Shown here piece after piece: positions 1 to 64,000 of a stretch of DNA of 64,000 nucleotides. A program made the position numbers and the translations under genes. The stretch covers positions 1 through 64,000 of the forward strand of contig JANWWF010000002.1 of NCBI GenBank assembly GCA_025055755.1. Reading direction: 5' to 3'. The DNA comes from Candidatus Kapaibacterium sp. GTDB taxonomy: Bacteria; Bacteroidota; Ignavibacteria; Kapaibacteriales; NICIL-2. How positions within the stretch are numbered: the first letter of the stretch is position 1; each line of letters begins with the position of its first letter. The notes under the pieces are model-generated. The model ran no database searches and had not been told where the DNA came from. It saw only the letters and a program-made list of their open reading frames with translations.

Positions 1-453
1 TCCTGCTGTTGCGGCGCGAAATGCTTCCCACGCCGCTTGTTCACGCTGGCGCAAGGCGTTGAGCTGTTCCTGAATTGTAGCTAAAGCTGCTTGATTAGCA
101 GCCTCAAGTTGGGCTTGAAACTCCTGGAGCTGTGCCATTTGCTCCGGTGTCAGTCCCAGGCATGGGATGGGAAGAGGACGTCCACGCTTTGCCATTGAGT
201 CGTGTGGAGAGATTCCACCATTATCATCCCCATTGCCAACGGGTGGTTTGAGAGGCAGCACCTCATTATCTGATGCTTCCCACTGGTCAATCGGCTGATT
301 TGATACTATGAGAGTGGTAGCAACCTCGTCACCTGGCGTTGTTGGTGCAGTGGCAATATCGTTCGACGAGGAACAGCTGGTAAGAAACAGTGGGGCAGCT
401 ACGATTGCGATTGCTGTGACGGAAAGCCACAGCCGACGACTACGAACTTTCAT
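1..453 (-). CDS. Putative lipoprotein, C-terminus beyond window
   Basis: Reading the minus strand from an ATG at 453 gives an open frame of 151 codons that runs off the left edge, so the C-terminus is missing. The protein starts MKVRSRRLWL, followed by a hydrophobic stretch and LTSC at residues 25-28, a good lipobox (Leu, two small or polar residues, Cys). This predicts a signal-peptidase II lipoprotein. A Ser/Thr/Pro-rich low-complexity stretch follows, then a Gln/Ala/Glu-rich helix beginning LTPEQMAQLQ. The LTPEQ opening and helical Gln-rich character recall Spy/CpxP-type periplasmic LTxxQ proteins, but that is only a resemblance. It is divergent from the carboxylate-amine ligase gene. Function unknown. 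Confidence 0.7.
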   Translation of the reverse strand, partial: MKVRSRRLWLSVTAIAIVAAPLFLTSCSSSNDIATAPTTPGDEVATTLIVSNQPIDQWEASDNEVLPLKPPVGNGDDNGGISPHDSMAKRGRPLPIPCLGLTPEQMAQLQEFQAQLEAANQAALATIQEQLNALRQREQAAWEAFRAATAG

Positions 454-489
454 AACGAACTCGATGAGATGTGGAACATAACCTTTTGG

Positions 490-501
490 GTGCAATTGCA
501 C
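490..501. promoter_or_regulatory. 12-bp perfect palindrome in divergent promoter region
   Basis: The sequence GTGCAATTGCAC is a perfect 12-bp palindrome. It lies between the divergent lipoprotein gene (start 453) and the ligase gene (start 643), where a dimeric regulator could control either. A 12-bp palindrome can also arise by chance, so this is only a candidate operator. I found no clear promoter elements in the rest of the 189-bp gap. Confidence 0.2.
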
Positions 502-642
502 AACCAATCAATTTCTGCCGCAGAAACACAAGAAAGAGAAAAAAGGTAACATGCCGCCAAGAAATATTTTCAGTCGCATGCACCGTTTCTATACGCCAAG
601 ACGCTGTAAATTCGCTCCAAAGACAGTTGCGGTGGTCCAGCT

Positions 643-1899
643 ATGAAAACAACAGATGCATTCGCGGCGAACATCAAGGCATCGAATCCGAACGATCCCC
701 CCTCCCTAACGATTGGGATCGAAGAAGAGTACATGGTTCTTGATCCTCATACCTTTGACTTGCGCTCCCACATTGATATGGAGCTGATCTCAAAAGGGAG
801 AATGGTTCTCCATGAACACGTCAAACCAGAAATGCACGGCTCCATGCTTGAAATTGGGACGGGAGTGTGCCGCAATATCCAAGAAGCACACTTTGAGATT
901 GTCAAGATTCGCTCGATTATTGCGCATATTGCCAAACAAAATGGCTTGCTCATCGGTGCTGCCTCCACGCACCCATTTGCACGCTGGCAAGACCAGCCTA
1001 TCTATCCCGATGAGCACTATCAGAATGTCGTCCGTGATATGCAAATGCTTGCTCGATCCCTGCTGATTTTCGGGATGCATGTGCACGTCGGGATTGAAAA
1101 TCGCGAAACGCAAATCCAAATCATGAATGTCATTCGCTACTTCCTTCCCCATATCCTCTGTATCTCGACGAATTCGCCTTTCTGGATGGGAATGGAAACG
1201 GGGCTGATGTCGTATCGGTCGAAGCTCTTTGAGCGCTTTCCGCGGACCGGCATTCCAGACTATTTCAGTAGCTGGGCGCAGTTCGAAGGATACGTGGATA
1301 TTCTGATGCGTACTGGCTGCATTGACAATCCCAAAAAGATTTGGTGGGATGTTCGTCCGCATCCCAAATTCCCAACGCTTGAGATTCGGGTATGTGACCT
1401 GCCGATGCGCGTTGATGAGACAATTGCAATCGCTGCACTTATCCAAGCAATTGTTGCTAAGCTCTACAAGCTGTTTGAGCAAAATTTGACCTTCCGCATC
1501 TATCCTCGCATTCTGTTGGTGGAAAACAAATGGCGGGCAGTGCGGTATGGGCTGGAGGGAAAGCTAATAGACTTCGGCAAACAAAAAGAACTTCCTGCTC
1601 CAGACCTCATTCGTGAGCTTATTGATTTTGTTGATGATGTCGTTGATGATCTTGGCTCCCGTCGCTACATTGAGTACATCTACCAAATCTTGGAAATGGG
1701 CTCAGGGGCTCAGCGGCAGCTTCGCATCTGGCGCGAGACCAATTCACTGGAAGCAGTTGCCCAGTACATCCACCAAGAGAGCATGATAGGACTACTCGAA
1801 GATGTAAGTCCATACATTGCAACAACACTCCGCCCTCCTTCGCCAGAGACAGTTCAGGAGAAAATCCAATCCTTGCCAAAGCCGGGTGATCTTTTGTGA
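643..1899 (+). CDS. YbdK-type carboxylate-amine ligase (GCS2 family)
   Basis: This 418-residue protein belongs to the glutamate-cysteine ligase 2 / YbdK family of ATP-dependent carboxylate-amine ligases. Members join the gamma-carboxyl of glutamate or a similar acid to an amine; the true substrate is often unknown. Visible family features are GIEEEY at residues 25-30 (acidic metal/ATP site), GMHVHVG at 144-150, and EIRVCDLP near 250. It is slightly longer than the usual ~370 residues, mostly through a C-terminal helical tail. The ATG at 643 leaves about 20 residues before the conserved GIEEE motif and has no strong Shine-Dalgarno. The stop overlaps the GTG start of the exonuclease gene by 4 nt, so the two are probably co-transcribed. 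Confidence 0.85.
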   Translation: MKTTDAFAANIKASNPNDPPSLTIGIEEEYMVLDPHTFDLRSHIDMELISKGRMVLHEHVKPEMHGSMLEIGTGVCRNIQEAHFEIVKIRSIIAHIAKQNGLLIGAASTHPFARWQDQPIYPDEHYQNVVRDMQMLARSLLIFGMHVHVGIENRETQIQIMNVIRYFLPHILCISTNSPFWMGMETGLMSYRSKLFERFPRTGIPDYFSSWAQFEGYVDILMRTGCIDNPKKIWWDVRPHPKFPTLEIRVCDLPMRVDETIAIAALIQAIVAKLYKLFEQNLTFRIYPRILLVENKWRAVRYGLEGKLIDFGKQKELPAPDLIRELIDFVDDVVDDLGSRRYIEYIYQILEMGSGAQRQLRIWRETNSLEAVAQYIHQESMIGLLEDVSPYIATTLRPPSPETVQEKIQSLPKPGDLL

Positions 1900-2720
1900 A
1901 GCGGGAGATTACGATCGTTACGTGGAACGTTAACGGACTGCGTGCTGCATATCGGAATGGTCTCCGCGCGTATATTGAGCAACAGCGCCCCGACATTCTG
2001 TGTTTGCAGGAGATTCGCGTTCATCCGGAACAGCTCGACAGGACTATGCATCCGCCAGTTGGATACAGCGAGTACTATGCCCCTGCTCGGATTCGAAAAG
2101 GCTACAGTGGAGTTGCACTGCTTACGCGATTACGACCAGATGCCGTGGTCGAAGGCATTGGAGAAGAACGATTCGATCGAGAAGGGCGCGTACTTCGCGC
2201 AGACTTTGGCAGCGTTTCCGTTGTGAGTCTCTATGCTCCGAAAGGGTACAGTGCGGACGATGCCCGCGGTGAACCTCGAAAGGTCGAGCGGCTACATTTC
2301 AAGTTAGCCTTCTATCGAGCATTGGTGTCGTATGTCAAAAAGCTCCGCTCTGCCGGTCGCAAAGTTATCTTGAGTGGAGACTTCAACACAGCGCATACTG
2401 AGCTGGACTTAGCGCGGCCAAAAGAAAATCAGCAGACAAGCGGTTTTCTGCCGGAAGAGCGACAAGCTTTCGATGAGCTTCTCCGTGCTGGGCTGGTAGA
2501 CATTTTCCGTCGCTTTGTTTCGGAAGGTGGGCATTATACCTGGTGGAGCCAGCGACAAAATGCCCGCGCACGGAACATTGGGTGGCGCATTGACTACCAC
2601 TTAGTGGACGAAACATTAGTCCCTTACGTTCTGAACGCGTACATTCAGCCGAACATCTATGGCAGCGATCACTGCCCGGTTGTGCTGGAGATTCGATCCG
2701 ATGCGCTGACAAAAGGATGA
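1896..2720 (+). CDS. xth: Exodeoxyribonuclease III (AP endonuclease)
   Basis: A 274-residue exonuclease III/AP endonuclease of the EEP fold. It incises DNA 5' of abasic sites and removes 3' blocking groups in base excision repair. Catalytic landmarks are WNVNGLR at residues 10-16 (Asn metal contact), CLQEIR with Glu39, SGDFNTAH (Asp/Asn pair) mid-protein, and the C-terminal GSDHCPV with the Asp258-His259 pair. Length matches the family. The GTG start at 1896 overlaps the preceding stop (GTGA), which supports this start and translational coupling. The 42 bp after the stop contain no obvious terminator before the convergent ATPase gene. Confidence 0.93.
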   Translation: MKREITIVTWNVNGLRAAYRNGLRAYIEQQRPDILCLQEIRVHPEQLDRTMHPPVGYSEYYAPARIRKGYSGVALLTRLRPDAVVEGIGEERFDREGRVLRADFGSVSVVSLYAPKGYSADDARGEPRKVERLHFKLAFYRALVSYVKKLRSAGRKVILSGDFNTAHTELDLARPKENQQTSGFLPEERQAFDELLRAGLVDIFRRFVSEGGHYTWWSQRQNARARNIGWRIDYHLVDETLVPYVLNAYIQPNIYGSDHCPVVLEIRSDALTKG

Positions 2721-2762
2721 GACAAAAGATGGGGTCCAGGTAAGAAATGGGGGTGGCTTTTT

Positions 2763-5441
2763 CTATATTCCTGTGCGTGCCAGTTCAGGATGGCGTAGCC
2801 ATTTGTGGAGTTCTACCACTATCACTACACTCAATGCGACCGCAGTGCTCCGTAACCAGGCGTCCAATTCGATGGGCTCGACCCGTAGGATAAACTGCGT
2901 CGGGGGGAAGTACAGGGCTGCGATGTGTATCCCTAATGCTGCAAAAACCGCAACCAAGAGGAACTTGTTGCGAAAGGGGCTGAGCAAAAAGACGGAGCGA
3001 TATTCTGAACGTGCATTGCCCACATGGAAGTTTTGAAACAACACCAACGTCGTCAATGCAACAGTTTGTGCACGAGTCAGCGAATCTGTCAGCTCAAGCT
3101 CGTACCAGAAAAGCCATATCGTCGCTACCGCCATAAGCAGCCCCACCAGAGCAGTGCGCTCCCATAGCAGAGGGGAGATGATTCCTTCTCGTTGGCTTCG
3201 TGGAGGAAAGTCCAGAACTCTTTTGTCGCCTGGTTCGAATGCCATGGCGACATCTTGCAAGCCATTGGTAACCAAATTCAGCCACAGCAGTTGAGCAGGA
3301 ACCATCGGAAGAGGCAGCCCTGCCACTACTGCTATCAAAAACAGGAGAATCGAACCTGCACCCGTTGAAATGAGGAAAAAGGTCGCATTTCGCACGTTCT
3401 TGAAAGCTATCCGTCCTTCTTCGACTGCATTGCGAATGCTCACAAAGTTGTCATCAGCAAGCACGATGTCAGCAGCTTCTCGTGCAACGTCGGTACCGCT
3501 TTTCCCCATAGCGACTCCAACATCTGCAGCGCGGAGAGCAGGAGCATCATTGACTCCATCGCCGGTGACCGCAACGACCTGACCATTTGCTTTGAGTGCT
3601 TTGACAATGCGGAGCTTATGTTCCGGTGCAACACGGGCAAAAACGTTGACTGTGCGCACTGCTTGCGAAAGGGCTTCCTCACTCATTGTCTCAAGATCAG
3701 TGCCTGTAATGACGGGTGCTGTTGGAGTATCTGTGATGCCCAACTGGTGGGCAATCGAACGTGCGGTAGATGCGTGATCCCCAGTAATCATGATGACGCG
3801 GATACCAGCGCGGTGGCAATCGGCAATAGCTTCTTTGACACCTCGTCGGGGAGGATCCATCAAACCAACCAGCCCGAGGAATACAAGGTCGCGTGGCTCT
3901 GTATTAACCGCTGGAGTGGGAGAGTCCGGCAATGTTCGGTAGGCTAATCCCAGCACTCGCAATCCTCGCTCTGCCATAGCACTGATGCGCTGATGGATGT
4001 CCTGACGGTCTTTTTCGGTCAGTTGCTTGATGCCTTCTGGTGTTTGCCAATGGGTTGCGTGAGTAACAATTCGTTCTGGTGCTCCCTTAACAAAGTACCA
4101 TAGCTCGGTTCCTCGTTGCCGGATACTTGCGGAGTATTGCAATTGAGGTTCAAAGGGAACGTGTGCAACGACAGGATGGGTGTCCTGCCATTGTTTGTGG
4201 GAAAAGCCTGCTTTGAGTGCTGCCATCAGTAGAGCAATTTCTGTCGGATCGCCTTGAGTTTGATAGGTGCCATCGTCGAATGGTTCAACGCTTGCCTCAC
4301 TGGTGAGGACAGATGTCAACAACGCCAAAACAAACGGATGTTCATCCTCGCGGGGAATAGATCCGCGATCGAGCATGTCAATTGCATAGTGTTCTCCCGC
4401 AATCCAGTATTCGTGCACAGTCATGCGGTTTTCCGTGAGGGTTCCTGTTTTGTCTGAGCCAATGACCGTTGTACTCCCCAGCGTTTCTACAGCATGGAGG
4501 CGCCGCACAAGAGCATTGCGCTTTGCCATGGCGCTAACGCGGAGTGCTAACGTAATTGTCAGGACGATCGGTAGCCCTTCAGGAATAGAAGCAACTGCGA
4601 CACCTACCATGACCTTGAACATATCGGTTGGGGTATGCCCCACAAGGAGTCCTGCAAAGAAGGTCACCGTACATGCAATTCCGATGGCAATCCCGATGGC
4701 GTTCGCAAAACGCCGCATGCGTGCTTGAAGTGGAGTTTCGGTGACCTGTTCTGAACGCATGCTCAGGGCTATTTTGCCGAGCTCGGTCGCTGTGCCTGTT
4801 GCCACAACGTAGCCGCGACCTCGGCCAGACGCGACGATTGTCCCTGCATAGAGCATGTTTGTGCGGTCTGCCAAAGGCGTATGTTCTGGAACCGGGGCAA
4901 GTTGTTTATATACCGGTACCGATTCGCCAGTTAGAAGAGACTCATCCACTTGGAGTGCAGTAGCATGGAAAAGCCGAATGTCTGCCGGCACACGAACCCC
5001 TGATTCAAGCACAACGACATCGCCAACCACCAATTCTCTACTTTCAACAACCTGTTGCTTTCCCTCACGGATAACAGTTGCCTGGGGAGCAGTCAGCTGC
5101 ATCAATGCACGGACGGAACGCTCTGCGCGATATTCTTGAATGAACCCTATCGTAGCATTGATAATAAGCACTGCTGCGATAACGGCGCTGTCGATGTAAT
5201 CTCCCATTGCAAGCGTGACAACGCAGGCGGCAATGAGGATGTAAATGAGCGGACTGGTAAACTGATGGAGAATGATCGTCGAAAAGCGAATAGGCTCAAT
5301 CGGCTCAATTTCGTTGTAGCCATCCCGTGCAAGTCGCTGCCGCACAGCATCCCACGAGAGTCCATGTTCGGAGGTACCATAGAATGCAGCGACCTGTTCT
5401 ATGGTCTGTGCGTGAGGAGCGGAGAGAATTTGCTGGGTCAT
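2763..5441 (-). CDS. P2-type cation-transporting ATPase
   Basis: An 892-residue P-type ATPase that pumps cations across the inner membrane through a phospho-aspartate intermediate. It has an N-terminal cation-ATPase domain, TGES at 171-174 (actuator), PEGLP at 287-291 in transmembrane segment 4, the phosphorylated Asp330 in DKTGT, and a GDGVNDAP hinge near residue 625. About ten membrane segments can be recognised. PEGLP is the type IIA (SERCA/PMR1-like) signature, which suggests Ca2+. However, the helix-6 motif reads NLVTNGLQDVAMAFEP, where SERCA has Asp at NLVTD, so the transported ion is uncertain. The gene stands alone on the minus strand, 55 bp upstream of the next minus-strand gene. Confidence 0.9.
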   Translation of the reverse strand: MTQQILSAPHAQTIEQVAAFYGTSEHGLSWDAVRQRLARDGYNEIEPIEPIRFSTIILHQFTSPLIYILIAACVVTLAMGDYIDSAVIAAVLIINATIGFIQEYRAERSVRALMQLTAPQATVIREGKQQVVESRELVVGDVVVLESGVRVPADIRLFHATALQVDESLLTGESVPVYKQLAPVPEHTPLADRTNMLYAGTIVASGRGRGYVVATGTATELGKIALSMRSEQVTETPLQARMRRFANAIGIAIGIACTVTFFAGLLVGHTPTDMFKVMVGVAVASIPEGLPIVLTITLALRVSAMAKRNALVRRLHAVETLGSTTVIGSDKTGTLTENRMTVHEYWIAGEHYAIDMLDRGSIPREDEHPFVLALLTSVLTSEASVEPFDDGTYQTQGDPTEIALLMAALKAGFSHKQWQDTHPVVAHVPFEPQLQYSASIRQRGTELWYFVKGAPERIVTHATHWQTPEGIKQLTEKDRQDIHQRISAMAERGLRVLGLAYRTLPDSPTPAVNTEPRDLVFLGLVGLMDPPRRGVKEAIADCHRAGIRVIMITGDHASTARSIAHQLGITDTPTAPVITGTDLETMSEEALSQAVRTVNVFARVAPEHKLRIVKALKANGQVVAVTGDGVNDAPALRAADVGVAMGKSGTDVAREAADIVLADDNFVSIRNAVEEGRIAFKNVRNATFFLISTGAGSILLFLIAVVAGLPLPMVPAQLLWLNLVTNGLQDVAMAFEPGDKRVLDFPPRSQREGIISPLLWERTALVGLLMAVATIWLFWYELELTDSLTRAQTVALTTLVLFQNFHVGNARSEYRSVFLLSPFRNKFLLVAVFAALGIHIAALYFPPTQFILRVEPIELDAWLRSTAVALSVVIVVELHKWLRHPELARTGI

Positions 5442-5496
5442 CGCAGATCGTGCAGGTGGTGATGTCTTCGCATGGCTTCGACGATTATTCGTGACT

Positions 5497-7908
5497 TCAA
5501 AAACTATAACGGATGCCGAGCAAGACTTGGAGTCGTTCTATTGTCCAGGATGCATCGGTAAGAATGCTTCCGAGAGGATACGCGTACTGGGTCGAAAAAC
5601 ACAACGACCAGCGTGAGGAAAGCATTGGCAATGGAGCAAGAATACCGAATCCACCAAGTACTTCCGCTTGAAATGTCCGGAGAGAGGAAAGCGTTTGGTG
5701 GGTGCGCGAGGCAAATGGTGGTGGAGTGGGAATCGAAGAGGGTAAAACGAAGCGACGTTCCATGCTGACCGATTGTGATGGCTGCACCAGAGCCCGAATG
5801 CCACCGTGGAGATACAGCTCGTAGGTGTGAGTGTTGACACTTGCAGCGAGCGTGGTCCATTCCACACCGACGCCAACCGCGAATGCCGGTGTGGTTGGCA
5901 TCAAAAGTGTCTCTGCTTGGACGGTAATCAGTGAGTCATTGGGCAGGCGAAAGGAAGAGGTCAAGGAATCAGGGGCGGAAAGCGGGCGTCCGTAGGGTTC
6001 GACTGTGATGCGACCGTAAAGTCGCAGACGGTCTACCACTGCATGGGTTATCGCTGCACCAATACTCAATGCGGCACCATAAACGTTGCCTGTTGGTCGT
6101 TCGAAGGACATCCCTCCAGAAGCTTGAAATGCAGCAGTGTGGTAGAGGGCAGTAGCAATACCTGTTAGCTCGGCTTGCCACTGCCACTGGGGAGGACAGT
6201 AGCTTGCCTGAACAAATTCAAATCGGTGCTGTTTGGGATCGTAGCAGTAGGTATACGTTGCTGTTGCACGGTTGCCTGCAACATCGGAGAACACTAGCGT
6301 AAGCTGGCCATCCTGCTCTGGATCGAGCGGGTGCACGTCGAATTCGGCTTGAGGTTGTCCTCGTTCGATACGCGGCAAGTATGCGCGAAGGTTTTGAGCT
6401 GCTAAAACGATGATGCTGTCTAATCCTTGGTCGGCAGGGCGGTCGTCTCGCACAGTGACACGAAGTGCTTTGCCAGTACTTTTTAGCTGGAAAGTGCTTT
6501 GGGGCGGGATGCGATCCACAAGCGTATCAAGAATGAGGAAGGACTGCCCTCCCATAGTTCCATAGGCATCGTAGGCATCGTAGCGATAGCCGAAACCATA
6601 CGAATAGAGGCCAAATGGTTCATCACCTGTAATCATGTGGCTGCCATAATCGAGAGGAATCTGGGCGACAAAGTAGCTGGTGATTCCGATCCGTTCGAAA
6701 AGTGAGCGGGGAAGGGGACGACCGTCCACGCGAATGCTTCCAATTGCATCTTCCCGTGCCACGATGTTGACGTAGTGATCCCATGACCCCTGCACTGGCG
6801 TTGCAATGCGATACTGGCGAACAAATTGCTGAGTGGGGGAGATGAGAATCATCATTGGATCGCCGATTTGATCGCCGTTCCCATAACCTTGGGAATACTG
6901 AGCAATGAGAATGGGCTTATCGGCAGTGATTTGCACATGGTCGGTTGCATTAGGTTCTTCGTAGTACTCTCCGGCATTGAGTACAGCGATGAGGGTTTGG
7001 TTTCGGAAGACACGAGTGCCGTTTTCGGCAGCAAGAATCCGATAGGTGTACCGTGAGCGGCCACGCAATTTGCCTACGTAATAATGCTTACCCCACGCCC
7101 GAACAGGGGGCAATTGTTCGACCAAATGGTTGCACGCAGTAACACCAGGCGGCACATATGCGCAGGTGTGTCCGCTAAAGACAGCAATTGGTTTGGTTGA
7201 TTTGATGAGGGTACCTGTAAGGTCGCCAGTGCCACTTGCATAGAATTGGGCTCGTACTTGGTACACTTGCCCGCGATCCAAGGTGATTGAATATTGCTCG
7301 TATGCCCGATGCCCATCTGTTGTAGGGGTGGTGGGAGTAATGTCAATGCGGGTGTCGTCCTCTGTTGCAACAATTGCAAATTGTGGAGTAAGAGTGGCAG
7401 AAAGTTTACTGTAGCACATAGCACGGTACTCAGTACCAAGGACACTGGTGGGGAGGGCCAAGTACGTGTCGGTTGTTTGCACTCGATGGTTGAGTGCGTA
7501 AACCGCAATCGGAGCAGTGCTCTTGATATACAATGCGCGCATCTGCACTCGTGCAGAGGTATCCAGCTCTGCTTCTGGGGTTATGCGCACCGAGCGAATA
7601 GTGCCGGCAGGCACGTGCATGCGATGGCGAAAGGTAAGGCCACTAATTTCCATAGTGACATCGGCATCCTCTGCTGCAGTGATGAACACTTCCAATTGAG
7701 CAGGCTCGTAACTGCCAGGCTTGTTGGGATCTTGCTCTCGGAAGTTTTTCATAAAGCAGAGCCAAAATTCAGTGCCTTCCGAATTAATGGTGCGATAGCG
7801 TCCTTGGAGAGTGTCTGGAGGAGAAATAGCGAAACTTGCTGTTCCTGCAATCCATACCCAGCTAAGGATCCATACTACAACTGCGGTGCTCACTTGGCAA
7901 TCACGCAT
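5497..7908 (-). CDS. Exported IgGFc-binding-like protein with C-terminal barrel-like region
   Basis: An 803-residue exported protein with a signal peptide (about residues 1-27, ending TASFA). Residues ~35-450 form an IgGFc_binding-type beta-rich domain with GTEFWLCFM at the start, AVYALNH, QFAIVATEDDT and EQLPPV motifs. An Ig-like segment rich in Asp follows. The last ~230 residues have alternating hydrophobic strands and end in Phe (GIRYSF), as outer-membrane barrels do. It is clearly paralogous to the protein at 15854-18817, which ends instead in a T9SS sorting domain. The start overlaps the upstream gene by 19 nt; a GTG at 7893 is an alternative. Family members are secreted surface proteins of unknown ligand, so Fc binding should not be assumed. 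Confidence 0.75.
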   Translation of the reverse strand: MRDCQVSTAVVVWILSWVWIAGTASFAISPPDTLQGRYRTINSEGTEFWLCFMKNFREQDPNKPGSYEPAQLEVFITAAEDADVTMEISGLTFRHRMHVPAGTIRSVRITPEAELDTSARVQMRALYIKSTAPIAVYALNHRVQTTDTYLALPTSVLGTEYRAMCYSKLSATLTPQFAIVATEDDTRIDITPTTPTTDGHRAYEQYSITLDRGQVYQVRAQFYASGTGDLTGTLIKSTKPIAVFSGHTCAYVPPGVTACNHLVEQLPPVRAWGKHYYVGKLRGRSRYTYRILAAENGTRVFRNQTLIAVLNAGEYYEEPNATDHVQITADKPILIAQYSQGYGNGDQIGDPMMILISPTQQFVRQYRIATPVQGSWDHYVNIVAREDAIGSIRVDGRPLPRSLFERIGITSYFVAQIPLDYGSHMITGDEPFGLYSYGFGYRYDAYDAYGTMGGQSFLILDTLVDRIPPQSTFQLKSTGKALRVTVRDDRPADQGLDSIIVLAAQNLRAYLPRIERGQPQAEFDVHPLDPEQDGQLTLVFSDVAGNRATATYTYCYDPKQHRFEFVQASYCPPQWQWQAELTGIATALYHTAAFQASGGMSFERPTGNVYGAALSIGAAITHAVVDRLRLYGRITVEPYGRPLSAPDSLTSSFRLPNDSLITVQAETLLMPTTPAFAVGVGVEWTTLAASVNTHTYELYLHGGIRALVQPSQSVSMERRFVLPSSIPTPPPFASRTHQTLSSLRTFQAEVLGGFGILAPLPMLSSRWSLCFSTQYAYPLGSILTDASWTIERLQVLLGIRYSF

Positions 7909-8627
7909 GGTGTGATGAGAGCGTCATGCCGGGTAACCATACGAAGGTAATATACCCCGGCAGAGGTCGAGGATCGGTCAAAGCGGAGCTGTACTGTCTG
8001 AGGACCTGCCGCACGCGCATCCTGGCGCAAGCGTTGATATTCCCGACCCAGAGGATCATAAAGAACAAATTCAACGTCGGATTCTTCCGGTAGCCAGTAG
8101 GTGACCGTCAGGAGCTCCCCATAAAGTGGCTGTGGGCTCAACGGACCCAAAGAAGGTGCACGCTGAAGCTGTAGAGGTTCCGGAGGAACAAGCGTAAGCT
8201 GTCCACCCTGGCTTACAACAGTCAGAACTGCCCCATTCTGCTCAATGCTGCGAACTGATAGCGCTGCTGGAGATATGCCGCTCCATAGCACCCGGCACCA
8301 AAGGAGGAACTCAAGTTTCGAGAGCGATTGAGGTACTGTGACCCTGAGGGTAGCAAAACCAGTGTCAGTAGTGGGTAAGTTATCGAGGATAATTTCAACA
8401 TTGCCTTGCCCAGTTGGGAACATTCCTGCGACCTTTTCAATCGAAAGCGCTGCGCGTGAGTATGTGATAACTATTTTAGCATCTGCAGTGGATTCGATGT
8501 CGGCTATGAGTGAAATAGGTACAATCACGACTTCCCCTCGGAGGACGGTCGTATCGGGTAAAACAGCACGGGGCTGTGCATGGGAAAGTGTCAATACTGC
8601 ACTTGCCAGTGCTAACAATAATCGCAT
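7890..8627 (-). CDS. Small secreted protein with T9SS sorting domain
   Basis: A 245-residue secreted protein. Residues 1-18 are a signal peptide (MRLLLALASAVLTLSHAQ). The next ~120 residues form a beta-sandwich-like region resembling cohesin-type modules (VITYSRAALSIEKV). The C-terminal ~75 residues match a type IX secretion sorting domain: LTVTYWLPEESDVEFVLYD, then YDPLGRE, GPQTVQL and AGVYYLRM. T9SS cargo crosses the outer membrane and is usually anchored to surface LPS. The gene is translationally overlapped by the large IgGFc-like gene, so the two are probably one operon from the promoter at 8661-8668. No specific function can be given. Confidence 0.75.
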   Translation of the reverse strand: MRLLLALASAVLTLSHAQPRAVLPDTTVLRGEVVIVPISLIADIESTADAKIVITYSRAALSIEKVAGMFPTGQGNVEIILDNLPTTDTGFATLRVTVPQSLSKLEFLLWCRVLWSGISPAALSVRSIEQNGAVLTVVSQGGQLTLVPPEPLQLQRAPSLGPLSPQPLYGELLTVTYWLPEESDVEFVLYDPLGREYQRLRQDARAAGPQTVQLRFDRSSTSAGVYYLRMVTRHDALITPCVIAK

Positions 8628-8660
8628 CAGCTCAGCCCATCAATGCGACATAGTAGCGGG

Positions 8661-8668
8661 CAAAAATA
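8661..8668 (-). promoter_or_regulatory. Candidate -7 element TATTTTTG
   Basis: On the minus strand this reads TATTTTTG, matching the Bacteroidota TAnnTTTG element. It lies 33 nt upstream of the start at 8627. No clear TTTG -33 box was seen. Confidence 0.5.
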
Positions 8669-8676
8669 CGCCCTCT

Positions 8677-10341
8677 GTGATAGGTGCCCGTACTTCTTGC
8701 TTCAGACACGGGCCCGAGAAACTTTATGCATTGCTCAATTTGGTGGTATGGTGGATGCTCTTTACTGGTCAGCTATCTGCCCAAGCAATTCGTCTCAGCG
8801 GGTCGGTTGGAACCACAGCAGAACTTTACCGAGCATATGGTAATCCCGCACGCCTGCCATCAGAGACGTACCGTGCAGTCGCCCGGCTGAATGTGAGTTT
8901 GTTCAATCAGATCGAATTACCGTTGGAGCTTTTTCTCAATAGTGGTCAGGTAGGTTTCCAGCAGCCATTCAATCAAGTTGGAATTACTCCACGGGTGGGG
9001 GATTGGCTTCAACTTTTCGGCGGGTGGTACTCTACTAGCGTCTCTGACCTTACTTTTGGTGACTTACGCATTCTTGGCGGAGGGGTAGAATTGATGCCGG
9101 GTAATTTCCGGCTTGCGGTACACTATGGTTATACTCGCCTCGGGCGCGAACCCGATCCTTCTATTGGGTTTTTTGGAGAATATCGGCGTCGGGTTATTCT
9201 TGGTAAGCTTGGTTTTGAAACACCAGAGGGAACCTTTATCACACTTCAAGCAATGACCTCGCAGGATGAAGCCGGTACAATCCGCCGTGATAGCTTAACT
9301 GCATCTCCCCAGGCAAATGCAGTTCTGTCGGTAGCTGGAGGAGCCAGCATTGCAAACGGTGCTGTGCGTATTCGAGGAGAGCTTGCAGCAGGGCTTCTTA
9401 CTAATAACCTGCAGGCAGGTATTGATAGCGCTCTTGCTGAGAATATTCCTGCCCTTCTCCAGCAGATTATCCCGATAAACGCGACATCGAACATAGATGG
9501 CGCTGCGCGACTGAACATTGCAATAGCACCAAGCACATCGTGGGGCCTATCACTCGATGGTCAATGGATAGGTCCTGGCTTTGTTTCTCTTGGTTTTGCC
9601 CAGCTACTCAATGACATTCTTGATCTTTCTGCCTCCCCCTTTGTCCGCATGCTGGAGGGGAAGCTATTACTTCGGGCGACGGTCAGCCGCCGTTCTAACA
9701 ACTTGCGTAAGACTCGAATAGCAACAATTGAGCGATGGATGACTAATGGAGGACTAACCTGGCAGATTAGCGATGCTGTTAGCCTTGATGTACAAGTGGG
9801 TCAATACACCATGACCTCAGACCACCAGAACGATACGCTCCGAGCAGATAACAAAACCCAGACGCTGAGCTTTACTCCAAATTGGCGCTTCCAGGTCTCT
9901 GGTCAGGACCACTTCCTGATCGCATCAGCAAGTATTCAGCGGACCATTGATGGGAATATCCTGAGTGGCCGGTATGGAAATAATTCCTCGCTAAATCTCA
10001 CCCTCTCGCATGCGACTCAATTCCCCTCGCGGCTTGGGATAAACACATCACTAAGCTATAGCCATACCGAGACATTTTTGCAAAGCCTTCGATTTGCCAC
10101 TCTGAGTGAGTCTTTGAATTATCCGCTTACAGAGCGTCTCGGGCTTCGAACGACTATTGGTATCAACACTACAACAGCGACCCGCACAACCCTCCAGCTA
10201 TTTTTCCGTGGCACGCTAAGCTACTCTCTGGAACAGTGGGGAACTCTAACATTCCAGCTGATGAATAATGCTTTTGATATGACAACCGATAACCGTTACA
10301 CTGAACTTTTCGCAAGTCTGCAATACACGGTGAACTTATAA
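8677..10341 (+). CDS. Putative outer-membrane beta-barrel protein
   Basis: An exported protein of about 554 residues whose body alternates hydrophobic and polar residues (NFRLAVHYGYTRLG, TLSFTPNWRFQV, GTLTFQLMNNAFDM) and closes with FASLQYTVNL, a pattern of outer-membrane barrel strands. I do not recognise a named family. The frame is open further upstream, antisense to the neighbouring gene, so the start must be chosen. The GTG at 8677 gives a signal peptide with Arg/Lys before the hydrophobic core and a GQLSAQA cleavage region. TTG 8731 and ATG 8755 are alternatives that lack basic residues. It is divergent from the T9SS cargo gene and sits inside a cell-surface cluster. Confidence 0.6.
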   Translation: MIGARTSCFRHGPEKLYALLNLVVWWMLFTGQLSAQAIRLSGSVGTTAELYRAYGNPARLPSETYRAVARLNVSLFNQIELPLELFLNSGQVGFQQPFNQVGITPRVGDWLQLFGGWYSTSVSDLTFGDLRILGGGVELMPGNFRLAVHYGYTRLGREPDPSIGFFGEYRRRVILGKLGFETPEGTFITLQAMTSQDEAGTIRRDSLTASPQANAVLSVAGGASIANGAVRIRGELAAGLLTNNLQAGIDSALAENIPALLQQIIPINATSNIDGAARLNIAIAPSTSWGLSLDGQWIGPGFVSLGFAQLLNDILDLSASPFVRMLEGKLLLRATVSRRSNNLRKTRIATIERWMTNGGLTWQISDAVSLDVQVGQYTMTSDHQNDTLRADNKTQTLSFTPNWRFQVSGQDHFLIASASIQRTIDGNILSGRYGNNSSLNLTLSHATQFPSRLGINTSLSYSHTETFLQSLRFATLSESLNYPLTERLGLRTTIGINTTTATRTTLQLFFRGTLSYSLEQWGTLTFQLMNNAFDMTTDNRYTELFASLQYTVNL

Positions 10342-10456
10342 GCACAGTCTGAAAACGGTAGGGTGCTTTTTGCAGGGAAAGGAAAAGGGATGCAGCACAT
10401 TTGGTACGTGGGTGAGTATGGAAAGCGTGTCATTAATCTCTTTACGCGATCTCATG

Positions 10457-10504
10457 CGTTAAGCAGGGAGTAGTTACGATCGTTAAGCAGGGAGTAGTTA
10501 CGAT
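10457..10504. repeat. Perfect 24-bp tandem duplication
   Basis: Two identical, directly abutting 24-bp units (10457-10480 and 10481-10504), each starting CGTTAAGCAGGG and ending GTAGTTACGAT. Their junction makes the 8-bp palindrome ACGATCGT. No third copy was seen in the window. It could be a duplicated operator half or a simple replication-slippage duplication. Confidence 0.9.
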
Positions 10505-10614
10505 TCTCCTTTGTCTTCTCAGCTAAAAGCTTCGATATCTCCAATGACTATGGCGGCTTCGAACATCCAGTGCTTTCAGCAATGCGCCTAATATCACGGG
10601 TGCTTTTCATGCTG

Positions 10615-10631
10615 TTAACATTTTGGTAACA
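10615..10631 (+). promoter_or_regulatory. Spaced direct repeat TTAACA-N5-GTAACA
   Basis: Two near-identical hexamers, TTAACA and GTAACA, lie 11 bp apart start to start, one helical turn, immediately upstream of the TonB receptor gene. OmpR/PhoB-family regulators bind hexamer repeats at this spacing (for example the Bacillus PhoP box). Assignment to a phosphate-type regulator is speculative. Confidence 0.25.
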
Positions 10632-10682
10632 CACCTACAATACTTGCCTAAACTGCTCAGGGGAGTTTTGCGCTCGGTCTGT

Positions 10683-13577
10683 GTGTGGTTGGTTTCACGT
10701 TTACACCGCTTTCTTATGCTTGTTTCAATACTCGTGTGTGTGGTTATTTGTAGCTCTCTCTCATACAGTGCAGAAGAAGTGGGAGCTATCTCTGGTAAGG
10801 TGCGAGAAGCTGCAACAGGCGAAGCTCTCCGCGGCGCAACCATAATCTTGGATGGGACGAAGAAAGGCGCGATTAGCGATCCAAAGGGCAATTTCACTAT
10901 CAAAAACGTACCTGCGGGGAAGTATTCGCTCACAGTGCGATATGTTGGGTACGAAACGAAGCGCATAACAAATGTGGTCGTTGAGCCGGGAAAAACAACG
11001 ATTGTCTCAATTGTATTAGACCGAGACCGGCAAGTCATTGCGCGAGATGTGGTTGTTGAGGCAAGGCGCACAACAGAAACGCAGGCTGCAATATTGGCGC
11101 AACGAAAAAATAGTGCCCAAGTCAGCGACGGAGTAAGTATTGAGGAGATCAAAAAACTTCCTGATAATGATGCAGGGCAGGCTCTTCGTCGTGTTTCAGG
11201 GGTTACCCTAGCAAACGACAAGTACATCGTTGTCCGTGGCACCAGTGATCGCTACAACAACGCCATGCTCAACGGCGTGGCACTGACATCAACAGAGCCC
11301 GATAAGAAGGCATTTACGTACGACCTTTTTCCAAGCGAACTTCTCGAAAGTGCAACGATCGCAAAGACATTTACACCGGATTTACCGGGGAATTTTACTG
11401 GTGGTATGGTTCAGCTAAACACAATAGAATTTCCCTCGCAATCTTCAGTGAAAATCAGTTTTGGTTCCTCGGTCAATGATAATGCATTTCTTCAACGCGA
11501 TCGTTTTATCAGCTCTCCTGGGGGAAGGTACGATTGGATCGGTTTTGATGATGGTAGCCGGACCCGCATGCCAGAAGGCATGCCGAAAAATCGGCGAGAA
11601 ATGAGTGCTCTCCTGAGCGCGGTGCGCAATCCGTATGACACAACTGGAGCACGTCAACGATGGACACAAATCGGGCGAACCTTCAACAACCAAAATTGGC
11701 AGCGAACTCAAAGGACTCTGGTAACTCCAAATAGTTCCCTATCCATTGCATATTCTGATGTTGCTTCGCTGGGGGGGATGGAATTGGGGATTGTTGCCAG
11801 TTTAGTGTACTCCAACTCATGGGGAATTGCCACTATTGAGCGAAATGGTATCCTGGCGGACCGATCAAAATGGTTTGATACAAGGGGATACAATCCCACT
11901 CGAACAACAAATCTCGGTGGTATGCTCAATCTTGCAGTCCGTCCAAGTAGTGCCACCACCTTATCTCTACGGACAGTTTTTAGCCACAGTGCAGATGAAG
12001 ACGTTGTTGTGCTTAATGGACAAGATTACGTGCGGATTTTCGACACCAAGCAGCTTTCGATGCAGTACGTTGAAAAAACATTGATTTCATCAGTGCTTGG
12101 CGGTGAGCACACGCTTGCAGAGTTCTTCAATGCTGCGCTTGATTGGAAAGTGGGGTATTCATATTCAGGGCGAAATGAGCCAGATTTCCGCAGGTTCCGC
12201 TTTGCACGACAGACTCCCTCACCTGGTGACTCATATATCGAACCCTTTACCTCTGACATCATAAGTTTTACCCCCTTAGGCCAGGGGGATGGTGTGCGTG
12301 CAGGCCGGTTTTTTTCTACTCTTGACGAGCATGGATATAGTGGCTCTTTCAATCTGCTCATTCCAATCAATGCAATTAAACTCAAAACAGGATTCTTGAC
12401 CGAGCATCGCAGTCGACGCTTTTCCGCACGGTCGTTTACCTACGTTCCTGGCCCGGAGTTTAGTTTAGACTACAGCGTGTTTACCCTGCCAGACTCGGTG
12501 CAGTGGGCTGATCCATCGAGAATATTCCAGCCTGCCCATTTCGGACCCCAAGGAATTGGAGTCTCGGAAGATTCCCGCTTAGCAGATGCATACGACGCAG
12601 GGGAACGGCTTTATGCAGGGTACATTATGGCAGATTGGTCGCTCGATGAGATGGGCATTCCCATCCGAGTTATTGGGGGAGTGCGGTATGAGGACAACCG
12701 GCAGACCCTTAGTAGTTACGATCTAAGCGACCGTCCTGTCAACGTTGACTTGCGGACGGGAGACCTCCTACCAGCACTATCCCTTGTGTTCAAGCTTACC
12801 CCAGCGATGAATCTGCGGGTTGCAGCATCGCAAACGTTGGCACGTCCGGCGCTACGAGAATTTGCGCCGTTTGCATTCTACGACTTTTCCACGCAGTCCC
12901 AAGTGATGGGGAACCCCAACCTGACGCGTGCCCTTATTACTAATGGCGACATTCGGTGGGAGTGGTTCCCCGCGCCAGGAGAAGTACTATCTGCAGGTGT
13001 GTTCTACAAGCGCTTCCTTCATGCAATAGAGGAGACCATTTATCTCGAACAACAAGAAATTGCGCGCACATTTCGAAATGCTGAAGGACCTGCCCACAAT
13101 TATGGGCTTGAGCTGGAGCTCCGCAAGCGACTTGATATCCTGGGTGAGTGGGGAGAAAATGTTACGGTTTCTTTCAACTACGCACGTATTTTCTCAGAAA
13201 TTGCTGTAGCGCAAGGAGGGCAAATTGATCGCCGCCCGATGTGGGGGCAGTCCCCCTTTACCTTCAATGCAGTGGTATTGGCCGCAATACCGGCGTGGGA
13301 TGCAACTTTCAGTATCGGCTACAACGTCTTCGGGCGGCGTATCGTCCTTGTTGGGCTTCGGAATGCTTATTTGTTCGAAGATCCCCATACCTATGAACTT
13401 CCCCGTGATGTGATAGACATAACTGCAACGAAACGCTTCGGTGACTTTGAACTCCGCATTTCAATTCGTGACCTGCTTAACCAGCCTCTTCGGTGGGAGC
13501 AGGGCAATACTGTTGTTCAGTCCACCATACGTGGACGTTCCATAGGTGTTGGATTAAGCTACCGTCTTGGTCAGTAA
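10683..13577 (+). CDS. TonB-dependent receptor with carboxypeptidase-regulatory domain
   Basis: A TonB-dependent outer-membrane receptor of about 964 residues. After the signal peptide comes a carboxypeptidase-regulatory-like domain (GAISGKVREAATGEALRGA, then PKGNFTIKNVPAGKYSL and VRYVGYE). The plug domain follows (LPDNDAGQALRRVSGV, VVRGTSDRYNNAMLNG), and then a long 22-strand-type barrel ending GVGLSYRLGQ. Such receptors import a ligand with TonB/ExbBD energy; the ligand here is unknown. The frame is open from a TTG at 10623, which would overlap the candidate operator. The GTG at 10683 gives basic residues before the hydrophobic core, and ATG 10716 is also possible. The next gene, encoding a T9SS-sorted protein, starts 29 nt downstream and is probably a partner. 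Confidence 0.88.
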   Translation: MWLVSRLHRFLMLVSILVCVVICSSLSYSAEEVGAISGKVREAATGEALRGATIILDGTKKGAISDPKGNFTIKNVPAGKYSLTVRYVGYETKRITNVVVEPGKTTIVSIVLDRDRQVIARDVVVEARRTTETQAAILAQRKNSAQVSDGVSIEEIKKLPDNDAGQALRRVSGVTLANDKYIVVRGTSDRYNNAMLNGVALTSTEPDKKAFTYDLFPSELLESATIAKTFTPDLPGNFTGGMVQLNTIEFPSQSSVKISFGSSVNDNAFLQRDRFISSPGGRYDWIGFDDGSRTRMPEGMPKNRREMSALLSAVRNPYDTTGARQRWTQIGRTFNNQNWQRTQRTLVTPNSSLSIAYSDVASLGGMELGIVASLVYSNSWGIATIERNGILADRSKWFDTRGYNPTRTTNLGGMLNLAVRPSSATTLSLRTVFSHSADEDVVVLNGQDYVRIFDTKQLSMQYVEKTLISSVLGGEHTLAEFFNAALDWKVGYSYSGRNEPDFRRFRFARQTPSPGDSYIEPFTSDIISFTPLGQGDGVRAGRFFSTLDEHGYSGSFNLLIPINAIKLKTGFLTEHRSRRFSARSFTYVPGPEFSLDYSVFTLPDSVQWADPSRIFQPAHFGPQGIGVSEDSRLADAYDAGERLYAGYIMADWSLDEMGIPIRVIGGVRYEDNRQTLSSYDLSDRPVNVDLRTGDLLPALSLVFKLTPAMNLRVAASQTLARPALREFAPFAFYDFSTQSQVMGNPNLTRALITNGDIRWEWFPAPGEVLSAGVFYKRFLHAIEETIYLEQQEIARTFRNAEGPAHNYGLELELRKRLDILGEWGENVTVSFNYARIFSEIAVAQGGQIDRRPMWGQSPFTFNAVVLAAIPAWDATFSIGYNVFGRRIVLVGLRNAYLFEDPHTYELPRDVIDITATKRFGDFELRISIRDLLNQPLRWEQGNTVVQSTIRGRSIGVGLSYRLGQ

Positions 13578-13606
13578 ATGTTGTCCCACTACTTGTGTGT
13601 ACTCCT

Positions 13607-15631
13607 ATGCACCGTTTGTTGATAGTTCTTGTCACTGTGGTTGCGACGGTCGCATGGTCGCAATCGATTAGCGTTCGTCTTGTTCGTCCGGCAGGGGGTG
13701 AAGTCTTTCGCCCTGGGATGTCGGAAGATCTCGTTTGGGACGCATCAGCGTATCCGGGTGTCTTTCCAACCTGGCGATTCCAATTTGCAACATCGCCAAG
13801 TGGACCGTGGACCGATTTGCCCGGTGCAACTGCTGTGAAAGACTCCGCCGCACGCCGTGGTCAATTCTTGGGTGGTTTCCGCGTGCCAGCTATTCCGACG
13901 ACAACCGGCTATGTCCGTATGGTGTTGGTAAAGCCTGATGGCAGCCTTGACGAGTCGGTAACCAGCCGCAATCAGCAACCCTTCACAATCGTTCAACCAC
14001 AGCCGATACGTATTGATTCTGTTCTCCGTACACCAATCACTACCCGCGTGCAATTGAGTGCCCGCAAGGTTTATGGGCTCGATGGTTATGTGTTCGTTGA
14101 TGACGGGGGGGTACTCGTTATAGAACCAGGTACACGCATTGTGGGCGATACCGTCGGACAGAACTCAGCTCTTTGTGTCAATCGGGGTGGGAAAATTATA
14201 GCAGCAGGCACGCGAACGCGACCAATCATTATGACGTCATCGGCACCTCCAGGGCAGCGGGCATCAGGGGACTGGGGTGGATTACTTATCTGCGGACGTG
14301 CACGGACAAATCATCCAGGGGGACAAGCGGCGCTCGAGGGTGGTATCGCCGATGCAAACCAAGTGCGGGGGTGGTTTGGAGGAACCGATGACGACGACTC
14401 AAGCGGGGTTGTCCGATACGTGCGAATCGAATTTGCTGGTATTGCGGCCGCACCGAATAGCGAATTGAACTCGCTGACGATGGGAGGTGTCGGACGCCGC
14501 ACGATCATTGAATATGTGCAATGCAGCTACGGCAACGATGACTCATTCGAGTGGTTCGGCGGTACGGTCAATGGTAGGTACCTAATCTCGACTGGCTGTC
14601 TTGATGATGATTTCGACACAGATAATGGATGGAGCGGACGAGTGCAGTTTGCTGTTGCGCAGCGATTCCGTGCGCGTGCCGACCAATCCATTTCACAGGC
14701 ATTTGAATCCGATAATGATGCCAGTGGTTCGTTCAATCGTCCGCTAACTAGTGGTGTGTTTTCGAATGTTACGGTAATTGGTCCCCTGCAGGATACATCG
14801 TGGACAGCAGGGACAGGTACGACACCGAATACATATAACAGCCGCTTCGGTGCAGCAGCGCAAATACGCCGCAACTCACGGCAAAGTATTATCAACAGTG
14901 TGTTCATAGGTTGGCCACGGGGAGTGGAAATTGCAGGGAGTAATACAATGGCCGCTGCATTCGGGGATTCATTGCTTTTGCGAAACAACACGTTCTACGG
15001 CATTAAGGGAACATGGCTCAACTTTGCTGGTGGTACTCCTCCTTCAGGAATGACTACCAGTTGGATCGAGCAGCCGCAGTTTAACAACATTATCAATCGT
15101 GCTTCTCCTGCACTGGCGCAGCTTATCAATCCGTTTGCAACCGATGTGAGTTTCAACCCTCAGCCGACAGAGGAATCGCCGCTTGCACTGCAAGGTACAA
15201 CCTTTTTGAGCACACCACTTGTTGACCTTAGCGCGTTCCAGCAGGTTAGCTATCGTGGTGCTTTCGCCCCATTCCCAGCAGAGCGGTGGGACCTGCCTTG
15301 GGCTGAGTATGACCCAGTCAATGCAGACTACACTCTTTCGGCAGATGATGCCTCTAATGATGTAATTCCGTTGTCAGTGGAAGTACTGCCTAATCCTGTA
15401 AACGATGCTGCAGTTATCCGTTATTCGTTGCCCGAAGACGACCGCGTCTCGCTAAGTGTCTTCGATGTACAAGGGAGAGAAGTTGTTCGCTATCTAACGC
15501 TTCACCCGCATCATGCGAGTATCTACGAAGTGCCTATTTCTGCGCAGTGGCTCACCAGTGGAACCTACTTTGCTCGTTTGACTACCGAGCGGAATGGTAC
15601 TGTAACTGTTCCGATTGTGATTGTGCGCTAA
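13607..15631 (+). CDS. T9SS-sorted beta-helix-like surface protein
   Basis: A 674-residue secreted protein with a signal peptide (MHRLLIVLVTVVATVAWSQS). An N-terminal Ig-like region (LVRPAGGEVFRPGMSEDLVW) is followed by a repetitive Gly/Asp-rich core of parallel-beta-helix character (VLVIEPGTRIVGD, GDWGGLLICGRA, RYVRIEFAGI, FEWFGGTVNGRYL). The C-terminal ~85 residues are a T9SS type A sorting domain (VEVLPNPVNDAAVIRYSLP, VFDVQGREV, SGTYFARL). The ATG at 13607 is preferred because upstream codons overlap the receptor gene and lack a signal. Proteins of this type commonly sit just downstream of a TonB receptor in Bacteroidota, suggesting a surface capture partner. Ligand unknown. Confidence 0.8.
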   Translation: MHRLLIVLVTVVATVAWSQSISVRLVRPAGGEVFRPGMSEDLVWDASAYPGVFPTWRFQFATSPSGPWTDLPGATAVKDSAARRGQFLGGFRVPAIPTTTGYVRMVLVKPDGSLDESVTSRNQQPFTIVQPQPIRIDSVLRTPITTRVQLSARKVYGLDGYVFVDDGGVLVIEPGTRIVGDTVGQNSALCVNRGGKIIAAGTRTRPIIMTSSAPPGQRASGDWGGLLICGRARTNHPGGQAALEGGIADANQVRGWFGGTDDDDSSGVVRYVRIEFAGIAAAPNSELNSLTMGGVGRRTIIEYVQCSYGNDDSFEWFGGTVNGRYLISTGCLDDDFDTDNGWSGRVQFAVAQRFRARADQSISQAFESDNDASGSFNRPLTSGVFSNVTVIGPLQDTSWTAGTGTTPNTYNSRFGAAAQIRRNSRQSIINSVFIGWPRGVEIAGSNTMAAAFGDSLLLRNNTFYGIKGTWLNFAGGTPPSGMTTSWIEQPQFNNIINRASPALAQLINPFATDVSFNPQPTEESPLALQGTTFLSTPLVDLSAFQQVSYRGAFAPFPAERWDLPWAEYDPVNADYTLSADDASNDVIPLSVEVLPNPVNDAAVIRYSLPEDDRVSLSVFDVQGREVVRYLTLHPHHASIYEVPISAQWLTSGTYFARLTTERNGTVTVPIVIVR

Positions 15632-15686
15632 TCGTAAGGTCGCGACCCTAACAATCTCCGCCGAGCGGAGAACCACACACACGCAG

Positions 15687-15710
15687 CAGGGCGTCCAGAG
15701 GGACGCCCTG
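15687..15710 (+). terminator. Strong hairpin terminator
   Basis: A perfect 10-bp GC-rich stem (CAGGGCGTCC / GGACGCCCTG) with a 4-nt AGAG loop, followed by TTGTTGTTCC. It lies 55 nt after the T9SS protein stop and fits an intrinsic terminator for the receptor operon. Confidence 0.8.
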
Positions 15711-15811
15711 TTGTTGTTCCTCTTGAACGCATACTATTTACTACCTGCCATACACATAACGAGAAAAATGGCAAGAGAAACGATTTATTGGAAAGCTGTG
15801 TTTCTACGTTG

Positions 15812-15819
15812 TACTTTTG
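15812..15819 (+). promoter_or_regulatory. Candidate -7 element TACTTTTG
   Basis: TACTTTTG fits TAnnTTTG, 34 nt before the start at 15854. A TTG lies 21 nt upstream as a weak -33 candidate. It follows the terminator at 15687-15710, so a new transcript is expected here. Confidence 0.55.
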
Positions 15820-15853
15820 TTCGGAAAAATCCACCGTAGGCAAGGAGGTGGCA

Positions 15854-18817
15854 ATGAAATTGGCACTCGCTGTGCTTATTCTGCTTCCGCTGGTGCTCCC
15901 TGCTCAAGAGTTGCCAGATAGCAAGGGGACGGATTTTTGGTTCTGCTTTATGCCAAATTACCATAATAATGGTTATGATAACCCAGCAGGAAATGACCAA
16001 GATTCGTTGTTTGTATTTGTTGCAGCTTCTAAGCCTACCAATGTAGCTCTTCGTTTTACACCTCACGATGGCCGTCCTCCCCAAGAACTTCGGGCTCGTA
16101 TTGAGGACCCACGTGATATGCTGATATTCAAAATGTCCTATTATGGGGTTGAGCTCAAGGGGATTACCGCAGGAGGTTACTACTATGGAGCTACTCAACG
16201 CCACACTCAACGTCCTGTTCCTTATTCTCTGCACCTGACAAGCGATGAGGAAGTGACCGTTTATGCCCTCAACCATGCGGAGAAAACAAGCGATGCCTTT
16301 TTGGTTCTTCCCACTGACGCGTTGGGAAAAGACTACTACATTGTAAGCTACAATACCGATGTTTATGCAGACGGAGCAAACACTCCCTCGCAATTTGCGA
16401 TTGTTGCGACTGAAGACTCGACCGTGGTAGAATTTGTTCGAATTACTGCGCCAACGACTGATGGCCCTGTCAATCGAGTTTTGCTCCGTCAGGGTGAGGT
16501 TTACTTAGTGCAGGCAAACATTTTTGATGAACGGAACGATCTGACGGGCACACGGATTAAGTCCAATCGTCCAATAGCTGTTTTTGCTGGGCATCAGCGA
16601 GTTCGTGTGCCTCTTCAAAGCAGGGATCGTGCATCGTCACGAGATTGCCTAATTGAACAGCTACCGCCAATTAATACGTGGGGACGTTCTGCACTCTTGG
16701 TCAATTTCCCAGATCCACCCGACGAGCTGCGATTAGGACCTGATCGCTTCCGGATTATAGCAGCCAGAGATAGCACAGTGATCTATCGAGACAGTGTGCC
16801 ACTTGTAACTCTCCAGGCAGGGCAGTACTATGAAGCAGATCTCATTTCTCCGCACTCAATTCATGCTAACCGTCCGATACTTGTAGGAGTTTTTCGCCAT
16901 ACCTCGAGCCCCACTTCCATGGGCAACACCCTGCTTTTGGGAGACCCTTTCCTGATGATTATACCTCCGACGGAACAGTTTCAAAGCAGCTACCGATTCA
17001 TTTGTCCTCGTCTCTACGAAGATTCTGTTCTCTCTTCCCGTCGGACCGTTAAGACAGAAGTGTACAAGTATCACTATGTGGCAATTGTTGCTCCAGACAC
17101 GGCATTAGCCACGATCAATCTTGATGGCAGAATGGTGCCTGCGAGTAGTTTCCGCCCAATCCCGAAAAGTAGGTACTTTTACACCTGGGTGCGCATCGAT
17201 GCAGGGGTCCATACTATTAGTGCAAGTGCACCAATTGGCATTTACGTGTTTGGTTACGGCTATGCGGACTCATATGGATATGTGGGAGGAATGAGCTACC
17301 GTCGCTATGACTTTGATCCGCCTGTGTTATCTACTCTCTCTCCCTGTCCTCCCTATCGCCTTGTCGTTTACGATACGTTACCGGGTGACAGTCGGGTAGA
17401 TGTTGTCCGTATTATTGAGGATTCGACGCGGAATCTGGCCTGGAAAGTTGTGCGCTCATCGCTGCTGCCGCAGGATTCAATAGTTCTTGAGCTTTCCCTG
17501 CTTGATCCATATGAAGATGGAATGCTAACCCTTATAGCTCAGGATGCTGAACAATTTACCACACGTGCACAGTTGGTTGTGCCGGGTGTAACGTTGCGAG
17601 TGACGAACACCCAAGGAATATCCCAACGACCTCCTGTTCACTTTCGCTATCGAAGTGCAACCCAACGCAGCTCGTGCTTCCCATTGACGATCACCAATGT
17701 CGGTAAGCTGCCTCAAACAATCCTCAGAGCATTCACCCGTGAAGGAATAATTACCAGCAAAGCACTCCCAGCAGTGGTGGTCCCACGCGATACTATTAGC
17801 CTACGGGTATGCTATCGAACAGAACAAACTCAAGTGATTACAGACACGCTTTGGATCCAAACTCCATGCACTACAATTGTCGCTGCGACATTCACGATCG
17901 AATTCATTGTAGATACCGCTGCGCCTCGTATTCAACGAAACACCATTGACTGTCCCGGTGTGCACGTGCTTACTATTGCGGAGCAGGGCTACACAGAAAC
18001 GGGCATTGCATCTATCGCCGTTGTTGATTCGTTCAATGTTGTCATTCGTCTTGGGAATAACTCAGAGACCTATGCCGATCCGGCAGAAGTACAATACCTT
18101 AACATCTCACACCGTGATTGGCGGCTCGATGGCTGGTATCGAATCCAAGTGACTGATTCTTCGGGGAATATAAGTACGATTGCAGGCACCTTCGAGGGGC
18201 ATACCGTTATGATTGTCAACCGCGACTCTCTCAGTCCTACGCAGCAATTCGTCGGTTACAGCGGGCAATTCTTCTGCGACACAGTGGAGCTCTACAACTT
18301 TGGGAGATATCCGAAGGTATTCGACCGCATTACTGCGCGCGGTGTGGAGTTCTCAATTCCTCCCTCCTACATGCCATTAACTCTCGCACCGGGAGAACGC
18401 GTCCGTGTTCCTATTTGTGCATTTCTTCCTCCCTACGACAGCCGTGGTGAAAATATGTATGCCGACACATTCGCATTAGTGGTTGGTTGCTACGAGCGAC
18501 GAATGCCAATTACCATTCGTGTGCAAGCAGTAACATATCAGGCAAATAGTTCCTGCGATGTTCATATCGTAAGTAGTGCTCTGCGTGATAGCGTACGAGT
18601 AGAGCAGGTTGCCAGTGGCATTCGTGGTGAATTTGCTCATCCGACAAGTGGAAGTCTGGAGCTGTACACTCTTACTGGCAGACGTGTCCACATGGAGCAT
18701 TTCAATGATGCGGCATTTAGCCTGAATTTCGATGGGCTGCCACGTGGTACATACTGGCTTATCATCCGCACCTCCAATGGAGTTATAACACTACCACTGC
18801 TGTGGATAGGAAACTAA
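15854..18817 (+). CDS. Exported IgGFc-binding-like protein with T9SS sorting domain
   Basis: A 987-residue exported protein. A signal peptide (MKLALAVLILLPLVLPAQ) leads into an IgGFc_binding-type domain with GTDFWFCFM, VYALNHAEKTSD, QFAIVATEDST, NDLTGTRIKS and EQLPPINTWG, closely matching the paralogue at 5497-7908. Several Ig-like/choice-of-anchor-like beta domains follow, with paired Cys (PLTITNVGKLPQTILRAF, FCDTVELYNFGRYPKVFD). The last ~65 residues form a T9SS sorting domain (SGSLELYTLTGRRV, LPRGTYWLIIRT). The start is fixed by AAGGAGGTGG, an excellent Shine-Dalgarno 5 nt before ATG, unusual in this window and suggesting strong translation. Role: secreted surface protein, ligand unknown. 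Confidence 0.82.
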   Translation: MKLALAVLILLPLVLPAQELPDSKGTDFWFCFMPNYHNNGYDNPAGNDQDSLFVFVAASKPTNVALRFTPHDGRPPQELRARIEDPRDMLIFKMSYYGVELKGITAGGYYYGATQRHTQRPVPYSLHLTSDEEVTVYALNHAEKTSDAFLVLPTDALGKDYYIVSYNTDVYADGANTPSQFAIVATEDSTVVEFVRITAPTTDGPVNRVLLRQGEVYLVQANIFDERNDLTGTRIKSNRPIAVFAGHQRVRVPLQSRDRASSRDCLIEQLPPINTWGRSALLVNFPDPPDELRLGPDRFRIIAARDSTVIYRDSVPLVTLQAGQYYEADLISPHSIHANRPILVGVFRHTSSPTSMGNTLLLGDPFLMIIPPTEQFQSSYRFICPRLYEDSVLSSRRTVKTEVYKYHYVAIVAPDTALATINLDGRMVPASSFRPIPKSRYFYTWVRIDAGVHTISASAPIGIYVFGYGYADSYGYVGGMSYRRYDFDPPVLSTLSPCPPYRLVVYDTLPGDSRVDVVRIIEDSTRNLAWKVVRSSLLPQDSIVLELSLLDPYEDGMLTLIAQDAEQFTTRAQLVVPGVTLRVTNTQGISQRPPVHFRYRSATQRSSCFPLTITNVGKLPQTILRAFTREGIITSKALPAVVVPRDTISLRVCYRTEQTQVITDTLWIQTPCTTIVAATFTIEFIVDTAAPRIQRNTIDCPGVHVLTIAEQGYTETGIASIAVVDSFNVVIRLGNNSETYADPAEVQYLNISHRDWRLDGWYRIQVTDSSGNISTIAGTFEGHTVMIVNRDSLSPTQQFVGYSGQFFCDTVELYNFGRYPKVFDRITARGVEFSIPPSYMPLTLAPGERVRVPICAFLPPYDSRGENMYADTFALVVGCYERRMPITIRVQAVTYQANSSCDVHIVSSALRDSVRVEQVASGIRGEFAHPTSGSLELYTLTGRRVHMEHFNDAAFSLNFDGLPRGTYWLIIRTSNGVITLPLLWIGN

Positions 18818-18822
18818 TTTTG
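18815..18822 (+). promoter_or_regulatory. Candidate -7 element TAATTTTG
   Basis: TAATTTTG fits TAnnTTTG, 32 nt before the transaldolase ATG at 18855, and overlaps the stop codon of the previous gene. Confidence 0.45.
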
Positions 18823-18854
18823 TGGCATGTAAAACAAAGCACATGGTGGTGGGC

Positions 18855-19520
18855 ATGCAACTATTCATTGATTCAGCCAACATAAGCGAGATTCAGCAAG
18901 TAGCGGCACTAGGCATTATCAGCGGTGTAACCACAAATCCCAGTCTGCTGGCAAAGGAAGATCCCTCTACACCGGTGGAAAAAATCATTGCTTCGATTCA
19001 CGAGATTGTCGGTGGGCATATCTCTGTGGAGGTGGTGTCAACCGATACAGAGGGCATGATACGGGAAGCGGAAGAGATACTCTCGTGGTTGCCCGAGGCA
19101 ACTATCAAAATCCCTATGACTGCTGCAGGGTTATCAGCAGTGTATGAACTGAGTCGTCGAGAAATACCAACAAATGTGACACTTGTATTTTCTCCAACCC
19201 AGGCATTGGCGGCTGCCAATGCAGGTGCCCGCTACGTGAGTATCTTTTTGGGACGGCTCGACGATATTGGACAAGATGGGGTGGGAGTCCTGCGCCAAGT
19301 TATGGAAATTTGGGATGTCCAGGGGCTTGAGGCAGAAATCATTGCAGCATCTATTCGGCACCCGATGCATATTGTCGAAGCAGCGCGCGCAGGAGCACCC
19401 ATTGCAACAGTCCCATACAAAGTACTTATGCAATCGCTCAAGCATCCATTGACGGATGCGGGACTGGAGGCATTCCTTCGCGATGCGGCCAAGTGGCATA
19501 AACAGTCAGTGACAGCCTAA
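18855..19520 (+). CDS. tal: Transaldolase (TalC/MipB-type)
   Basis: A 221-residue small transaldolase of the TalC / fructose-6-phosphate-aldolase subfamily, cytosolic and probably serving the non-oxidative pentose phosphate pathway. The start MQLFIDSANISEIQ, then GVTTNPSLLAKE near residue 28 and TIKIPMT with the Schiff-base lysine near residue 88, are diagnostic. The fold finishes with IATVPYKVL. An upstream GTG (18822) would add 11 residues absent from homologues, so ATG 18855 is chosen. Whether it acts as transaldolase or F6P aldolase cannot be told from sequence alone. Its stop overlaps the next start (TAATG). Confidence 0.88.
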   Translation: MQLFIDSANISEIQQVAALGIISGVTTNPSLLAKEDPSTPVEKIIASIHEIVGGHISVEVVSTDTEGMIREAEEILSWLPEATIKIPMTAAGLSAVYELSRREIPTNVTLVFSPTQALAAANAGARYVSIFLGRLDDIGQDGVGVLRQVMEIWDVQGLEAEIIAASIRHPMHIVEAARAGAPIATVPYKVLMQSLKHPLTDAGLEAFLRDAAKWHKQSVTA

Positions 19521-20017
19521 TGCCAGTAGTAGCTCCAACAGCTCTGTTTTTGGTTGTGCTGACAGTGCAGCTACACTGTCAATCGCTTGTGCCGTTTGTG
19601 CTTGAAGATCAGTGGGGAAGGCAGTGGTCTGCAGAGCAGCTCCAGGGGCGAGTGGTTGTCCTCCTCCTTGCGGATCGAGAGGGAGCAGAACAGTCTGCCG
19701 TGTGGGGACGTGAACTTGGCAAGCAGTTTGGCTCGGAAACATTGATTATTGGGTGTGCTAACTTGGAAGGCGTGCCGTTTTTCCTTCGATGGCTCGTTCG
19801 GGCACGGATTAAGGAAAGCCTTCCCCATGCCCCCCTCCTTCTCGATTGGGACGGAACGCTTTTCCGCGCGTACCGATGCAGAGCACAAATCCCTACCGTG
19901 CTTGTCTTTGATATGCACGGTCAGTTACGCCATCGGTATGAAGGTGCTCCCACCGTGCATGCCCTTGAGCACGTAGTTACACGCATTCGTTCACTCCAGT
20001 TGGTACAAGCACCATGA
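19520..20017 (+). CDS. Exported thioredoxin-fold-like protein without CxxC
   Basis: A 165-residue protein with an N-terminal hydrophobic segment (residues ~5-20, a likely signal peptide or anchor) and a redoxin-like body: VPFVLEDQWGRQW, VVVLLLADREG, TLIIGCANLEG, PLLLDWDGTLFRAYR, IPTVLVFDMHGQLRHRYEG. The cis-Pro region (IPTVLVFD) and final strand/helix fit a thioredoxin fold. The usual CxxC motif is missing: the three Cys are isolated, so a classic disulfide reductase role is unlikely. It starts on the transaldolase stop (TAATG) and overlaps the RNase HI gene by 4 nt, so it sits in an operon. Function unknown. Confidence 0.65.
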   Translation: MPVVAPTALFLVVLTVQLHCQSLVPFVLEDQWGRQWSAEQLQGRVVVLLLADREGAEQSAVWGRELGKQFGSETLIIGCANLEGVPFFLRWLVRARIKESLPHAPLLLDWDGTLFRAYRCRAQIPTVLVFDMHGQLRHRYEGAPTVHALEHVVTRIRSLQLVQAP

Positions 20018-20661
20018 GTGAGTATGACTACATCGTTTACACTGATGGGGCATGTATTGGGAATCCAGGACCAGGAGGATGGGCAGTCATCATCCGGGAT
20101 GCAAAGGGCAACGAGCAAGTTCTCCAAGGAAGTGCTCGACGTACCACAAACAATCGGATGGAGCTTCGTGCTGCCCTTGAGGCACTCCGAACACTCCCAG
20201 CAGAAAAACACTACCGCATTCTGATGCGCGCCGATTCACGATTACTCGTTGATGCTCTCACGAAAGGATGGGCGAAACGGTGGCGTGACCACGGCTGGAG
20301 GCGTTCCTCGCGAGAACGGGTAGAAAATGTGGACCTGTGGGCACCTTTGCTGGAAGAGCTGGAACAGCGAAATGTTACAGTCGAATGGGTTAAGTCGCAC
20401 GACACGGATTTGCTTAACGAGCGATGCGATAAACTTGCTTATGCACAGGCATTGCATCCGACAGAGGACGATCCCGGGTACCGAGATACTCCCAGGCATG
20501 AGCAGACCACAACAGCGTTGCCTTTAGATACCTCAGCCCTTCACTGCCACCGTATTGCTGATGATCGAATTGCTATAAGTGATGGCAATGCAACCGTCGT
20601 GGTGCCCAAACAAAGCATTCCTGAGCTTCTTAGTGCGCTGGCAAAGTTGCTGATAGAATGA
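20014..20661 (+). CDS. rnhA: Ribonuclease HI with C-terminal extension
   Basis: Ribonuclease HI cleaves the RNA strand of RNA/DNA hybrids in replication and repair. The four acidic catalytic residues and the His are all visible: Asp11 (YTDGACIGNPG), Glu50 (NNRMELRAA), Asp74 (MRADSRLL), His129 (VKSHD) and Asp139 (NERCDKLA). The catalytic domain ends near residue 150. A further ~65 residues form a C-terminal tail not found in the E. coli enzyme (155 residues), ending in a strand/helix with VVVPKQSIPELLSALA. Start ATG overlaps the upstream stop (ATGA). Confidence 0.92.
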   Translation: MSEYDYIVYTDGACIGNPGPGGWAVIIRDAKGNEQVLQGSARRTTNNRMELRAALEALRTLPAEKHYRILMRADSRLLVDALTKGWAKRWRDHGWRRSSRERVENVDLWAPLLEELEQRNVTVEWVKSHDTDLLNERCDKLAYAQALHPTEDDPGYRDTPRHEQTTTALPLDTSALHCHRIADDRIAISDGNATVVVPKQSIPELLSALAKLLIE

Positions 20662-21398
20662 GGCGGTGGATTCTTTTATTGCTTCCAGCTACTGCGTGGG
20701 CTCAATCGCTAACGATTGTTCTTCCAGACACTGTTCCCGCTACACTCGCTGCATGGCATCAGATAGCCGGGGAGATTGTCGTCGTAGCTCCTGAAATGCT
20801 TGTAGCACGGATGGTCGGCTGCATTGAATTGAGCAGCACGACTATCTGCACACCATTTGAACGACAACCAGTGCTGGTCGTCGCTGATACATTGCGAATG
20901 CCAATTGCAGCAGTTATGGCTGAATTCTTGTTGCATACGCAGCCACTGTATCGTTCCAATCGCATTCCTGGCGGATTGGGGCGTATGTGCATGCAGCTTG
21001 TTGATGCAAATGACTCTTCCCGTGCAATCATAAGCCCTGTGTGTCGCGAGTTTTTCGTTCGGGGAGTGCCTGATGTTAGGCTCGATAGTGTAGCACCGTT
21101 TATCGAAGTTGACAGCGTTTGCTTCCGTTGGCATGTGGCTATCCCTGTAGGTGTGCCTACAGTATTCCAGCTTCGAATAGCGGAGCGACGACCAGGACAA
21201 AGTTCATGGTATGCAGTTGTAAGATCCGTGCCTGTTGCTACCTGCCGTATCCATTCTGACAGGCTTAGCAAGTGGGAGTGTTGCTTCCCTTTGTTTCTTT
21301 TTCGTCGCGGGGTGGAATATGTGTGGGGGATATTTGCCGATGGCGGGGGTAGCCAGGAAGAGTTAATCTCCCCTGTTGGGGAATTTGTACTTCGTTGA
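20658..21398 (+). CDS. Secreted hypothetical protein
   Basis: A 246-residue protein with a clear signal peptide (MRRWILLLLPATAWAQS, cleavage after AQ or thereabouts). The mature part is beta-rich with eight or more Cys, consistent with disulfides in the periplasm or outside, and ends with a fibronectin-III-like pattern (FQLRIAERRPGQSSWYAVV ... YVWGIFADGGG). I do not recognise a family. The ATG overlaps the RNase HI stop (ATGA), placing it at the end of the transaldolase-redoxin-rnhA run. No T9SS sorting motif is seen at its C-terminus. Confidence 0.65.
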   Translation: MRRWILLLLPATAWAQSLTIVLPDTVPATLAAWHQIAGEIVVVAPEMLVARMVGCIELSSTTICTPFERQPVLVVADTLRMPIAAVMAEFLLHTQPLYRSNRIPGGLGRMCMQLVDANDSSRAIISPVCREFFVRGVPDVRLDSVAPFIEVDSVCFRWHVAIPVGVPTVFQLRIAERRPGQSSWYAVVRSVPVATCRIHSDRLSKWECCFPLFLFRRGVEYVWGIFADGGGSQEELISPVGEFVLR

Positions 21399-21425
21399 TG
21401 GAAAAAGATTAGCACAATTTTCTCC

Positions 21426-21433
21426 TATTTTTG
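21426..21433 (+). promoter_or_regulatory. Candidate -7 element TATTTTTG
   Basis: TATTTTTG fits TAnnTTTG, 27 nt before the DUF4286 start at 21461. It would drive the DUF4286-paaB-paaC-paaD run. Confidence 0.5.
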
Positions 21434-21460
21434 TGCAGTACACTCTACCAGGGACGGGGT

Positions 21461-21790
21461 ATGATCATTTATCAAGTTCTCTGCACCGTTCCTCGCTCGC
21501 TGGAGGAGGAATGGCGACTGTGGATGATGGAAGAGCACATCCGCGATGTTATGAATACGGAAATGTTCGACGAGGTCCATATTGCACGCGTGCTCAAACC
21601 AGAGCATCCAACTGCAGTACGGTACTGCATTCAGTACTATGCCCCAACAGTGGAACATTACGAGCAATACCGTAAAGATTTTGCTCCCGTGCTTCAAGCC
21701 GCACACAATGCGAAGTATGGAGGAATGGTTGAAATTGAACGCACGGTTATGGAGATAGTCCCAATGAAAAGTGTTTCACCTACGCAATAG
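21461..21790 (+). CDS. DUF4286 family protein
   Basis: A 109-residue protein matching the small DUF4286 family, typical of Bacteroidota. It starts MIIYQVLCTVPRS, then EEEWRLWMMEEHIRDVM, AVRYCIQYYAPTVEHYEQY and APVLQAAHNAKYGG, giving a ferredoxin-like (dimeric alpha-beta barrel) pattern. No function is established. The ATG at 21461 is chosen because family members begin MIIY; an earlier in-frame GTG would add ten residues overlapping the promoter motif. It is the first gene of the run leading into paaBCD, but nothing shows that it takes part in phenylacetate breakdown. Confidence 0.8.
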   Translation: MIIYQVLCTVPRSLEEEWRLWMMEEHIRDVMNTEMFDEVHIARVLKPEHPTAVRYCIQYYAPTVEHYEQYRKDFAPVLQAAHNAKYGGMVEIERTVMEIVPMKSVSPTQ

Positions 21791-21795
21791 CGCAC

Positions 21796-22218
21796 ATGAG
21801 TAGAACTGTTACACTGCAGTCATTGGATCCACGGGTCTCTCGTTTGGGTATTCCGACTGAGCAGCAGCCCTTTGAAGGAGTACCGGAAGGGTCCCACTTG
21901 CAAACCTTCGAGGTTTTTCACCAAACAAAAAGCGGCGCACGGCACATTCATGTAGGAAGTGTCCATGCCCCCAATGCAGAGATGGCAATGGTGTTTGCAA
22001 AGGAGCAATATGCCCGACGCTCAGAGTGTGTGAACCTGTGGGTAGTCAAGACCAGTGAAATCATTACCTTTTCTCCGGAGGATGCAGACCTGTTTGCAAC
22101 AACCACTGAAAAAACCTACCGGGATGCCAGCGGCTATAAGGTCATGCAAAAAATCTTAGCATGGAAGCAGCGTCTTCAACAGCAAGCTGAACAAAATTCA
22201 CCATCAAATTCAGAGTAA
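21796..22218 (+). CDS. paaB: Phenylacetyl-CoA epoxidase subunit PaaB
   Basis: A 140-residue PaaB homologue, a small non-catalytic subunit of the ring-1,2-phenylacetyl-CoA epoxidase. Family motifs are FEVFHQTKSGARHIHVGSV (residues ~34-52), APNAEMAMVFAKEQYARR and WVVKTSEI. The E. coli protein is ~95 residues; this one has ~30 extra residues at each end. It lies 5 nt after DUF4286 and 2 nt before paaC, so the genes are surely co-transcribed. The catalytic subunit gene paaA is not found beside it. Confidence 0.88.
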   Translation: MSRTVTLQSLDPRVSRLGIPTEQQPFEGVPEGSHLQTFEVFHQTKSGARHIHVGSVHAPNAEMAMVFAKEQYARRSECVNLWVVKTSEIITFSPEDADLFATTTEKTYRDASGYKVMQKILAWKQRLQQQAEQNSPSNSE

Positions 22219-22220
22219 GA

Positions 22221-22988
22221 ATGACCGAGCAGTACCGTGCAGCGCTGGAAGACTTGCTCTTCCGGATGGCAGATGATGCGCTCATCTATGGACATCGCAA
22301 CAGCGAGTGGACAGGACTGGCACCTCTGTTAGAGGAAGACATTGCGTTTTCCTCGATTGCGCAGGATAAACTTGGCCATGCCCTGGCGCTTTATCGCATG
22401 CTGCACGAGATGGGGCATCCTGATCCAGACCAGCTTGCTTTCATGCGCTCAGAGCATCAATTTCGCTGCTGTCATTTGGTCGAGCTTCCAACGCAAGACT
22501 ACGCAGTGGCACTTATGCGCCATGCTCTTTTCGACTATGCGGAGCATCACCGATATGAGTTGCTCGAGGAAAGTTCCTATGCGCCACTGGCAGCATTAGC
22601 ACGCAAGGTGCGAGGGGAAATCAAATATCACATCTTCCACGCAAGCACCTGGCTACGCATGCTCGGTGTTGAAGGAACCGACGAAAGCCGTGCCCGTATG
22701 CAGGCAGCGCTTGATATGCTGTTTCCGTATGCCCTTGGCATATTCGAACCGACGCAGCAGGAGGAGACTCTCCGCGAACTTGGCATCTTTCCGGGAGAGG
22801 GAATTCTTCGTGAGCACTGGCTGGAGGATGTTGTGCCCCTTTTGGAATCTGCAGGCTATCGCGTTCCCGAACCTTCTGAAGTTGAACCAGTCGTTGGGGG
22901 GCGGCATGGCTATCATACCGAGCATCTGCAGCCACTACTGGAAGAAATGACGGCGGTGTTTCGGATTGACCCAACGGCGGAGTGGTAA
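22221..22988 (+). CDS. paaC: Phenylacetyl-CoA epoxidase subunit PaaC
   Basis: A 255-residue PaaC, the ferritin-like structural subunit that pairs with catalytic PaaA. The helical four-helix pattern is clear: MADDALIYGHRNSEWTGLAP, EEDIAFSSIAQDKLGHA, FDYAEHHRYELLEES, RGEIKYHIFHASTWLRML. Length matches the family (~248). PaaC itself does not do chemistry; with PaaA and PaaB it forms the core that epoxidises phenylacetyl-CoA. The stop lies directly before the paaD ATG. Confidence 0.9.
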   Translation: MTEQYRAALEDLLFRMADDALIYGHRNSEWTGLAPLLEEDIAFSSIAQDKLGHALALYRMLHEMGHPDPDQLAFMRSEHQFRCCHLVELPTQDYAVALMRHALFDYAEHHRYELLEESSYAPLAALARKVRGEIKYHIFHASTWLRMLGVEGTDESRARMQAALDMLFPYALGIFEPTQQEETLRELGIFPGEGILREHWLEDVVPLLESAGYRVPEPSEVEPVVGGRHGYHTEHLQPLLEEMTAVFRIDPTAEW

Positions 22989-22989
22989 G

Positions 22990-23484
22990 ATGGAAACATC
23001 AGCGATGGTTAGTCGAGAAGATATCCTGGGGCTGCTGGAGCAGGTTCATGACCCAGAGATTCCTATGCTCTCGGTGGTGGATATGGGAATTGTGTCAGAT
23101 ATTGAGATTGAGCCAGAGAAAATTCATGTTATTCTGACTCCAACGTTTGTGGGCTGCCCTGCAATCGAGCTAATTCGCTCGGCAGTCCGAGAAAAGCTTT
23201 CATCGTTAGGTGTCCCAACTGTTGAGGTGACGGTAGATTATACCCGTCCATGGAGCACCAATCGCTTAAGCGAGCGGGGACGCCAGATATTAGCCCAGCA
23301 TGGCTTCGCTCCTCCTCCTCGATACGAGGGCGACTTTGAGCCAGAAATCCTCCTCAATGCTGCATGTCCGTACTGTGGCAGTACGAACACCCAGCTCCGC
23401 ACGCCCTTCGGACCAGCGCTTTGTCGGGCAATATACTACTGTAACGATTGCCGACAAGCATTTGAGCAATTCAAACCGCTCTGA
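22990..23484 (+). CDS. paaD: Phenylacetate degradation protein PaaD (iron-sulfur maturation)
   Basis: A 164-residue PaaD (also called PaaJ). The N-terminal MIP18/DUF59 domain (LLEQVHDPEIPMLSVVDMGIV, TPTFVGCPAIELI) resembles SufT-type iron-sulfur maturation factors. The C-terminal Cys-rich zinc-ribbon-like end (CPYCGSTNTQ ... CRAIYYCNDC) is typical of PaaD. It is thought to mature the diiron site or Fe-S cluster of the epoxidase system. An in-frame TTG at 22966 would overlap paaC; the ATG at 22990 immediately after the paaC stop is preferred. The next gene starts 9 nt later. Confidence 0.88.
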   Translation: METSAMVSREDILGLLEQVHDPEIPMLSVVDMGIVSDIEIEPEKIHVILTPTFVGCPAIELIRSAVREKLSSLGVPTVEVTVDYTRPWSTNRLSERGRQILAQHGFAPPPRYEGDFEPEILLNAACPYCGSTNTQLRTPFGPALCRAIYYCNDCRQAFEQFKPL

Positions 23485-23493
23485 CACTTCTCC

Positions 23494-24168
23494 ATGCCAC
23501 ACCAACGGCTGTTAGAATTCACCACAGGTGAGCGTGTGCCGCTCGGAACGATATACTGCATTGGGCGCAATTATGCAGATCATATCCGCGAGATGCATGC
23601 TGCCAGGGAAGAAGAGCCAGTGGTTTTTCTCAAGTCCCCTTGTGCATATGTGCCGGATGGCGGTACAATAGTCCCCCCACGGATGGGGCATGTGCTCCAC
23701 CATGAGGTGGAAATTGTTGCAGTGATTGGCGCTGTGATACATCGCGTTACTACCGAGCAAGCGCAGCATGCTATCGTAGGCTATGGGGTTGGGATTGATG
23801 CCACGTTGCGTGACGTGCAGCAGCATGCAAAAGAGCGTGGCTTGCCGTGGGAAAAAGCGAAAGCTTTTGCGACCAGCGCTCCAATTTCGCGGATTATTCC
23901 ATCTGCTGCCATTCCAGCGTTGGAGGAAACAGAGGTTGGGCTTATGGTCAATGGACAAGTGCGCCAGCAAGCAGTTGCTAAGCAAATGATATGGTCGGTA
24001 CCGGAGCTTGTGATGTATTTGTCGCAATGGTTTATTCTTGAGCCGGGGGATGTCATCTTTACTGGAACTCCCGCTGGGGTTGGCCCTCTGGTTCCCGGAG
24101 ACCGTGTCTATGCATGGCTTGGAGAGCACGTCACGCTTCATGTCACGGTTGAACATCCTCCTGCCTAA
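23494..24168 (+). CDS. Fumarylacetoacetate hydrolase family protein
   Basis: A 224-residue FAH-superfamily enzyme of the short, single-domain type (acylpyruvase / hydratase / isomerase group). Visible features are IYCIGRNYADHIREM, the metal-site HHEVEIVAVIG (Glu-x-Glu), GYGVGIDATLRDVQ, KAFATSAPI and the C-terminal GDVIFTGTPAGVGPL. These enzymes cleave or hydrate 2-oxo acids in aromatic catabolism, and its place beside paaBCD suggests such a role. The exact substrate cannot be read from sequence; FAHD1-like acylpyruvate hydrolysis is the best analogy. Confidence 0.87.
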   Translation: MPHQRLLEFTTGERVPLGTIYCIGRNYADHIREMHAAREEEPVVFLKSPCAYVPDGGTIVPPRMGHVLHHEVEIVAVIGAVIHRVTTEQAQHAIVGYGVGIDATLRDVQQHAKERGLPWEKAKAFATSAPISRIIPSAAIPALEETEVGLMVNGQVRQQAVAKQMIWSVPELVMYLSQWFILEPGDVIFTGTPAGVGPLVPGDRVYAWLGEHVTLHVTVEHPPA

Positions 24169-24174
24169 GTCAGA

Positions 24175-24930
24175 ATGGTGTACTTCCTTTCGGATGTCCA
24201 TCTTGGGTATGGAACACAAGAACATGCGCGACAGCGGGAAGCATTGCTCATTGAGCTTTTGAGTGTGATTGCCCCGACCGCTGAAGTGCTGTTTATCGTT
24301 GGTGATTTGTTCGACTACTGGTTCGAGTACCGGACCGTGGTGCCTCGGGCATTCTTCCGCACCTTAGCTGCATTAGATCAGCTTCGCCGTGCGGGAACAC
24401 AAATCGAATACATCATCGGCAATCATGACTTTGGACATCACGATTTTTTCGAGAAAGAGCTGGGAATCGTTCTGCACTGGCAGGATATCGAGCGGACAAT
24501 CCACGGCAAGCGCTTTTACATTGCCCATGGTGACGGCAAAGTAGCAGGCGATTGGGGATATGCACTTGTTCGACCTGTGCTGCGCAGTAGGTTAGCAAAT
24601 GTTCTCTATCGTTGGATCCATCCTGACATCGGTATTAGTCTTGCACGGCTATCCTCACACAAAAGCCGTCAGCGCACCATGCAGTGGGATGATGGCACCA
24701 GCGACAGCTTAGAAACATTTGCTGAGCAAAAGATTTGCCGAGATGGCATGGACTATGTTGTCATGGGACATCGCCATCGCCCAGCGATGAAGACTTTCTC
24801 CTGCGGCGACCACGTAGGAACGTACATCAATCTTGGTGACTGGATGAGCCAGCCACTCGTGGGAATGTTCGATGGGGAGCGCTTTCTGCTAGAACCGGTC
24901 GAGCGTGTCATAGCCTCAGCAGTGCTCTGA
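24175..24930 (+). CDS. LpxH-like UDP-2,3-diacylglucosamine hydrolase
   Basis: A 251-residue calcineurin-like phosphoesterase of the LpxH family, which cleaves UDP-2,3-diacylglucosamine to lipid X in lipid A synthesis. Metal-binding motifs are in order: SDVHLG near residue 6, GDLFDYW ~43, GNHDFGHHD ~82, HGDGK ~118 and GHRHRP ~198. The LpxH-like length and the basic amphipathic region support the subfamily, while other UDP-sugar phosphoesterases remain possible. It is the last gene of the paaB run; a hairpin overlaps its stop. Confidence 0.83.
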   Translation: MVYFLSDVHLGYGTQEHARQREALLIELLSVIAPTAEVLFIVGDLFDYWFEYRTVVPRAFFRTLAALDQLRRAGTQIEYIIGNHDFGHHDFFEKELGIVLHWQDIERTIHGKRFYIAHGDGKVAGDWGYALVRPVLRSRLANVLYRWIHPDIGISLARLSSHKSRQRTMQWDDGTSDSLETFAEQKICRDGMDYVVMGHRHRPAMKTFSCGDHVGTYINLGDWMSQPLVGMFDGERFLLEPVERVIASAVL

Positions 24931-24934
24931 GGCT
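24912..24934 (+). terminator. Hairpin at end of LpxH-like gene
   Basis: An 8-bp stem (AGCCTCAG / CTGAGGCT) with a 7-nt loop spans the stop codon at 24928. It lacks a T tract, so it may be a weak or factor-assisted terminator or an mRNA 3'-end stabiliser. Confidence 0.4.
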
Positions 24935-24958
24935 CTGCGTGCGGAGAGAAAGGTGCAG

Positions 24959-24966
24959 TATTTTTG
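24959..24966 (+). promoter_or_regulatory. Candidate -7 element TATTTTTG
   Basis: TATTTTTG fits TAnnTTTG, 39 nt before the thiolase ATG at 25006 and just after the hairpin at 24912-24934. Confidence 0.5.
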
Positions 24967-25005
24967 TTTTACTGTTACGTCCACAATCCCGCAGAAGGTG
25001 CCTCT

Positions 25006-26184
25006 ATGCCAACCACAGTGATTCTTTCTGCAGCACGCACGCCAATTGGGGCGTTTATGGGAGCGCTATCGTCGCTCTCTGCACCAGAGTTAGGTGCAAT
25101 TGTCATCAAAGCAGCGCTCGAACGTGCCGGCGTCGAACCAGCACAGGTTGATGAAGTCATCATGGGGAATGTTCTCACCGCTGGTGTTGGGCAAGCGCCA
25201 GCGCGGCAGGCAGCACTCAAAGCTGGCCTTCCAACTACTACCCCTTGCATGACCATCAACAAAGTCTGTGGCAGTGGACTTAAATCCGTCATGCTTGCCG
25301 ATCAAGCAATTCGATGTGGCGATGCGCAGGTGATCGTAGCGGGGGGACAAGAATCCATGAGCAATGCGCCATACTTACTTCCCAAGGGACGAACCGGCTA
25401 CCGCTATGGTCATGGTCAAGTGCTTGATTCGATGCTGCTCGATGGCCTTACCGATGCATACGAGCCAGAACCGATGGGAGTCTTTGCCGATCGGTGTGCA
25501 GCGGCTTGTGCGGTTAGTCGTGCCGAACAAGATGAGTACGCCATCGAAAGTTATCGCCGCGCTTTACGAGCACAGGAGCAAGGTTTTTTCAACGATGAAA
25601 TTGTTCCTGTTCCGGTCAAGACAGGAAAGAGCGAAACAATTGTTACACTCGACGAAGAACCCCAAAAAGTCAAGTTCGAAAAAATTCCTGAGCTCAAGCC
25701 TGTCTTTACCTCAACTGGCACTGTCACCGCTGCCAATGCCAGCTCGATAGACGACGGTGCTGCTGCTCTTGTGCTTGCAAGTGATCAATGGGCGCGTGAA
25801 AATGGTAAAACACCGCTTGCACGCATCGTCGCACAAGCAACATATGCCCACAATCCCGCTGACTTCAACACCGCGCCAATACACAGCATCGAGCGGTTGC
25901 TTGCAAAAGCTGGCATGACTGTTGCGGACGTCGACCTATTCGAGATCAATGAGGCGTTTGCCGTGACTGCACTGGTAGCGAAAAAGCAGCTTGGTATTCC
26001 GCACGACAAGCTCAATGTTCATGGCGGGGCAGTAGCGCTGGGGCATCCAATTGGTGCAAGTGGCGCTCGTATCTTGACAACGCTACTCTATGCCCTCCGC
26101 CGCTATGGGAAGCGTTACGGCGTTGCTGCATTGTGCATTGGTGGAGGCGAGGCAACCGCTGTACTCGTTGAAATGCTCCAGTGA
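25006..26184 (+). CDS. Acetyl-CoA C-acetyltransferase (thiolase)
   Basis: A 392-residue thiolase, catalysing reversible Claisen condensation or thiolysis of acetoacetyl-CoA and related beta-ketoacyl-CoAs in the cytosol. The acyl-accepting Cys88 lies in NKVCGSGLKS. The C-terminal half has GGAVALGHPIGASGAR (His base near 350) and CIGGGEA (second Cys near 380). Length and motifs are those of the biosynthetic/acetoacetyl-CoA type. The ATG at 25006 follows GAAGG; a longer open frame upstream has no homologous residues. It could provide the last step of phenylacetate or fatty-acid breakdown, but general metabolism is equally likely. Confidence 0.92.
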   Translation: MPTTVILSAARTPIGAFMGALSSLSAPELGAIVIKAALERAGVEPAQVDEVIMGNVLTAGVGQAPARQAALKAGLPTTTPCMTINKVCGSGLKSVMLADQAIRCGDAQVIVAGGQESMSNAPYLLPKGRTGYRYGHGQVLDSMLLDGLTDAYEPEPMGVFADRCAAACAVSRAEQDEYAIESYRRALRAQEQGFFNDEIVPVPVKTGKSETIVTLDEEPQKVKFEKIPELKPVFTSTGTVTAANASSIDDGAAALVLASDQWARENGKTPLARIVAQATYAHNPADFNTAPIHSIERLLAKAGMTVADVDLFEINEAFAVTALVAKKQLGIPHDKLNVHGGAVALGHPIGASGARILTTLLYALRRYGKRYGVAALCIGGGEATAVLVEMLQ

Positions 26185-26203
26185 GGTACCATTGCGACAA
26201 GAC

Positions 26204-27607
26204 ATGAGCGCGGTTCGTCGTGTGACCCTCATCCGAGGGGATGGAATTGGTCCGGAGATAACCGAAGCAGTTGTTCGAATTTTCGAGGCAGCCCGTGTTC
26301 CCATCGAATGGGAAGAAGCATATGCAGGGCTGGCATGTTATCAAGAACACGGCACACCATTACCACAGGCAACGATCGATTCAATTCTCCGCAATGGTGT
26401 TGCGCTCAAGGGACCAACCACAACGCCAGTAGGGGAAGGTTTCAAGAGCGTCAACGTTACCATTCGCAAGGCACTCGATCTTTTTGCCAATGTTCGCCCT
26501 GCGAAGTCATTGCCCGGCATCGTAACGCGCTATGGCAACGTTGACTTGATCGTTGTCCGCGAGAACATCGAGGATACGTATGGCGGGATTGAACATGTCC
26601 AGACACCGGATGTAGTGCAAACCTTGCGGATCATCACACGACAGGGGAGCGCACTTGTTCATCGCTACGCATTTGAGATGGCACGGCGGCTTGGGCGCCG
26701 TCGTGTTACTTGCGTCCACAAAGCCAACATCCACAAATACGCCGACGGTCTTTTTCTCGAGAGCTTTCGGGAGGTTGCTCGCGATTATCCAGACATTGTC
26801 GCCGATGACATTATTGTGGACAATGCCTGCATGCAGTTAGTAGTGCGACCTGAAACATTCGATGTTCTGGTGCTTCCGAATCTATTTGGCGACATTGTAA
26901 GCGACTTGTGTGCAGGTCTTGTCGGAGGTCTCGGCGTCGCTCCTGGGGGAAACATTGGGCGGTATCACGCGGTCTTCGAAGCTGTCCACGGTTCAGCTCC
27001 AGACATTGCGGGCAAAGGTGTTGCCAATCCTACTGCTCTGTTGCTATCGGCATTGCAGATGCTCGATCACATGGGGCTCAGCAGCTATGCCCGTTGCATT
27101 GAGCAAGCACTCCACGCCACGTTGAAAGCGGGAGTGCTTACACGTGATCTGGGAGGATCGGCGACAACTCGCGCTTTTACCGATGCAATCATTGCGCGGC
27201 TTGATACTTCGCACTGTGCTGATTCCAGTGATGGTAGCAGTCGCGCGTCCGTGATACTTGTCGAGCCGCCACCTCCGCAGCCGTCGCAGCAATGGCAGTG
27301 TATTGGGGCAGATGTCTTTGTTGAATGGAATGATACAACGACAGTCCCTGCGATGCCCGAGCAGGTTGGGCCGCTAACGTTGACGATGATTTCGAATCGC
27401 GGGACAAAAATTTATCCGCCGCCAATTCCTCCCATCACAATGGTCAATTGGTATCGCTGCCGCTACATTGCCAGTGGACCAATCGAGAATTCGGCAGTTG
27501 TTGCACTACTTGAGGAACTTATTCGTCGCAGCATCCGCTGGATGCACGTCGAGCTCCTTGCCGAGTGCAACGGCACACCGATGTTTTCCAAAGCACAAGG
27601 AGAATAA
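26204..27607 (+). CDS. icd: Isocitrate dehydrogenase, Rickettsia/Thermus type, probably NAD-dependent
   Basis: A 467-residue member of the isocitrate/isopropylmalate dehydrogenase family, TCA-cycle oxidative decarboxylase. The substrate loop [10 protein letters not shown] at 80-89 (with its Ser) is the isocitrate type. [12 protein letters not shown] at 120-131, KANIHK and [13 protein letters not shown] follow. The cofactor loop [10 protein letters not shown] has Asp267-Ile268 where NADP enzymes have Lys-Tyr, predicting NAD. A C-terminal domain of ~130 residues after residue 335 is the extra module seen in Rickettsia/Thermus-type enzymes. The ATG at 26204 gives the expected start just before [14 protein letters not shown]. 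Confidence 0.9.
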
Positions 27608-29326
27608 ATGACCACGCATCGCTCGTTTGAGACCTTTAGCCAACTTCCATACGAACGCCCCAATTACGAGACATTCTCCACAGAATGGAACACTCTCCTG
27701 GATCGCTTCCGGAAAGCAAAAAGCGCTGATGAACAGTCTGAGCTTTTCGGTGCTCTCAACGGGCTTCGCATTGAATTCGATACTGCCGCAACAATTGTTT
27801 CCATTCGGCACTCCTGCGACACCAGCGATGAATTCTACAGTGCCGAGCAGAAGTACATGGATGCGGTGCGACCGCAGATTGCTGAGCATGTCAACGATCT
27901 CTATCGCGCGCTAATCAGCTCGCCGTTTCGCTCTGAATTAGAGCAGCGGTGGGGGGTGCAGCTTTTCCGCATCGCTGAAATGTCCGTGCGATGCCAATCA
28001 CCGGAGGTGTTGCCCCTGTTGCAACGAGAAAACGAGCTCTCGACCGAATACCAAAAGTTGCTTGCATCGGCAGAGATCCCATTCGATGGAAAGACACTCA
28101 ATCTGTCGAGCATCGTTCCATACTTACAGCACACTGATAGAGCGGTACGGAAAGCAGCCTCCGAAGCAAAGTGGGAGTTTTTCCGCATCCATGCAGATGA
28201 GCTTGATCGGCTTTATGATGAGTTGGTTCATGTCCGCACCGAGATTGCGCACCGTCTCGGCTACCGCACCTTCACCGAACTTGGCTACATGCGCATGCTT
28301 CGGTCGGACTACACGCCAGCAGACGTCGCGCGGTATCGGGAGTACGTGCTTCGCCATATCGTTCCCATTGCTGTGCGCTTGCGCCAGCGGCAAGCACGGC
28401 GCTTAGGTTTAGAACGCCTCCGCTACTATGACGAGCCGCTTTACTACCGCAGTGGCAATCCCACGCCCAAAGGGGACCCTGATTGGATCATTGCCCAGGC
28501 ACGTCAGATGTATGCTGAAATGTCGCCTGAAACGGGTGCATTTTTCCAACTTATGGAGCAGCGCCAGCTGATGGATCTGCTTACGCGTCCACGGAAGGCC
28601 ACAGGTGGCTACTGCACGATGCTTGCTGCTTATGGCGTGCCCTTCATCTTTGCAAACTTCAACGGGACTTCCCACGATGTCGATGTCCTCACGCATGAGA
28701 TGGGGCATGCTTTCCAGTGCTACATGAGCCGTCACCATCCGGTGCCAGAGTATTGGTTCCCCACCTATGAGGCATGCGAGATTCATTCAATGAGCATGGA
28801 ATTTTTCGCATGGCCATGGATCAAGCGCTTTTTTGCCGAGGACGAAGACAAGTACCAGTTCCAGCATCTTAGCGGTGCATTGCTCTTTCTGCCTTACGCG
28901 GTGCTTGTTGACCACTTCCAACATGACGTTTACGATCATCCTACAATGACCCCAGCAGAGCGGAAGCGTCGCTGGCGCGAACTGGAGCAGATGTATCTTC
29001 CGTTCCGCGACTACGAGGGAAATGCATTCTTGGAAGCAGGCGGTATATGGCAGCAGCAACGGCATATCTACGAATCGCCGTTTTACTACATTGACTACGC
29101 ATTAGCGCAGGTATGCGCTTTGCAGTTTTGGGTACGGGCAAAAACGGATCGTCCTGGTGCATGGCAGGATTACCTGGAGCTATGCAAGGCAGGGGGAACG
29201 CGGTCCTTTACTGAGCTTGTTGCCCTTGCAAATTTGCGCTCACCATTCGAGGAGCGAAGTTTTACCGACATCGTTGGCGATATTACCGCCAGACTTGAAG
29301 GCGTTCCCGATGCCCACTTTGATTGA
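27608..29326 (+). CDS. M3 family oligoendopeptidase
   Basis: A 572-residue zinc metallopeptidase of family M3 (oligoendopeptidase F-like), which degrades short peptides in the cytosol. The zinc site HEMGH is at residues 363-367, preceded by DVDVLT, with the downstream Glu in YEACEIHSMSMEFFAWP completing the ligands. No signal peptide is present. The ATG directly follows the isocitrate dehydrogenase stop (TAA-ATG), and the 3' end abuts the exonuclease gene, so the three are probably one transcript without evident functional link. Confidence 0.92.
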   Translation: MTTHRSFETFSQLPYERPNYETFSTEWNTLLDRFRKAKSADEQSELFGALNGLRIEFDTAATIVSIRHSCDTSDEFYSAEQKYMDAVRPQIAEHVNDLYRALISSPFRSELEQRWGVQLFRIAEMSVRCQSPEVLPLLQRENELSTEYQKLLASAEIPFDGKTLNLSSIVPYLQHTDRAVRKAASEAKWEFFRIHADELDRLYDELVHVRTEIAHRLGYRTFTELGYMRMLRSDYTPADVARYREYVLRHIVPIAVRLRQRQARRLGLERLRYYDEPLYYRSGNPTPKGDPDWIIAQARQMYAEMSPETGAFFQLMEQRQLMDLLTRPRKATGGYCTMLAAYGVPFIFANFNGTSHDVDVLTHEMGHAFQCYMSRHHPVPEYWFPTYEACEIHSMSMEFFAWPWIKRFFAEDEDKYQFQHLSGALLFLPYAVLVDHFQHDVYDHPTMTPAERKRRWRELEQMYLPFRDYEGNAFLEAGGIWQQQRHIYESPFYYIDYALAQVCALQFWVRAKTDRPGAWQDYLELCKAGGTRSFTELVALANLRSPFEERSFTDIVGDITARLEGVPDAHFD

Positions 29327-29346
29327 GTGCGCTTCGGATAACCCCG

Positions 29347-30081
29347 ATGGAACGCTTTTTAGTCGTTGATATTGAAACTTCGCCATTAGAGTGGGAGAGC
29401 TTTGACCAAGCCCAACAGGATTATTTGCTGGCGCGTGCAACTACACCTGAAGAACAGGAAGAACGGAAGCGTCAAATGGCGCTTGCACCGCTAACAGGTT
29501 TTATTGTGTGCATTGGGCTCTACTTGGTTGAACGAGAGGGGGAAACCGTTACCGACCGTAAACGCGTGTGTTTGCTCAATGACCGAAGTGACGCCGACCG
29601 CCCATCAGAGGCGATTGACCTTAGTGAAGGAGGGAAGTTGTACATGTACTCGGAGCGTGCAATTGTGCGGGACTTTTGGAGTTTCCTTCGCTCAGAGGAC
29701 TGTCGCGGGGCACATTTTGTTACGTTCAATGGTCGCATGTTTGACTTCCCATTTCTCATGCTACGCTCAGCTGTCCTGGGGATTCGGCCGTCGGTTAATC
29801 TCATGGAAGGCGCGCGGTATGGCAATGCCAATCACACGGATCTGCTCGATAAGTTTACATTCAACATGCCTCAATCAATTGGGGCAACGCGGCGGTACAA
29901 TCTGGATTTTTTGACAAAGGCATTCGGTATTACCTCACCTAAAAGTCAAGGGGTACATGGGGGGAATGTTGCTGCTCTCTATGCAGAAGGACAATATGTT
30001 ACCGTTGCGGAATACTGCCTGCGCGATGTAGTTGCAACCTGGCAGCTGTATCAAGTCTGGGAGCGCTACCTCAAGTTTTAG
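29347..30081 (+). CDS. DEDD-type 3'-5' exonuclease (PolB-exonuclease-like)
   Basis: A 244-residue stand-alone exonuclease-fold protein. The three acidic motifs are readable: FLVVDIETSPLEW (Asp-x-Glu, residues ~4-16), FVTFNGRMFDFPFLMLR (mid-protein Asp), and VAEYCLRDVVATWQLY near the C-terminus (Tyr-x3-Asp form). This pattern matches predicted DNA-polymerase-B-like 3'-5' exonucleases common in Bacteroidota. Likely role is nucleic-acid processing or repair. ATG 29347 is chosen over an in-frame TTG at 29323 that overlaps the peptidase gene. The 3' end overlaps the convergent YihY gene by 11 nt. Confidence 0.82.
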   Translation: MERFLVVDIETSPLEWESFDQAQQDYLLARATTPEEQEERKRQMALAPLTGFIVCIGLYLVEREGETVTDRKRVCLLNDRSDADRPSEAIDLSEGGKLYMYSERAIVRDFWSFLRSEDCRGAHFVTFNGRMFDFPFLMLRSAVLGIRPSVNLMEGARYGNANHTDLLDKFTFNMPQSIGATRRYNLDFLTKAFGITSPKSQGVHGGNVAALYAEGQYVTVAEYCLRDVVATWQLYQVWERYLKF

Positions 30082-30991
30082 CATGCTGCTGTTCCCACCA
30101 GTACTGTGCTACCTCTGCAGAGACGAGCATGATAAGAGCAGTGTAGTAAACCCATAGCGCGGCAATGACTACCAAGGAAAAAGTGCCGTACACTGCGCCA
30201 AGCGAACGGGCATGCTCGATGTAGGCTGTGAATACAATGCGTGCAACTTCCCAGAGCACTAATGCAACTACACTTGCTCGCACGATGATGAACAGTGGCT
30301 GGGGCTGGCTTGGCACAAAATGATACAGAAGATACATCAAACCGAAGGCAGAGATCAAATTGGCACCAAAACTTATCCAGCCAGAAATATGCACTTTTGC
30401 CAGGAAAGGGACAGCACTTGTCAAGTTCGAGCTCAGCAGGGAGACCAGGGGAGTGACACCCAGCATAGCGACGATAACCAAAACCAAGATGAGAGTCAGC
30501 AAAAGATCGCGGGCTTTATACCAAACGAATAAGCGTGGAGTGGGAATATGGAAGATGGCGTTGAGAGCGGTTCGAAGAGAACTCAACAGTGCTGATGCCA
30601 TCCATAGGAGAATGACTATAGCGATGATAGTTGCTGTCAGTGCAAACGAGCGAACGCGTTCCAGTTCGATGAGTAGTCGTTCGAGTAGCTGCGCAACCTG
30701 TTGAGTGGGGGGAAGAGCACCTGCCACCGCATCAGTAATCGTGATGCGTACAAGATCAGGCGGGATAAATAACGAAGCAACGACAATGACAAGGCCAAAG
30801 AGGGGAAGTACGCATAAGAGCACATTGAATGCGATTCCTGCTGCCAACAGGAAAACGTGGTGCCGCTCCAGTCGGGCACTCAGCCCACTGAGGTGACGAA
30901 AGGGATTCCAATCGCCCTGACACCATAGGGAGAGTTTAGCGGCCCACCTGGCGGAGGTAATTGTCTTCGACCTTTTCCCAATTGACAACAT
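30071..30991 (-). CDS. YihY/BrkB family inner-membrane protein
   Basis: A 306-residue polytopic protein of the YihY/virulence factor BrkB family with about six membrane helices, starting HHVFLLAAGIAFNVLLCVLPLFGLV. Family signatures include WVYYTALIMLVSAEVAQYW at the C-terminus and the FHIPTPRLFVWYKARDLLLT loop. Function is unestablished; the old RNase BN name is known to be wrong. The only ATG start (30991) lies inside the SOD gene, giving a 56-nt overlap. No better start codon is visible downstream before the conserved region, so real overlap or a non-standard start are both possible. Confidence 0.82.
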   Translation of the reverse strand: MLSIGKRSKTITSARWAAKLSLWCQGDWNPFRHLSGLSARLERHHVFLLAAGIAFNVLLCVLPLFGLVIVVASLFIPPDLVRITITDAVAGALPPTQQVAQLLERLLIELERVRSFALTATIIAIVILLWMASALLSSLRTALNAIFHIPTPRLFVWYKARDLLLTLILVLVIVAMLGVTPLVSLLSSNLTSAVPFLAKVHISGWISFGANLISAFGLMYLLYHFVPSQPQPLFIIVRASVVALVLWEVARIVFTAYIEHARSLGAVYGTFSLVVIAALWVYYTALIMLVSAEVAQYWWEQQHAKT

Positions 30992-31637
30992 TCCACCAGG
31001 CTTTGATGTAATCCATTCGGCGATTCTGATACTTCAGGTAGTAGGCATGTTCCCACACATCAATGCCCATGATAGGGATAACACCCCAAGGGCTTAGTTT
31101 ATGCTGGTTTTCTGCTTGCAGGATAATAAGTCGCCCATCAGAGGGGCGCAGATGAAGCAATGCCCATCCACTCCCTTCAACGGCTGCTGCTGCAGCGCTG
31201 AAGTGCGCTCGGAATGCTTCCACAGAGCCAAAGCTATCGTTCAGTGCAGCTTCGAGGCGAGGCGGTATTTTCCCTCCTCCCCCTTTCGATGGTGGTGCCA
31301 TGATTTCCCAAAACATCGAGTGTAGAAAGTGCCCCCCGCCATTGAAGGCTGCTTTTTTGGACCAATACTCCACCGTTGTGTAATCTCCTGACGCCCGTGC
31401 TTTTGCTAATTCTGCTTCGGCACGGTTGAGACCGTCCACGTATGCCTGGTGGTGCTTCGTATGGTGGATTTCCATCGTCTTGGTGTCTATGTACGGTTCA
31501 AGTGCATCGTAGGGATATGGTAGCGGTGGCAGTGTGTGTTGCTTTGGTTTCTCTTCGATGGCAAATGCGTTACCGGTGGGTACAGCCAGTGAGGCACCGG
31601 CTGCTAATCCCAGTTCAACGAATCTGCGACGATCCAT
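30936..31637 (-). CDS. sodA: Exported superoxide dismutase, Mn-type
   Basis: A 233-residue Fe/Mn superoxide dismutase that converts superoxide to peroxide and oxygen. It begins DRRRFVELGLAAGASLAVP, a twin-arginine-like export signal, so the enzyme probably acts in the periplasm with metal loaded before Tat export. Metal ligands are His58 (IHHTKHH), His106 (GGHFLHSMFW), Asp193 and His197 (GIDVWEHAYY). The Gly-rich region before His106 and Gln178 (ENQHK) favour the Mn pattern over Fe. It lies in a minus-strand run after the pseudouridine synthase gene. Confidence 0.92.
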   Translation of the reverse strand: MDRRRFVELGLAAGASLAVPTGNAFAIEEKPKQHTLPPLPYPYDALEPYIDTKTMEIHHTKHHQAYVDGLNRAEAELAKARASGDYTTVEYWSKKAAFNGGGHFLHSMFWEIMAPPSKGGGGKIPPRLEAALNDSFGSVEAFRAHFSAAAAAVEGSGWALLHLRPSDGRLIILQAENQHKLSPWGVIPIMGIDVWEHAYYLKYQNRRMDYIKAWWNVVNWEKVEDNYLRQVGR

Positions 31638-31664
31638 CCTCTTACCCTCGTAAGATGAAACATG

Positions 31665-32408
31665 TTAGGTTAGTCCTACTAACCGCCGAAGGGAAAGTAC
31701 TTCGTCCCGTGTAAGGTGACGATACTCACCGCGAGCCAGTCCTCGAACAGTAATCGTTCCATACCGACTTCGATGAAGCTTACGCACCTGATATCCAAAG
31801 TGTTCGAACAAGCGGCGTACTTCTCGGTTCTTACCTTCACGCAATATGATGCACACTTCCTGCGGGTCGGTTGGGGAGATAATCACTTCAGCAGGACCAG
31901 TTTTTTCTCCGTCCTTGAGTTCAATGCCTTGAGCAATTTTCACTGCATGCTGCCGATCCAGGGGGCGATCCAGCCCAACGATATATTCGCGCTCGACACC
32001 ATAGCGGGGGTGCATCAGGCGCGTTGCTAACTCGCCGTCGTTTGTCAGAAGCAGTACCCCAGTGGTGTTTCGATCCAGTCGCCCAACTGGATAAAGGCGA
32101 GTTTTGAGGGGTACCAGGTCAAGCACTGTTTTGCGTCCGCGCTCATCACGGGTGGTGGTGATGTAGTCTTTGGGCTTGTTGAGAACGATGTAAGTCAAGT
32201 GCTTGTAGGGCGAGACGGGTTTGCCCGCAACAGTGACCAAATCACCTGGATGCACCTTAGTGCCAAGCTCAGTGACAACGCGACCATTGACTTTGACGAC
32301 ACCTTGGGCGATAAGTTCATCTGCTTTCCGTCGCGATGCAATGCCTGCATCGGCAAGGAATTTGTTAAGGCGAATCAGCGGAGTATCGCTTTGCAGTGTT
32401 TGCCTCAT
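31665..32408 (-). CDS. rRNA pseudouridine synthase (RluB/RsuA family)
   Basis: A 247-residue pseudouridine synthase with an N-terminal S4 RNA-binding domain (IRLNKFLADAGIASRRKADEL) and a catalytic domain with GRLDRNTTGVLLLTNDG (catalytic Asp). The C-terminal REGKNREVRRLFEHFG is characteristic of the RluB/RluE/RsuA branch. It likely modifies a uridine of 23S rRNA. Upstream codons remain open to 32495, but the ATG at 32408 forms an ATGA overlap with the preceding GT9 gene and gives the canonical length, so it is chosen. Confidence 0.9.
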   Translation of the reverse strand: MRQTLQSDTPLIRLNKFLADAGIASRRKADELIAQGVVKVNGRVVTELGTKVHPGDLVTVAGKPVSPYKHLTYIVLNKPKDYITTTRDERGRKTVLDLVPLKTRLYPVGRLDRNTTGVLLLTNDGELATRLMHPRYGVEREYIVGLDRPLDRQHAVKIAQGIELKDGEKTGPAEVIISPTDPQEVCIILREGKNREVRRLFEHFGYQVRKLHRSRYGTITVRGLARGEYRHLTRDEVLSLRRLVGLT

Positions 32409-33436
32409 TGCACGCAGCGGAGAATTATGGAAGCACGTTCTAAGACGTCTGCTGTCGTAATCGAGTGCATGCATGCAAGGGTTCCTCGGGGACATCGTCG
32501 TCGTCCATGACTACCACATGGTCGGCATGGAAGAGGGGGTGGCTCGACAACCTGCGAGCCAGGCGCACGAGGGGCAAAACCAAATGCCGGAATTGTTGAA
32601 CCGAAGATGGTTAATGTTGGACAGCCGGCAAGAGTTGCCAGATGCGTCGGTGCACTATCGTTGGCAATCAAGAGAGCACAGGATCGCAAAAATTCCACGG
32701 TTGCTGCAGGGTCGAGCATACCAGCAAGATCAGGTACACCGGCACGTGTTGCAACCTCGTTGCAAAGAGAAACATCCGCCTTTCCTCCGATAACTGCCAC
32801 ACCAAATCCTTCCGCCCATAAGTGAGCAGCAACCGAGGCAAAACGTTCTGGCAGCCACCGCTTTGTCGCCCAAACTGCTCCAGGGGCGACAGCAACAATC
32901 GGTCCACTACGATGGGCACGGATTCTCTCGAGTGCGCTATCAACCTGCTGGCGCTGGGCTGAGGTAAGCTGCAAAGGCAGTGGAATGCGGACTGGTGGAG
33001 GCTCGATACCTAAAGCTGTCAGGAGTGCAGCATTGCGCTCGATTTCGTGTATTTCAGAGGGATACTCAATGCGATGCGTGTAGAGCATGCTCCCTGTAGC
33101 CTGGGTGAAGCCAACCCGGATTGGTGCTCGGCTGAAATATGCTACAAGCGACGTTCGGATGCTCCGTTGTAAGCCGAACACAATCTCTGTTGCGTGCTCG
33201 TGAAGCTGGTGGGACAGGCGCATGATACCGCTGATTCCCCGATCACGTCCGCGCTTGTCGAAGACAATCGTTTGGGTGATTGCGGGATTAGAGCGGGCAA
33301 GTGCTTCTCCGTCGGGGCGGCAGATAAACACTAATGTTCTGTCGGGGAATATTCGTCCCACTTGATCGGCAAAGAGCATGCCGAGGGCTATATCGCCCAG
33401 GAAAGCCGTTTGAATGATTGCAATAGCTTGTTGCAT
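32405..33436 (-). CDS. Glycosyltransferase family 9 (heptosyltransferase-like)
   Basis: A 343-residue GT-B glycosyltransferase of family 9, like WaaC/WaaF, which transfers heptose from ADP-heptose to the LPS core. Motifs include the N-terminal [40 protein letters not shown] in the C-domain, [23 protein letters not shown] and the Cys-rich [17 protein letters not shown] end loop typical of heptosyltransferase II. The presence of an ADP-heptose epimerase gene at 61264 supports heptose use. Acceptor unknown. Confidence 0.87.
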
Positions 33437-33504
33437 GGTGTGGCAAAATACATGCAGGGGGTGTAATTTGCGTCTTGGTATGTACCACCTCCTTGGTTGT
33501 CGCC

Positions 33505-34032
33505 ATGGCAGTCGCAGCTCCCATCAACTTTCAACAGTGGATTGAAGAACACCGCCACTTGCTCAAGCCCCCGGTGGGAAATCAGTGCATCTACGATAGC
33601 GGTGATTTTATCGTAATGGTCGTCGGAGGACCGAACTCCCGCAAAGATTACCACTACGACGAAGGAGAAGAGCTGTTCTACCAGCTCGAGGGAGACATTG
33701 TTGTCAAGATCATCGACGACGGCAAACCACGCGACGTTCACATCCGTCAGGGAGAGATGTTTCTGCTTCCTGCACGAGTACCGCATTCCCCCCAGCGTGG
33801 ACCAAACACCGTAGGGCTGGTTATCGAGCGGAAGCGCCGCCCCGATGAGCTTGACGGCTTCATGTGGTTCTGCGAGCAGTGTGGGGCAAAGCTCTACGAG
33901 GAGTTTCTCCATGTGTCGGATATCGTCAAGCAGTTGCCTCCAATTTTCGAGCGGTTCTATGGATCGATTGAAAACCGCACGTGCAAGCAGTGCGGGGCAG
34001 TGATGGAGCCACCAAAGCCGGCTACAGCCTAA
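33505..34032 (+). CDS. nbaC: 3-hydroxyanthranilate 3,4-dioxygenase
   Basis: A 175-residue Fe(II) cupin dioxygenase that opens 3-hydroxyanthranilate to 2-amino-3-carboxymuconate semialdehyde (ACMS) in tryptophan/kynurenine catabolism. Iron ligands match the bacterial enzyme: His50, Glu56 ([13 protein letters not shown]) and His94 (VPHSPQR). The second, rubredoxin-like iron site is present as CEQC (123, 126) and CKQC (160, 163). The N-terminus [18 protein letters not shown] matches homologues, which fixes ATG 33505; an in-frame TTG at 33475 would add ten unrelated residues. It is followed 7 nt later by the ACMS decarboxylase. Confidence 0.95.
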
Positions 34033-34039
34033 TTACACA

Positions 34040-35113
34040 ATGGTTATCATGCCTCCATTACGGAAAATTGACATCCACGCCCACATTATGCCAGAACGGT
34101 GGGAGCCGCTGCACAAGCGTTTCGGGTATGGCGGCTTCATCGTGCTGGAGCATTACCGGGAAGGCGCTGCTCGCATGGTGCGCGACGATGGAGCCTTCTT
34201 CCGGGAAGTGCAGCGCAATGCATGGGATCCACAAGCGATTATCGAGGATATGGACCGTCATGGCGTGGATATAATGGTGCTCTGTACAGTCCCTGTACTT
34301 TTCTACTACTGGGCTAAGCCAGAGCATACACTCGAATGGGCACGCTTTGTCAATGATCACTTAGCCAGTGTCGTCGAGCGGTTCCCTACGCGGTTTCTTG
34401 CATTGGGGACAGTGCCGCTACAGGATACCACACTGGCAATTGCAGAAATGGAGCGCTGTGTTCGGGAATTAAAAATGCCTGGCATTGAAATCGGCACAAA
34501 CGTCAATGGGGTTAATCTTGACGATCGGCGGCTGTTCCCGTTCTACGAGGCAGCAGAAGCATTAGGGTGTGCTGTACTGGTGCATCCATGGAATATGCTT
34601 GGTGCTGACCGTCTTCAGCTGTACTGGGGTGAATGGCTTATTGGGATGCCTGCTGAAACCGCACTGGCGATTCATTCCTGCATTTGCGGCGGAGTATTTG
34701 ACCGTTTCCCACGATTACGAATGTTGTTTGCCCATGCAGGCGGTTCTTTTCCGTTTATTCTTGGTCGCATCGCGCACGGATGGCGAGCACGACCGGACTT
34801 GTGTAACGTCCATTGCGTGCGGGATCCTCGTGAATATGCTGGACACTTCTGGGTAGATAGCATTACACACGACCCACGAGCACTGCGATTTCTGTTTGAA
34901 GTTATTGGGGAGCACCGCGTAGTAATGGGCAGTGATTATCCATTCCCCCTTGGCGATCTTGAACACGGGCGCTTTATCGAGGAGATGGATATTCCCTCCT
35001 CCACGAAGGAAAGGATTCTCTGGAGAAATGCACTGGAGTTTTTGGGCCGAGATGACTTATTGCCAGCTACTCAGGGCGAGGGGAGCACCGAAGCAATGGT
35101 ATCGCTCCACTGA
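34040..35113 (+). CDS. nbaD: 2-amino-3-carboxymuconate-6-semialdehyde decarboxylase
   Basis: A 357-residue amidohydrolase-fold decarboxylase (ACMSD). It removes CO2 from ACMS and so diverts the ring-opened product away from spontaneous cyclisation to quinolinate (NAD synthesis). Metal ligands are His13 and His15 (DIHAHIMP), LVHPWN mid-protein, [11 protein letters not shown] and the Asp in [11 protein letters not shown]. Other diagnostic motifs are [20 protein letters not shown] and [14 protein letters not shown]. The immediate neighbour upstream makes its substrate, so the pair is a catabolic module. The 3' end overlaps rlpA (convergent) by 43 nt. Confidence 0.95.
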
Positions 35114-35817
35114 ACAAGAGGAGATAGCCGTACTAATGCGTAAGTAAACTGCTGCTCTCCAGTGCCAGTGTTTTGTGGAATGATTGCCAGTCCAATGTTG
35201 CTGTCATATATGTGGAGCCGATGTGCACGCACAGCGTGGGTAAAACTATCGAAGGTTTCGACAACTTCATAGCCAGACGGTGGTACTCGGTAGGGTTGGT
35301 AGCGATCGCCGAAAAAAACAAGTACTGCGGAATCATTGGCAATATCTGCAGGAGTAAATCCTTCAGCGCGCACTTTTCCTAAGCCTATGCCAAGAGCTCG
35401 TGCCGAGGCAAGCGAAAGGTCCAAAACACGTCGCTTCACAAAAGGGCCACGGTCATTAATCTGTACAAGCACGCACTCTCCTGTCGAAGGATTAGTCACG
35501 CGGAGAATTGTGCCAAAGGGCAGCGTTCGATGTGCAGCGGTGAATTCATGCATATTGAAACGTTTCCCTTGTGCAGTACGCCGTCCATGGAATGCATGGG
35601 CATAGAACGAGGCGATACCTTCGAACACTACGGTGAAACTTGCTTGCTCGATGCGAGCGAGCTCTGGTGCTCTGACTGAATGAGGAACGTCCTCACTTGC
35701 TGCTGCAATGCTAAACTTAGAAAGAATAGCAACCGTACTGGCGATCGTCAGGAGCGTTACTGCAGGAATGCTAAGCATCCGCGCATAGAAGCGCGCCCAT
35801 CCTTGCTGCATTTGCAT
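35071..35817 (-). CDS. rlpA: RlpA-like septal-ring lipoprotein/lytic transglycosylase domain
   Basis: A 248-residue protein with an N-terminal membrane segment or signal (residues ~12-38) and a double-psi beta-barrel RlpA domain: [58 protein letters not shown]. RlpA proteins bind or cleave denuded peptidoglycan at the division site. The start is fixed by AAGGAG seven nt before ATG 35817; upstream open codons are dropped. The C-terminal ~90 residues are unlike SPOR domains and are of unknown role. The last 14 codons are antisense to the end of the ACMSD gene. Confidence 0.83.
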
Positions 35818-35844
35818 TGGCGCTCTCCTTGTAATGAAACAAAC

Positions 35845-35875
35845 TGCCCGTTCCATTTGGGAAATGGAACGGGCA
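35845..35875 (-). terminator. Perfect 14-bp inverted repeat between nth and rlpA
   Basis: A perfect 14-bp stem (arms starting TGCCCGTTCCATTT, 35845-35858 and 35862-35875) with a 3-nt loop. On the minus strand it follows nth and is trailed by GTTTGTTTC, fitting a terminator. It also sits directly after the candidate rlpA -7 element, so it could equally act as an operator there. Confidence 0.65.
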
Positions 35876-35881
35876 AAAGTA
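35874..35881 (-). promoter_or_regulatory. Candidate rlpA promoter TTTG-N18-TACTTTTG
   Basis: On the minus strand TACTTTTG (-7) lies 18 nt after a TTTG (35900-35903), the best two-box match to the Bacteroidota consensus in the window. The start at 35817 is 56 nt downstream. The inverted repeat at 35845-35875 begins at the -7 element. Confidence 0.6.
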
Positions 35882-35911
35882 CAACGGTGACGATGAATAC
35901 AAAATGAATCC

Positions 35912-36598
35912 CTACTTGGGGGAGGGTTGAACGAATACTAACGCTGAAGGACATAGCGTTGCAATAACACAGCGCTCACAGTGGGGTTTACGAGCAGTGC
36001 ATACCTTTCGCCCATGCGTGATAAAAAGGCGTCCAATATCATTCCATCGCTCCTGCGGCGTAATTTCCATTAACTGTTCTTCGATTTTGAGAGGGTCTTT
36101 CGTCTCAACAAACCCTAAGCGATTAGCAAGCCGTGTGACGTGGGTGTCCACAGTAATTGCCTGCTCGCCGAACGCTTGACTGAGAATCACGTTGGCAGTT
36201 TTACGGCCAACGCCGGGCAAGCGCATTAACTCTTGGCGCGTTTGCGGTACAACACCACCAAATTCTTCAATTAGCACACGACAGCATGCTTGAATATTCC
36301 GTGCTTTTGCATTGTAGTAGCCTGTGGGGCGAATATCACTGGCAAGCTCGCTAAGAGGAGCAAAGGCAAAATCTTCCGGCGTACGATACTTGGCAAACAG
36401 TGCAGGCGTGATGCTATTGACACGCTCGTCGGTACATTGAGCAGATAGTATCGTGGCAATCAAGAGTTGAAAGGGGCTTTGGAAGATCAATCCTTCAAAC
36501 TTACCAGGATACTCCTGAGCCAGACGGTCGAGAATAGCACCGATGCGTTTACGCTGAGCATTGGATGTTTTTCGGTTGACCCAACGAGCTGATGCCAT
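35912..36598 (-). CDS. nth: Endonuclease III
   Basis: A 228-residue DNA glycosylase/AP lyase that removes oxidised pyrimidines. The helix-hairpin-helix [13 protein letters not shown] carries the catalytic Lys, and [13 protein letters not shown] the catalytic Asp. The 4Fe-4S cluster motif is intact: [17 protein letters not shown] has the C-x6-C-x2-C-x5-C spacing. The ATG at 36598 follows GAGAGG by ten nt, preferred over an in-frame TTG at 36616. It is followed by the inverted repeat that probably ends its transcript. Confidence 0.94.
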
Positions 36599-36724
36599 CG
36601 AATAAAAACCTCTCAAGATTCTGCAACATTCACCGACAAATTACGCAGAACGCCTGCAGCAGGGACCGCATGCGGCGATGACATCAGGGAGGATCGGTAA
36701 GAGTGTGTCTACCTCATCAAAGGT

Positions 36725-37714
36725 ATGCAGACAATGAAACCTGTTCGAATAATTGCCTTGGTCTCTATTCTGCTGTTCTGTGGAATAAGACATGCAATGG
36801 CTATTGCCCGAGGCATTGATCCTCCCCAACAACTTATTGCGATCTACAACGACCAATACAGTGCGACTCTTCGATGGGAAAATGTTGCAGGAGCGCGCTA
36901 CTATCGCCTCCAAATTTCCGAGCAGCCTGACTTTACGACTATTCGGACTGATGCACTTCTATTACCAACGCGGTCGTGGGTGCGCGCAACAGTGAGCAGT
37001 CTGGAGGAGGGAAAGGATTATTGGTGGCGAGTACAAGCAGTAGGGGACCAGGGGGGAAGCTCCTGGAGTCGACCGGTACGATTGCGAATGACAAAATCAT
37101 GGGAGGAAAGGAAGCCTACTGCACTGTCCCCCCCGCATAATGTGGTGCTTGCATGGACAAACGCACTTCGGCTAAGCTGGTCACCATGCAATGGGGTGAC
37201 ATCGTATCGTATTCAAATTTCTCAGAGTCCGACATTCGATAAATCAGTTATCCAAGTAGATGCAGCCGATTCACAGGTAGACATCGTCTCCTTGCCAGCG
37301 GGGAGACGCTACTGGTGGCGTGTATGTGCTCGCCGGGGTTCGGAAAGTGGCACATGGTCAGATGTGCACGAGTTCTCTATCGCACCAATAGGAGTGATCC
37401 CCGACACTAACCGTGACGATGAATTCAGCGAGCACCAGAAGCCCACCATTCACTGGCTCGAAAAAGACCTGTCTCGTTCAACTCTCACGATTGCTCCGAA
37501 TCCTACAGCAGATCGCATTACTATTCGCTCAGAGTATCCATTCAGTGGTCTTGTAACCCTTTACGATATCCTTGGGCGGCGTGTAGTGGAACAGGTAACA
37601 CAGAATGCTTCGGAAGTAAATATTCCAGTGGGACATCTTCCTGCCGGATCATACACCATGGTTATTCTACAAGAAAGACAGCGCTGGATTGGCACCGTTG
37701 ACGTGCTCCGCTAA
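36725..37714 (+). CDS. Fibronectin-III protein with T9SS sorting domain
   Basis: A 329-residue secreted protein. After a signal peptide (residues ~1-26, ending HAMA) come two fibronectin type III domains: ATLRWENVAGARYYRLQIS ... YWWRVQAVGDQGGSSWS, and LRLSWSPCNGVTSYRIQIS ... YWWRVCARRGSESGTWS. A Pro/Asp/Glu linker leads to a T9SS type A sorting domain (LTIAPNPTADRITIRS, LYDILGRRVV, LPAGSYTMVI). Such modules often decorate surface adhesins or enzymes; there is no catalytic domain here. ATG 36734 is an alternative start. It converges with gpmA, overlapping by 4 nt. Confidence 0.82.
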   Translation: MQTMKPVRIIALVSILLFCGIRHAMAIARGIDPPQQLIAIYNDQYSATLRWENVAGARYYRLQISEQPDFTTIRTDALLLPTRSWVRATVSSLEEGKDYWWRVQAVGDQGGSSWSRPVRLRMTKSWEERKPTALSPPHNVVLAWTNALRLSWSPCNGVTSYRIQISQSPTFDKSVIQVDAADSQVDIVSLPAGRRYWWRVCARRGSESGTWSDVHEFSIAPIGVIPDTNRDDEFSEHQKPTIHWLEKDLSRSTLTIAPNPTADRITIRSEYPFSGLVTLYDILGRRVVEQVTQNASEVNIPVGHLPAGSYTMVILQERQRWIGTVDVLR

Positions 37715-38352
37715 GTAGTATGTTTGATGGATTGATGAAGCTGTGCAATGTCCTCGATTTTTTCGAGTACCTCTCCGTTGTCGCCGATGATATAGGCAAA
37801 GGGGATTCCCGTCGGAATCTCTTTTTCGACAATCTGTGCTGGGGTGAGCTTTTCGAGTGCCATCACAAGCGCACGGAGAGAGTTTCCGTGTGCGACAATG
37901 AGCACATTTTTTCCTTCTCGAAGGTGGGGGAGAATTTCGCTCTCGTAATAGGGCAGCACACGCTCACTGGTCATTTTCAGGGATTCACCATTGGGAGGAG
38001 CAACATCATAGCTGCGCCGCCACAGCTTGAATTGCTCTAAGCCATATTGGCGGGCTACGTCGTCTTTATTGAGACCTTGTAGGTCGCCATAGTGCCGCTC
38101 ATTGAGCGCTTGATTTTTGATGAGAGGTATATCCTGTTTCCCTATCCTTTCTAGGACAATCTCGGCAGTTCGTATTGCTCGCCGTAAAGCTGATGTGAAC
38201 ACAATATCAATGGGGATATCCCGAAGTGCATCGCCGGCGGCGCGTGCTTCCTCTATTCCACGCTCGGACAGGTCAACATCAATCCAGCCAGTAAATCGGT
38301 TCTCCTTATTCCACTCGGATTGTCCATGCCGAAGCAAAATTAGGATTCCCAT
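37711..38352 (-). CDS. gpmA: 2,3-bisphosphoglycerate-dependent phosphoglycerate mutase
   Basis: A 213-residue dPGM that interconverts 3- and 2-phosphoglycerate in glycolysis. LLRHGQSEWN carries the phosphorylated His9; ALNERHYGDLQG has Glu85; the second His is in IVAHGNSLRALV. It is shorter than the E. coli enzyme (250), a form common in related phyla. It follows the OsmC gene with a 13-nt overlap and is last in a three-gene minus-strand operon. Confidence 0.93.
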   Translation of the reverse strand: MGILILLRHGQSEWNKENRFTGWIDVDLSERGIEEARAAGDALRDIPIDIVFTSALRRAIRTAEIVLERIGKQDIPLIKNQALNERHYGDLQGLNKDDVARQYGLEQFKLWRRSYDVAPPNGESLKMTSERVLPYYESEILPHLREGKNVLIVAHGNSLRALVMALEKLTPAQIVEKEIPTGIPFAYIIGDNGEVLEKIEDIAQLHQSIKHTT

Positions 38353-38789
38353 TGCAAGCTCGACGATGATGAAGAAGGACGGATAATTTCATAGCTCCAC
38401 GTAACAGAGCATCCACTGGCGCGTACCATCGCCCAGGCGCTACAGTACTTCTGTTCACTCAAGCTAATTGCCCGCTCTAAATGGTGTGGCTCAGCATCCG
38501 GACTAGTCAAGGCAAAATGGAGATGCATCGTGGTAAATACGCGGGGATGCTCGGATGCACGTTCTGCCCGGGCATGGGCAGTGAATGCGGCAATTTCAAT
38601 GCGCTGTTTGCGGAGAATGCTTACAATATCCATCGCCGCACAAGCAGGGACAGAGGCCAGGAGAAGCTGCATAGGTGCGGGACCTTTCGGTTCCGCCGCA
38701 TGTGCATCAACAGAGAATTCGATGTTGTTATGCGTGCGAACATGAAAGTGAAACTGATCAGCAAGGGTGAGGACTACCTCCATCAGCAT
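38340..38789 (-). CDS. OsmC family protein
   Basis: A 149-residue OsmC/Ohr-fold protein. Two conserved Cys are present, in SVPACAAMDIVSILRK and SEQKYCSAWAMV, at the spacing used for thiol-dependent peroxide reduction, so hydroperoxide detoxification is likely. The YhfA-like N-terminus (GPAPMQLLLASVPACAAMD) places it in the general OsmC rather than Ohr branch. The C-terminus is Ser-rich and overlaps gpmA. It lies 2 nt after the methyltransferase gene. Confidence 0.87.
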   Translation of the reverse strand: MLMEVVLTLADQFHFHVRTHNNIEFSVDAHAAEPKGPAPMQLLLASVPACAAMDIVSILRKQRIEIAAFTAHARAERASEHPRVFTTMHLHFALTSPDAEPHHLERAISLSEQKYCSAWAMVRASGCSVTWSYEIIRPSSSSSSLQWES

Positions 38790-38791
38790 GC

Positions 38792-39442
38792 CTACAATAG
38801 TTTACGGAAGAGCATCAATCGCTCCCGTCCTGCGCGGGCAGGATGAGATTCAAGGGGGATCCAGCTATCAACGAGAACAAATCCCGCTGCCTCAAATTGG
38901 TGACGAACTTCCTCTTCTCGGACGGTAAAAGGAGGCTCGCTGCGTGGCAGGTCGTCAAGCGGGAAGAACAGCCCAGCAACTATACCGTTCGGCACAATGA
39001 GCTGGGCAAGGGTAGTGGCGTATTCACTGCGTCGCTTCGGGTCAATTGCACAGTAGCACGTGTATTCCAGCACGATGTCGAAGACACTGCCCCGCAAGGT
39101 GGGAAGGTCAAAAATGTCGCAGCAGAGCGCTTCTAACTTCACTTCTGCCAGCCGTGCGGTCTGGCGTAGGTACTCGATCGGCTCTGGGGCAAAGTCCACT
39201 GCCGTCACTCGGTAGCCACGTTGTGCAAGCATGAGTGCATCGTGACCGTAGCCGCAGCCAGGCACCAAGACACGAGGTTGATAGAACTCGGTTGGGCGGG
39301 GAAAGTCAATGCGGTCGAGTAAGGCGGCAAGTGCAGGGGTTTCTCCCCCTAAATCCCAGGGAGTGTCACCGCTGCGATATCGCGCTGACCAATACTGAGG
39401 AGAACTGACGTCTGGTATCGTACTGGGTGGATGAAATTTCAC
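38792..39442 (-). CDS. TPMT-like SAM-dependent methyltransferase
   Basis: A 216-residue class I methyltransferase of the thiopurine S-methyltransferase/thiol methyltransferase type. SAM motif I is VPGCGYGHDALMLAQRG, with VTAVDFAPEPI as motif II. The leading YWSARYRSGDTPWDLG and FDIVLEYTCYCAIDP are characteristic of this subgroup. Small thiols, halides or chalcogen anions are possible acceptors. The frame opens earlier, but upstream codons overlap the divergent DUF58 gene; the GTG at 39442 (MKFHPPSTIPD) is the best start, without a visible Shine-Dalgarno. Confidence 0.8.
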   Translation of the reverse strand: MKFHPPSTIPDVSSPQYWSARYRSGDTPWDLGGETPALAALLDRIDFPRPTEFYQPRVLVPGCGYGHDALMLAQRGYRVTAVDFAPEPIEYLRQTARLAEVKLEALCCDIFDLPTLRGSVFDIVLEYTCYCAIDPKRRSEYATTLAQLIVPNGIVAGLFFPLDDLPRSEPPFTVREEEVRHQFEAAGFVLVDSWIPLESHPARAGRERLMLFRKLL

Positions 39443-39466
39443 GAAAGTCCGTCTATGCAGTCGGGC

Positions 39467-39474
39467 TATCTTTG
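39467..39474 (+). promoter_or_regulatory. Candidate -7 element TATCTTTG
   Basis: TATCTTTG fits TAnnTTTG, 20 nt before the ATG at 39495 and 26 nt before ATG 39501 of the DUF58 gene. Confidence 0.5.
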
Positions 39475-39494
39475 CTTGCAGCTTAGTACGAGAA

Positions 39495-40397
39495 ATGACA
39501 ATGGATATTGTAGCCAAGTACCTCGATCCCCGAGTCGTATCGCAGCTTGCAACGATGGAGCTGCGCGCCCGGCTGATTGTCGAGGGATTTCTGACCGGTT
39601 TCCATCGCTCCCCTTTCCATGGTTTTAGTGCCGAATTTTCTGAGCATCGCTCCTATCATCCGGGGGATGACCTTCGCTATTTAGACTGGAAAGTTTTGGG
39701 GCGGACTGATCGATACTACGTCAAGCAGTTTGAGGAAGAAACTAATCTTCGAGCAGTGATTGCACTCGACCAGAGTGCTTCGATGAGGTACGCCTCGGAC
39801 GGCTCTATTGCCAAATTCACGTATGGAACTTACTTAGCGGCAGCACTTGCATACCTGGCAATGCTTCAGAAAGACGCTGTTGGAGTTGCTCTCTACGACG
39901 AAACATTACGAGCATATTATCCGCCGCGTGCTCGCCGTTCCTATCTGGGAGAGTTACTGGCAACACTCGATCGGGCACAACCCTCGAATGCAACTAATAC
40001 AGCTCACTCGCTGGAGCTTCTTGCAGAGCGACTGCATCGTCGGAGCTTAGTGATCGTCATTAGCGATTTTTTCGACGATCTCGACCGCATTGCGACAAGT
40101 CTTAAGCACTTTCGGCATGATCGCCACGAAGTTATCGCCATTCACGTGCTCGACCGTCGAGAGCTGGATTTCCGCTTTGGTCTTGCCGCAACTTTCCGAG
40201 ATATGGAAACAGGACAAGAAATGATTACACAGCCATTGCAGGTCCAGCGAGCATACACTGAAGCTGTTAGTGGATTCATCGAGCAGCTCAAGGCTATTTG
40301 CTACCGAGCAAACATTGACTACGTCCAAGCTGTCACTGACCAGCCTTTCGACCGTTTATTACAAGAGTATCTTGTTCGGCGTCAACGTGTGCGCTGA
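39495..40397 (+). CDS. DUF58 domain protein (VWA-like)
   Basis: A 300-residue soluble DUF58 protein. The hallmark PGDDLRYLDWKVLGRTDRYYV is at ~55-75, followed by a von Willebrand A-type segment with ALDQSASM (MIDAS-like Asp-x-Ser-x-Ser) and VIVISDFFDDLD. In other bacteria DUF58 proteins are encoded with MoxR AAA ATPases and BatA/B-type proteins, thought to act as chaperone or aerotolerance modules. No MoxR gene lies next to it here. ATG 39501 is an alternative start. YbbR follows 6 nt later. Confidence 0.86.
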   Translation: MTMDIVAKYLDPRVVSQLATMELRARLIVEGFLTGFHRSPFHGFSAEFSEHRSYHPGDDLRYLDWKVLGRTDRYYVKQFEEETNLRAVIALDQSASMRYASDGSIAKFTYGTYLAAALAYLAMLQKDAVGVALYDETLRAYYPPRARRSYLGELLATLDRAQPSNATNTAHSLELLAERLHRRSLVIVISDFFDDLDRIATSLKHFRHDRHEVIAIHVLDRRELDFRFGLAATFRDMETGQEMITQPLQVQRAYTEAVSGFIEQLKAICYRANIDYVQAVTDQPFDRLLQEYLVRRQRVR

Positions 40398-40403
40398 TGG
40401 TCA

Positions 40404-41321
40404 ATGCGAATCTCGATAGGAACAGCCGCATTCTCCCTTCTGCTAAGCCTGATGTTATGGCTTTTTATCGCATTTCAAGAAGAATACGAAGTAACAGCCC
40501 CTATTCGCTTCGAGGTACAGCTTCCGCCCGATCGCTCGCTGGAGTCACCTTTACCCGAGCATGTTTATGTGAAGCTGCGTGCCACTGGTTGGAATTTACT
40601 CAATGCTCTGTACCTGGGAGGCTCCACACGAATTAGTGTCGGATTGGCTGGTCGTGCAGCAGAAGGCATAATCTCCGAAGCCGAACTTCGCAGCGGATTC
40701 CGATCGTCTGTTCCTCTCCGCATCGTTAGCATTGAACCGAATGCAATATCCTATCGGCTCGGCAATATCGTGCAGAAAAAGGTGCCTCTTGTGCCGCAGG
40801 TAGCAATCGAGCCAGCTGACGGATATCTCCTTGTGCCACCATTGGTTCTTGTTCCTGACTCTGTTGTGGTTGTTGGGTCGGAGGAAACAGTCAAACGAAT
40901 TCACGCATGGGATACGCAGCAGCGTACCTACCGAAATGTGCAGACGACCGTTGTTGGGCTTGTTGAAGTTGTACAATCTCCGTTGCTTCGGGTGCTTCCA
41001 GAGCGAGTTTTGGTCAAGGGTGTTATTCAACCGGTAGCAGAGATGACGTACTTCGACATTCCGGTCGTTGTTGAATCGCCATTACAAGCAGGGGAAACGC
41101 TTCTGCCTTCCGTTGTTACTGTCACGGTAAGAGGAGGTTTAGGGGAAATTGAGCGCTTGCTTGATCGCCAGGAGATTCCCGTGAGTGTGAGGATTTCTCC
41201 GCAACAACTCCGGGGAAAAGGGGAAATGGTGGCACCAATAATCTCTACACCGCCAGGTGTACAGGCAGTTACGTGTGAACCGCCTTACGTTGTGCTGCGT
41301 CGCATCATTGCGGTGCAATAA
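40404..41321 (+). CDS. YbbR-like domain protein
   Basis: A 305-residue protein with one N-terminal membrane helix (SLLLSLMLWLFIAF, signal-anchor) and an extracytoplasmic region of repeated YbbR-like beta domains (FEVQLPPDRSL, VPLVPQVAIEPADGYLLVP, VVVVGSEETV, FDIPVVVES). In Firmicutes YbbR/CdaR regulates the diadenylate cyclase CdaA; no cdaA is visible next to it, so that role is not shown. Its 3' end overlaps queA (convergent) by 17 nt. Confidence 0.78.
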   Translation: MRISIGTAAFSLLLSLMLWLFIAFQEEYEVTAPIRFEVQLPPDRSLESPLPEHVYVKLRATGWNLLNALYLGGSTRISVGLAGRAAEGIISEAELRSGFRSSVPLRIVSIEPNAISYRLGNIVQKKVPLVPQVAIEPADGYLLVPPLVLVPDSVVVVGSEETVKRIHAWDTQQRTYRNVQTTVVGLVEVVQSPLLRVLPERVLVKGVIQPVAEMTYFDIPVVVESPLQAGETLLPSVVTVTVRGGLGEIERLLDRQEIPVSVRISPQQLRGKGEMVAPIISTPPGVQAVTCEPPYVVLRRIIAVQ

Positions 41322-42546
41322 GTAGCGAAGCATCCCCGTAACTGAGAAAGCGATAGTTTTGAGCTAACGCTTCGGTATAAATTGTACGCCACCATTCGCC
41401 CATAAATGCGGCAACAAGAAGCAGCAGAGTACTCCGCGGCTGGTGGAAGTTAGTAACCATCGCCTGCACAATCCGATAGCGATAACTGGGAACAATGTAC
41501 AGCTGCGTGTGTGCTTCCAGTGTTGGTCGCTGGTTTTTGTCCAGCCATTCGATCAACGCGGCAATAGCCTCGGCAGCTGCGATTTGGGTAGTCCTGAGAG
41601 GTTGAGCATATGGTTCGTGCTGCAGAAGCACTTGTGGCTCTGCTGTAGGGTCAACTATGCGCTTGACGCCCAGCCAGTAGAGCGTTTCAATCGTTCGCAC
41701 AGATGTTGTCCCAATGCACACGCACATGCGTTGATTTGCAAGGAGGTTGTGGAGGCGCACTAAGGTTGAGCGTTCGACTATAATTGGTTCGGCGTGCATG
41801 ATATGTTCGAGAGCATTTGCGGCACGAAGCGGTTTGAAGGTCCCCGGTCCGACATGTAGAACGACATCGAGCACTTCAACATGTCGCTGCGCAAGGGCAG
41901 AAAATATGCGCTCCGTAAAGTGCAGCCCTGCTGTAGGAGCAGCAATTGAACCGGTTACTTGTGCATACACTGTTTGGTAACGTTCGATATCCTCCTGGGT
42001 TGGCTCACGGCGGATATACGGTGGCAGCGGCATTTTACCCAGATGCTCTAACATTGCGGCGATCGAGTGGGTGGAGGGAACACATTCAATTTCAACAAGG
42101 AAGAGTCCATCCTCTTGAGCGACGATCTTTGCTCGAATGCCCTGCCCATCAGCAAAAGCTATAAGTTCTGTGCCCTGCCGAATGCGATGCCCTCCGATCA
42201 TGCATTTCCAGATGCCCGATGGCATGCTGAGTGCTTCTTCCATTGGGATATCTGCTGCGGGAGTAACCAAGAGAATCTCAGCGTGTCCACCACTGCTTTT
42301 GTGCGCAATGATGCGAGCAGGAATAACACGTGTCACATTTCGCACCAAAAATGACCCAGCGGGGAGAAGGTTCGGCAGTTCGATAAACACATGGTGCGAG
42401 ATCGTTCCGGTGCGACCATCGGCAACCAGCAGCTTGCTTTCATCGCGGACTGCCAGTGGTGTCTGCGCAATTCGCTCCGGGGGAAGGTCGTAATCGTACT
42501 GGGATGTTTCGACTGCGGGGATATCCCCGAGTGGACAAGCCGGCAT
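41305..42546 (-). CDS. queA: tRNA preQ1(34) S-adenosylmethionine ribosyltransferase-isomerase
   Basis: A 413-residue QueA, which moves the ribosyl part of SAM onto preQ1 in tRNA to make epoxyqueuosine. Family motifs: YDYDLPPERIAQTPLAVRDES, SFLVRNVTRVIPARI, PLPPYIRREPTQEDIERYQTVYA, GSIAAPTAGLHFT and LHVGPGTFKPL. It is longer than the usual ~350 through an ~60-residue insertion around residues 290-350. The ATG at 42546 follows GGAG by eight nt; upstream codons overlap the divergent sppA gene. Confidence 0.92.
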   Translation of the reverse strand: MPACPLGDIPAVETSQYDYDLPPERIAQTPLAVRDESKLLVADGRTGTISHHVFIELPNLLPAGSFLVRNVTRVIPARIIAHKSSGGHAEILLVTPAADIPMEEALSMPSGIWKCMIGGHRIRQGTELIAFADGQGIRAKIVAQEDGLFLVEIECVPSTHSIAAMLEHLGKMPLPPYIRREPTQEDIERYQTVYAQVTGSIAAPTAGLHFTERIFSALAQRHVEVLDVVLHVGPGTFKPLRAANALEHIMHAEPIIVERSTLVRLHNLLANQRMCVCIGTTSVRTIETLYWLGVKRIVDPTAEPQVLLQHEPYAQPLRTTQIAAAEAIAALIEWLDKNQRPTLEAHTQLYIVPSYRYRIVQAMVTNFHQPRSTLLLLVAAFMGEWWRTIYTEALAQNYRFLSYGDASLLIAPQ

Positions 42547-42588
42547 TAGTTTACTCCAACCTAATGAAACTTCTGAAGGAGTAAGACG

Positions 42589-42596
42589 TACATTTG
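42589..42596 (+). promoter_or_regulatory. Candidate -7 element TACATTTG
   Basis: TACATTTG fits TAnnTTTG, 30 nt before the sppA ATG at 42627, in the divergent queA/sppA interval. Confidence 0.5.
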
Positions 42597-42626
42597 CACG
42601 AGGTTGTGAATTATCCGGAGATTGAT

Positions 42627-44519
42627 ATGGCAATGCAGATGTCTGCTCCCATGTCGCCACAGCGTCAACGCCCCCGGTGGTGGATTCCGCTGGTAATTCT
42701 TGCAGCGCTCTTTGCAGGAATGGTGTTGGGAATAGTTTTGCTCATCGGGATATTCATTGCAGCGCTCTCTTCCGCAGGATCGCTATCAGTGTCTTCCGAT
42801 GAAGATGTTGAGGTTCGAGAGCACACACTATTAGTGCTAAACTTCCCCTCCGGGGTGCGGGAGCAGCAGTATCCCTCTGGATTGAGCTTTAGTGAAACTG
42901 CTACGCCCAGTCTGCTTGATGTTCTCAGTGCTATTCGCTATGCCGCTCGCGATAAAAAAGTAGACGGTATCTTGCTTCGCCGTTGTCGAGGTGTTGGGTT
43001 AGCGCAGGCACGGGAAATACGGCAGGAGCTACTCGAATTCAAGAAGTCTGGTAAAAGGATTTATGCCTTTCTCGATGGGGGCAACGAGGCAGACTACTAC
43101 CTTGCATCGGTTGCCGACTCAATTATTGTTGCTCCGTTGGCGATGATCGAGTTCAATGGATTTGGCGTTACAGCTCCGTTTTTCAAAAATCTGAGCGATA
43201 AGCTCGGCATATCATGGACGGTGATTCAGCGGGAAGAATACAAATCAGCTGGCGAGCAATTCAGCCGCACCGGATTCAGTGAGCCTGCACGGCAGGAATT
43301 GCGTCAGGTATTGGAACAGCAATACCAGGTTTTCGTCAACGACATTGCACGGTCGCGCGGGATACCTCCTGCAACTATAGAGCAGCTTCTTTCAAGGGGT
43401 TTATACCAAGCCGAGGAGTTTGTCCAACACGGTTTAGCCCACGCGATTGCAACCGAGCAGCAGGTGCGCGATATGCTGCGCCGGTGGACGCAAGGGACCG
43501 ATACGACCAAGCCGCTACGGCTGGTGGGTCCAGCGCGCTATGCTCAATATGCACGACAGCAAACGAGCAAAAGTGTCGAGCGAGAAAAAGCGATTGCAAT
43601 CGTCGCTGCTGTCGGTCCGATACGGAGCGGAAAGCGAGATGGACAAGCCGAGGAAATTGCTTCGCGTTCCTTCTGCCAGGACATTCGTAAAGCAGCTGAT
43701 GATACCACCGTCAAAGCAATCATTGTGCGGATTGAGTCACCTGGTGGTTCCGCGCAAGCGAGTGAGGAGATATGGCATGAGCTCCAACGCGCCCGTCAGA
43801 AGAAGCCTGTCTATGCTTCTATGAGTACAGTTGCTGCATCGGGAGGCTATTACATTGCATCTGCCTGTGATACCATCATCGCAGCGCCAGAAACGGTAAC
43901 CGGCTCAATTGGGGTTATTGCAGCTATTCCGAACTTTAGCAAGCTGATGAATTCGATTGGAGTCACCTTCGACACGGTTGCAACAAGTCCCTCTGCGAGC
44001 TCCTTCAGTGGAGTGCTACCAATGCAGCCATCCGAACGTAAAATGCTTGAGCGAATGATTGACACGATTTATGCGCGATTTTTAGAGCGGGTTGCTCTCG
44101 GTCGCAAGCGTTCGGTTGAAGCGATTCGTGAGGTTGCTCGAGGTCGTGTGTGGACTGGACAAGCAGCACATGAGAAAGGCTTGGTTGACATGCTTGGCGG
44201 TCTTACTGATGCAATTGAGCTTGCAAAGCGCCGAGTTGGTATAGCTCCAGATAAGCGCCCACGGCTGAAGTTCTATCCGGAGAAGGAAGATCTTGCTACC
44301 GTCTTGCTCCGCATGCTTCGAAACTTGAGCGGGGAAGAAGATGATGAGAACATGCAACGCCTGGCATGGCTGGTGCTACAGCAGCCATGGAAGCATGTAG
44401 TCAGATGGATCGTTGCAAGTCCTGAGCATCGCGAGCTGAAGCATGCATTGAAGATGGTACACCTTGCGCAGCGGGAACGGTTGCTGATGGTGATGCCCCA
44501 GCCACTGCCTCAGTGGTAG
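42627..44519 (+). CDS. sppA: Signal peptide peptidase SppA (67K type)
   Basis: A 630-residue membrane-anchored serine protease that degrades cleaved signal peptides. One N-terminal membrane helix (residues ~17-48) is followed by two tandem ClpP-like peptidase_S49 domains, as in the E. coli long form. The catalytic Lys lies in EEYKSAGEQFSR of the first domain and the nucleophile Ser in STVAASGGYYIASA of the second. The ATG at 42627 follows GGAG (spacing six), preferred over an in-frame TTG at 42594. The last 119 nt overlap rlmB on the opposite strand. Confidence 0.92.
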   Translation: MAMQMSAPMSPQRQRPRWWIPLVILAALFAGMVLGIVLLIGIFIAALSSAGSLSVSSDEDVEVREHTLLVLNFPSGVREQQYPSGLSFSETATPSLLDVLSAIRYAARDKKVDGILLRRCRGVGLAQAREIRQELLEFKKSGKRIYAFLDGGNEADYYLASVADSIIVAPLAMIEFNGFGVTAPFFKNLSDKLGISWTVIQREEYKSAGEQFSRTGFSEPARQELRQVLEQQYQVFVNDIARSRGIPPATIEQLLSRGLYQAEEFVQHGLAHAIATEQQVRDMLRRWTQGTDTTKPLRLVGPARYAQYARQQTSKSVEREKAIAIVAAVGPIRSGKRDGQAEEIASRSFCQDIRKAADDTTVKAIIVRIESPGGSAQASEEIWHELQRARQKKPVYASMSTVAASGGYYIASACDTIIAAPETVTGSIGVIAAIPNFSKLMNSIGVTFDTVATSPSASSFSGVLPMQPSERKMLERMIDTIYARFLERVALGRKRSVEAIREVARGRVWTGQAAHEKGLVDMLGGLTDAIELAKRRVGIAPDKRPRLKFYPEKEDLATVLLRMLRNLSGEEDDENMQRLAWLVLQQPWKHVVRWIVASPEHRELKHALKMVHLAQRERLLMVMPQPLPQW

Positions 44520-45273
44520 AACGCTGCCGGCGTAATTCGAATAGCACTACACCTGCTGCAACACTTGCATTGAGTGATTCAATCGAGCGTGCAAGAGGGA
44601 TACGGACTACTGCGTCGCACAAGCGGCGAATGCTTCGGCGCATTCCATGCCCTTCACTGCCAATAACAACGATAACCGGACGGTCATAAAGATGCTCGGT
44701 GTAAAGGTGCTCCCCGTCGTGGGCAGTACCAATTATCCAAAATCCTTTTTCCTTTGCGGCTGCAAGAGCAGTAAGAAGTGATCGAACTCGAACAATCGGG
44801 ATCCGCTCAAATGCACCGCTGGAGGCAGCAATTGTTGCAGGTGTCATGGGAGCGCTGTTGTGAAGGGTGGTTAGAACAGCCTCGGCTCCTGCTGCTGCTG
44901 CGGTGCGAACAATAGCACCAAAGTTATGCGGATCGGTAATCTGGTCGCAGGCTACAATACACGGCGGTGGAACGGAGGATACACTTGCCAGGCATTCACT
45001 CCATTCAACAGTCTGGTAGATACGGCGCAGAGCAATGATGTTTTGGTGATGCTTGAAAGCCCCAATCTGATGTACAAGATGGTCGAATTTTTCGCGAGAG
45101 AGCACGGCAAAAGGTATTCCGTGGTGTCGGGCGCGACGGAGGATTTCATCGGGAGGATCACTTCCGTATCGAAGGAAAATTTTCTCGATCGGCGCGTGCT
45201 CGCGAAGTGCCGTCAGGATAGGATTGATGCCGGTCAAGTAGAGAGAGTCTGTATTCCCGAGGTGGTTAGCCAT
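44401..45273 (-). CDS. rlmB: 23S rRNA guanosine-2'-O-methyltransferase RlmB-like
   Basis: A 290-residue SpoU/TrmH-family SPOUT methyltransferase. An N-terminal substrate-binding domain (LTGINPILTALREHAPIEKIFL) precedes the knot domain with CDQITDPHNFGAIVRTAAAAGA, VIVVIGSEGHGMRRSI and VRIPLARSIESLNASVAAG, the three SpoU motifs. It probably methylates G2251 of 23S rRNA or a similar site. The conserved fold ends at FELRRQR; the last 39 residues are a Ser/Ala-rich tail lying wholly antisense to sppA. The ATG at 45273 overlaps the GT2 stop by 8 nt; a TTG at 45306 is less likely. Confidence 0.9.
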   Translation of the reverse strand: MANHLGNTDSLYLTGINPILTALREHAPIEKIFLRYGSDPPDEILRRARHHGIPFAVLSREKFDHLVHQIGAFKHHQNIIALRRIYQTVEWSECLASVSSVPPPCIVACDQITDPHNFGAIVRTAAAAGAEAVLTTLHNSAPMTPATIAASSGAFERIPIVRVRSLLTALAAAKEKGFWIIGTAHDGEHLYTEHLYDRPVIVVIGSEGHGMRRSIRRLCDAVVRIPLARSIESLNASVAAGVVLFELRRQRSTTEAVAGASPSATVPAAQGVPSSMHASARDAQDLQRSI

Positions 45274-46192
45274 TGTGCTTTGTCCGAAGATGCGCACACA
45301 GTGCAATGTTGATAGCCTTCCGTGTACGGTAGGTGGAGCTATCTATAAAGCCCAGTAGGTAAAGTACGAAGTAAAAGGCAGTGTGCATAGCATACAGTAC
45401 GCGGTATCCCAGGGAGACAAAACGGTGGCCGTAGGCGTGGTGTAGTTGGACAAAGTGCAGCTTAGCAGAAAGGTTAGCTTGTTCATACAATACAAGACGC
45501 TCTGGAGAGGTATTGCGCGTGCCACCTCGGTGATGGAGGACCTGAATAGACGGAACATGATGGCAATGCCACTCCTGTTGCCAGAAGCGGTAGCATAGGT
45601 CAGCATCCTCACCGAAAAAGGCGAATTGCTCGTTCATGCCTCCAATTTGCTCATATGCGCTGCGGCGGACAAACAGAGCAGCACCATCGCAGTAGGGTAC
45701 CGCTCGCCAGTGCACCGAGCGCGATGGCCACCGATTTCGTAAAAACTCCATACCTGCAATAGTTGCCAGAATTTCTCCCCACCCGGGGAAGTATCCCCAG
45801 CTGCGCTGAAAACGTCCGTCAGGATACTTTTGGGCAGGACAGCAGACTGCGACAGCAGGATACTTTTCCATGTGCATGAGCATGCGGGGGAGAAAATCCT
45901 CGCTGTATTCGACATCTGAATTTGACAAGAGTACATACTGTGCACTTCCCTGACGTGCCCCATAATTGCATGCAGCTGCATAGCCTATCTGCTTGGCAAG
46001 GTGAAAGATGGTCACGAAAGGATACCTTTCCGCAAGGGCATGCCCACTTCTATCAGTGGATGCATTGTCAACCACAATGAGGCGAGCGATATATTCCCGT
46101 TGCTCGGGAGTGACAAGCGACTCGATACAGCGCGATGTCAACTCCAGCGTATTATGGTGCACAATAACAACATCGACGACGCCTTGCTTCAC
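45266..46192 (-). CDS. Glycosyltransferase family 2
   Basis: A GT-A glycosyltransferase of about 308 residues, similar to rhamnosyl/galactofuranosyl-type GT2 enzymes of cell-envelope polysaccharide synthesis. Motifs: VVDVVIVHHNTLELT at the start, LIVVDNASTDRSG, YVLLSNSDVEY (metal/nucleotide Asp), the CDGAALFVRRSAYEQIGG acceptor region and FGEDADLCYRFWQ. The C-terminal ~50 residues contain a membrane-associating hydrophobic helix. The frame opens to 46297 but overlaps the divergent E1 gene; the GTG at 46192 gives the expected start. Donor and acceptor are unknown. Confidence 0.85.
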   Translation of the reverse strand: MKQGVVDVVIVHHNTLELTSRCIESLVTPEQREYIARLIVVDNASTDRSGHALAERYPFVTIFHLAKQIGYAAACNYGARQGSAQYVLLSNSDVEYSEDFLPRMLMHMEKYPAVAVCCPAQKYPDGRFQRSWGYFPGWGEILATIAGMEFLRNRWPSRSVHWRAVPYCDGAALFVRRSAYEQIGGMNEQFAFFGEDADLCYRFWQQEWHCHHVPSIQVLHHRGGTRNTSPERLVLYEQANLSAKLHFVQLHHAYGHRFVSLGYRVLYAMHTAFYFVLYLLGFIDSSTYRTRKAINIALCAHLRTKHNG

Positions 46193-46254
46193 CGAAAAAA
46201 GGTAGGCAGTGTGACAAGTACCGCAAGATACCACTGTCGGCGTTGTGCTGTTCG

Positions 46255-46262
46255 TATCTTTG
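46255..46262 (+). promoter_or_regulatory. Candidate -7 element TATCTTTG
   Basis: TATCTTTG fits TAnnTTTG, 19 nt before ATG 46282 and 28 nt before ATG 46291 of the E1 gene. Confidence 0.5.
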
Positions 46263-46281
46263 CTTGAGCTTGAGAGTTTAG

Positions 46282-48792
46282 ATGTCGAGCATGGCAAACA
46301 CTACCGCCCACACCACCACGCACATCGATGGGATAGTAACCATTGCTACCGGTAATGGTGCACCGCTACGCTTGGCGGTAGAACAGTATTTGCCTTCACG
46401 AGAAGAAATTCTTCGCGACTATGCGCTGTGCGTAACCAGTCGCAAAGCAAGCCTGTTAGGACGGCGGGAGGTTCTCACAGGCAAAGCAAAGTTTGGCATC
46501 TTCGGTGATGGAAAAGAGGTGCCACAGGTAGCAATGGCACGCGCATTCGAGCCAGGGGATGTCCGTTCGGGGTACTATCGAGATCAGACGTTTATGTTCG
46601 CGACGGGGATGACCACAGTAGAACAGTTTTTTGCCCAGCTTTATGCAATTGCAGACGTTGAGCTGGAGCCCTCGTCAGCAGGACGCTCGATGAATGGGCA
46701 CTTTGCAACTCGTATGCTAAATCCAGATGGCTCTTGGAAAGCGATAGCCGACGCAATGCAATCGTCGGCTGATGTGTCGCCCACAGGCTCACAAATGCCG
46801 AGACTGGTGGGATTGGCGTATGCGTCATGCCTGTATCGTGAGCTTCCTGAGTTACAGAAGTTTACACAGTTTTCCCATAATGGCCGCGAGATTGCCTGGG
46901 GTACCATCGGAAATGCCAGCTGCGCCGAAGGAATGTTTTGGGAAGCTATCAACGCGATTGGTGTTCTCCGGGCACCTGCAATCATTTCCATCTGGGATGA
47001 CGAGTATGGCATATCCGTGCCGAATCAATACCAAATCACTAAAGGCAACCTCAGCGAGGTGTTGCGCGGCTTTCAGCGTAAGCCAGGGGATAGTCAGGGG
47101 TTTGACATTTACACTGTCCCAGGATGGGACTATCCGCGCCTTGTTGCTCTGTATGCGTATGCTGCACAGCGGGTACGTCAGGAGGGATTCCCTGCGATTA
47201 TTCACGTAGTCGAACTCACGCAGCCACAAGGGCACTCGACCTCCGGTTCGCATGAACGGTACAAGAGCAAAGAGCGCTTGCAGTGGGAAGCCGAGCACGA
47301 CTGTAACTACCGCATGCGGCAGTGGATTTTGGCAAGTCGCTTGGCTACCGAGGAGGAATTAGCTGAGCTCGAACGTCGAGCAGAGCAGGAAGCGGTCGAA
47401 GCGAAGGAGCGGGCGTGGAATGCTTACATAACGCCCATTCGCTCAGAGCTTGCGGAGGTTATCGGCAAAATCGAAGAAATGCAACGGCAGAGCCGCAATC
47501 CGGAAAAATTGCAGCAAGTATTGGATTCTCTCCGGTCACTCCGCGAGCCATACCGCGCCGATTACTTTGCGGCAATTCACAAAGCCTTGGTACTGACACA
47601 CGATGAACAACTTCCTGCTGCGGCAGAACTTATCGAGTGGCGCGACCGTATGCAAGCGCTCCAGCAGGAGCGGTATAGCTCGCATCTGTATAGCCAGTCG
47701 GCTGAACGCGCAGAATTGGTACCAGAAGTCAAGCCTGTGTATTCGGAAAACTCGCCACTGGTCAACGGTTTTGAAGTACTCAATGCAAACTTTCGCTATT
47801 GGCTAGAGCGGGATCCTCGCGTGATAGCTTTCGGCGAAGATGTAGGAAGACTGGGAGATGTCAACCAAGGGTTTGCTGGTCTGCAACAAGTATTTGGTCC
47901 TCTGCGTGTCAGCGACACTGGCATTCGTGAATGCACCATCGTGGGGCAGGCAATTGGCATGGCAATGCGGGGACTTCGCCCAATTGCCGAGGTGCAATAC
48001 TTGGACTACCTCCTTTATGCTCTCCAGATCATGAGCGATGATTTGGCAACAGTGCAGTGGCGAACCAAGGGTGGACAAAAAGCACCTGTTATTATTCGCA
48101 CGCGCGGGCATCGGCTCGAGGGTATTTGGCACAGCGGCTCTCCGATGGCTGGTATCATCAATCTTGTGCGAGGAATGCACGTTTGTGTGCCCCGCGATAT
48201 GACACGGGCTGCCGGGTTCTACAACACCATCCTTCGGAGCGATGAGCCAGCACTTATTGTGGAAGTCCTCAACGGCTATCGCCTCAAAGAGCGCTTGCCA
48301 GACAATATCGGAGAGTTCACAGTGCCGCTCGGAGTCCCGGAAATTCTTCGTCCGGGCAGTGATGTGACAATTGTCACGTATGGAGCTTTGTGTCGCATTG
48401 CACTACAAGCGGCTGAGCAACTTGCCTTGTGCGGTATTGAAGCCGAAGTGATAGATGTACAAACGCTGCTGCCCTTCGATCGGTATGGAATTATCGTCAA
48501 TTCACTGAAGAAAACTGGCCGTATCCTCTTTGTGGATGAAGACGTTCCCGGTGGCACAACCGCATACATGCTTCAGCAAGTTATCGAGCGGGATGGAGGT
48601 TATCGTTACCTTGATTCCCCACCGCGGACGTTGTCGGCAGCAGAGCACCGCCCTGCGTATGGTACCGATGGGAATTATTGGTCAAAGCCTGAAGCAGAAC
48701 ACATCTTTCGGGCAGCGTACGAACTTCTCCATGAAGCTGATCCACGGCGCTATCCATTGTTTTACGATGCTTCCTATCACAAGAGCCGCTAA
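46282..48792 (+). CDS. Fused alpha/beta 2-oxoacid dehydrogenase E1 component
   Basis: An 836-residue thiamine-diphosphate enzyme fusing the alpha (residues ~1-430) and beta (~481-836) subunits of a 2-oxoacid dehydrogenase E1, of the branched-chain/pyruvate type found in Bacteroidota. Alpha motifs: GYYRDQTFMFATG, WDDEYGISVPNQYQ and QGHSTSGSHERYKS. Beta motifs: VIAFGEDVGRLGDVNQGF, RPIAEVQYLDYLLYA and RILFVDEDVPGGTTAYM. The thiamine/Mg motif reads GTIGNASCAEG, with Asn where relatives have Asp (GDAS/GDG). E2 and E3 genes are not in the window. ATG 46291 is an alternative start. Confidence 0.88.
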   Translation: MSSMANTTAHTTTHIDGIVTIATGNGAPLRLAVEQYLPSREEILRDYALCVTSRKASLLGRREVLTGKAKFGIFGDGKEVPQVAMARAFEPGDVRSGYYRDQTFMFATGMTTVEQFFAQLYAIADVELEPSSAGRSMNGHFATRMLNPDGSWKAIADAMQSSADVSPTGSQMPRLVGLAYASCLYRELPELQKFTQFSHNGREIAWGTIGNASCAEGMFWEAINAIGVLRAPAIISIWDDEYGISVPNQYQITKGNLSEVLRGFQRKPGDSQGFDIYTVPGWDYPRLVALYAYAAQRVRQEGFPAIIHVVELTQPQGHSTSGSHERYKSKERLQWEAEHDCNYRMRQWILASRLATEEELAELERRAEQEAVEAKERAWNAYITPIRSELAEVIGKIEEMQRQSRNPEKLQQVLDSLRSLREPYRADYFAAIHKALVLTHDEQLPAAAELIEWRDRMQALQQERYSSHLYSQSAERAELVPEVKPVYSENSPLVNGFEVLNANFRYWLERDPRVIAFGEDVGRLGDVNQGFAGLQQVFGPLRVSDTGIRECTIVGQAIGMAMRGLRPIAEVQYLDYLLYALQIMSDDLATVQWRTKGGQKAPVIIRTRGHRLEGIWHSGSPMAGIINLVRGMHVCVPRDMTRAAGFYNTILRSDEPALIVEVLNGYRLKERLPDNIGEFTVPLGVPEILRPGSDVTIVTYGALCRIALQAAEQLALCGIEAEVIDVQTLLPFDRYGIIVNSLKKTGRILFVDEDVPGGTTAYMLQQVIERDGGYRYLDSPPRTLSAAEHRPAYGTDGNYWSKPEAEHIFRAAYELLHEADPRRYPLFYDASYHKSR

Positions 48793-48901
48793 GATGGGAG
48801 CAAGGTCATCGCTTTGTGGGGGTACTCTGTCGGATAGTTGAAAAGGTACGTTTGTTCAGCTTCTGTTTCAGGCAGTCGATGCGTTCAGTCTCAAGGGAGT
48901 G

Positions 48902-48909
48902 TATTTTTG
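48902..48909 (+). promoter_or_regulatory. Candidate -7 element TATTTTTG
   Basis: TATTTTTG fits TAnnTTTG, 34 nt before the ffh ATG at 48944. The rest of the 151-bp gap after the E1 gene shows no other recognisable element. Confidence 0.5.
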
Positions 48910-48943
48910 CAGCCTTGCTATTGTCATACTGCCGTTTGAAAGG

Positions 48944-50281
48944 ATGTTCGAGCGTCTCCAATCGCGCCTCGAGGAAGCAATCAAACGTTTGCGTGGGCAG
49001 GCGCGGATAACCGAGGAGAACATCACCGAAGCCCTTGCGGAGGTACGCCGCGCGCTGCTTGATGCGGACGTGCACGTCGATGTCGTCCGGCGTTTTGTCG
49101 AGGATGTCAAAGCAAAAGCGATTGGAACAGAGGTTAAGGGCAAGGTACTCCCCGAACAGCTCATCGTCAAGATCATTTACGATGAGTTGGTTTCGATCAT
49201 GGGCACATCGAAAAGCGATCTTGCGCATGCTGCCCAACCGCCAACGGTGATTATGGCAGTGGGACTGCAGGGATCGGGGAAAACGACGTTTGTTGCGAAA
49301 TTGGCAGCCTTCTTGCGCAAAAAGGGACAGCAACCACTTCTTGTAGCAGCGGATATCTATCGTCCTGCCGCTATTGAACAGCTGAAGATGTTGGCGTCAA
49401 CGATCAACGTGCCCGTCTTTTCAATGGAAGGCGCCGATCCACTTAACATTGCACGGGAGTCGCTCCAGTATGCTCGGAAGTTTGCCCGCACGCATGTTAT
49501 TGTGGATACAGCCGGGCGGCTGGCAATCGACGAGCCAATGATGCAAGAGGTTGCTGCTATCCGTCAAGCGATCTCGCCGCACGAAGTGCTTTACGTCTGC
49601 GATGCTATGGTCGGTCAGGATGCAGTAGGGACAGCAAAAACGTTCGACGAGCGGGTGGGAATAACAGGTATCGTGTTGACAAAACTCGATGGAGATGCGC
49701 GGGGAGGTGCTGCCCTTTCGCTCCGCTATGTGGTGGGTAAACCAATCAAGTTTGTCAGCACAGGGGAAAAGTTGGAGTCACTCGAGGTATTCCATCCTGA
49801 CCGCCTTGCCTCTCGCATACTGGGGATGGGAGACATTGTCTCCTTTGTCGAACGGGCGCAACAAGAGTACGACGAAGCCAAAGCTGCTGAGCTGGAAGAA
49901 AAGATTCGCAAAAGAGAATTCAACTTCGAGGACTTCCTCGAACAGATACGATTGATACGTCGGATGGGGTCCATTCGGGAGTTACTGGGCATGCTGCCCG
50001 GTATGGATAAAGCCCTCCGAGGGGTTGAAATTGATGAGCGGGCATTTACCAAAATCGAAGCGATGATTCTTTCGATGACACCACAGGAGCGTCGCAATCC
50101 GCGCATTATCAATGGCTCGCGCCGACTTCGCATTGCGCGGGGAAGTGGTACTACAGTGCAGGACGTTAATCGCCTGCTCAAGCAGTTTGAGGAAATGCAA
50201 AAACTGATGCGTGCAGTTACCTCCGGCAAGCTCAAGCTTCGAAACATGCCGGCAATGATTGGCGCATCCAAAAGACGATAA
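48944..50281 (+). CDS. ffh: Signal recognition particle protein Ffh
   Basis: A 445-residue SRP54/Ffh GTPase that binds signal sequences of nascent membrane proteins and 4.5S RNA. The N domain starts MFERLQSRLEEAIKRLRG. G-domain motifs are GLQGSGKTTFVAKLA near residue 103, VDTAGR, TKLDGDARGG and FVSTGEKLE. The Met-rich M domain contains MGSIRELLGMLPGM and RRLRIARGSGTTVQDVNRLL, which binds RNA. ATG 48944 follows AAAGG closely and matches homologue N-termini; an earlier in-frame codon at 48899 lies on the promoter motif. The S16 gene follows, the classical order. Confidence 0.96.
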   Translation: MFERLQSRLEEAIKRLRGQARITEENITEALAEVRRALLDADVHVDVVRRFVEDVKAKAIGTEVKGKVLPEQLIVKIIYDELVSIMGTSKSDLAHAAQPPTVIMAVGLQGSGKTTFVAKLAAFLRKKGQQPLLVAADIYRPAAIEQLKMLASTINVPVFSMEGADPLNIARESLQYARKFARTHVIVDTAGRLAIDEPMMQEVAAIRQAISPHEVLYVCDAMVGQDAVGTAKTFDERVGITGIVLTKLDGDARGGAALSLRYVVGKPIKFVSTGEKLESLEVFHPDRLASRILGMGDIVSFVERAQQEYDEAKAAELEEKIRKREFNFEDFLEQIRLIRRMGSIRELLGMLPGMDKALRGVEIDERAFTKIEAMILSMTPQERRNPRIINGSRRLRIARGSGTTVQDVNRLLKQFEEMQKLMRAVTSGKLKLRNMPAMIGASKRR

Positions 50282-50312
50282 CTAAGTACGGTGGGCGTGT
50301 CGTACGAAAGGG

Positions 50313-50375
50313 CGTGGCTTGCAAGAATGCCACGGTAGCTGAAAAGCATGCATCCAGCGTAGATGCATGAGCTAC
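50313..50375 (+). other. Two consecutive hairpins between ffh and rpsP
   Basis: First stem: CGTGGC (50313-50318) with GCCACG (50329-50334). Second: outer GTAGCT (50335-50340) with AGCTAC (50370-50375) enclosing inner CATGCATC (50347-50354) with GATGCATG (50362-50369) and a 7-nt loop. The stems abut. No T tract follows, so this looks more like a structured leader of rpsP, a processing site or a small RNA than a plain terminator. Confidence 0.45.
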
Positions 50376-50422
50376 GACAGGTCGCACCAACTGGATGTTT
50401 CACTGTTCCAAGGTTTTTTGTT

Positions 50423-50842
50423 ATGGTTCGACTCCGGTTGCGTCGTCGTGGGCGGACGCATCGCCCGTTTTATGACATTGTGGCCGCAGATGCACGCACG
50501 AAGCGTGATGGTAAGTTCATTGAGCGAATTGGATACTACAATCCGATGACTCAGCCCTCTACCATTAGTGTTGATCACGCGCGGGCAATCTATTGGCTCG
50601 AGGTAGGAGCGCAAATGACCAACACTGTGCGTAACATTTTCCATTATGATGGAGTACTCTTACGCCGGGCATTGCAGCGCCAGGGAAGGCCAGCAGAGGA
50701 AATCGAGCAACTGGTTGCAGCCCATCGCGAGCGTGTTCTGCAGCGTTATTGGCGGAATAAAGAAAAGCGGGCTGAGCGTAAGCGACGCAAAGCACAAGCT
50801 GCGGAAAGCGCGCAAAGTGATGCAGAAGCTTCCGCAGAATAA
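50423..50842 (+). CDS. rpsP: 30S ribosomal protein S16
   Basis: A 139-residue S16. The conserved core [20 protein letters not shown] ... ERIGYYNPM ... [18 protein letters not shown] is complete in the first ~85 residues. A basic, Ala/Glu-rich tail of ~55 residues follows ([17 protein letters not shown]), a form usual in Bacteroidota-group S16. ATG 50423 is at the start of the conserved sequence. The usual downstream partners rimM and trmD are absent; a small membrane protein gene follows instead. Confidence 0.96.
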
Positions 50843-50856
50843 GCAGCGCTAAGCTC

Positions 50857-51318
50857 ATGCGCGCTCAGCATCAACGTATTGAGCATACTCTCGGAGGCTC
50901 TTGGGTTCGAGAGCGCCGCATCGTTGGTATTCTGCTCCGTTTAGCGTTTGCATGCGCGGGAGTGCTATGGCTTCTACTTCCATGGGTTGAGCTCGATGCC
51001 CAAACACGCGGGGCATTTACTGCAATGCAGTACCAATTGTACCTTTTACTGCTTACATTGTGGGGGTACGACTATCGGCGACAGGTGCGACGGCTTTCGT
51101 GTGTGTTGGCGGTTGCAGATGCGCAGAGCTGTCCTCCCTCCCAAGTCCGATGGGAGCACATTGACCAAAGCGGACAAAGTGGCTGGTTCGACGTGCTCTT
51201 GCGTCGTCGGCATTCTCGCCAGTGGTTCCCAGTGGTGTTTACATGGGTCCTTCTGATAGCTAGCTACCTCTGGTTGGGGCGGCAGATCGTGAGCATTGCT
51301 CAAATTCTTCAGCGCTGA
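50857..51318 (+). CDS. Small membrane protein, unknown
   Basis: A 153-residue protein with about three hydrophobic segments: [20 protein letters not shown] (~25-44), [15 protein letters not shown] (~58-72) and [18 protein letters not shown] (~124-141). Basic residues sit between them. I do not recognise a family. It lies 14 nt after rpsP and 2 nt before the UDP-glucuronate decarboxylase gene, so it is probably co-transcribed with them. Absence of motifs leaves the function open. Confidence 0.6.
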
Positions 51319-51320
51319 CG

Positions 51321-52280
51321 ATGGCACGCATTGTTATCACTGGTGGAGCTGGGTTCCTTGGGTCACACCTTTGTGATCGCTTCATCGCAGAAGGGGACGA
51401 GGTGATCTGCCTGGACAACCTTATCACAGGGTCTGCAGAGAATATTGCGCATTTGCTGGGCAATCCCAAGTTTCGATTCATCTGCTACGATGTAACCGAA
51501 TTCATTTACATCGAGGGGAAAGTAGATTATGTCCTTCACTTTGCCTCGCCGGCTTCACCGATGGACTACCTGCAGTATCCGATCCAAACGCTTAAAGTAG
51601 GCTCGCTCGGAACACATAAAGCGCTTGGTTTTGCAAAAGCAAAAGGAGCGCGTTTTCTTCTTGCCAGTACCAGCGAAGTATATGGCGATCCCCTTGTCCA
51701 TCCGCAGTCGGAGGATTACTGGGGCAATGTCAATCCGATTGGCATTCGCGGAGTGTACGACGAAGCCAAGCGCTTTGCGGAGGCAATGACCATGGCATAC
51801 CATCGCTACCACGGACTGGATACGCGAATAGCTCGTATCTTCAACACCTATGGGGAACGCATGCGGCTCGACGATGGGCGTATGATACCGGCATTTATGA
51901 CGCAAGCTCTGCGCGGGGAGCCAATCACAGTGTTCGGCGATGGCACACAGACTCGCTCCATCTGCTACATCAGCGATATGGTGGAAGGCATCGTCCGTCT
52001 CCTTCACTCGGATGTAGTGCTGCCGGTTAACCTTGGTAATCCAGACGAGGTAAGCGTTTTAGAGCTTGCCCGGCAAATCCGTGATTTGGTTGGATCGAAT
52101 AGCCCCATCGAGTTCCGTCCTTTGCCACAGGATGATCCCAAAACCCGTCAGCCAGACATACGCCGCGCTCGAGAACTATTAGGCTGGGAACCGAAGGTTT
52201 CGCGCCAGGAGGGACTTCAACGTACTGCACATTACTTTCGGCAGCGTCTTAGACTACACCGCGTATCTGTAGAGCAATGA
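51321..52280 (+). CDS. UDP-glucuronate decarboxylase (UXS-type SDR)
   Basis: A 319-residue extended SDR that converts UDP-glucuronate to UDP-xylose, a sugar-nucleotide precursor for envelope polysaccharides. The NAD motif [11 protein letters not shown] is at 7-17. [20 protein letters not shown] and STSEVYGDP are UXS signatures, and catalytic Tyr146/Lys150 lie in GVYDEAKR. The C-terminal substrate part has [18 protein letters not shown] and [19 protein letters not shown]. It is 2 nt after the membrane protein gene and overlaps the antiporter gene (ATGA). Confidence 0.92.
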
Positions 52281-53659
52281 GGACCTATATAGATCGGCGC
52301 CTACGGTGGCTCATCGCAGCAGTCGTAGCAATGCTATTCAGCACTACTGATGCAATTGCAGCAAGCGGAGCTGGCTCAGAGGAGATATTTCTCGCCCTGG
52401 GATGGATTGTCGTTGTGCTTCTGGCAGCGCGGATAGGGAGCGCTATTGAACGGCTTGGACAACCGCCGGTGCTGGGGGAAATTCTTGCCGGTATTGTCTT
52501 GAGCGGTGTTGCAATGGCTGGAGTACATTGGCTGGAGCCAATGCGCACCAGCGTGGTGATGAAGTTCCTTGCTGAAGTTGGCACAATTGTGCTCCTTTTC
52601 CAAATTGGTTTGGAATCGAACGTCGAGCAATTTCGCAAAGTGGGAATGCGGGCATTTATAGTTGGGACGGTAGGAGTGTTTTTCCCCTTCATTGGGGGAA
52701 TCTTGGTGGGCCAATACCTGTTTCCAGAACAAAGTATCAACGCACACATATTTCTGGGCGCTACGCTAACGGCGACTTCCGTTGGTATCTCGGTACGAGT
52801 TTTTCGAGACCTTGGCGTAGGTGCCCGCCCAGAGGTTAGCATCATTTTGGGGGCGGCAGTTATTGACGATGTACTTGGGGTGGTGATACTGGCGGTTGTG
52901 CAGGGATTAGTTACCACAGGTGTGTTCGACTGGTGGAACGTGGCGATTATTATCGGGAAGTCACTGATCTTTCTCATTGGGGCTATTGTTGTAGGGGGCC
53001 GAATTGCACCATTATTGGCGCGATGGATGGCATACCTGAGTAACTCCACCACAATGAAGTTTGCTGTCCCAACAGCGTTTTGTTTTCTGCTATCCTACAT
53101 CGCATACATTGATGACCTTGCACCGATTATCGGGGCGTTTGGAGCAGGGCTCATCCTCGATCAAGTGTACTTCAACATCTACCGAGCACCGGAAATTGTT
53201 GAAAAAATAGAGCATGAAGTGTTGCCCTATGTGGGAGAGCCTTCTCGCACACGTCTGGTGGAAATTCTCGATCAGTACCGTCTGCACCACATCGAAGAAC
53301 TTATCCAGCCGCTTGCGTACTTTTTTGTGCCGATGTTCTTTGTGATGACCGGTTTTAGTGTGGACCTTCGAACCTTTACTTCGCTCCATGTGTTGTGGGC
53401 GGGCATGCTTATTACTGCAGTGGCGGTAGCGGGAAAGCTCGTCACAGGCTTTGTTGCTGGACGTGTGCACCGTTCAATTGTTGGCTGGGGGATGGTTCCC
53501 AGAGGAGAAGTAGGATTGATTTTCGCATCGGTGGGTTTAGGGCTTGGAGTGGTTACGGCGGAGGAATACTCAGCAATTATGGTCATGGTCATGACGACAA
53601 CGCTTATGACGCCATTAGTATTAAGCTGGCTGCTGCGCCGCAAAACACCGGCAATGTAG
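52277..53659 (+). CDS. Kef-type cation/proton antiporter (CPA2)
   Basis: A 460-residue monovalent cation:proton antiporter with a short N-terminal signal or extra helix and about 12-13 membrane helices. CPA2 landmarks: [71 protein letters not shown] (paired Asp) and [20 protein letters not shown]. There is no C-terminal TrkA-N domain. K+ or Na+ could be the ion. ATG overlaps the UXS stop. The position after polysaccharide genes gives no functional clue. Confidence 0.9.
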
Positions 53660-53699
53660 TAGTTTGGAAATAAATGCATCCCAATGGTGAGCATTTCCA

Positions 53700-54038
53700 A
53701 TGGCACGAGTTCCCCTTTACAAGATTGCCCACGCCCGAAGCGGCGACAAAGGTGATGCAGCTAACTGTGGTGTTATTGCCTACCGCCCAGAGTGGTATCC
53801 GATTCTGCGCGATTATCTCACTGCTGAGCGAGTGGCGGAGTATTTCCGTGGCATTTGCACCGGTCCGGTTGAACGGTATGAGCTACCTAACCTCTGGGCG
53901 CTCAATTTCATTTTGCATGGAGCACTCGGTGGAGGAGGAACTGTTTCTCTCAAGCTCGATGCACAAGGGAAAACTATTGCTTCGGCAATGCTGATGATGG
54001 AAATCGAAGTGCCCGATGAGATTGCCGCAACGTTATGA
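53700..54038 (+). CDS. Stand-alone AtuA C-terminal-domain-like protein
   Basis: A 112-residue protein. The opening PLYKIAHARSGDKGDAANCGVIAY and the NLWALNFILHGALGGGGTVSL segment match the C-terminal ferredoxin-like domain of AtuA (acyclic terpene utilisation protein A). Here it stands alone, without the large N-terminal DUF1446 domain. In other genomes both parts may be separate genes, but no partner is next to it. The ATG at 53700 lies 40 nt after the antiporter stop, and the gene overlaps the GNAT gene by 4 nt (ATGA). Function unknown. Confidence 0.75.
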   Translation: MARVPLYKIAHARSGDKGDAANCGVIAYRPEWYPILRDYLTAERVAEYFRGICTGPVERYELPNLWALNFILHGALGGGGTVSLKLDAQGKTIASAMLMMEIEVPDEIAATL

Positions 54039-54520
54039 TACACATCGAGCCCTTGAGTACGGATCGGTTTGATGAGTTCTTCCGCCTGATATGCGCTCTT
54101 GCGGAATACGAACAGCTCGATCCGCCTGACGATCAAGCTCGCCAGCGTTTATACGACGATGCGCTCGAGCGTCAACCTCCACGATACCGTGCACTGCTGG
54201 CACTCGATGGGCATGTCGTCTGTGGATACTGTATCTACCTTGAAACATACTCGTCTTTCCTGGCGCGACCGACGCTGTATGTGGAGGACATTTTCATCTT
54301 GCCCGCATGGCGAGGCAAAGGGATAGGGCGAATGCTTATGCGAACACTTGCGCAGATTGCAATGCAGCAAGGATGTGGCCGGATGGAGTGGATAGTGCTC
54401 GATTGGAATGAGCCGGCACATCGTTTCTACCAAGCAATTGGCGCAAGACAACTCGACCAATGGAAGCTGTACCGTCTCGAAGGGAAAACACTTGCTCGCC
54501 TTGCAAATGCTGGGGAATAG
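54035..54520 (+). CDS. GNAT family N-acetyltransferase
   Basis: A 161-residue GNAT acetyltransferase resembling diamine (spermidine/spermine-type) N-acetyltransferases: RLICALAEYEQLDPPD, YCIYLETYSSFLARPTLYVEDIFI, the acetyl-CoA P-loop RGKGIGRML and EWIVLDWNEPAHRFYQAIGA. It probably acetylates a small amine. The catalytic residues are those of the subgroup, but the substrate is not determined. The ATG overlaps the preceding stop, so the two are translationally coupled. Confidence 0.88.
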   Translation: MIHIEPLSTDRFDEFFRLICALAEYEQLDPPDDQARQRLYDDALERQPPRYRALLALDGHVVCGYCIYLETYSSFLARPTLYVEDIFILPAWRGKGIGRMLMRTLAQIAMQQGCGRMEWIVLDWNEPAHRFYQAIGARQLDQWKLYRLEGKTLARLANAGE

Positions 54521-54521
54521 G

Positions 54522-55862
54522 ATGCTTGGTGTTGCAGTGCTTGTGGGAATGCTATGGGGTGCAACCAATCTTGCATTCGGGCAAGAGGGTATGCGGCGGG
54601 ATGAGTTCTACCGTAAGCTCGAATCCTACTTCGACAGAGAACTCATCGGAGATTTGAACAGAGCTTTCCCCAATGAACGCGACTACACGTTCTATTCGTG
54701 GGACGCAGGGGACTTTTCCGGCGATGGGAACCACGACCTTGCGTGCGTTGTTCGTCACCGTGCGGAAAAAGGGAAGCGGCTATGGGTATATCTGTTTGCA
54801 GATGTTGACGGATTCCTTACGCAAATTGCGGTAAAAGAATATCGGTTTGTCGAGCTCCCGTTGGAAGTAGGGGTGGTTATTCGGTACGGGATCTGCTACG
54901 TTACCGAGAAGTTGCAGCAATACAACTGGCGTATTCGTGGGTATCGTTTCGATGGTATAGCTTTAGTGGAGGTAACAACCTACGAGACGCGACGAATAGC
55001 AGGGTACACCGTAGAGCAAATGATCAGTCTCTCCGCGTTAGAGCGCAACGAACGCTGGATAGTGACACTTTCCAATGCAGTAGTGCTTGAACGTAAATGC
55101 GCAGTAGTTCCAATCTATCCCCGAGGGTTCCTCCCAACGCATGGATACCAACGCATGGCGCGAATCCAGAGTGTAGATTATGTTCTCCAGGGGGCGTTCT
55201 ATTGGAATGGTGCGGAGGATTGTTCGGTGGCGATGGCAGGAGCGTACGATACGAATTACCTGTACATGACCATTGCAGTACGGGATGACGAAGTCGTCTC
55301 ACCATACTGTGATACGTGTGCAGCCGACCGACTGGAACTGTGGTTTGACACATACACTGGAGACACCTCTTTGCCGAGCATTGCAGTGCGGCGGGAAAAG
55401 CGAGGGATAGCGATGCGACAGCGGCCAGATGCTCCCTTAGTGGGACTGGCAGTGCAGCTGGGAAATTTCTCAACAAAGCTACCGACAGCAAAGCTACTCC
55501 TTAGCGACAGCAGCATGCTCACACGGCTGCGACAAAAAGCCTTTGCCGATGTTGCCCTCTATGCAGAGCGGTCCCTTGTCGGCTACATAGTCCGCATACG
55601 GCTACCGTGGATGTTGCTTTCAAGTGAACCGATAGTGCCTATTTCACGCCCACGGACAATAGGCCTGGTGCTTCAAATTATAGACATTGACAATGAATTC
55701 CGCCCTGAGGAAGCAACTGTTCTCGCCAATGCAAAGTACCAGCCTGGTGTGGTCGCAACAGAGGGAGAGATCGTGCTTATGCCGAGCGGTGAGCAGTACG
55801 GCCGCGTCGAGTATGTGTATGACGATCGGATTATTGAACAACTTCGGCGTCGAGGTTTTTAG
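54522..55862 (+). CDS. Secreted protein with CBM9-like domain
   Basis: A 446-residue exported protein: a signal peptide (ending TNLAFGQEG), an N-terminal unknown domain (~25-215) with DAGDFSGDGNHDLACVV, an EF-hand/FG-GAP-like Asp-rich turn, and a C-terminal region from about residue 223 with DOMON/CBM9-like features (GAFYWNGAEDCSVAMAGAYD, LYMTIAVRDDEVV, RLELWFDTYTGD, GLVLQIIDID). CBM9-like domains bind sugars or act as surface modules, so a polysaccharide-related role is a guess. ATG 54522 follows GGGGA by five nt; ATG 54507 would add Arg to the signal but overlaps GNAT. The LOG gene begins 2 nt later. Confidence 0.7.
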   Translation: MLGVAVLVGMLWGATNLAFGQEGMRRDEFYRKLESYFDRELIGDLNRAFPNERDYTFYSWDAGDFSGDGNHDLACVVRHRAEKGKRLWVYLFADVDGFLTQIAVKEYRFVELPLEVGVVIRYGICYVTEKLQQYNWRIRGYRFDGIALVEVTTYETRRIAGYTVEQMISLSALERNERWIVTLSNAVVLERKCAVVPIYPRGFLPTHGYQRMARIQSVDYVLQGAFYWNGAEDCSVAMAGAYDTNYLYMTIAVRDDEVVSPYCDTCAADRLELWFDTYTGDTSLPSIAVRREKRGIAMRQRPDAPLVGLAVQLGNFSTKLPTAKLLLSDSSMLTRLRQKAFADVALYAERSLVGYIVRIRLPWMLLSSEPIVPISRPRTIGLVLQIIDIDNEFRPEEATVLANAKYQPGVVATEGEIVLMPSGEQYGRVEYVYDDRIIEQLRRRGF

Positions 55863-55864
55863 CA

Positions 55865-56599
55865 ATGCGTGACGGTGTCTTCCATCGCACAGATGAACGC
55901 TACGCTTTAACAGGTCCACACTCGCGGCGGGAAGAGCTACGCTTTGTTCTGCGAGTTGCATGGGAATTTATTCGAGGGTTTCGTGCCCTCCATTTTATTG
56001 GTCCTTGCATCACCGTGTTTGGCTCTGCTCGGATTGGACGGGAACATCCGTACTATGAACTGGCACGGCATGTCGGACGGGCAATAGCAGAGCTTGGATT
56101 CACTGTTATGACTGGTGGTGGACCAGGTTTAATGGAAGCGGCTAACCGAGGTGCAAAAGAAGCGGGTGGGCGCTCAATCGGGTGTAACATCGAACTTCCC
56201 CACGAACAGCTCCCTAATGCTTATCTGGATCGGTGGGTTACGGTGCGGTATTTCTTTGTGCGGAAAGTGTTGCTGGTTAAGTACTCATACGGTTTTGTGG
56301 TACTGCCAGGTGGTATTGGAACACTCGATGAACTTTTTGAAGCATTGACGTTGATTCAGACTGGGAAGATCGAGCGCTTCCCCGTTGTGCTCATGGGCAC
56401 AGAGTACTGGGCACCGGTAGAAGCACTGCTTGCCCAAATGATTGATGAGGGCACAATCTCGGAACAAGATCGGGAATTAGTGCTTCTGACCGATTCAGTG
56501 GACGCAATGCGAGAGCATTTGGAACGATATGCTGTCGAACGTTTCCGTCTACAGCGGATCGTCCGGTTGCGACCAGTGCGCGTGTTAGGGGAGCAATAA
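55865..56599 (+). CDS. LOG-family protein (TIGR00730 nucleosidase/phosphoribohydrolase)
   Basis: A 244-residue Rossmann-fold LOG-family protein. The signatures FGSARIG, TGGGPGLMEAANRGAKEAGG and PGGIGTLDELFEAL (the PGGxGTxxE motif) are clear. Members hydrolyse nucleoside 5'-monophosphates to base and ribose phosphate, or act as pyrimidine/purine 5'-nucleotidases; the name LOG comes from plant cytokinin activation, and that role should not be presumed in bacteria. An N-terminal ~25-residue helix precedes the fold. It ends before the ATP synthase promoter. Confidence 0.88.
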   Translation: MRDGVFHRTDERYALTGPHSRREELRFVLRVAWEFIRGFRALHFIGPCITVFGSARIGREHPYYELARHVGRAIAELGFTVMTGGGPGLMEAANRGAKEAGGRSIGCNIELPHEQLPNAYLDRWVTVRYFFVRKVLLVKYSYGFVVLPGGIGTLDELFEALTLIQTGKIERFPVVLMGTEYWAPVEALLAQMIDEGTISEQDRELVLLTDSVDAMREHLERYAVERFRLQRIVRLRPVRVLGEQ

Positions 56600-56620
56600 G
56601 CAGTTTCAGCTGTACTGCCA

Positions 56621-56628
56621 TATTTTTG
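56621..56628 (+). promoter_or_regulatory. Candidate -7 element TATTTTTG
   Basis: TATTTTTG fits TAnnTTTG, 32 nt before the atpZ ATG at 56661. It is the candidate promoter for the ATP synthase operon. Confidence 0.5.
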
Positions 56629-56660
56629 CAACCTGTAGTTAGGTTCTTTGAGCGTTATCA

Positions 56661-56936
56661 ATGGCAGTCCAACCGCCCAACCGCAGCTCTGGTGCTGTGT
56701 TTCGTCAGCTTGCTCCGCTTGCGACACTTGGTGTCGAGCTTGCGGCAGCAGTGCTGCTGGGTGGTGCACTGGGCTGGTGGCTCGACGAAACATTCCACAC
56801 CCAGCCACTGTGGACAGTGATAGGGTTTGTTTTCGGTGTAGCCACAGCAATAGTGCAGTTTATTCGGACTGTCCGGCGGCTCGACCAACAGCACCAGCGT
56901 CAGCAGTCCCAATATTCCAGTGCAGCACAGCATTGA
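56661..56936 (+). CDS. atpZ: AtpZ/AtpI-family protein
   Basis: A 91-residue protein with two membrane helices (LATLGVELAAAVLLGGALGW, LWTVIGFVFGVATAIVQFI) connected by a DETFHTQP loop, the AtpZ/AtpI pattern seen before F1Fo operons. These accessory proteins are thought to assist Fo assembly or ion supply. It is the first gene of the ATP synthase operon, and its TGA overlaps the TTG start of the next gene. Start ATG 56661 gives the expected length. Confidence 0.82.
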   Translation: MAVQPPNRSSGAVFRQLAPLATLGVELAAAVLLGGALGWWLDETFHTQPLWTVIGFVFGVATAIVQFIRTVRRLDQQHQRQQSQYSSAAQH

Positions 56937-57292
56937 CAGAATCAACGCGTATTCTCATCGGTATCGTTGCAGGTTTTGTTCTTAGTGCTGCAAACATTGG
57001 AGCGGGATTGTTGGTTGCACGGCGTGCTCAGCAGTTGCCCGTCAATAAAGCAACTACGCTGGTGCTCTCGGCAATGGCGGTACGGTTGATCGTTATGGTT
57101 GTGCTTATTGGCACACTTGTCAGTACCGTCGAACTCAACAAGGTCGCATTTGCCTTAACGCTCATGTTCTCATTTTTTGCAATGGTGGTGCTTGAAGCTT
57201 TTTTTTTACACGCTCAACACGAAAAAGCTAAAGTACCACTGGTTCGTCGCCACCACTATCGGCGGCCACGTGTACCGTTTACTGTATGGTAA
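56933..57292 (+). CDS. atpI: ATP synthase subunit I-like membrane protein
   Basis: A 119-residue protein with about four membrane helices (ILIGIVAGFVLSAANIGAGLL, TLVLSAMAVRLIVMVVLIGTL, VAFALTLMFSFFAMVVLEA). It is placed between AtpZ and AtpB and resembles subunit I of F-type ATPases, a c-ring assembly helper. The frame is open upstream but antigenic to atpZ codons; the TTG at 56933 overlaps the atpZ stop (TTGA) and is the best coupled start. AtpI is poorly conserved, so the name rests partly on position. Confidence 0.65.
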   Translation: MTESTRILIGIVAGFVLSAANIGAGLLVARRAQQLPVNKATTLVLSAMAVRLIVMVVLIGTLVSTVELNKVAFALTLMFSFFAMVVLEAFFLHAQHEKAKVPLVRRHHYRRPRVPFTVW

Positions 57293-57295
57293 CAC

Positions 57296-58288
57296 ATGAG
57301 CTCGGCTGTATCTGATACCGTCGCCTCCCAGCACCGACATCACGAGGATATTCCTCCAAGCCAGGTTATTCCCCACTTGCTGGAGGAGCTTGGTGATCAT
57401 CACGAACTCAATATCGCCTTTACAACAACAGATGTCTTGCCCATAATCCTGTACGATGGTGGTCGCTGGCACTTTTACCAAAACGTCCATGCTATGGAGC
57501 AGGCGGGGGAATATCGCTTGGTCAAAGGGCATGTGGTTCGGGTCCAGGATGGTAAATCGCCTACCCTGGATCTTTCGGTAACCAATCTTGTAGTGTTTCA
57601 GTGGATCGGGATGCTCATTGTGCTTGCACTGTTTGTTCTTTCGGCCCGGCGCTATCGGCGAGATCCTCTTGCTCCGCCTCGTGGAATTCAAAATGCAATC
57701 GAAGCCCTGGTGGTATACATCCGCGATGAGGTAGTGCGTCCGAACTTACGCTCGGAACGCCTGACGCGCCAATTCATGCCCTACTTTGTCGCTCTGTTCT
57801 TTTTTATCCTGACACTCAATCTGATTGGCTTATTGCCGGGCATGCATACGGCAACTGGTGCAATTGGAACAACAGCGGCATTGGCAATTACGGCATTCCT
57901 TGTGATAAACGGTTTAGCGATTCGAGAGATTGGCATACGAGGCTGGCTACATCACCTGCTTGGGGGAGCACCTGTGTATCTTGCTCCCATAATGGTGCCG
58001 ATCGAAATTTTAGGCTTGTTTACCAAGCCGTTCGCTTTGACGGTGCGTCTTTTCGCGAACATGTCGGCAGGACATATCATCCTGCTTTCTCTGATCGGGC
58101 TTATCTTTTACTTTCGCTCGATCTTTGTTGCCCCGATGTCTGTTGGCTTCTCGATCTTCATTTACTTGTTGGAAACGCTCGTTTGCTTTCTGCAAGCATA
58201 CATTTTCACCATTCTGACGGCGGTGTTTGTTGGGCTGGCAATTGGTGACCATGCCCATGAGCACCATGCCGAGCAGAGTTCATCATAG
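57296..58288 (+). CDS. atpB: ATP synthase Fo subunit a
   Basis: A 330-residue subunit a of F1Fo ATP synthase, forming the proton channel against the c ring. The essential Arg251 lies in TVRLFANMSAGH. Membrane helices include FVALFFFILTLNLIGLL and the last FIYLLETLVCFLQAYIFTIL helix. It is ~60 residues longer than E. coli subunit a because of an N-terminal extracytoplasmic region (residues 1-95) typical of this phylum group. It begins 3 nt after atpI and is followed by atpE. Confidence 0.95.
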   Translation: MSSAVSDTVASQHRHHEDIPPSQVIPHLLEELGDHHELNIAFTTTDVLPIILYDGGRWHFYQNVHAMEQAGEYRLVKGHVVRVQDGKSPTLDLSVTNLVVFQWIGMLIVLALFVLSARRYRRDPLAPPRGIQNAIEALVVYIRDEVVRPNLRSERLTRQFMPYFVALFFFILTLNLIGLLPGMHTATGAIGTTAALAITAFLVINGLAIREIGIRGWLHHLLGGAPVYLAPIMVPIEILGLFTKPFALTVRLFANMSAGHIILLSLIGLIFYFRSIFVAPMSVGFSIFIYLLETLVCFLQAYIFTILTAVFVGLAIGDHAHEHHAEQSSS

Positions 58289-58323
58289 GTTGTGTTTGTC
58301 AAACTTTTTTCGGAGTCGTTTCG

Positions 58324-58554
58324 ATGGATGGTTACGGTCTTGCTTGGTTAGCAGCTGGCATCGGCTGTGGGATAACTGTTCTTGGTGTTGGCAATGGTAT
58401 TGGTCGGCTGGCAGCAGCTGCCCTGGAAGCAGGTGCCCGCCAACCAGAAGCAGCCGGTGATGTGCGTACGACAATGATTATTGGCGCTGCTCTAATCGAA
58501 GGGGTCGCACTATTTGCATTGGTTGTCTGCATTTTCCTTGCGCTCAAGGGGTAG
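58324..58554 (+). CDS. atpE: ATP synthase Fo subunit c
   Basis: A 76-residue subunit c with two membrane helices. The proton-carrying acid is Glu59 in IGAALIEGVALFALV, and the loop ARQPEAAGDVRT carries the conserved Arg-Gln-Pro contact to F1. The residue pattern around Glu59 gives no obvious Na+ signature (no Gln/Ser pair as in Na+ ATPases), so H+ coupling is more likely. The first helix GIGCGITVLGVGNGIG is Gly-rich as expected. Confidence 0.96.
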   Translation: MDGYGLAWLAAGIGCGITVLGVGNGIGRLAAAALEAGARQPEAAGDVRTTMIIGAALIEGVALFALVVCIFLALKG

Positions 58555-58627
58555 TGCTCCTTGGTGAGTGCCGTCGAATGCAGAGGCGGGCATTGATACG
58601 AAACGTTGAACTTTCCCTCAGAGCGCA

Positions 58628-59125
58628 ATGGAAGGACTGCTGCAAATAAGTCCGGGACTGATTATCTGGACGCTTATCAACTTCAGCCTGTACCTGTTCA
58701 TTCTTGCCAAGTTTGGCTTTAAGCCGCTTCAGACTGCACTGGAGCGCAGGGAACAGACCATTGCCGACGCCCTTCGGCAGGCAGAACAGGCACGGGCAGA
58801 AGCACAACGGCTTCAGGCAGAAGCAGAAGAACTGCGGAAGAAAACGCACGCTGAAATGGTCGAATTGCTTCGCCAGGCTCGGCAGCAAGCTGAACGCATT
58901 GTCGCAAAGGCTGCTGAGGAAGGTGAACAGGTCAAACATACAAAGCTCCAAGAGGCCGAACGGGAAATAGAACGCTTGATTGCTGAGGCACGGGCTACGC
59001 TGCAACGGGAAGCAGCAGAACTGGCGTTGCAAATGACCCAGAAACTGCTTGCTACCGCACTTGATGGTGAGCAGCATCGGCGCTTGATTGAGCAGTCGCT
59101 GACATATTTGGAACGTACAAACTAA
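58628..59125 (+). CDS. atpF: ATP synthase Fo subunit b
   Basis: A 165-residue subunit b, the peripheral stalk. An N-terminal membrane helix (IIWTLINFSLYLFILAKFG, ~10-28) is followed by a long charged coiled coil rich in Ala, Gln, Glu and Arg (REQTIADALRQAEQARAEAQRL). It lies 73 nt after atpE, the largest spacing inside the operon; that gap shows no hairpin or promoter motif. Confidence 0.94.
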   Translation: MEGLLQISPGLIIWTLINFSLYLFILAKFGFKPLQTALERREQTIADALRQAEQARAEAQRLQAEAEELRKKTHAEMVELLRQARQQAERIVAKAAEEGEQVKHTKLQEAEREIERLIAEARATLQREAAELALQMTQKLLATALDGEQHRRLIEQSLTYLERTN

Positions 59126-59134
59126 TCGCCGCCG

Positions 59135-59689
59135 ATGAAAAACGTTCGCGTTGCCAAACGATACGCTCGTTCCTTGCTACAGGTCGCACAGGATAATGCT
59201 GCGCTGGAGGCAGTTCGAGCGGCTGTGGAGATCTTCGATGCAGCATTTGCAGCATCAGCACCGCTGCGTGCACTGCTTCGGAATCCTGTTGTTGCAGCAG
59301 AACGAAAATCGGCGATTCTCGACGCAATCTTCGGGGAGCGGGTTCACCCCATCTTCCGCGCCTTTTTGAAGCTGGTGTGCATCAAGGGGCGTGAGAATAT
59401 CCTCGATAGCATTACTGCGCAATTTGTCAACTTGTACAACGAGCATAAGGGAATTACTGTTGCAGTGGTTTCGGCTGCAGTGGAGGTCCCTGATCCCCTG
59501 CACGAACGCATCAAAGCATTTATTGCTCGACGGTTTGGCGGTACGCCTTACGTGGAATACCGCATTGATCCGACACTTCTTGGCGGTCTTGTGATCCAAT
59601 GCGGGGATGTTCGGCTTGATGCAAGTATTGCTGGACATTTGGCACGCTTACGTAAGCAGCTTTCCGTGGTAAATGGCAAACAAGTGTAG
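59135..59689 (+). CDS. atpH: ATP synthase F1 subunit delta
   Basis: A 184-residue delta (OSCP) subunit linking the peripheral stalk to the alpha subunits. It opens KNVRVAKRYARSLLQVAQ, has a helical N-domain, and closes with the C-terminal signature YRIDPTLLGGLVIQCGDVRLDAS, a hallmark of the family. It begins 9 nt after atpF and precedes atpA by 18 nt. Confidence 0.95.
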   Translation: MKNVRVAKRYARSLLQVAQDNAALEAVRAAVEIFDAAFAASAPLRALLRNPVVAAERKSAILDAIFGERVHPIFRAFLKLVCIKGRENILDSITAQFVNLYNEHKGITVAVVSAAVEVPDPLHERIKAFIARRFGGTPYVEYRIDPTLLGGLVIQCGDVRLDASIAGHLARLRKQLSVVNGKQV

Positions 59690-59707
59690 CACAATGAGGT
59701 TGTGACA

Positions 59708-61267
59708 ATGGTAGAAGTTCGTCCAGAGGAAATATCAGCGATTCTTCGCAAACAACTTTCCGGTTTCGAGCTGGAAGCAGAAATCGAGGAAGTGGGCACT
59801 GTTCTCCAGGTAGGTGATGGAGTAGCCCGCGTCTATGGATTGACTAATTGCATGGCGTCAGAGCTGCTGGAGTTTCCCAATGGCGTCATGGGGATTGCTC
59901 TGAATTTGGAAGAGGACAACGTCGGGGTAGTTCTTTTCGGTGATGACCGCTTAGTCAAAGAAGGGGATACAGTTCGTCGTACCGGGCGCATTGCCTCAGT
60001 CCCGGTTGGAGAGGCGTTGCTGGGGCGAGTGGTCAATCCGCTTGGTGTACCCCTTGATGGAAAAGGACCAATCAATACGCCCCACTCTCTCCCAATTGAG
60101 CGGAAGGCCGTTGGGGTCGTTTACCGCCAGCCAGTCAAAGAACCACTCCAAACAGGCATCAAAGCGATAGATGCTCTCATCCCAATCGGACGAGGACAGC
60201 GTGAATTGATCATCGGTGACCGGCAAACGGGGAAAACAGCCGTCGCAATAGATACGATCATCAACCAGCGATATACGCATACAGAAGAAGCAGCACGCAG
60301 AGGTATTAAGCCGGTGTATTGCATCTATGTGGCAATAGGACAGAAAGCTTCGACGGTCGCAAATGTTGTTGCAACGCTTGAAGAGTACGGTGCACTCGAG
60401 TACACGATTGTTGTGGTGGCAAATGCCTCTGATCCTGCACCTCTACAGTTTATAGCGCCTTATTGTGGTGCTTCGATGGGTGAGTATTTCCGGGATAGTG
60501 GGCGTCATGCCTTGATTGTGTACGATGATCTCTCCAAGCAAGCAGCAGCATACCGACAGGTTTCGTTGCTATTGCGTCGTCCACCGGGACGAGAAGCATA
60601 TCCGGGTGATGTGTTCTACCTGCATAGCCGGTTGCTCGAGCGTGCTGCAAAGCTGAGCGATGAGTATGGTGGTGGCTCGCTTACTGCATTGCCTGTTATT
60701 GAAACTCAAGCAGGGGATGTTTCGGCGTATATCCCGACAAACGTGATCTCCATCACTGATGGGCAGATTTACTTGGAGACAGGGCTGTTCAATGCAGGGA
60801 TTCGACCAGCGCTCAACATTGGTATTTCTGTTTCCCGTGTTGGTGGCAATGCTCAAATTAAGGCAATGAAAAAAGTAGCTGGTCCTCTCAAGTTGGAGCT
60901 GGCGCAGTACCGAGCGTTGGAAGCCTTCGCGAAGTTTGGCTCGGATTTAGACAAAACTACTCAACAGCAGTTGCGGAGGGGAGCTCGGCTTGTCGAGCTG
61001 ATGAAACAAAAGCAATACAGCCCAATTCCTGTCGAAAAACAAGTGGCGCTCATCTATGCTGCAACAAATGGCTACGTGGATGATCTACCAGTTGACTCAT
61101 TAGGTCGGTTTGAACAGGAATTCTACGAGTATCTCGACAGTGCCCATGCAGATCTGCTCGATGCCATCGCAACAACTAAGGATTTAACACCAGAAATCAA
61201 GGAAAAACTTGATGCAGCAATTGCGACCTTTGTTGAAGGATTCCGTCGCACCGTACCGCAAGCGTGA
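59708..61267 (+). CDS. atpA: ATP synthase F1 subunit alpha
   Basis: A 519-residue alpha subunit of F1, non-catalytic nucleotide-binding. The P-loop GDRQTGKT is at 170-177, followed by the alpha signature [24 protein letters not shown], and [29 protein letters not shown] 59708 lies 8 nt after GAGG; an upstream GTG (59702) would be too close. The stop overlaps the HldD ATG (ATGA), so the heptose epimerase gene is embedded here. Confidence 0.97.
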
Positions 61268-62253
61268 TGATAGCGCTTACCGGTGGAGCAGGCTTTATCG
61301 GCAGTGCCCTGCTGTGGAAGCTCAACCAGGAGCAGGTGCACGACATTATTGTTGTTGATCGCTTGGGAACAGAAGACAAGTGGAAGAACCTTGTGGGCAA
61401 GCGTTTCCGCTACCTTGCATCCCCAGATGAGTTTCTCGATCGCCTCAGCCGAGGATATTACAGTAAACTCGATGCAATCATACACTTTGGTGCCCGCACG
61501 AATACAACAGAACGAGATGCGGAATTTTTAGCTGAGAACAATTACCGCTACAGCATCCGGCTGGCAACCTTTGCTGTTGAGCGGGGAATTCCCTTCCTCT
61601 ATGCAAGCAGTGCTTCGGTTTATGGTGCCGGAGAGAAAGGCTACAGCGTTGGTAACACTGCCCTGTTGCGCCCACTGAATCCCTACGCAATGAGTAAGTA
61701 TTTGTTCGATTGTTGGGTGGAGGAGTCTGAGCTACTGGGAAGCGTGTGCGGATTGCGATTTTTCAATGTGTTCGGACCGAATGAATACCACAAAGGTCCG
61801 ATGGCAAGCATGGTGTACAAATCCTTTCTCCAAATACAGCGGACAGGCAAAGTTCATCTATTTGAAAGCACAACGCCTGAGTATGCTGATGGGGAGCAGA
61901 AACGCGATTTCGTCTATATCAAGGATGTTGTGGAAATTGTCTGGCAAATTCTTCGATCGCAGTGGACAGACAAGCCAATCCGAGGCATCTATAATGTCGG
62001 AAGTGGCAGAGCACGATCGTGGAATGAGCTTGCACGAGCAGTTTTTTCCGCTCTCGAGCGCGAGCCAGTAATTGTCTACATTCCTATGCCCGATGAACTG
62101 CGTCACCAATACCAAAACTTTACGCAAGCTGACCTATCCGGTTTGGCAGAAGCATTAAGCCAGCATCAATGCTCTCTTCCCACCACATCGTTGGAAGAGA
62201 GTGTTGGTGATTACGTGAACGGTTATTTACTTCAACAGTGGCAATACCTGTAG
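61264..62253 (+). CDS. hldD: ADP-L-glycero-D-manno-heptose 6-epimerase
   Basis: A 329-residue SDR epimerase that makes ADP-L-glycero-D-manno-heptose for the LPS inner core. The NAD motif [12 protein letters not shown] is at 6-17. The SSASVYGAG motif is followed by catalytic Tyr141/Lys145 in [30 protein letters not shown] and [11 protein letters not shown] are the HldD signatures. It overlaps atpA by 4 nt and ends 7 nt before atpG, so it is truly inside the ATP synthase operon. The GT9 protein at 32405-33436 could use its product. Confidence 0.93.
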
Positions 62254-62260
62254 AGTAACA

Positions 62261-63145
62261 ATGGCAACCCTTCGAGATATCCGTCGGCGGATAGTAGCGG
62301 TTCGTAATACTGCGCAGATAACCTCAGCAATGCGAATGGTCGCAGCAGCAAAGCTGAGGAAAGCTCAGAATGCAATCATTGCTGCGCGTCCTTATGCTGC
62401 GAAGGTGGGAGAAATTTTGCAAAGTCTCGCGCAAGCTGAGCGCTACAGCTTTGTCCATCCATTCTTTGAGGAGCGGGAGGATGTGCGAAATGTGCTACTG
62501 ATTGTTGTCGCAAGTGATCGGGGATTGTGTGGCTCATTCAATACCAATGTCTTCAAGGCAGCGCAGTATTACATCGAGCGTAAGCTTCCGGAGGAATTCC
62601 CCAAGGCGAAGGTACATATCATCGCTGTCGGAAAACGCGCGGTGCAGTATTTTCAACGGCGACGGGAGCATATTGTTTGTGCACTGCCGGATGTTTTCCA
62701 CCGATTGGAATTCAAAACGGTCCTTCAGATTGCTCCTTATGTGGGGGATGGGTTCATCAACGGGGAGTATGACCGCGTGTTTGTTCTTTACAACGAGTTT
62801 CGCTCAATTCTCCGGCAAGAAGTACGGCGGAAACAAATTTTGCCTATTGAAACGCCTTCCCAACGCCAGCGAGAAATTGGCGATTACATTTACGAACCAT
62901 CGAGGGCAGAAATTCTTGAAGCCCTCTTGCCTCAGTATATCAATCTACAGATATGGTCGGCATTGCTGGAATCCCACGCGGCGGAACATGCAGCTCGCAT
63001 GGTAGCGATGGATAATGCAACTACCAATGCACGAGATCTTATTGCTGCCCTGCAATTGGAGTATAACAAAGCACGCCAGGCAGCTATCACAAAAGAAATG
63101 CTTGAGATTGTCGGGGGAGCAGAAGCCCTACGGGCACAAGGGTAG
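62261..63145 (+). CDS. atpG: ATP synthase F1 subunit gamma
   Basis: A 294-residue gamma subunit, the rotating central stalk. The N-terminal helix TLRDIRRRIVAVRNTAQITSA and SAMRMVAAAKLRKAQ, the SDRGLCGSFNTNVF motif and the C-terminal helix with ARMVAMDNATTNARDLIAAL are diagnostic. Length matches the family. The operon continues from atpA through hldD, and radA follows 47 nt after. Beta and epsilon genes (atpD, atpC) are not in the window. Confidence 0.96.
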   Translation: MATLRDIRRRIVAVRNTAQITSAMRMVAAAKLRKAQNAIIAARPYAAKVGEILQSLAQAERYSFVHPFFEEREDVRNVLLIVVASDRGLCGSFNTNVFKAAQYYIERKLPEEFPKAKVHIIAVGKRAVQYFQRRREHIVCALPDVFHRLEFKTVLQIAPYVGDGFINGEYDRVFVLYNEFRSILRQEVRRKQILPIETPSQRQREIGDYIYEPSRAEILEALLPQYINLQIWSALLESHAAEHAARMVAMDNATTNARDLIAALQLEYNKARQAAITKEMLEIVGGAEALRAQG

Positions 63146-63192
63146 CGATTATTTTCGCTACAAGCTTAGTTCGGCGACCTCCGTGCATGCTA

Positions 63193-64000
63193 ATGAAGAC
63201 CCGCTCGGTGTTTGTCTGTCAGGAGTGTGGGCATCGCTCCCTGAAGTGGTTAGGGAAATGTCCTTCGTGTGGAGGATGGGGTACATTTGTCGAAGAACCC
63301 GAGCTGAATCAAGACTCCTCTTCTCCACAGACAAAGGCGTATGAACCGGTTCCTCTTGCCGAGAGTGTGCCCAGTTCTGTGGAACGCTTGCGTAGCGGCA
63401 TAAGCGAATTCGATCGAGTGATGGGAGGAGGAATAGTTCCTGGCTCTGTTACTGTGATTGGCGGTGATCCAGGGGTGGGAAAATCGACCTTAATGCTCCA
63501 GTTATGTGCTCGCTTTGCTGAGAAGAAGCCTCTGTATGTGACGGGGGAAGAATCATTGGAGCAGCTTCGCTATCGTGCCAAGCGCCTTGAAATCGAAAGC
63601 CAAGGAATCTTCGGACTGACAGAGCAAACAATCGAACACATTACTGCAACAATTGAACAGTACACTCCCGGTCTGGTAGTGATTGATTCGATCCAAACAC
63701 TCTATAGCAGTGAATTAGAATCTCTTCCAGGTAGCATAGGACAGGTGCGATATTGTGCAGATCAACTTGTGCGGCTTGCGAAACGAACCGGTGTTCCAAT
63801 CGTATTGGTGGGACATGTAACAAAAGAGGGCATGCTTGCTGGTCCAAAGGTACTCGAACACATGGTAGATGTTGTCATCCAATTCGAGGGCGAAGGAAAC
63901 TATGCGTATCGCATCCTCCGGGCAATTAAGAATCGGTATGGTTCGACAAACGAAATAGGCATCTTCGAAATGGGGACCAAGGGTCTGGTAGAGGTACGCA
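63193..64000 (+). CDS. radA: DNA repair protein RadA, truncated by window edge
   Basis: The first 269 residues of RadA, a RecA-related helicase-like protein in homologous recombination; the C-terminus is beyond the window. The N-terminal zinc finger reads CQECGHRSLKWLGKCPSC. The Walker A GGDPGVGKST lies near residue 95, VVIDSIQTL (Walker B) near 165, and the RadA-specific KNRYGSTNE at ~247. ATG 63193 is chosen; ATG 63187 would add two residues. Missing is the Lon-like P5 domain only because of the window edge. Confidence 0.94.
   Translation, partial: MKTRSVFVCQECGHRSLKWLGKCPSCGGWGTFVEEPELNQDSSSPQTKAYEPVPLAESVPSSVERLRSGISEFDRVMGGGIVPGSVTVIGGDPGVGKSTLMLQLCARFAEKKPLYVTGEESLEQLRYRAKRLEIESQGIFGLTEQTIEHITATIEQYTPGLVVIDSIQTLYSSELESLPGSIGQVRYCADQLVRLAKRTGVPIVLVGHVTKEGMLAGPKVLEHMVDVVIQFEGEGNYAYRILRAIKNRYGSTNEIGIFEMGTKGLVEVR

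Follow-up and report, generated by a model that had tools for sequence, protein, structure and literature searches.

A TonB receptor and its secreted β-helix partner in Candidatus Kapabacteria belong to a probable Pho-regulon gene pair conserved across Bacteroidota

The closest described systems come from Flavobacterium and Caulobacter. In Flavobacterium johnsoniae the TonB-dependent receptor (TBDT) Fjoh_0545 and the lipoprotein FII, Fjoh_0546, which carries the pectin-lyase-fold entry IPR011050, are encoded in the phoBR operon and are strongly induced by Pi depletion (tabulated fold changes, 8.0 and 9.9) but not when N or Fe is depleted, with plant cell-wall targets proposed by Lidbury and co-workers (PMC8115612). 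The FI/FII lipoproteins resemble a Caulobacter lipoprotein (PMC8115612), which is ElpS (Cc0170). ElpS is made in phosphate starvation and its gene adjoins that of the TonB receptor Cc0171 together with T2SS genes; Cc0171 was reported as constitutive, no change in phosphate uptake was measured, and the co-occurrence of elpS and receptor genes across genomes was remarked upon (PMC2996285). According to a 2024 study, the PhoB regulon of Caulobacter includes its T2SS and several TonB receptors (PMC11208175). The outer-membrane receptors of Bacteroidota phosphate starvation are known so far from few proteomes.

The window analyzed here is a 64,000-nucleotide stretch of DNA from a Candidatus Kapabacteria metagenome-assembled genome (MAG; 2.33-Mb assembly, 99% complete), with the Candidatus Kapabacteria MAGs KatS3mg040 and KatS3mg039 being its closest named relatives. 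The initial annotation of the window recognized a 13-kb island of six exported-protein and receptor genes and read it as one surface recognition or uptake system for which no described counterpart could be named. All six genes are real, with open frames at or close to the places it gave them, and a scan of positions 5000–19500 against Rfam identifies no elements. For two of the genes, those of the receptor and of an adjacent β-helix protein (termed unit C), a described system does exist, namely the pairs outlined above.

The receptor is encoded on the plus strand at 10716–13577 in a frame open from 10623, and Pfam and NCBIfam searches define it as a TonB-dependent receptor with an N-terminal CarbopepD_reg-like domain, the TonB plug, barrel and CarbopepD_reg_2 domains all being matched by Pfam within 10623–13577. 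Translation probably starts at ATG 10716, because the alternative TTG at 10623 falls within the Pho-box-like site described below. Receptor orthologues are present in 54 of 61 relatives (E ≤ 1e-20), and the window genome has no close paralogue. A search of named organisms returns mostly distant TonB receptors besides three Kapabacteria/Chlorobiota MAGs. Membership of the SusC/RagA family and of SusCD/PUL systems is ruled out by the score against the SusC model TIGR04056 (55 bits, cut-off 368) and by the neighboring gene product, in which Pfam finds no SusD domain.

The partner gene (plus strand, 13607–15631, in a frame open from 13493) probably starts at ATG 13607, 29 bp past the receptor stop codon, and encodes a secreted protein with a signal peptide, an Ig-like domain, a right-handed β-helix and a T9SS sorting domain. 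The sorting domain scores above the TIGR04183 cut-off (35.6 bits), bearing out the initial description of the 13493–15631 frame as a T9SS β-helix-like protein. The AlphaFold2 model (mean pLDDT 81.7) shows the Ig-like domain, the right-handed β-helix and the T9SS domain, and Foldseek returns only weak matches to tailspike and glucanase structures (best E 6.6e-4). By sequence no solved homologue of the β-helix body is found, the matches being confined to T9SS tails and immunoglobulin domains. Seven acidic residues (Glu-324, Asp-349, Asp-350, Glu-353, Asp-371, Asp-372 and Asp-375) are identical in 49/49 aligned β-helix sequences ranging from Kapabacteria to proteobacteria. The conserved groups are spaced about one helix turn apart and so may line one face of the β-helix. 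This invariant cluster suggests a cation-dependent site, which would hold a phosphate group; the cation would be needed as a bridge, since bare phosphate would otherwise be repelled by an acidic face.

The route by which the partner reaches the cell surface differs among relatives. The window genome encodes the T9SS translocon SprA (672 bits for the main segment), so that a T9SS is likely present and T9SS export of the β-helix protein is plausible. Lipobox-like cysteines are visible by eye in the Parabacteroides, Sphingomonas and Indioceanicola proteins, and the window protein has the T9SS sorting domain in place of such a lipoprotein anchor. Because T9SS-tailed and tail-less relatives both adjoin the same receptor across the phylum, we judge the anchor to be a variable export route and not a defining feature of the pair. 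In several families of the order (L076, L092, L084 and their relatives) two to four β-helix units are fused in tandem within the β-helix gene, whose product then has about 1,300–2,300 amino acids.

The pairing itself is strongly conserved. Within the Kapabacteria order the 30 receptor and 30 β-helix loci are neighbors everywhere except in one rearranged genome (G028), with intergenic gaps of −134 to +372 bp over all same-strand pairs parsed. Among 218 Bacteroidota genomes drawn, 143 have a match to the β-helix profile and 139 to the receptor profile. Where both matches are listed for a genome outside the order (90 genomes), the two genes lie within 3 kb of each other in 85; all 85 of these pairs are on the same strand and the receptor comes first in 75. 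The suggestion of a receptor with a capture protein thus holds across the phylum. The receptor profile built from the order also scores well with Parabacteroides (691 bits), Indioceanicola (420 bits) and Sphingomonas (379 bits), compared with no more than 87 bits for paralogues in their own genomes. The plasmid records of Sphingomonas parapaucimobilis and Indioceanicola profundi contain an ElpS-like β-helix gene, the receptor gene and T2SS genes in the Caulobacter arrangement, and both β-helix proteins match the β-helix profile. Judged by these profile scores, the window receptor falls in the receptor subfamily of the Pho-regulon TBDT/β-helix pairs of the FII/ElpS type, and like those receptors it is accompanied by an adjacent secreted β-helix protein. 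Through gene order and published descriptions, including the Sphingomonas/Indioceanicola arrangement, the pair resembles those of ElpS and Fjoh_0546. It most likely adds a Kapabacteria member to a Pho-regulon pair that is known but still uncharacterized.

Alignment of the region upstream of the receptor in five genomes of the genus brings out a conserved stretch of non-coding DNA in which two GTAAC-like repeats are spaced 11 bp apart. In the window this is the direct repeat TTAACA-N5-GTAACA on the plus strand at 10615–10631 (TTAACATTTTGGTAACA). PhoB-family boxes are direct repeats with an 11-bp period, and the receptor repeat fits such a box because it has the same form. Having come to attention within the genus, the repeat was then tested in wider sets, with the core and the period scanned over several values and a match defined as 7 of the 8 positions of TAAC-N7-TAAC. 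It occurs upstream of the receptor in 28/30 loci of the order (93%) and 36/39 loci of the phylum (92%), compared with 11 and 17%, respectively, of control genes; other spacings give 15–31%, and only the 11-bp period is enriched. With stricter controls, limited to genes behind at least 150 bp of non-coding DNA, the order gives 27/29 receptor upstreams against 20/86 (23%), for which the Fisher p value of 1.7e-11 overstates the result because related genomes are not independent. The phylum set, which is more independent than that of the order, gives 36/39 against 31/107 (29%; Fisher 2.1e-12). A matrix derived solely from the phylum set (other Bacteroidota) places the receptor site at the top of the window with 23.2 bits, the next score being 16.2. 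The strict pattern KTAACAN5KTAACA has two occurrences in the 2.33-Mb genome, the second of which (C48:145851) runs against the two forward genes on either side of it and is taken as chance. Read from its sequence, the 10615–10631 repeat has the character of a Pho-type promoter site at which PhoB would be expected to bind.

A matrix trained on the order is enriched upstream of pstS genes, with 47% above the 95th control percentile (p 1e-9), and the pstS upstreams of the order (L189–L218) often contain TGTTAC-N6-GTAACA, an inverted form of the receptor repeat; the pstS upstream of the window genome itself has only a weak site. Three further elements were observed in the window. The second-best matrix match (57274–57300, 16.2 bits) lies directly before the atpB-like gene of the ATP synthase operon. 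A short leader (10655–10690, AGGGGAGTTTYGCA...GTGTGTGGTTG) separates the Pho-box-like site from the start of the receptor gene and looks non-coding because its conservation in the five genomes of the genus includes an indel, and it matches no Rfam family. A unit of ~24 bp (GTTAAGCAGGGAGTAGTTACGAT) is present twice in tandem at 10458–10505, between the barrel and receptor genes.

The genes surrounding the pair in other genomes also point to phosphate. Of 40 phylum loci picked for family spread before their neighbors were known, about 11 have, in the vicinity of the receptor pair, PstS, PstC/A, PstB, PhoU or a PhoBR-like pair, singly or in combination; representatives of PstS, the permease, PhoU, the response regulator and the kinase were checked with Pfam, the last two being called PhoBR from context only. 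PstS adjoins the receptor pair in two Kapabacteria families (G016 and G059), and in the sister-genus genome G007 the polyphosphate kinase and Ppx genes (ppk-ppx) are convergent to it. Ppx/GppA recurs near the pair in family f2, where common ancestry of the related loci may account for its presence. Phosphate is thus the indicated nutrient for the pair, and it was already among the limitation conditions listed in the initial annotation.

Taken together, it is likely that the receptor and β-helix genes form a PhoB-controlled outer-membrane system that captures and imports phosphate or a phosphate compound. The gene pairing, homology, repeat and pst/pho neighborhood are computed here and induction by Pi starvation is taken from the relatives, and from these we infer PhoB binding, the cation site, the substrate and transport. 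At low phosphate a PhoB-type regulator would bind the 11-bp-phased repeat at 10615–10631 and turn on the two-gene operon. The β-helix protein would leave the cell via the type IX system, and its invariant acidic face, which probably binds a cation, would capture or process a substrate that contains phosphate; the receptor would then draw phosphate or a phosphate compound across the outer membrane, energized by TonB. A more tentative proposal, which we regard as possible but less likely than not, is that the β-helix protein depends on a cation to capture phosphate or phosphoesters at the surface, or to act as a phosphatase, with a fold that is not known to serve this function. Its product would be passed to a TonB-driven importer dedicated to phosphate, which would be the principal route of phosphorus uptake through the outer membrane across Bacteroidota.

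The pair could instead import a carbohydrate or polysaccharide fragment, with Pho control reflecting phosphorylated glycans or cell-wall phosphorus. β-Helix folds are common among pectinases, the fold here resembles tailspike and glucanase structures, and plant cell-wall targets were suggested for the Flavobacterium pair (PMC8115612). The structural resemblance is weak, however, as the Foldseek E value indicates, no SusD partner or CAZyme is recognized among the conserved neighbors, and the genes that recur near the pair are Pho genes and not sugar genes, which makes a carbohydrate substrate unlikely.

The remaining genes of the island were read in the initial annotation as partners of the receptor, with the IgGFc proteins catching a ligand for it. 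PF17517 scores above its cut-off in both flanking genes, placing them in the IgGFc_binding family by sequence. The first (minus strand, 5497–7908, 284 bits) also has an Ig-like domain and, in place of a T9SS tail, a C-terminal OmpA-like β-barrel. Its model (pLDDT 83.5) ends in this barrel, for which OmpA barrels are the best Foldseek matches (E 7e-7), and the predicted protein is therefore probably membrane-anchored rather than exported by the T9SS. Directly upstream is a gene for a small exported protein (minus strand, 7890–8627), annotated as T9SS cargo, whose sorting domain is weak (TIGR04183 15.0 bits, below the cut-off of 23 bits). A relative of this gene occupies the same position in 21/24 loci across the order, and the two form an order-wide pair (unit A) that is separate from the receptor system. 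A conserved gene of ~224 amino acids follows the IgGFc-barrel gene in about 11/26 loci (L169–L188) and is absent there in the window.

The exported barrel candidate (unit B; plus strand, 8338–10341, conserved from about 8750) has no Pfam or NCBIfam match. Elsewhere it is normally followed by genes of ~2,425 and ~700 amino acids, both missing from the window locus; in other genomes of the order these are exemplified by L057:7282–14643 (2,453 amino acids) and L057:14654–16756 (700 amino acids), which belong to no Pfam family. Relatives of the large gene in the window genome are all partial and lie at other places. The second IgGFc_binding protein (unit D; plus strand, 15788/15854–18817), correctly recognized as such, scores 219 bits with PF17517 and 25.0 bits with TIGR04183 and is a T9SS cargo. 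Synteny shows that it adjoins the receptor pair in the window's genus only. IgGFc domains number 3–25 per genome in 61/61 genomes, and their genes pair with other partners elsewhere.

Comparison of gene order in up to 61 relatives separates these units. The order IgGFc1, cargo, barrel ... receptor, β-helix, IgGFc2 is kept in G002, G003, G004, G005 and the window, five genomes of the same genus, and the six-gene neighborhood is found only there. In three of G002–G005, genes of ~1,800–2,450 and ~700–830 amino acids are inserted between the barrel and receptor genes, and the window and G005 are without both. The sister genera G006 and G007 carry the IgGFc1/cargo/barrel/large-gene block on a different contig from the receptor pair, and the stretches read in G011 and G043 contain the barrel and large genes but no IgGFc1. 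The separation in sister genera, the inserted genes and the multi-copy nature of the IgGFc family mean that the juxtaposition of the six genes is specific to the lineage. The Pho-box-like site, moreover, is not common to the units and belongs to the receptor operon only, no good site being found upstream of the IgGFc, cargo or barrel genes of the window. Set against this, the order kept in five genomes leaves a single surface system highly improbable, and that reading is rejected on synteny. The conserved co-occurrence sought in relatives is therefore found for the receptor/β-helix pair, whereas the six-gene set is scattered. The island is a genus-level juxtaposition of separable, independent surface gene units, and the IgGFc and barrel genes around the receptor pair are independent surface genes. 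Least probable of all is uptake of a metal such as calcium or iron merely co-regulated with phosphate genes, for which the invariant acidic cluster and the many TonB receptors that carry metal complexes would speak, but no metal-transport or Fur-type neighbor is identified and the Flavobacterium pair responds to Pi and not Fe limitation (PMC8115612).

The phosphate reading of the receptor operon has several consequences. The neighborhood and the conserved promoter repeat tie the receptor/β-helix pair to the Pho response phylum-wide, the pair now includes a Kapabacteria form that differs in its export route, and the invariant residues are named for mutation, so that the substrate question becomes directly testable in Flavobacterium. 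The repeat is also offered as a candidate Pho-box consensus for the phylum, none having been found described in the open papers searched.

Compared with Fjoh_0545/Fjoh_0546 (PUSIV) and Fjoh_3857/3856 (PUSIII), the window pair has in common a CarbopepD_reg-like (pf13715) and plug-containing receptor with a pectin-lyase-fold exoprotein. The Flavobacterium exoprotein is a lipoprotein, whereas that of the window has an Ig-like domain and a T9SS tail. Pho context is also shared, and relatives with the Flavobacterium layout occur among the sampled genomes (L138, with the order β-helix, receptor, PhoB-like, PhoR-like), although the window pair is not itself beside phoBR. With Caulobacter ElpS/Cc0171 it shares a secreted protein beside a TonB receptor and the link to phosphate starvation, and relatives with the Caulobacter gene order score with the window profiles; the Caulobacter protein differs in being a lipoprotein released by a T2SS-dependent step, and its genes are in reversed order beside T2SS genes. 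The SusCD/PusCD outer-membrane systems are alike in combining a TonB receptor with a dedicated surface protein, but the window pair is without a SusD-family protein and its receptor is far below the SusC cut-off. Among IgGFc_binding (PF17517) surface proteins, both flanking genes have the domain in common, and the 5497–7908 protein differs in that an OmpA-like barrel, and not a T9SS tail, probably anchors it.
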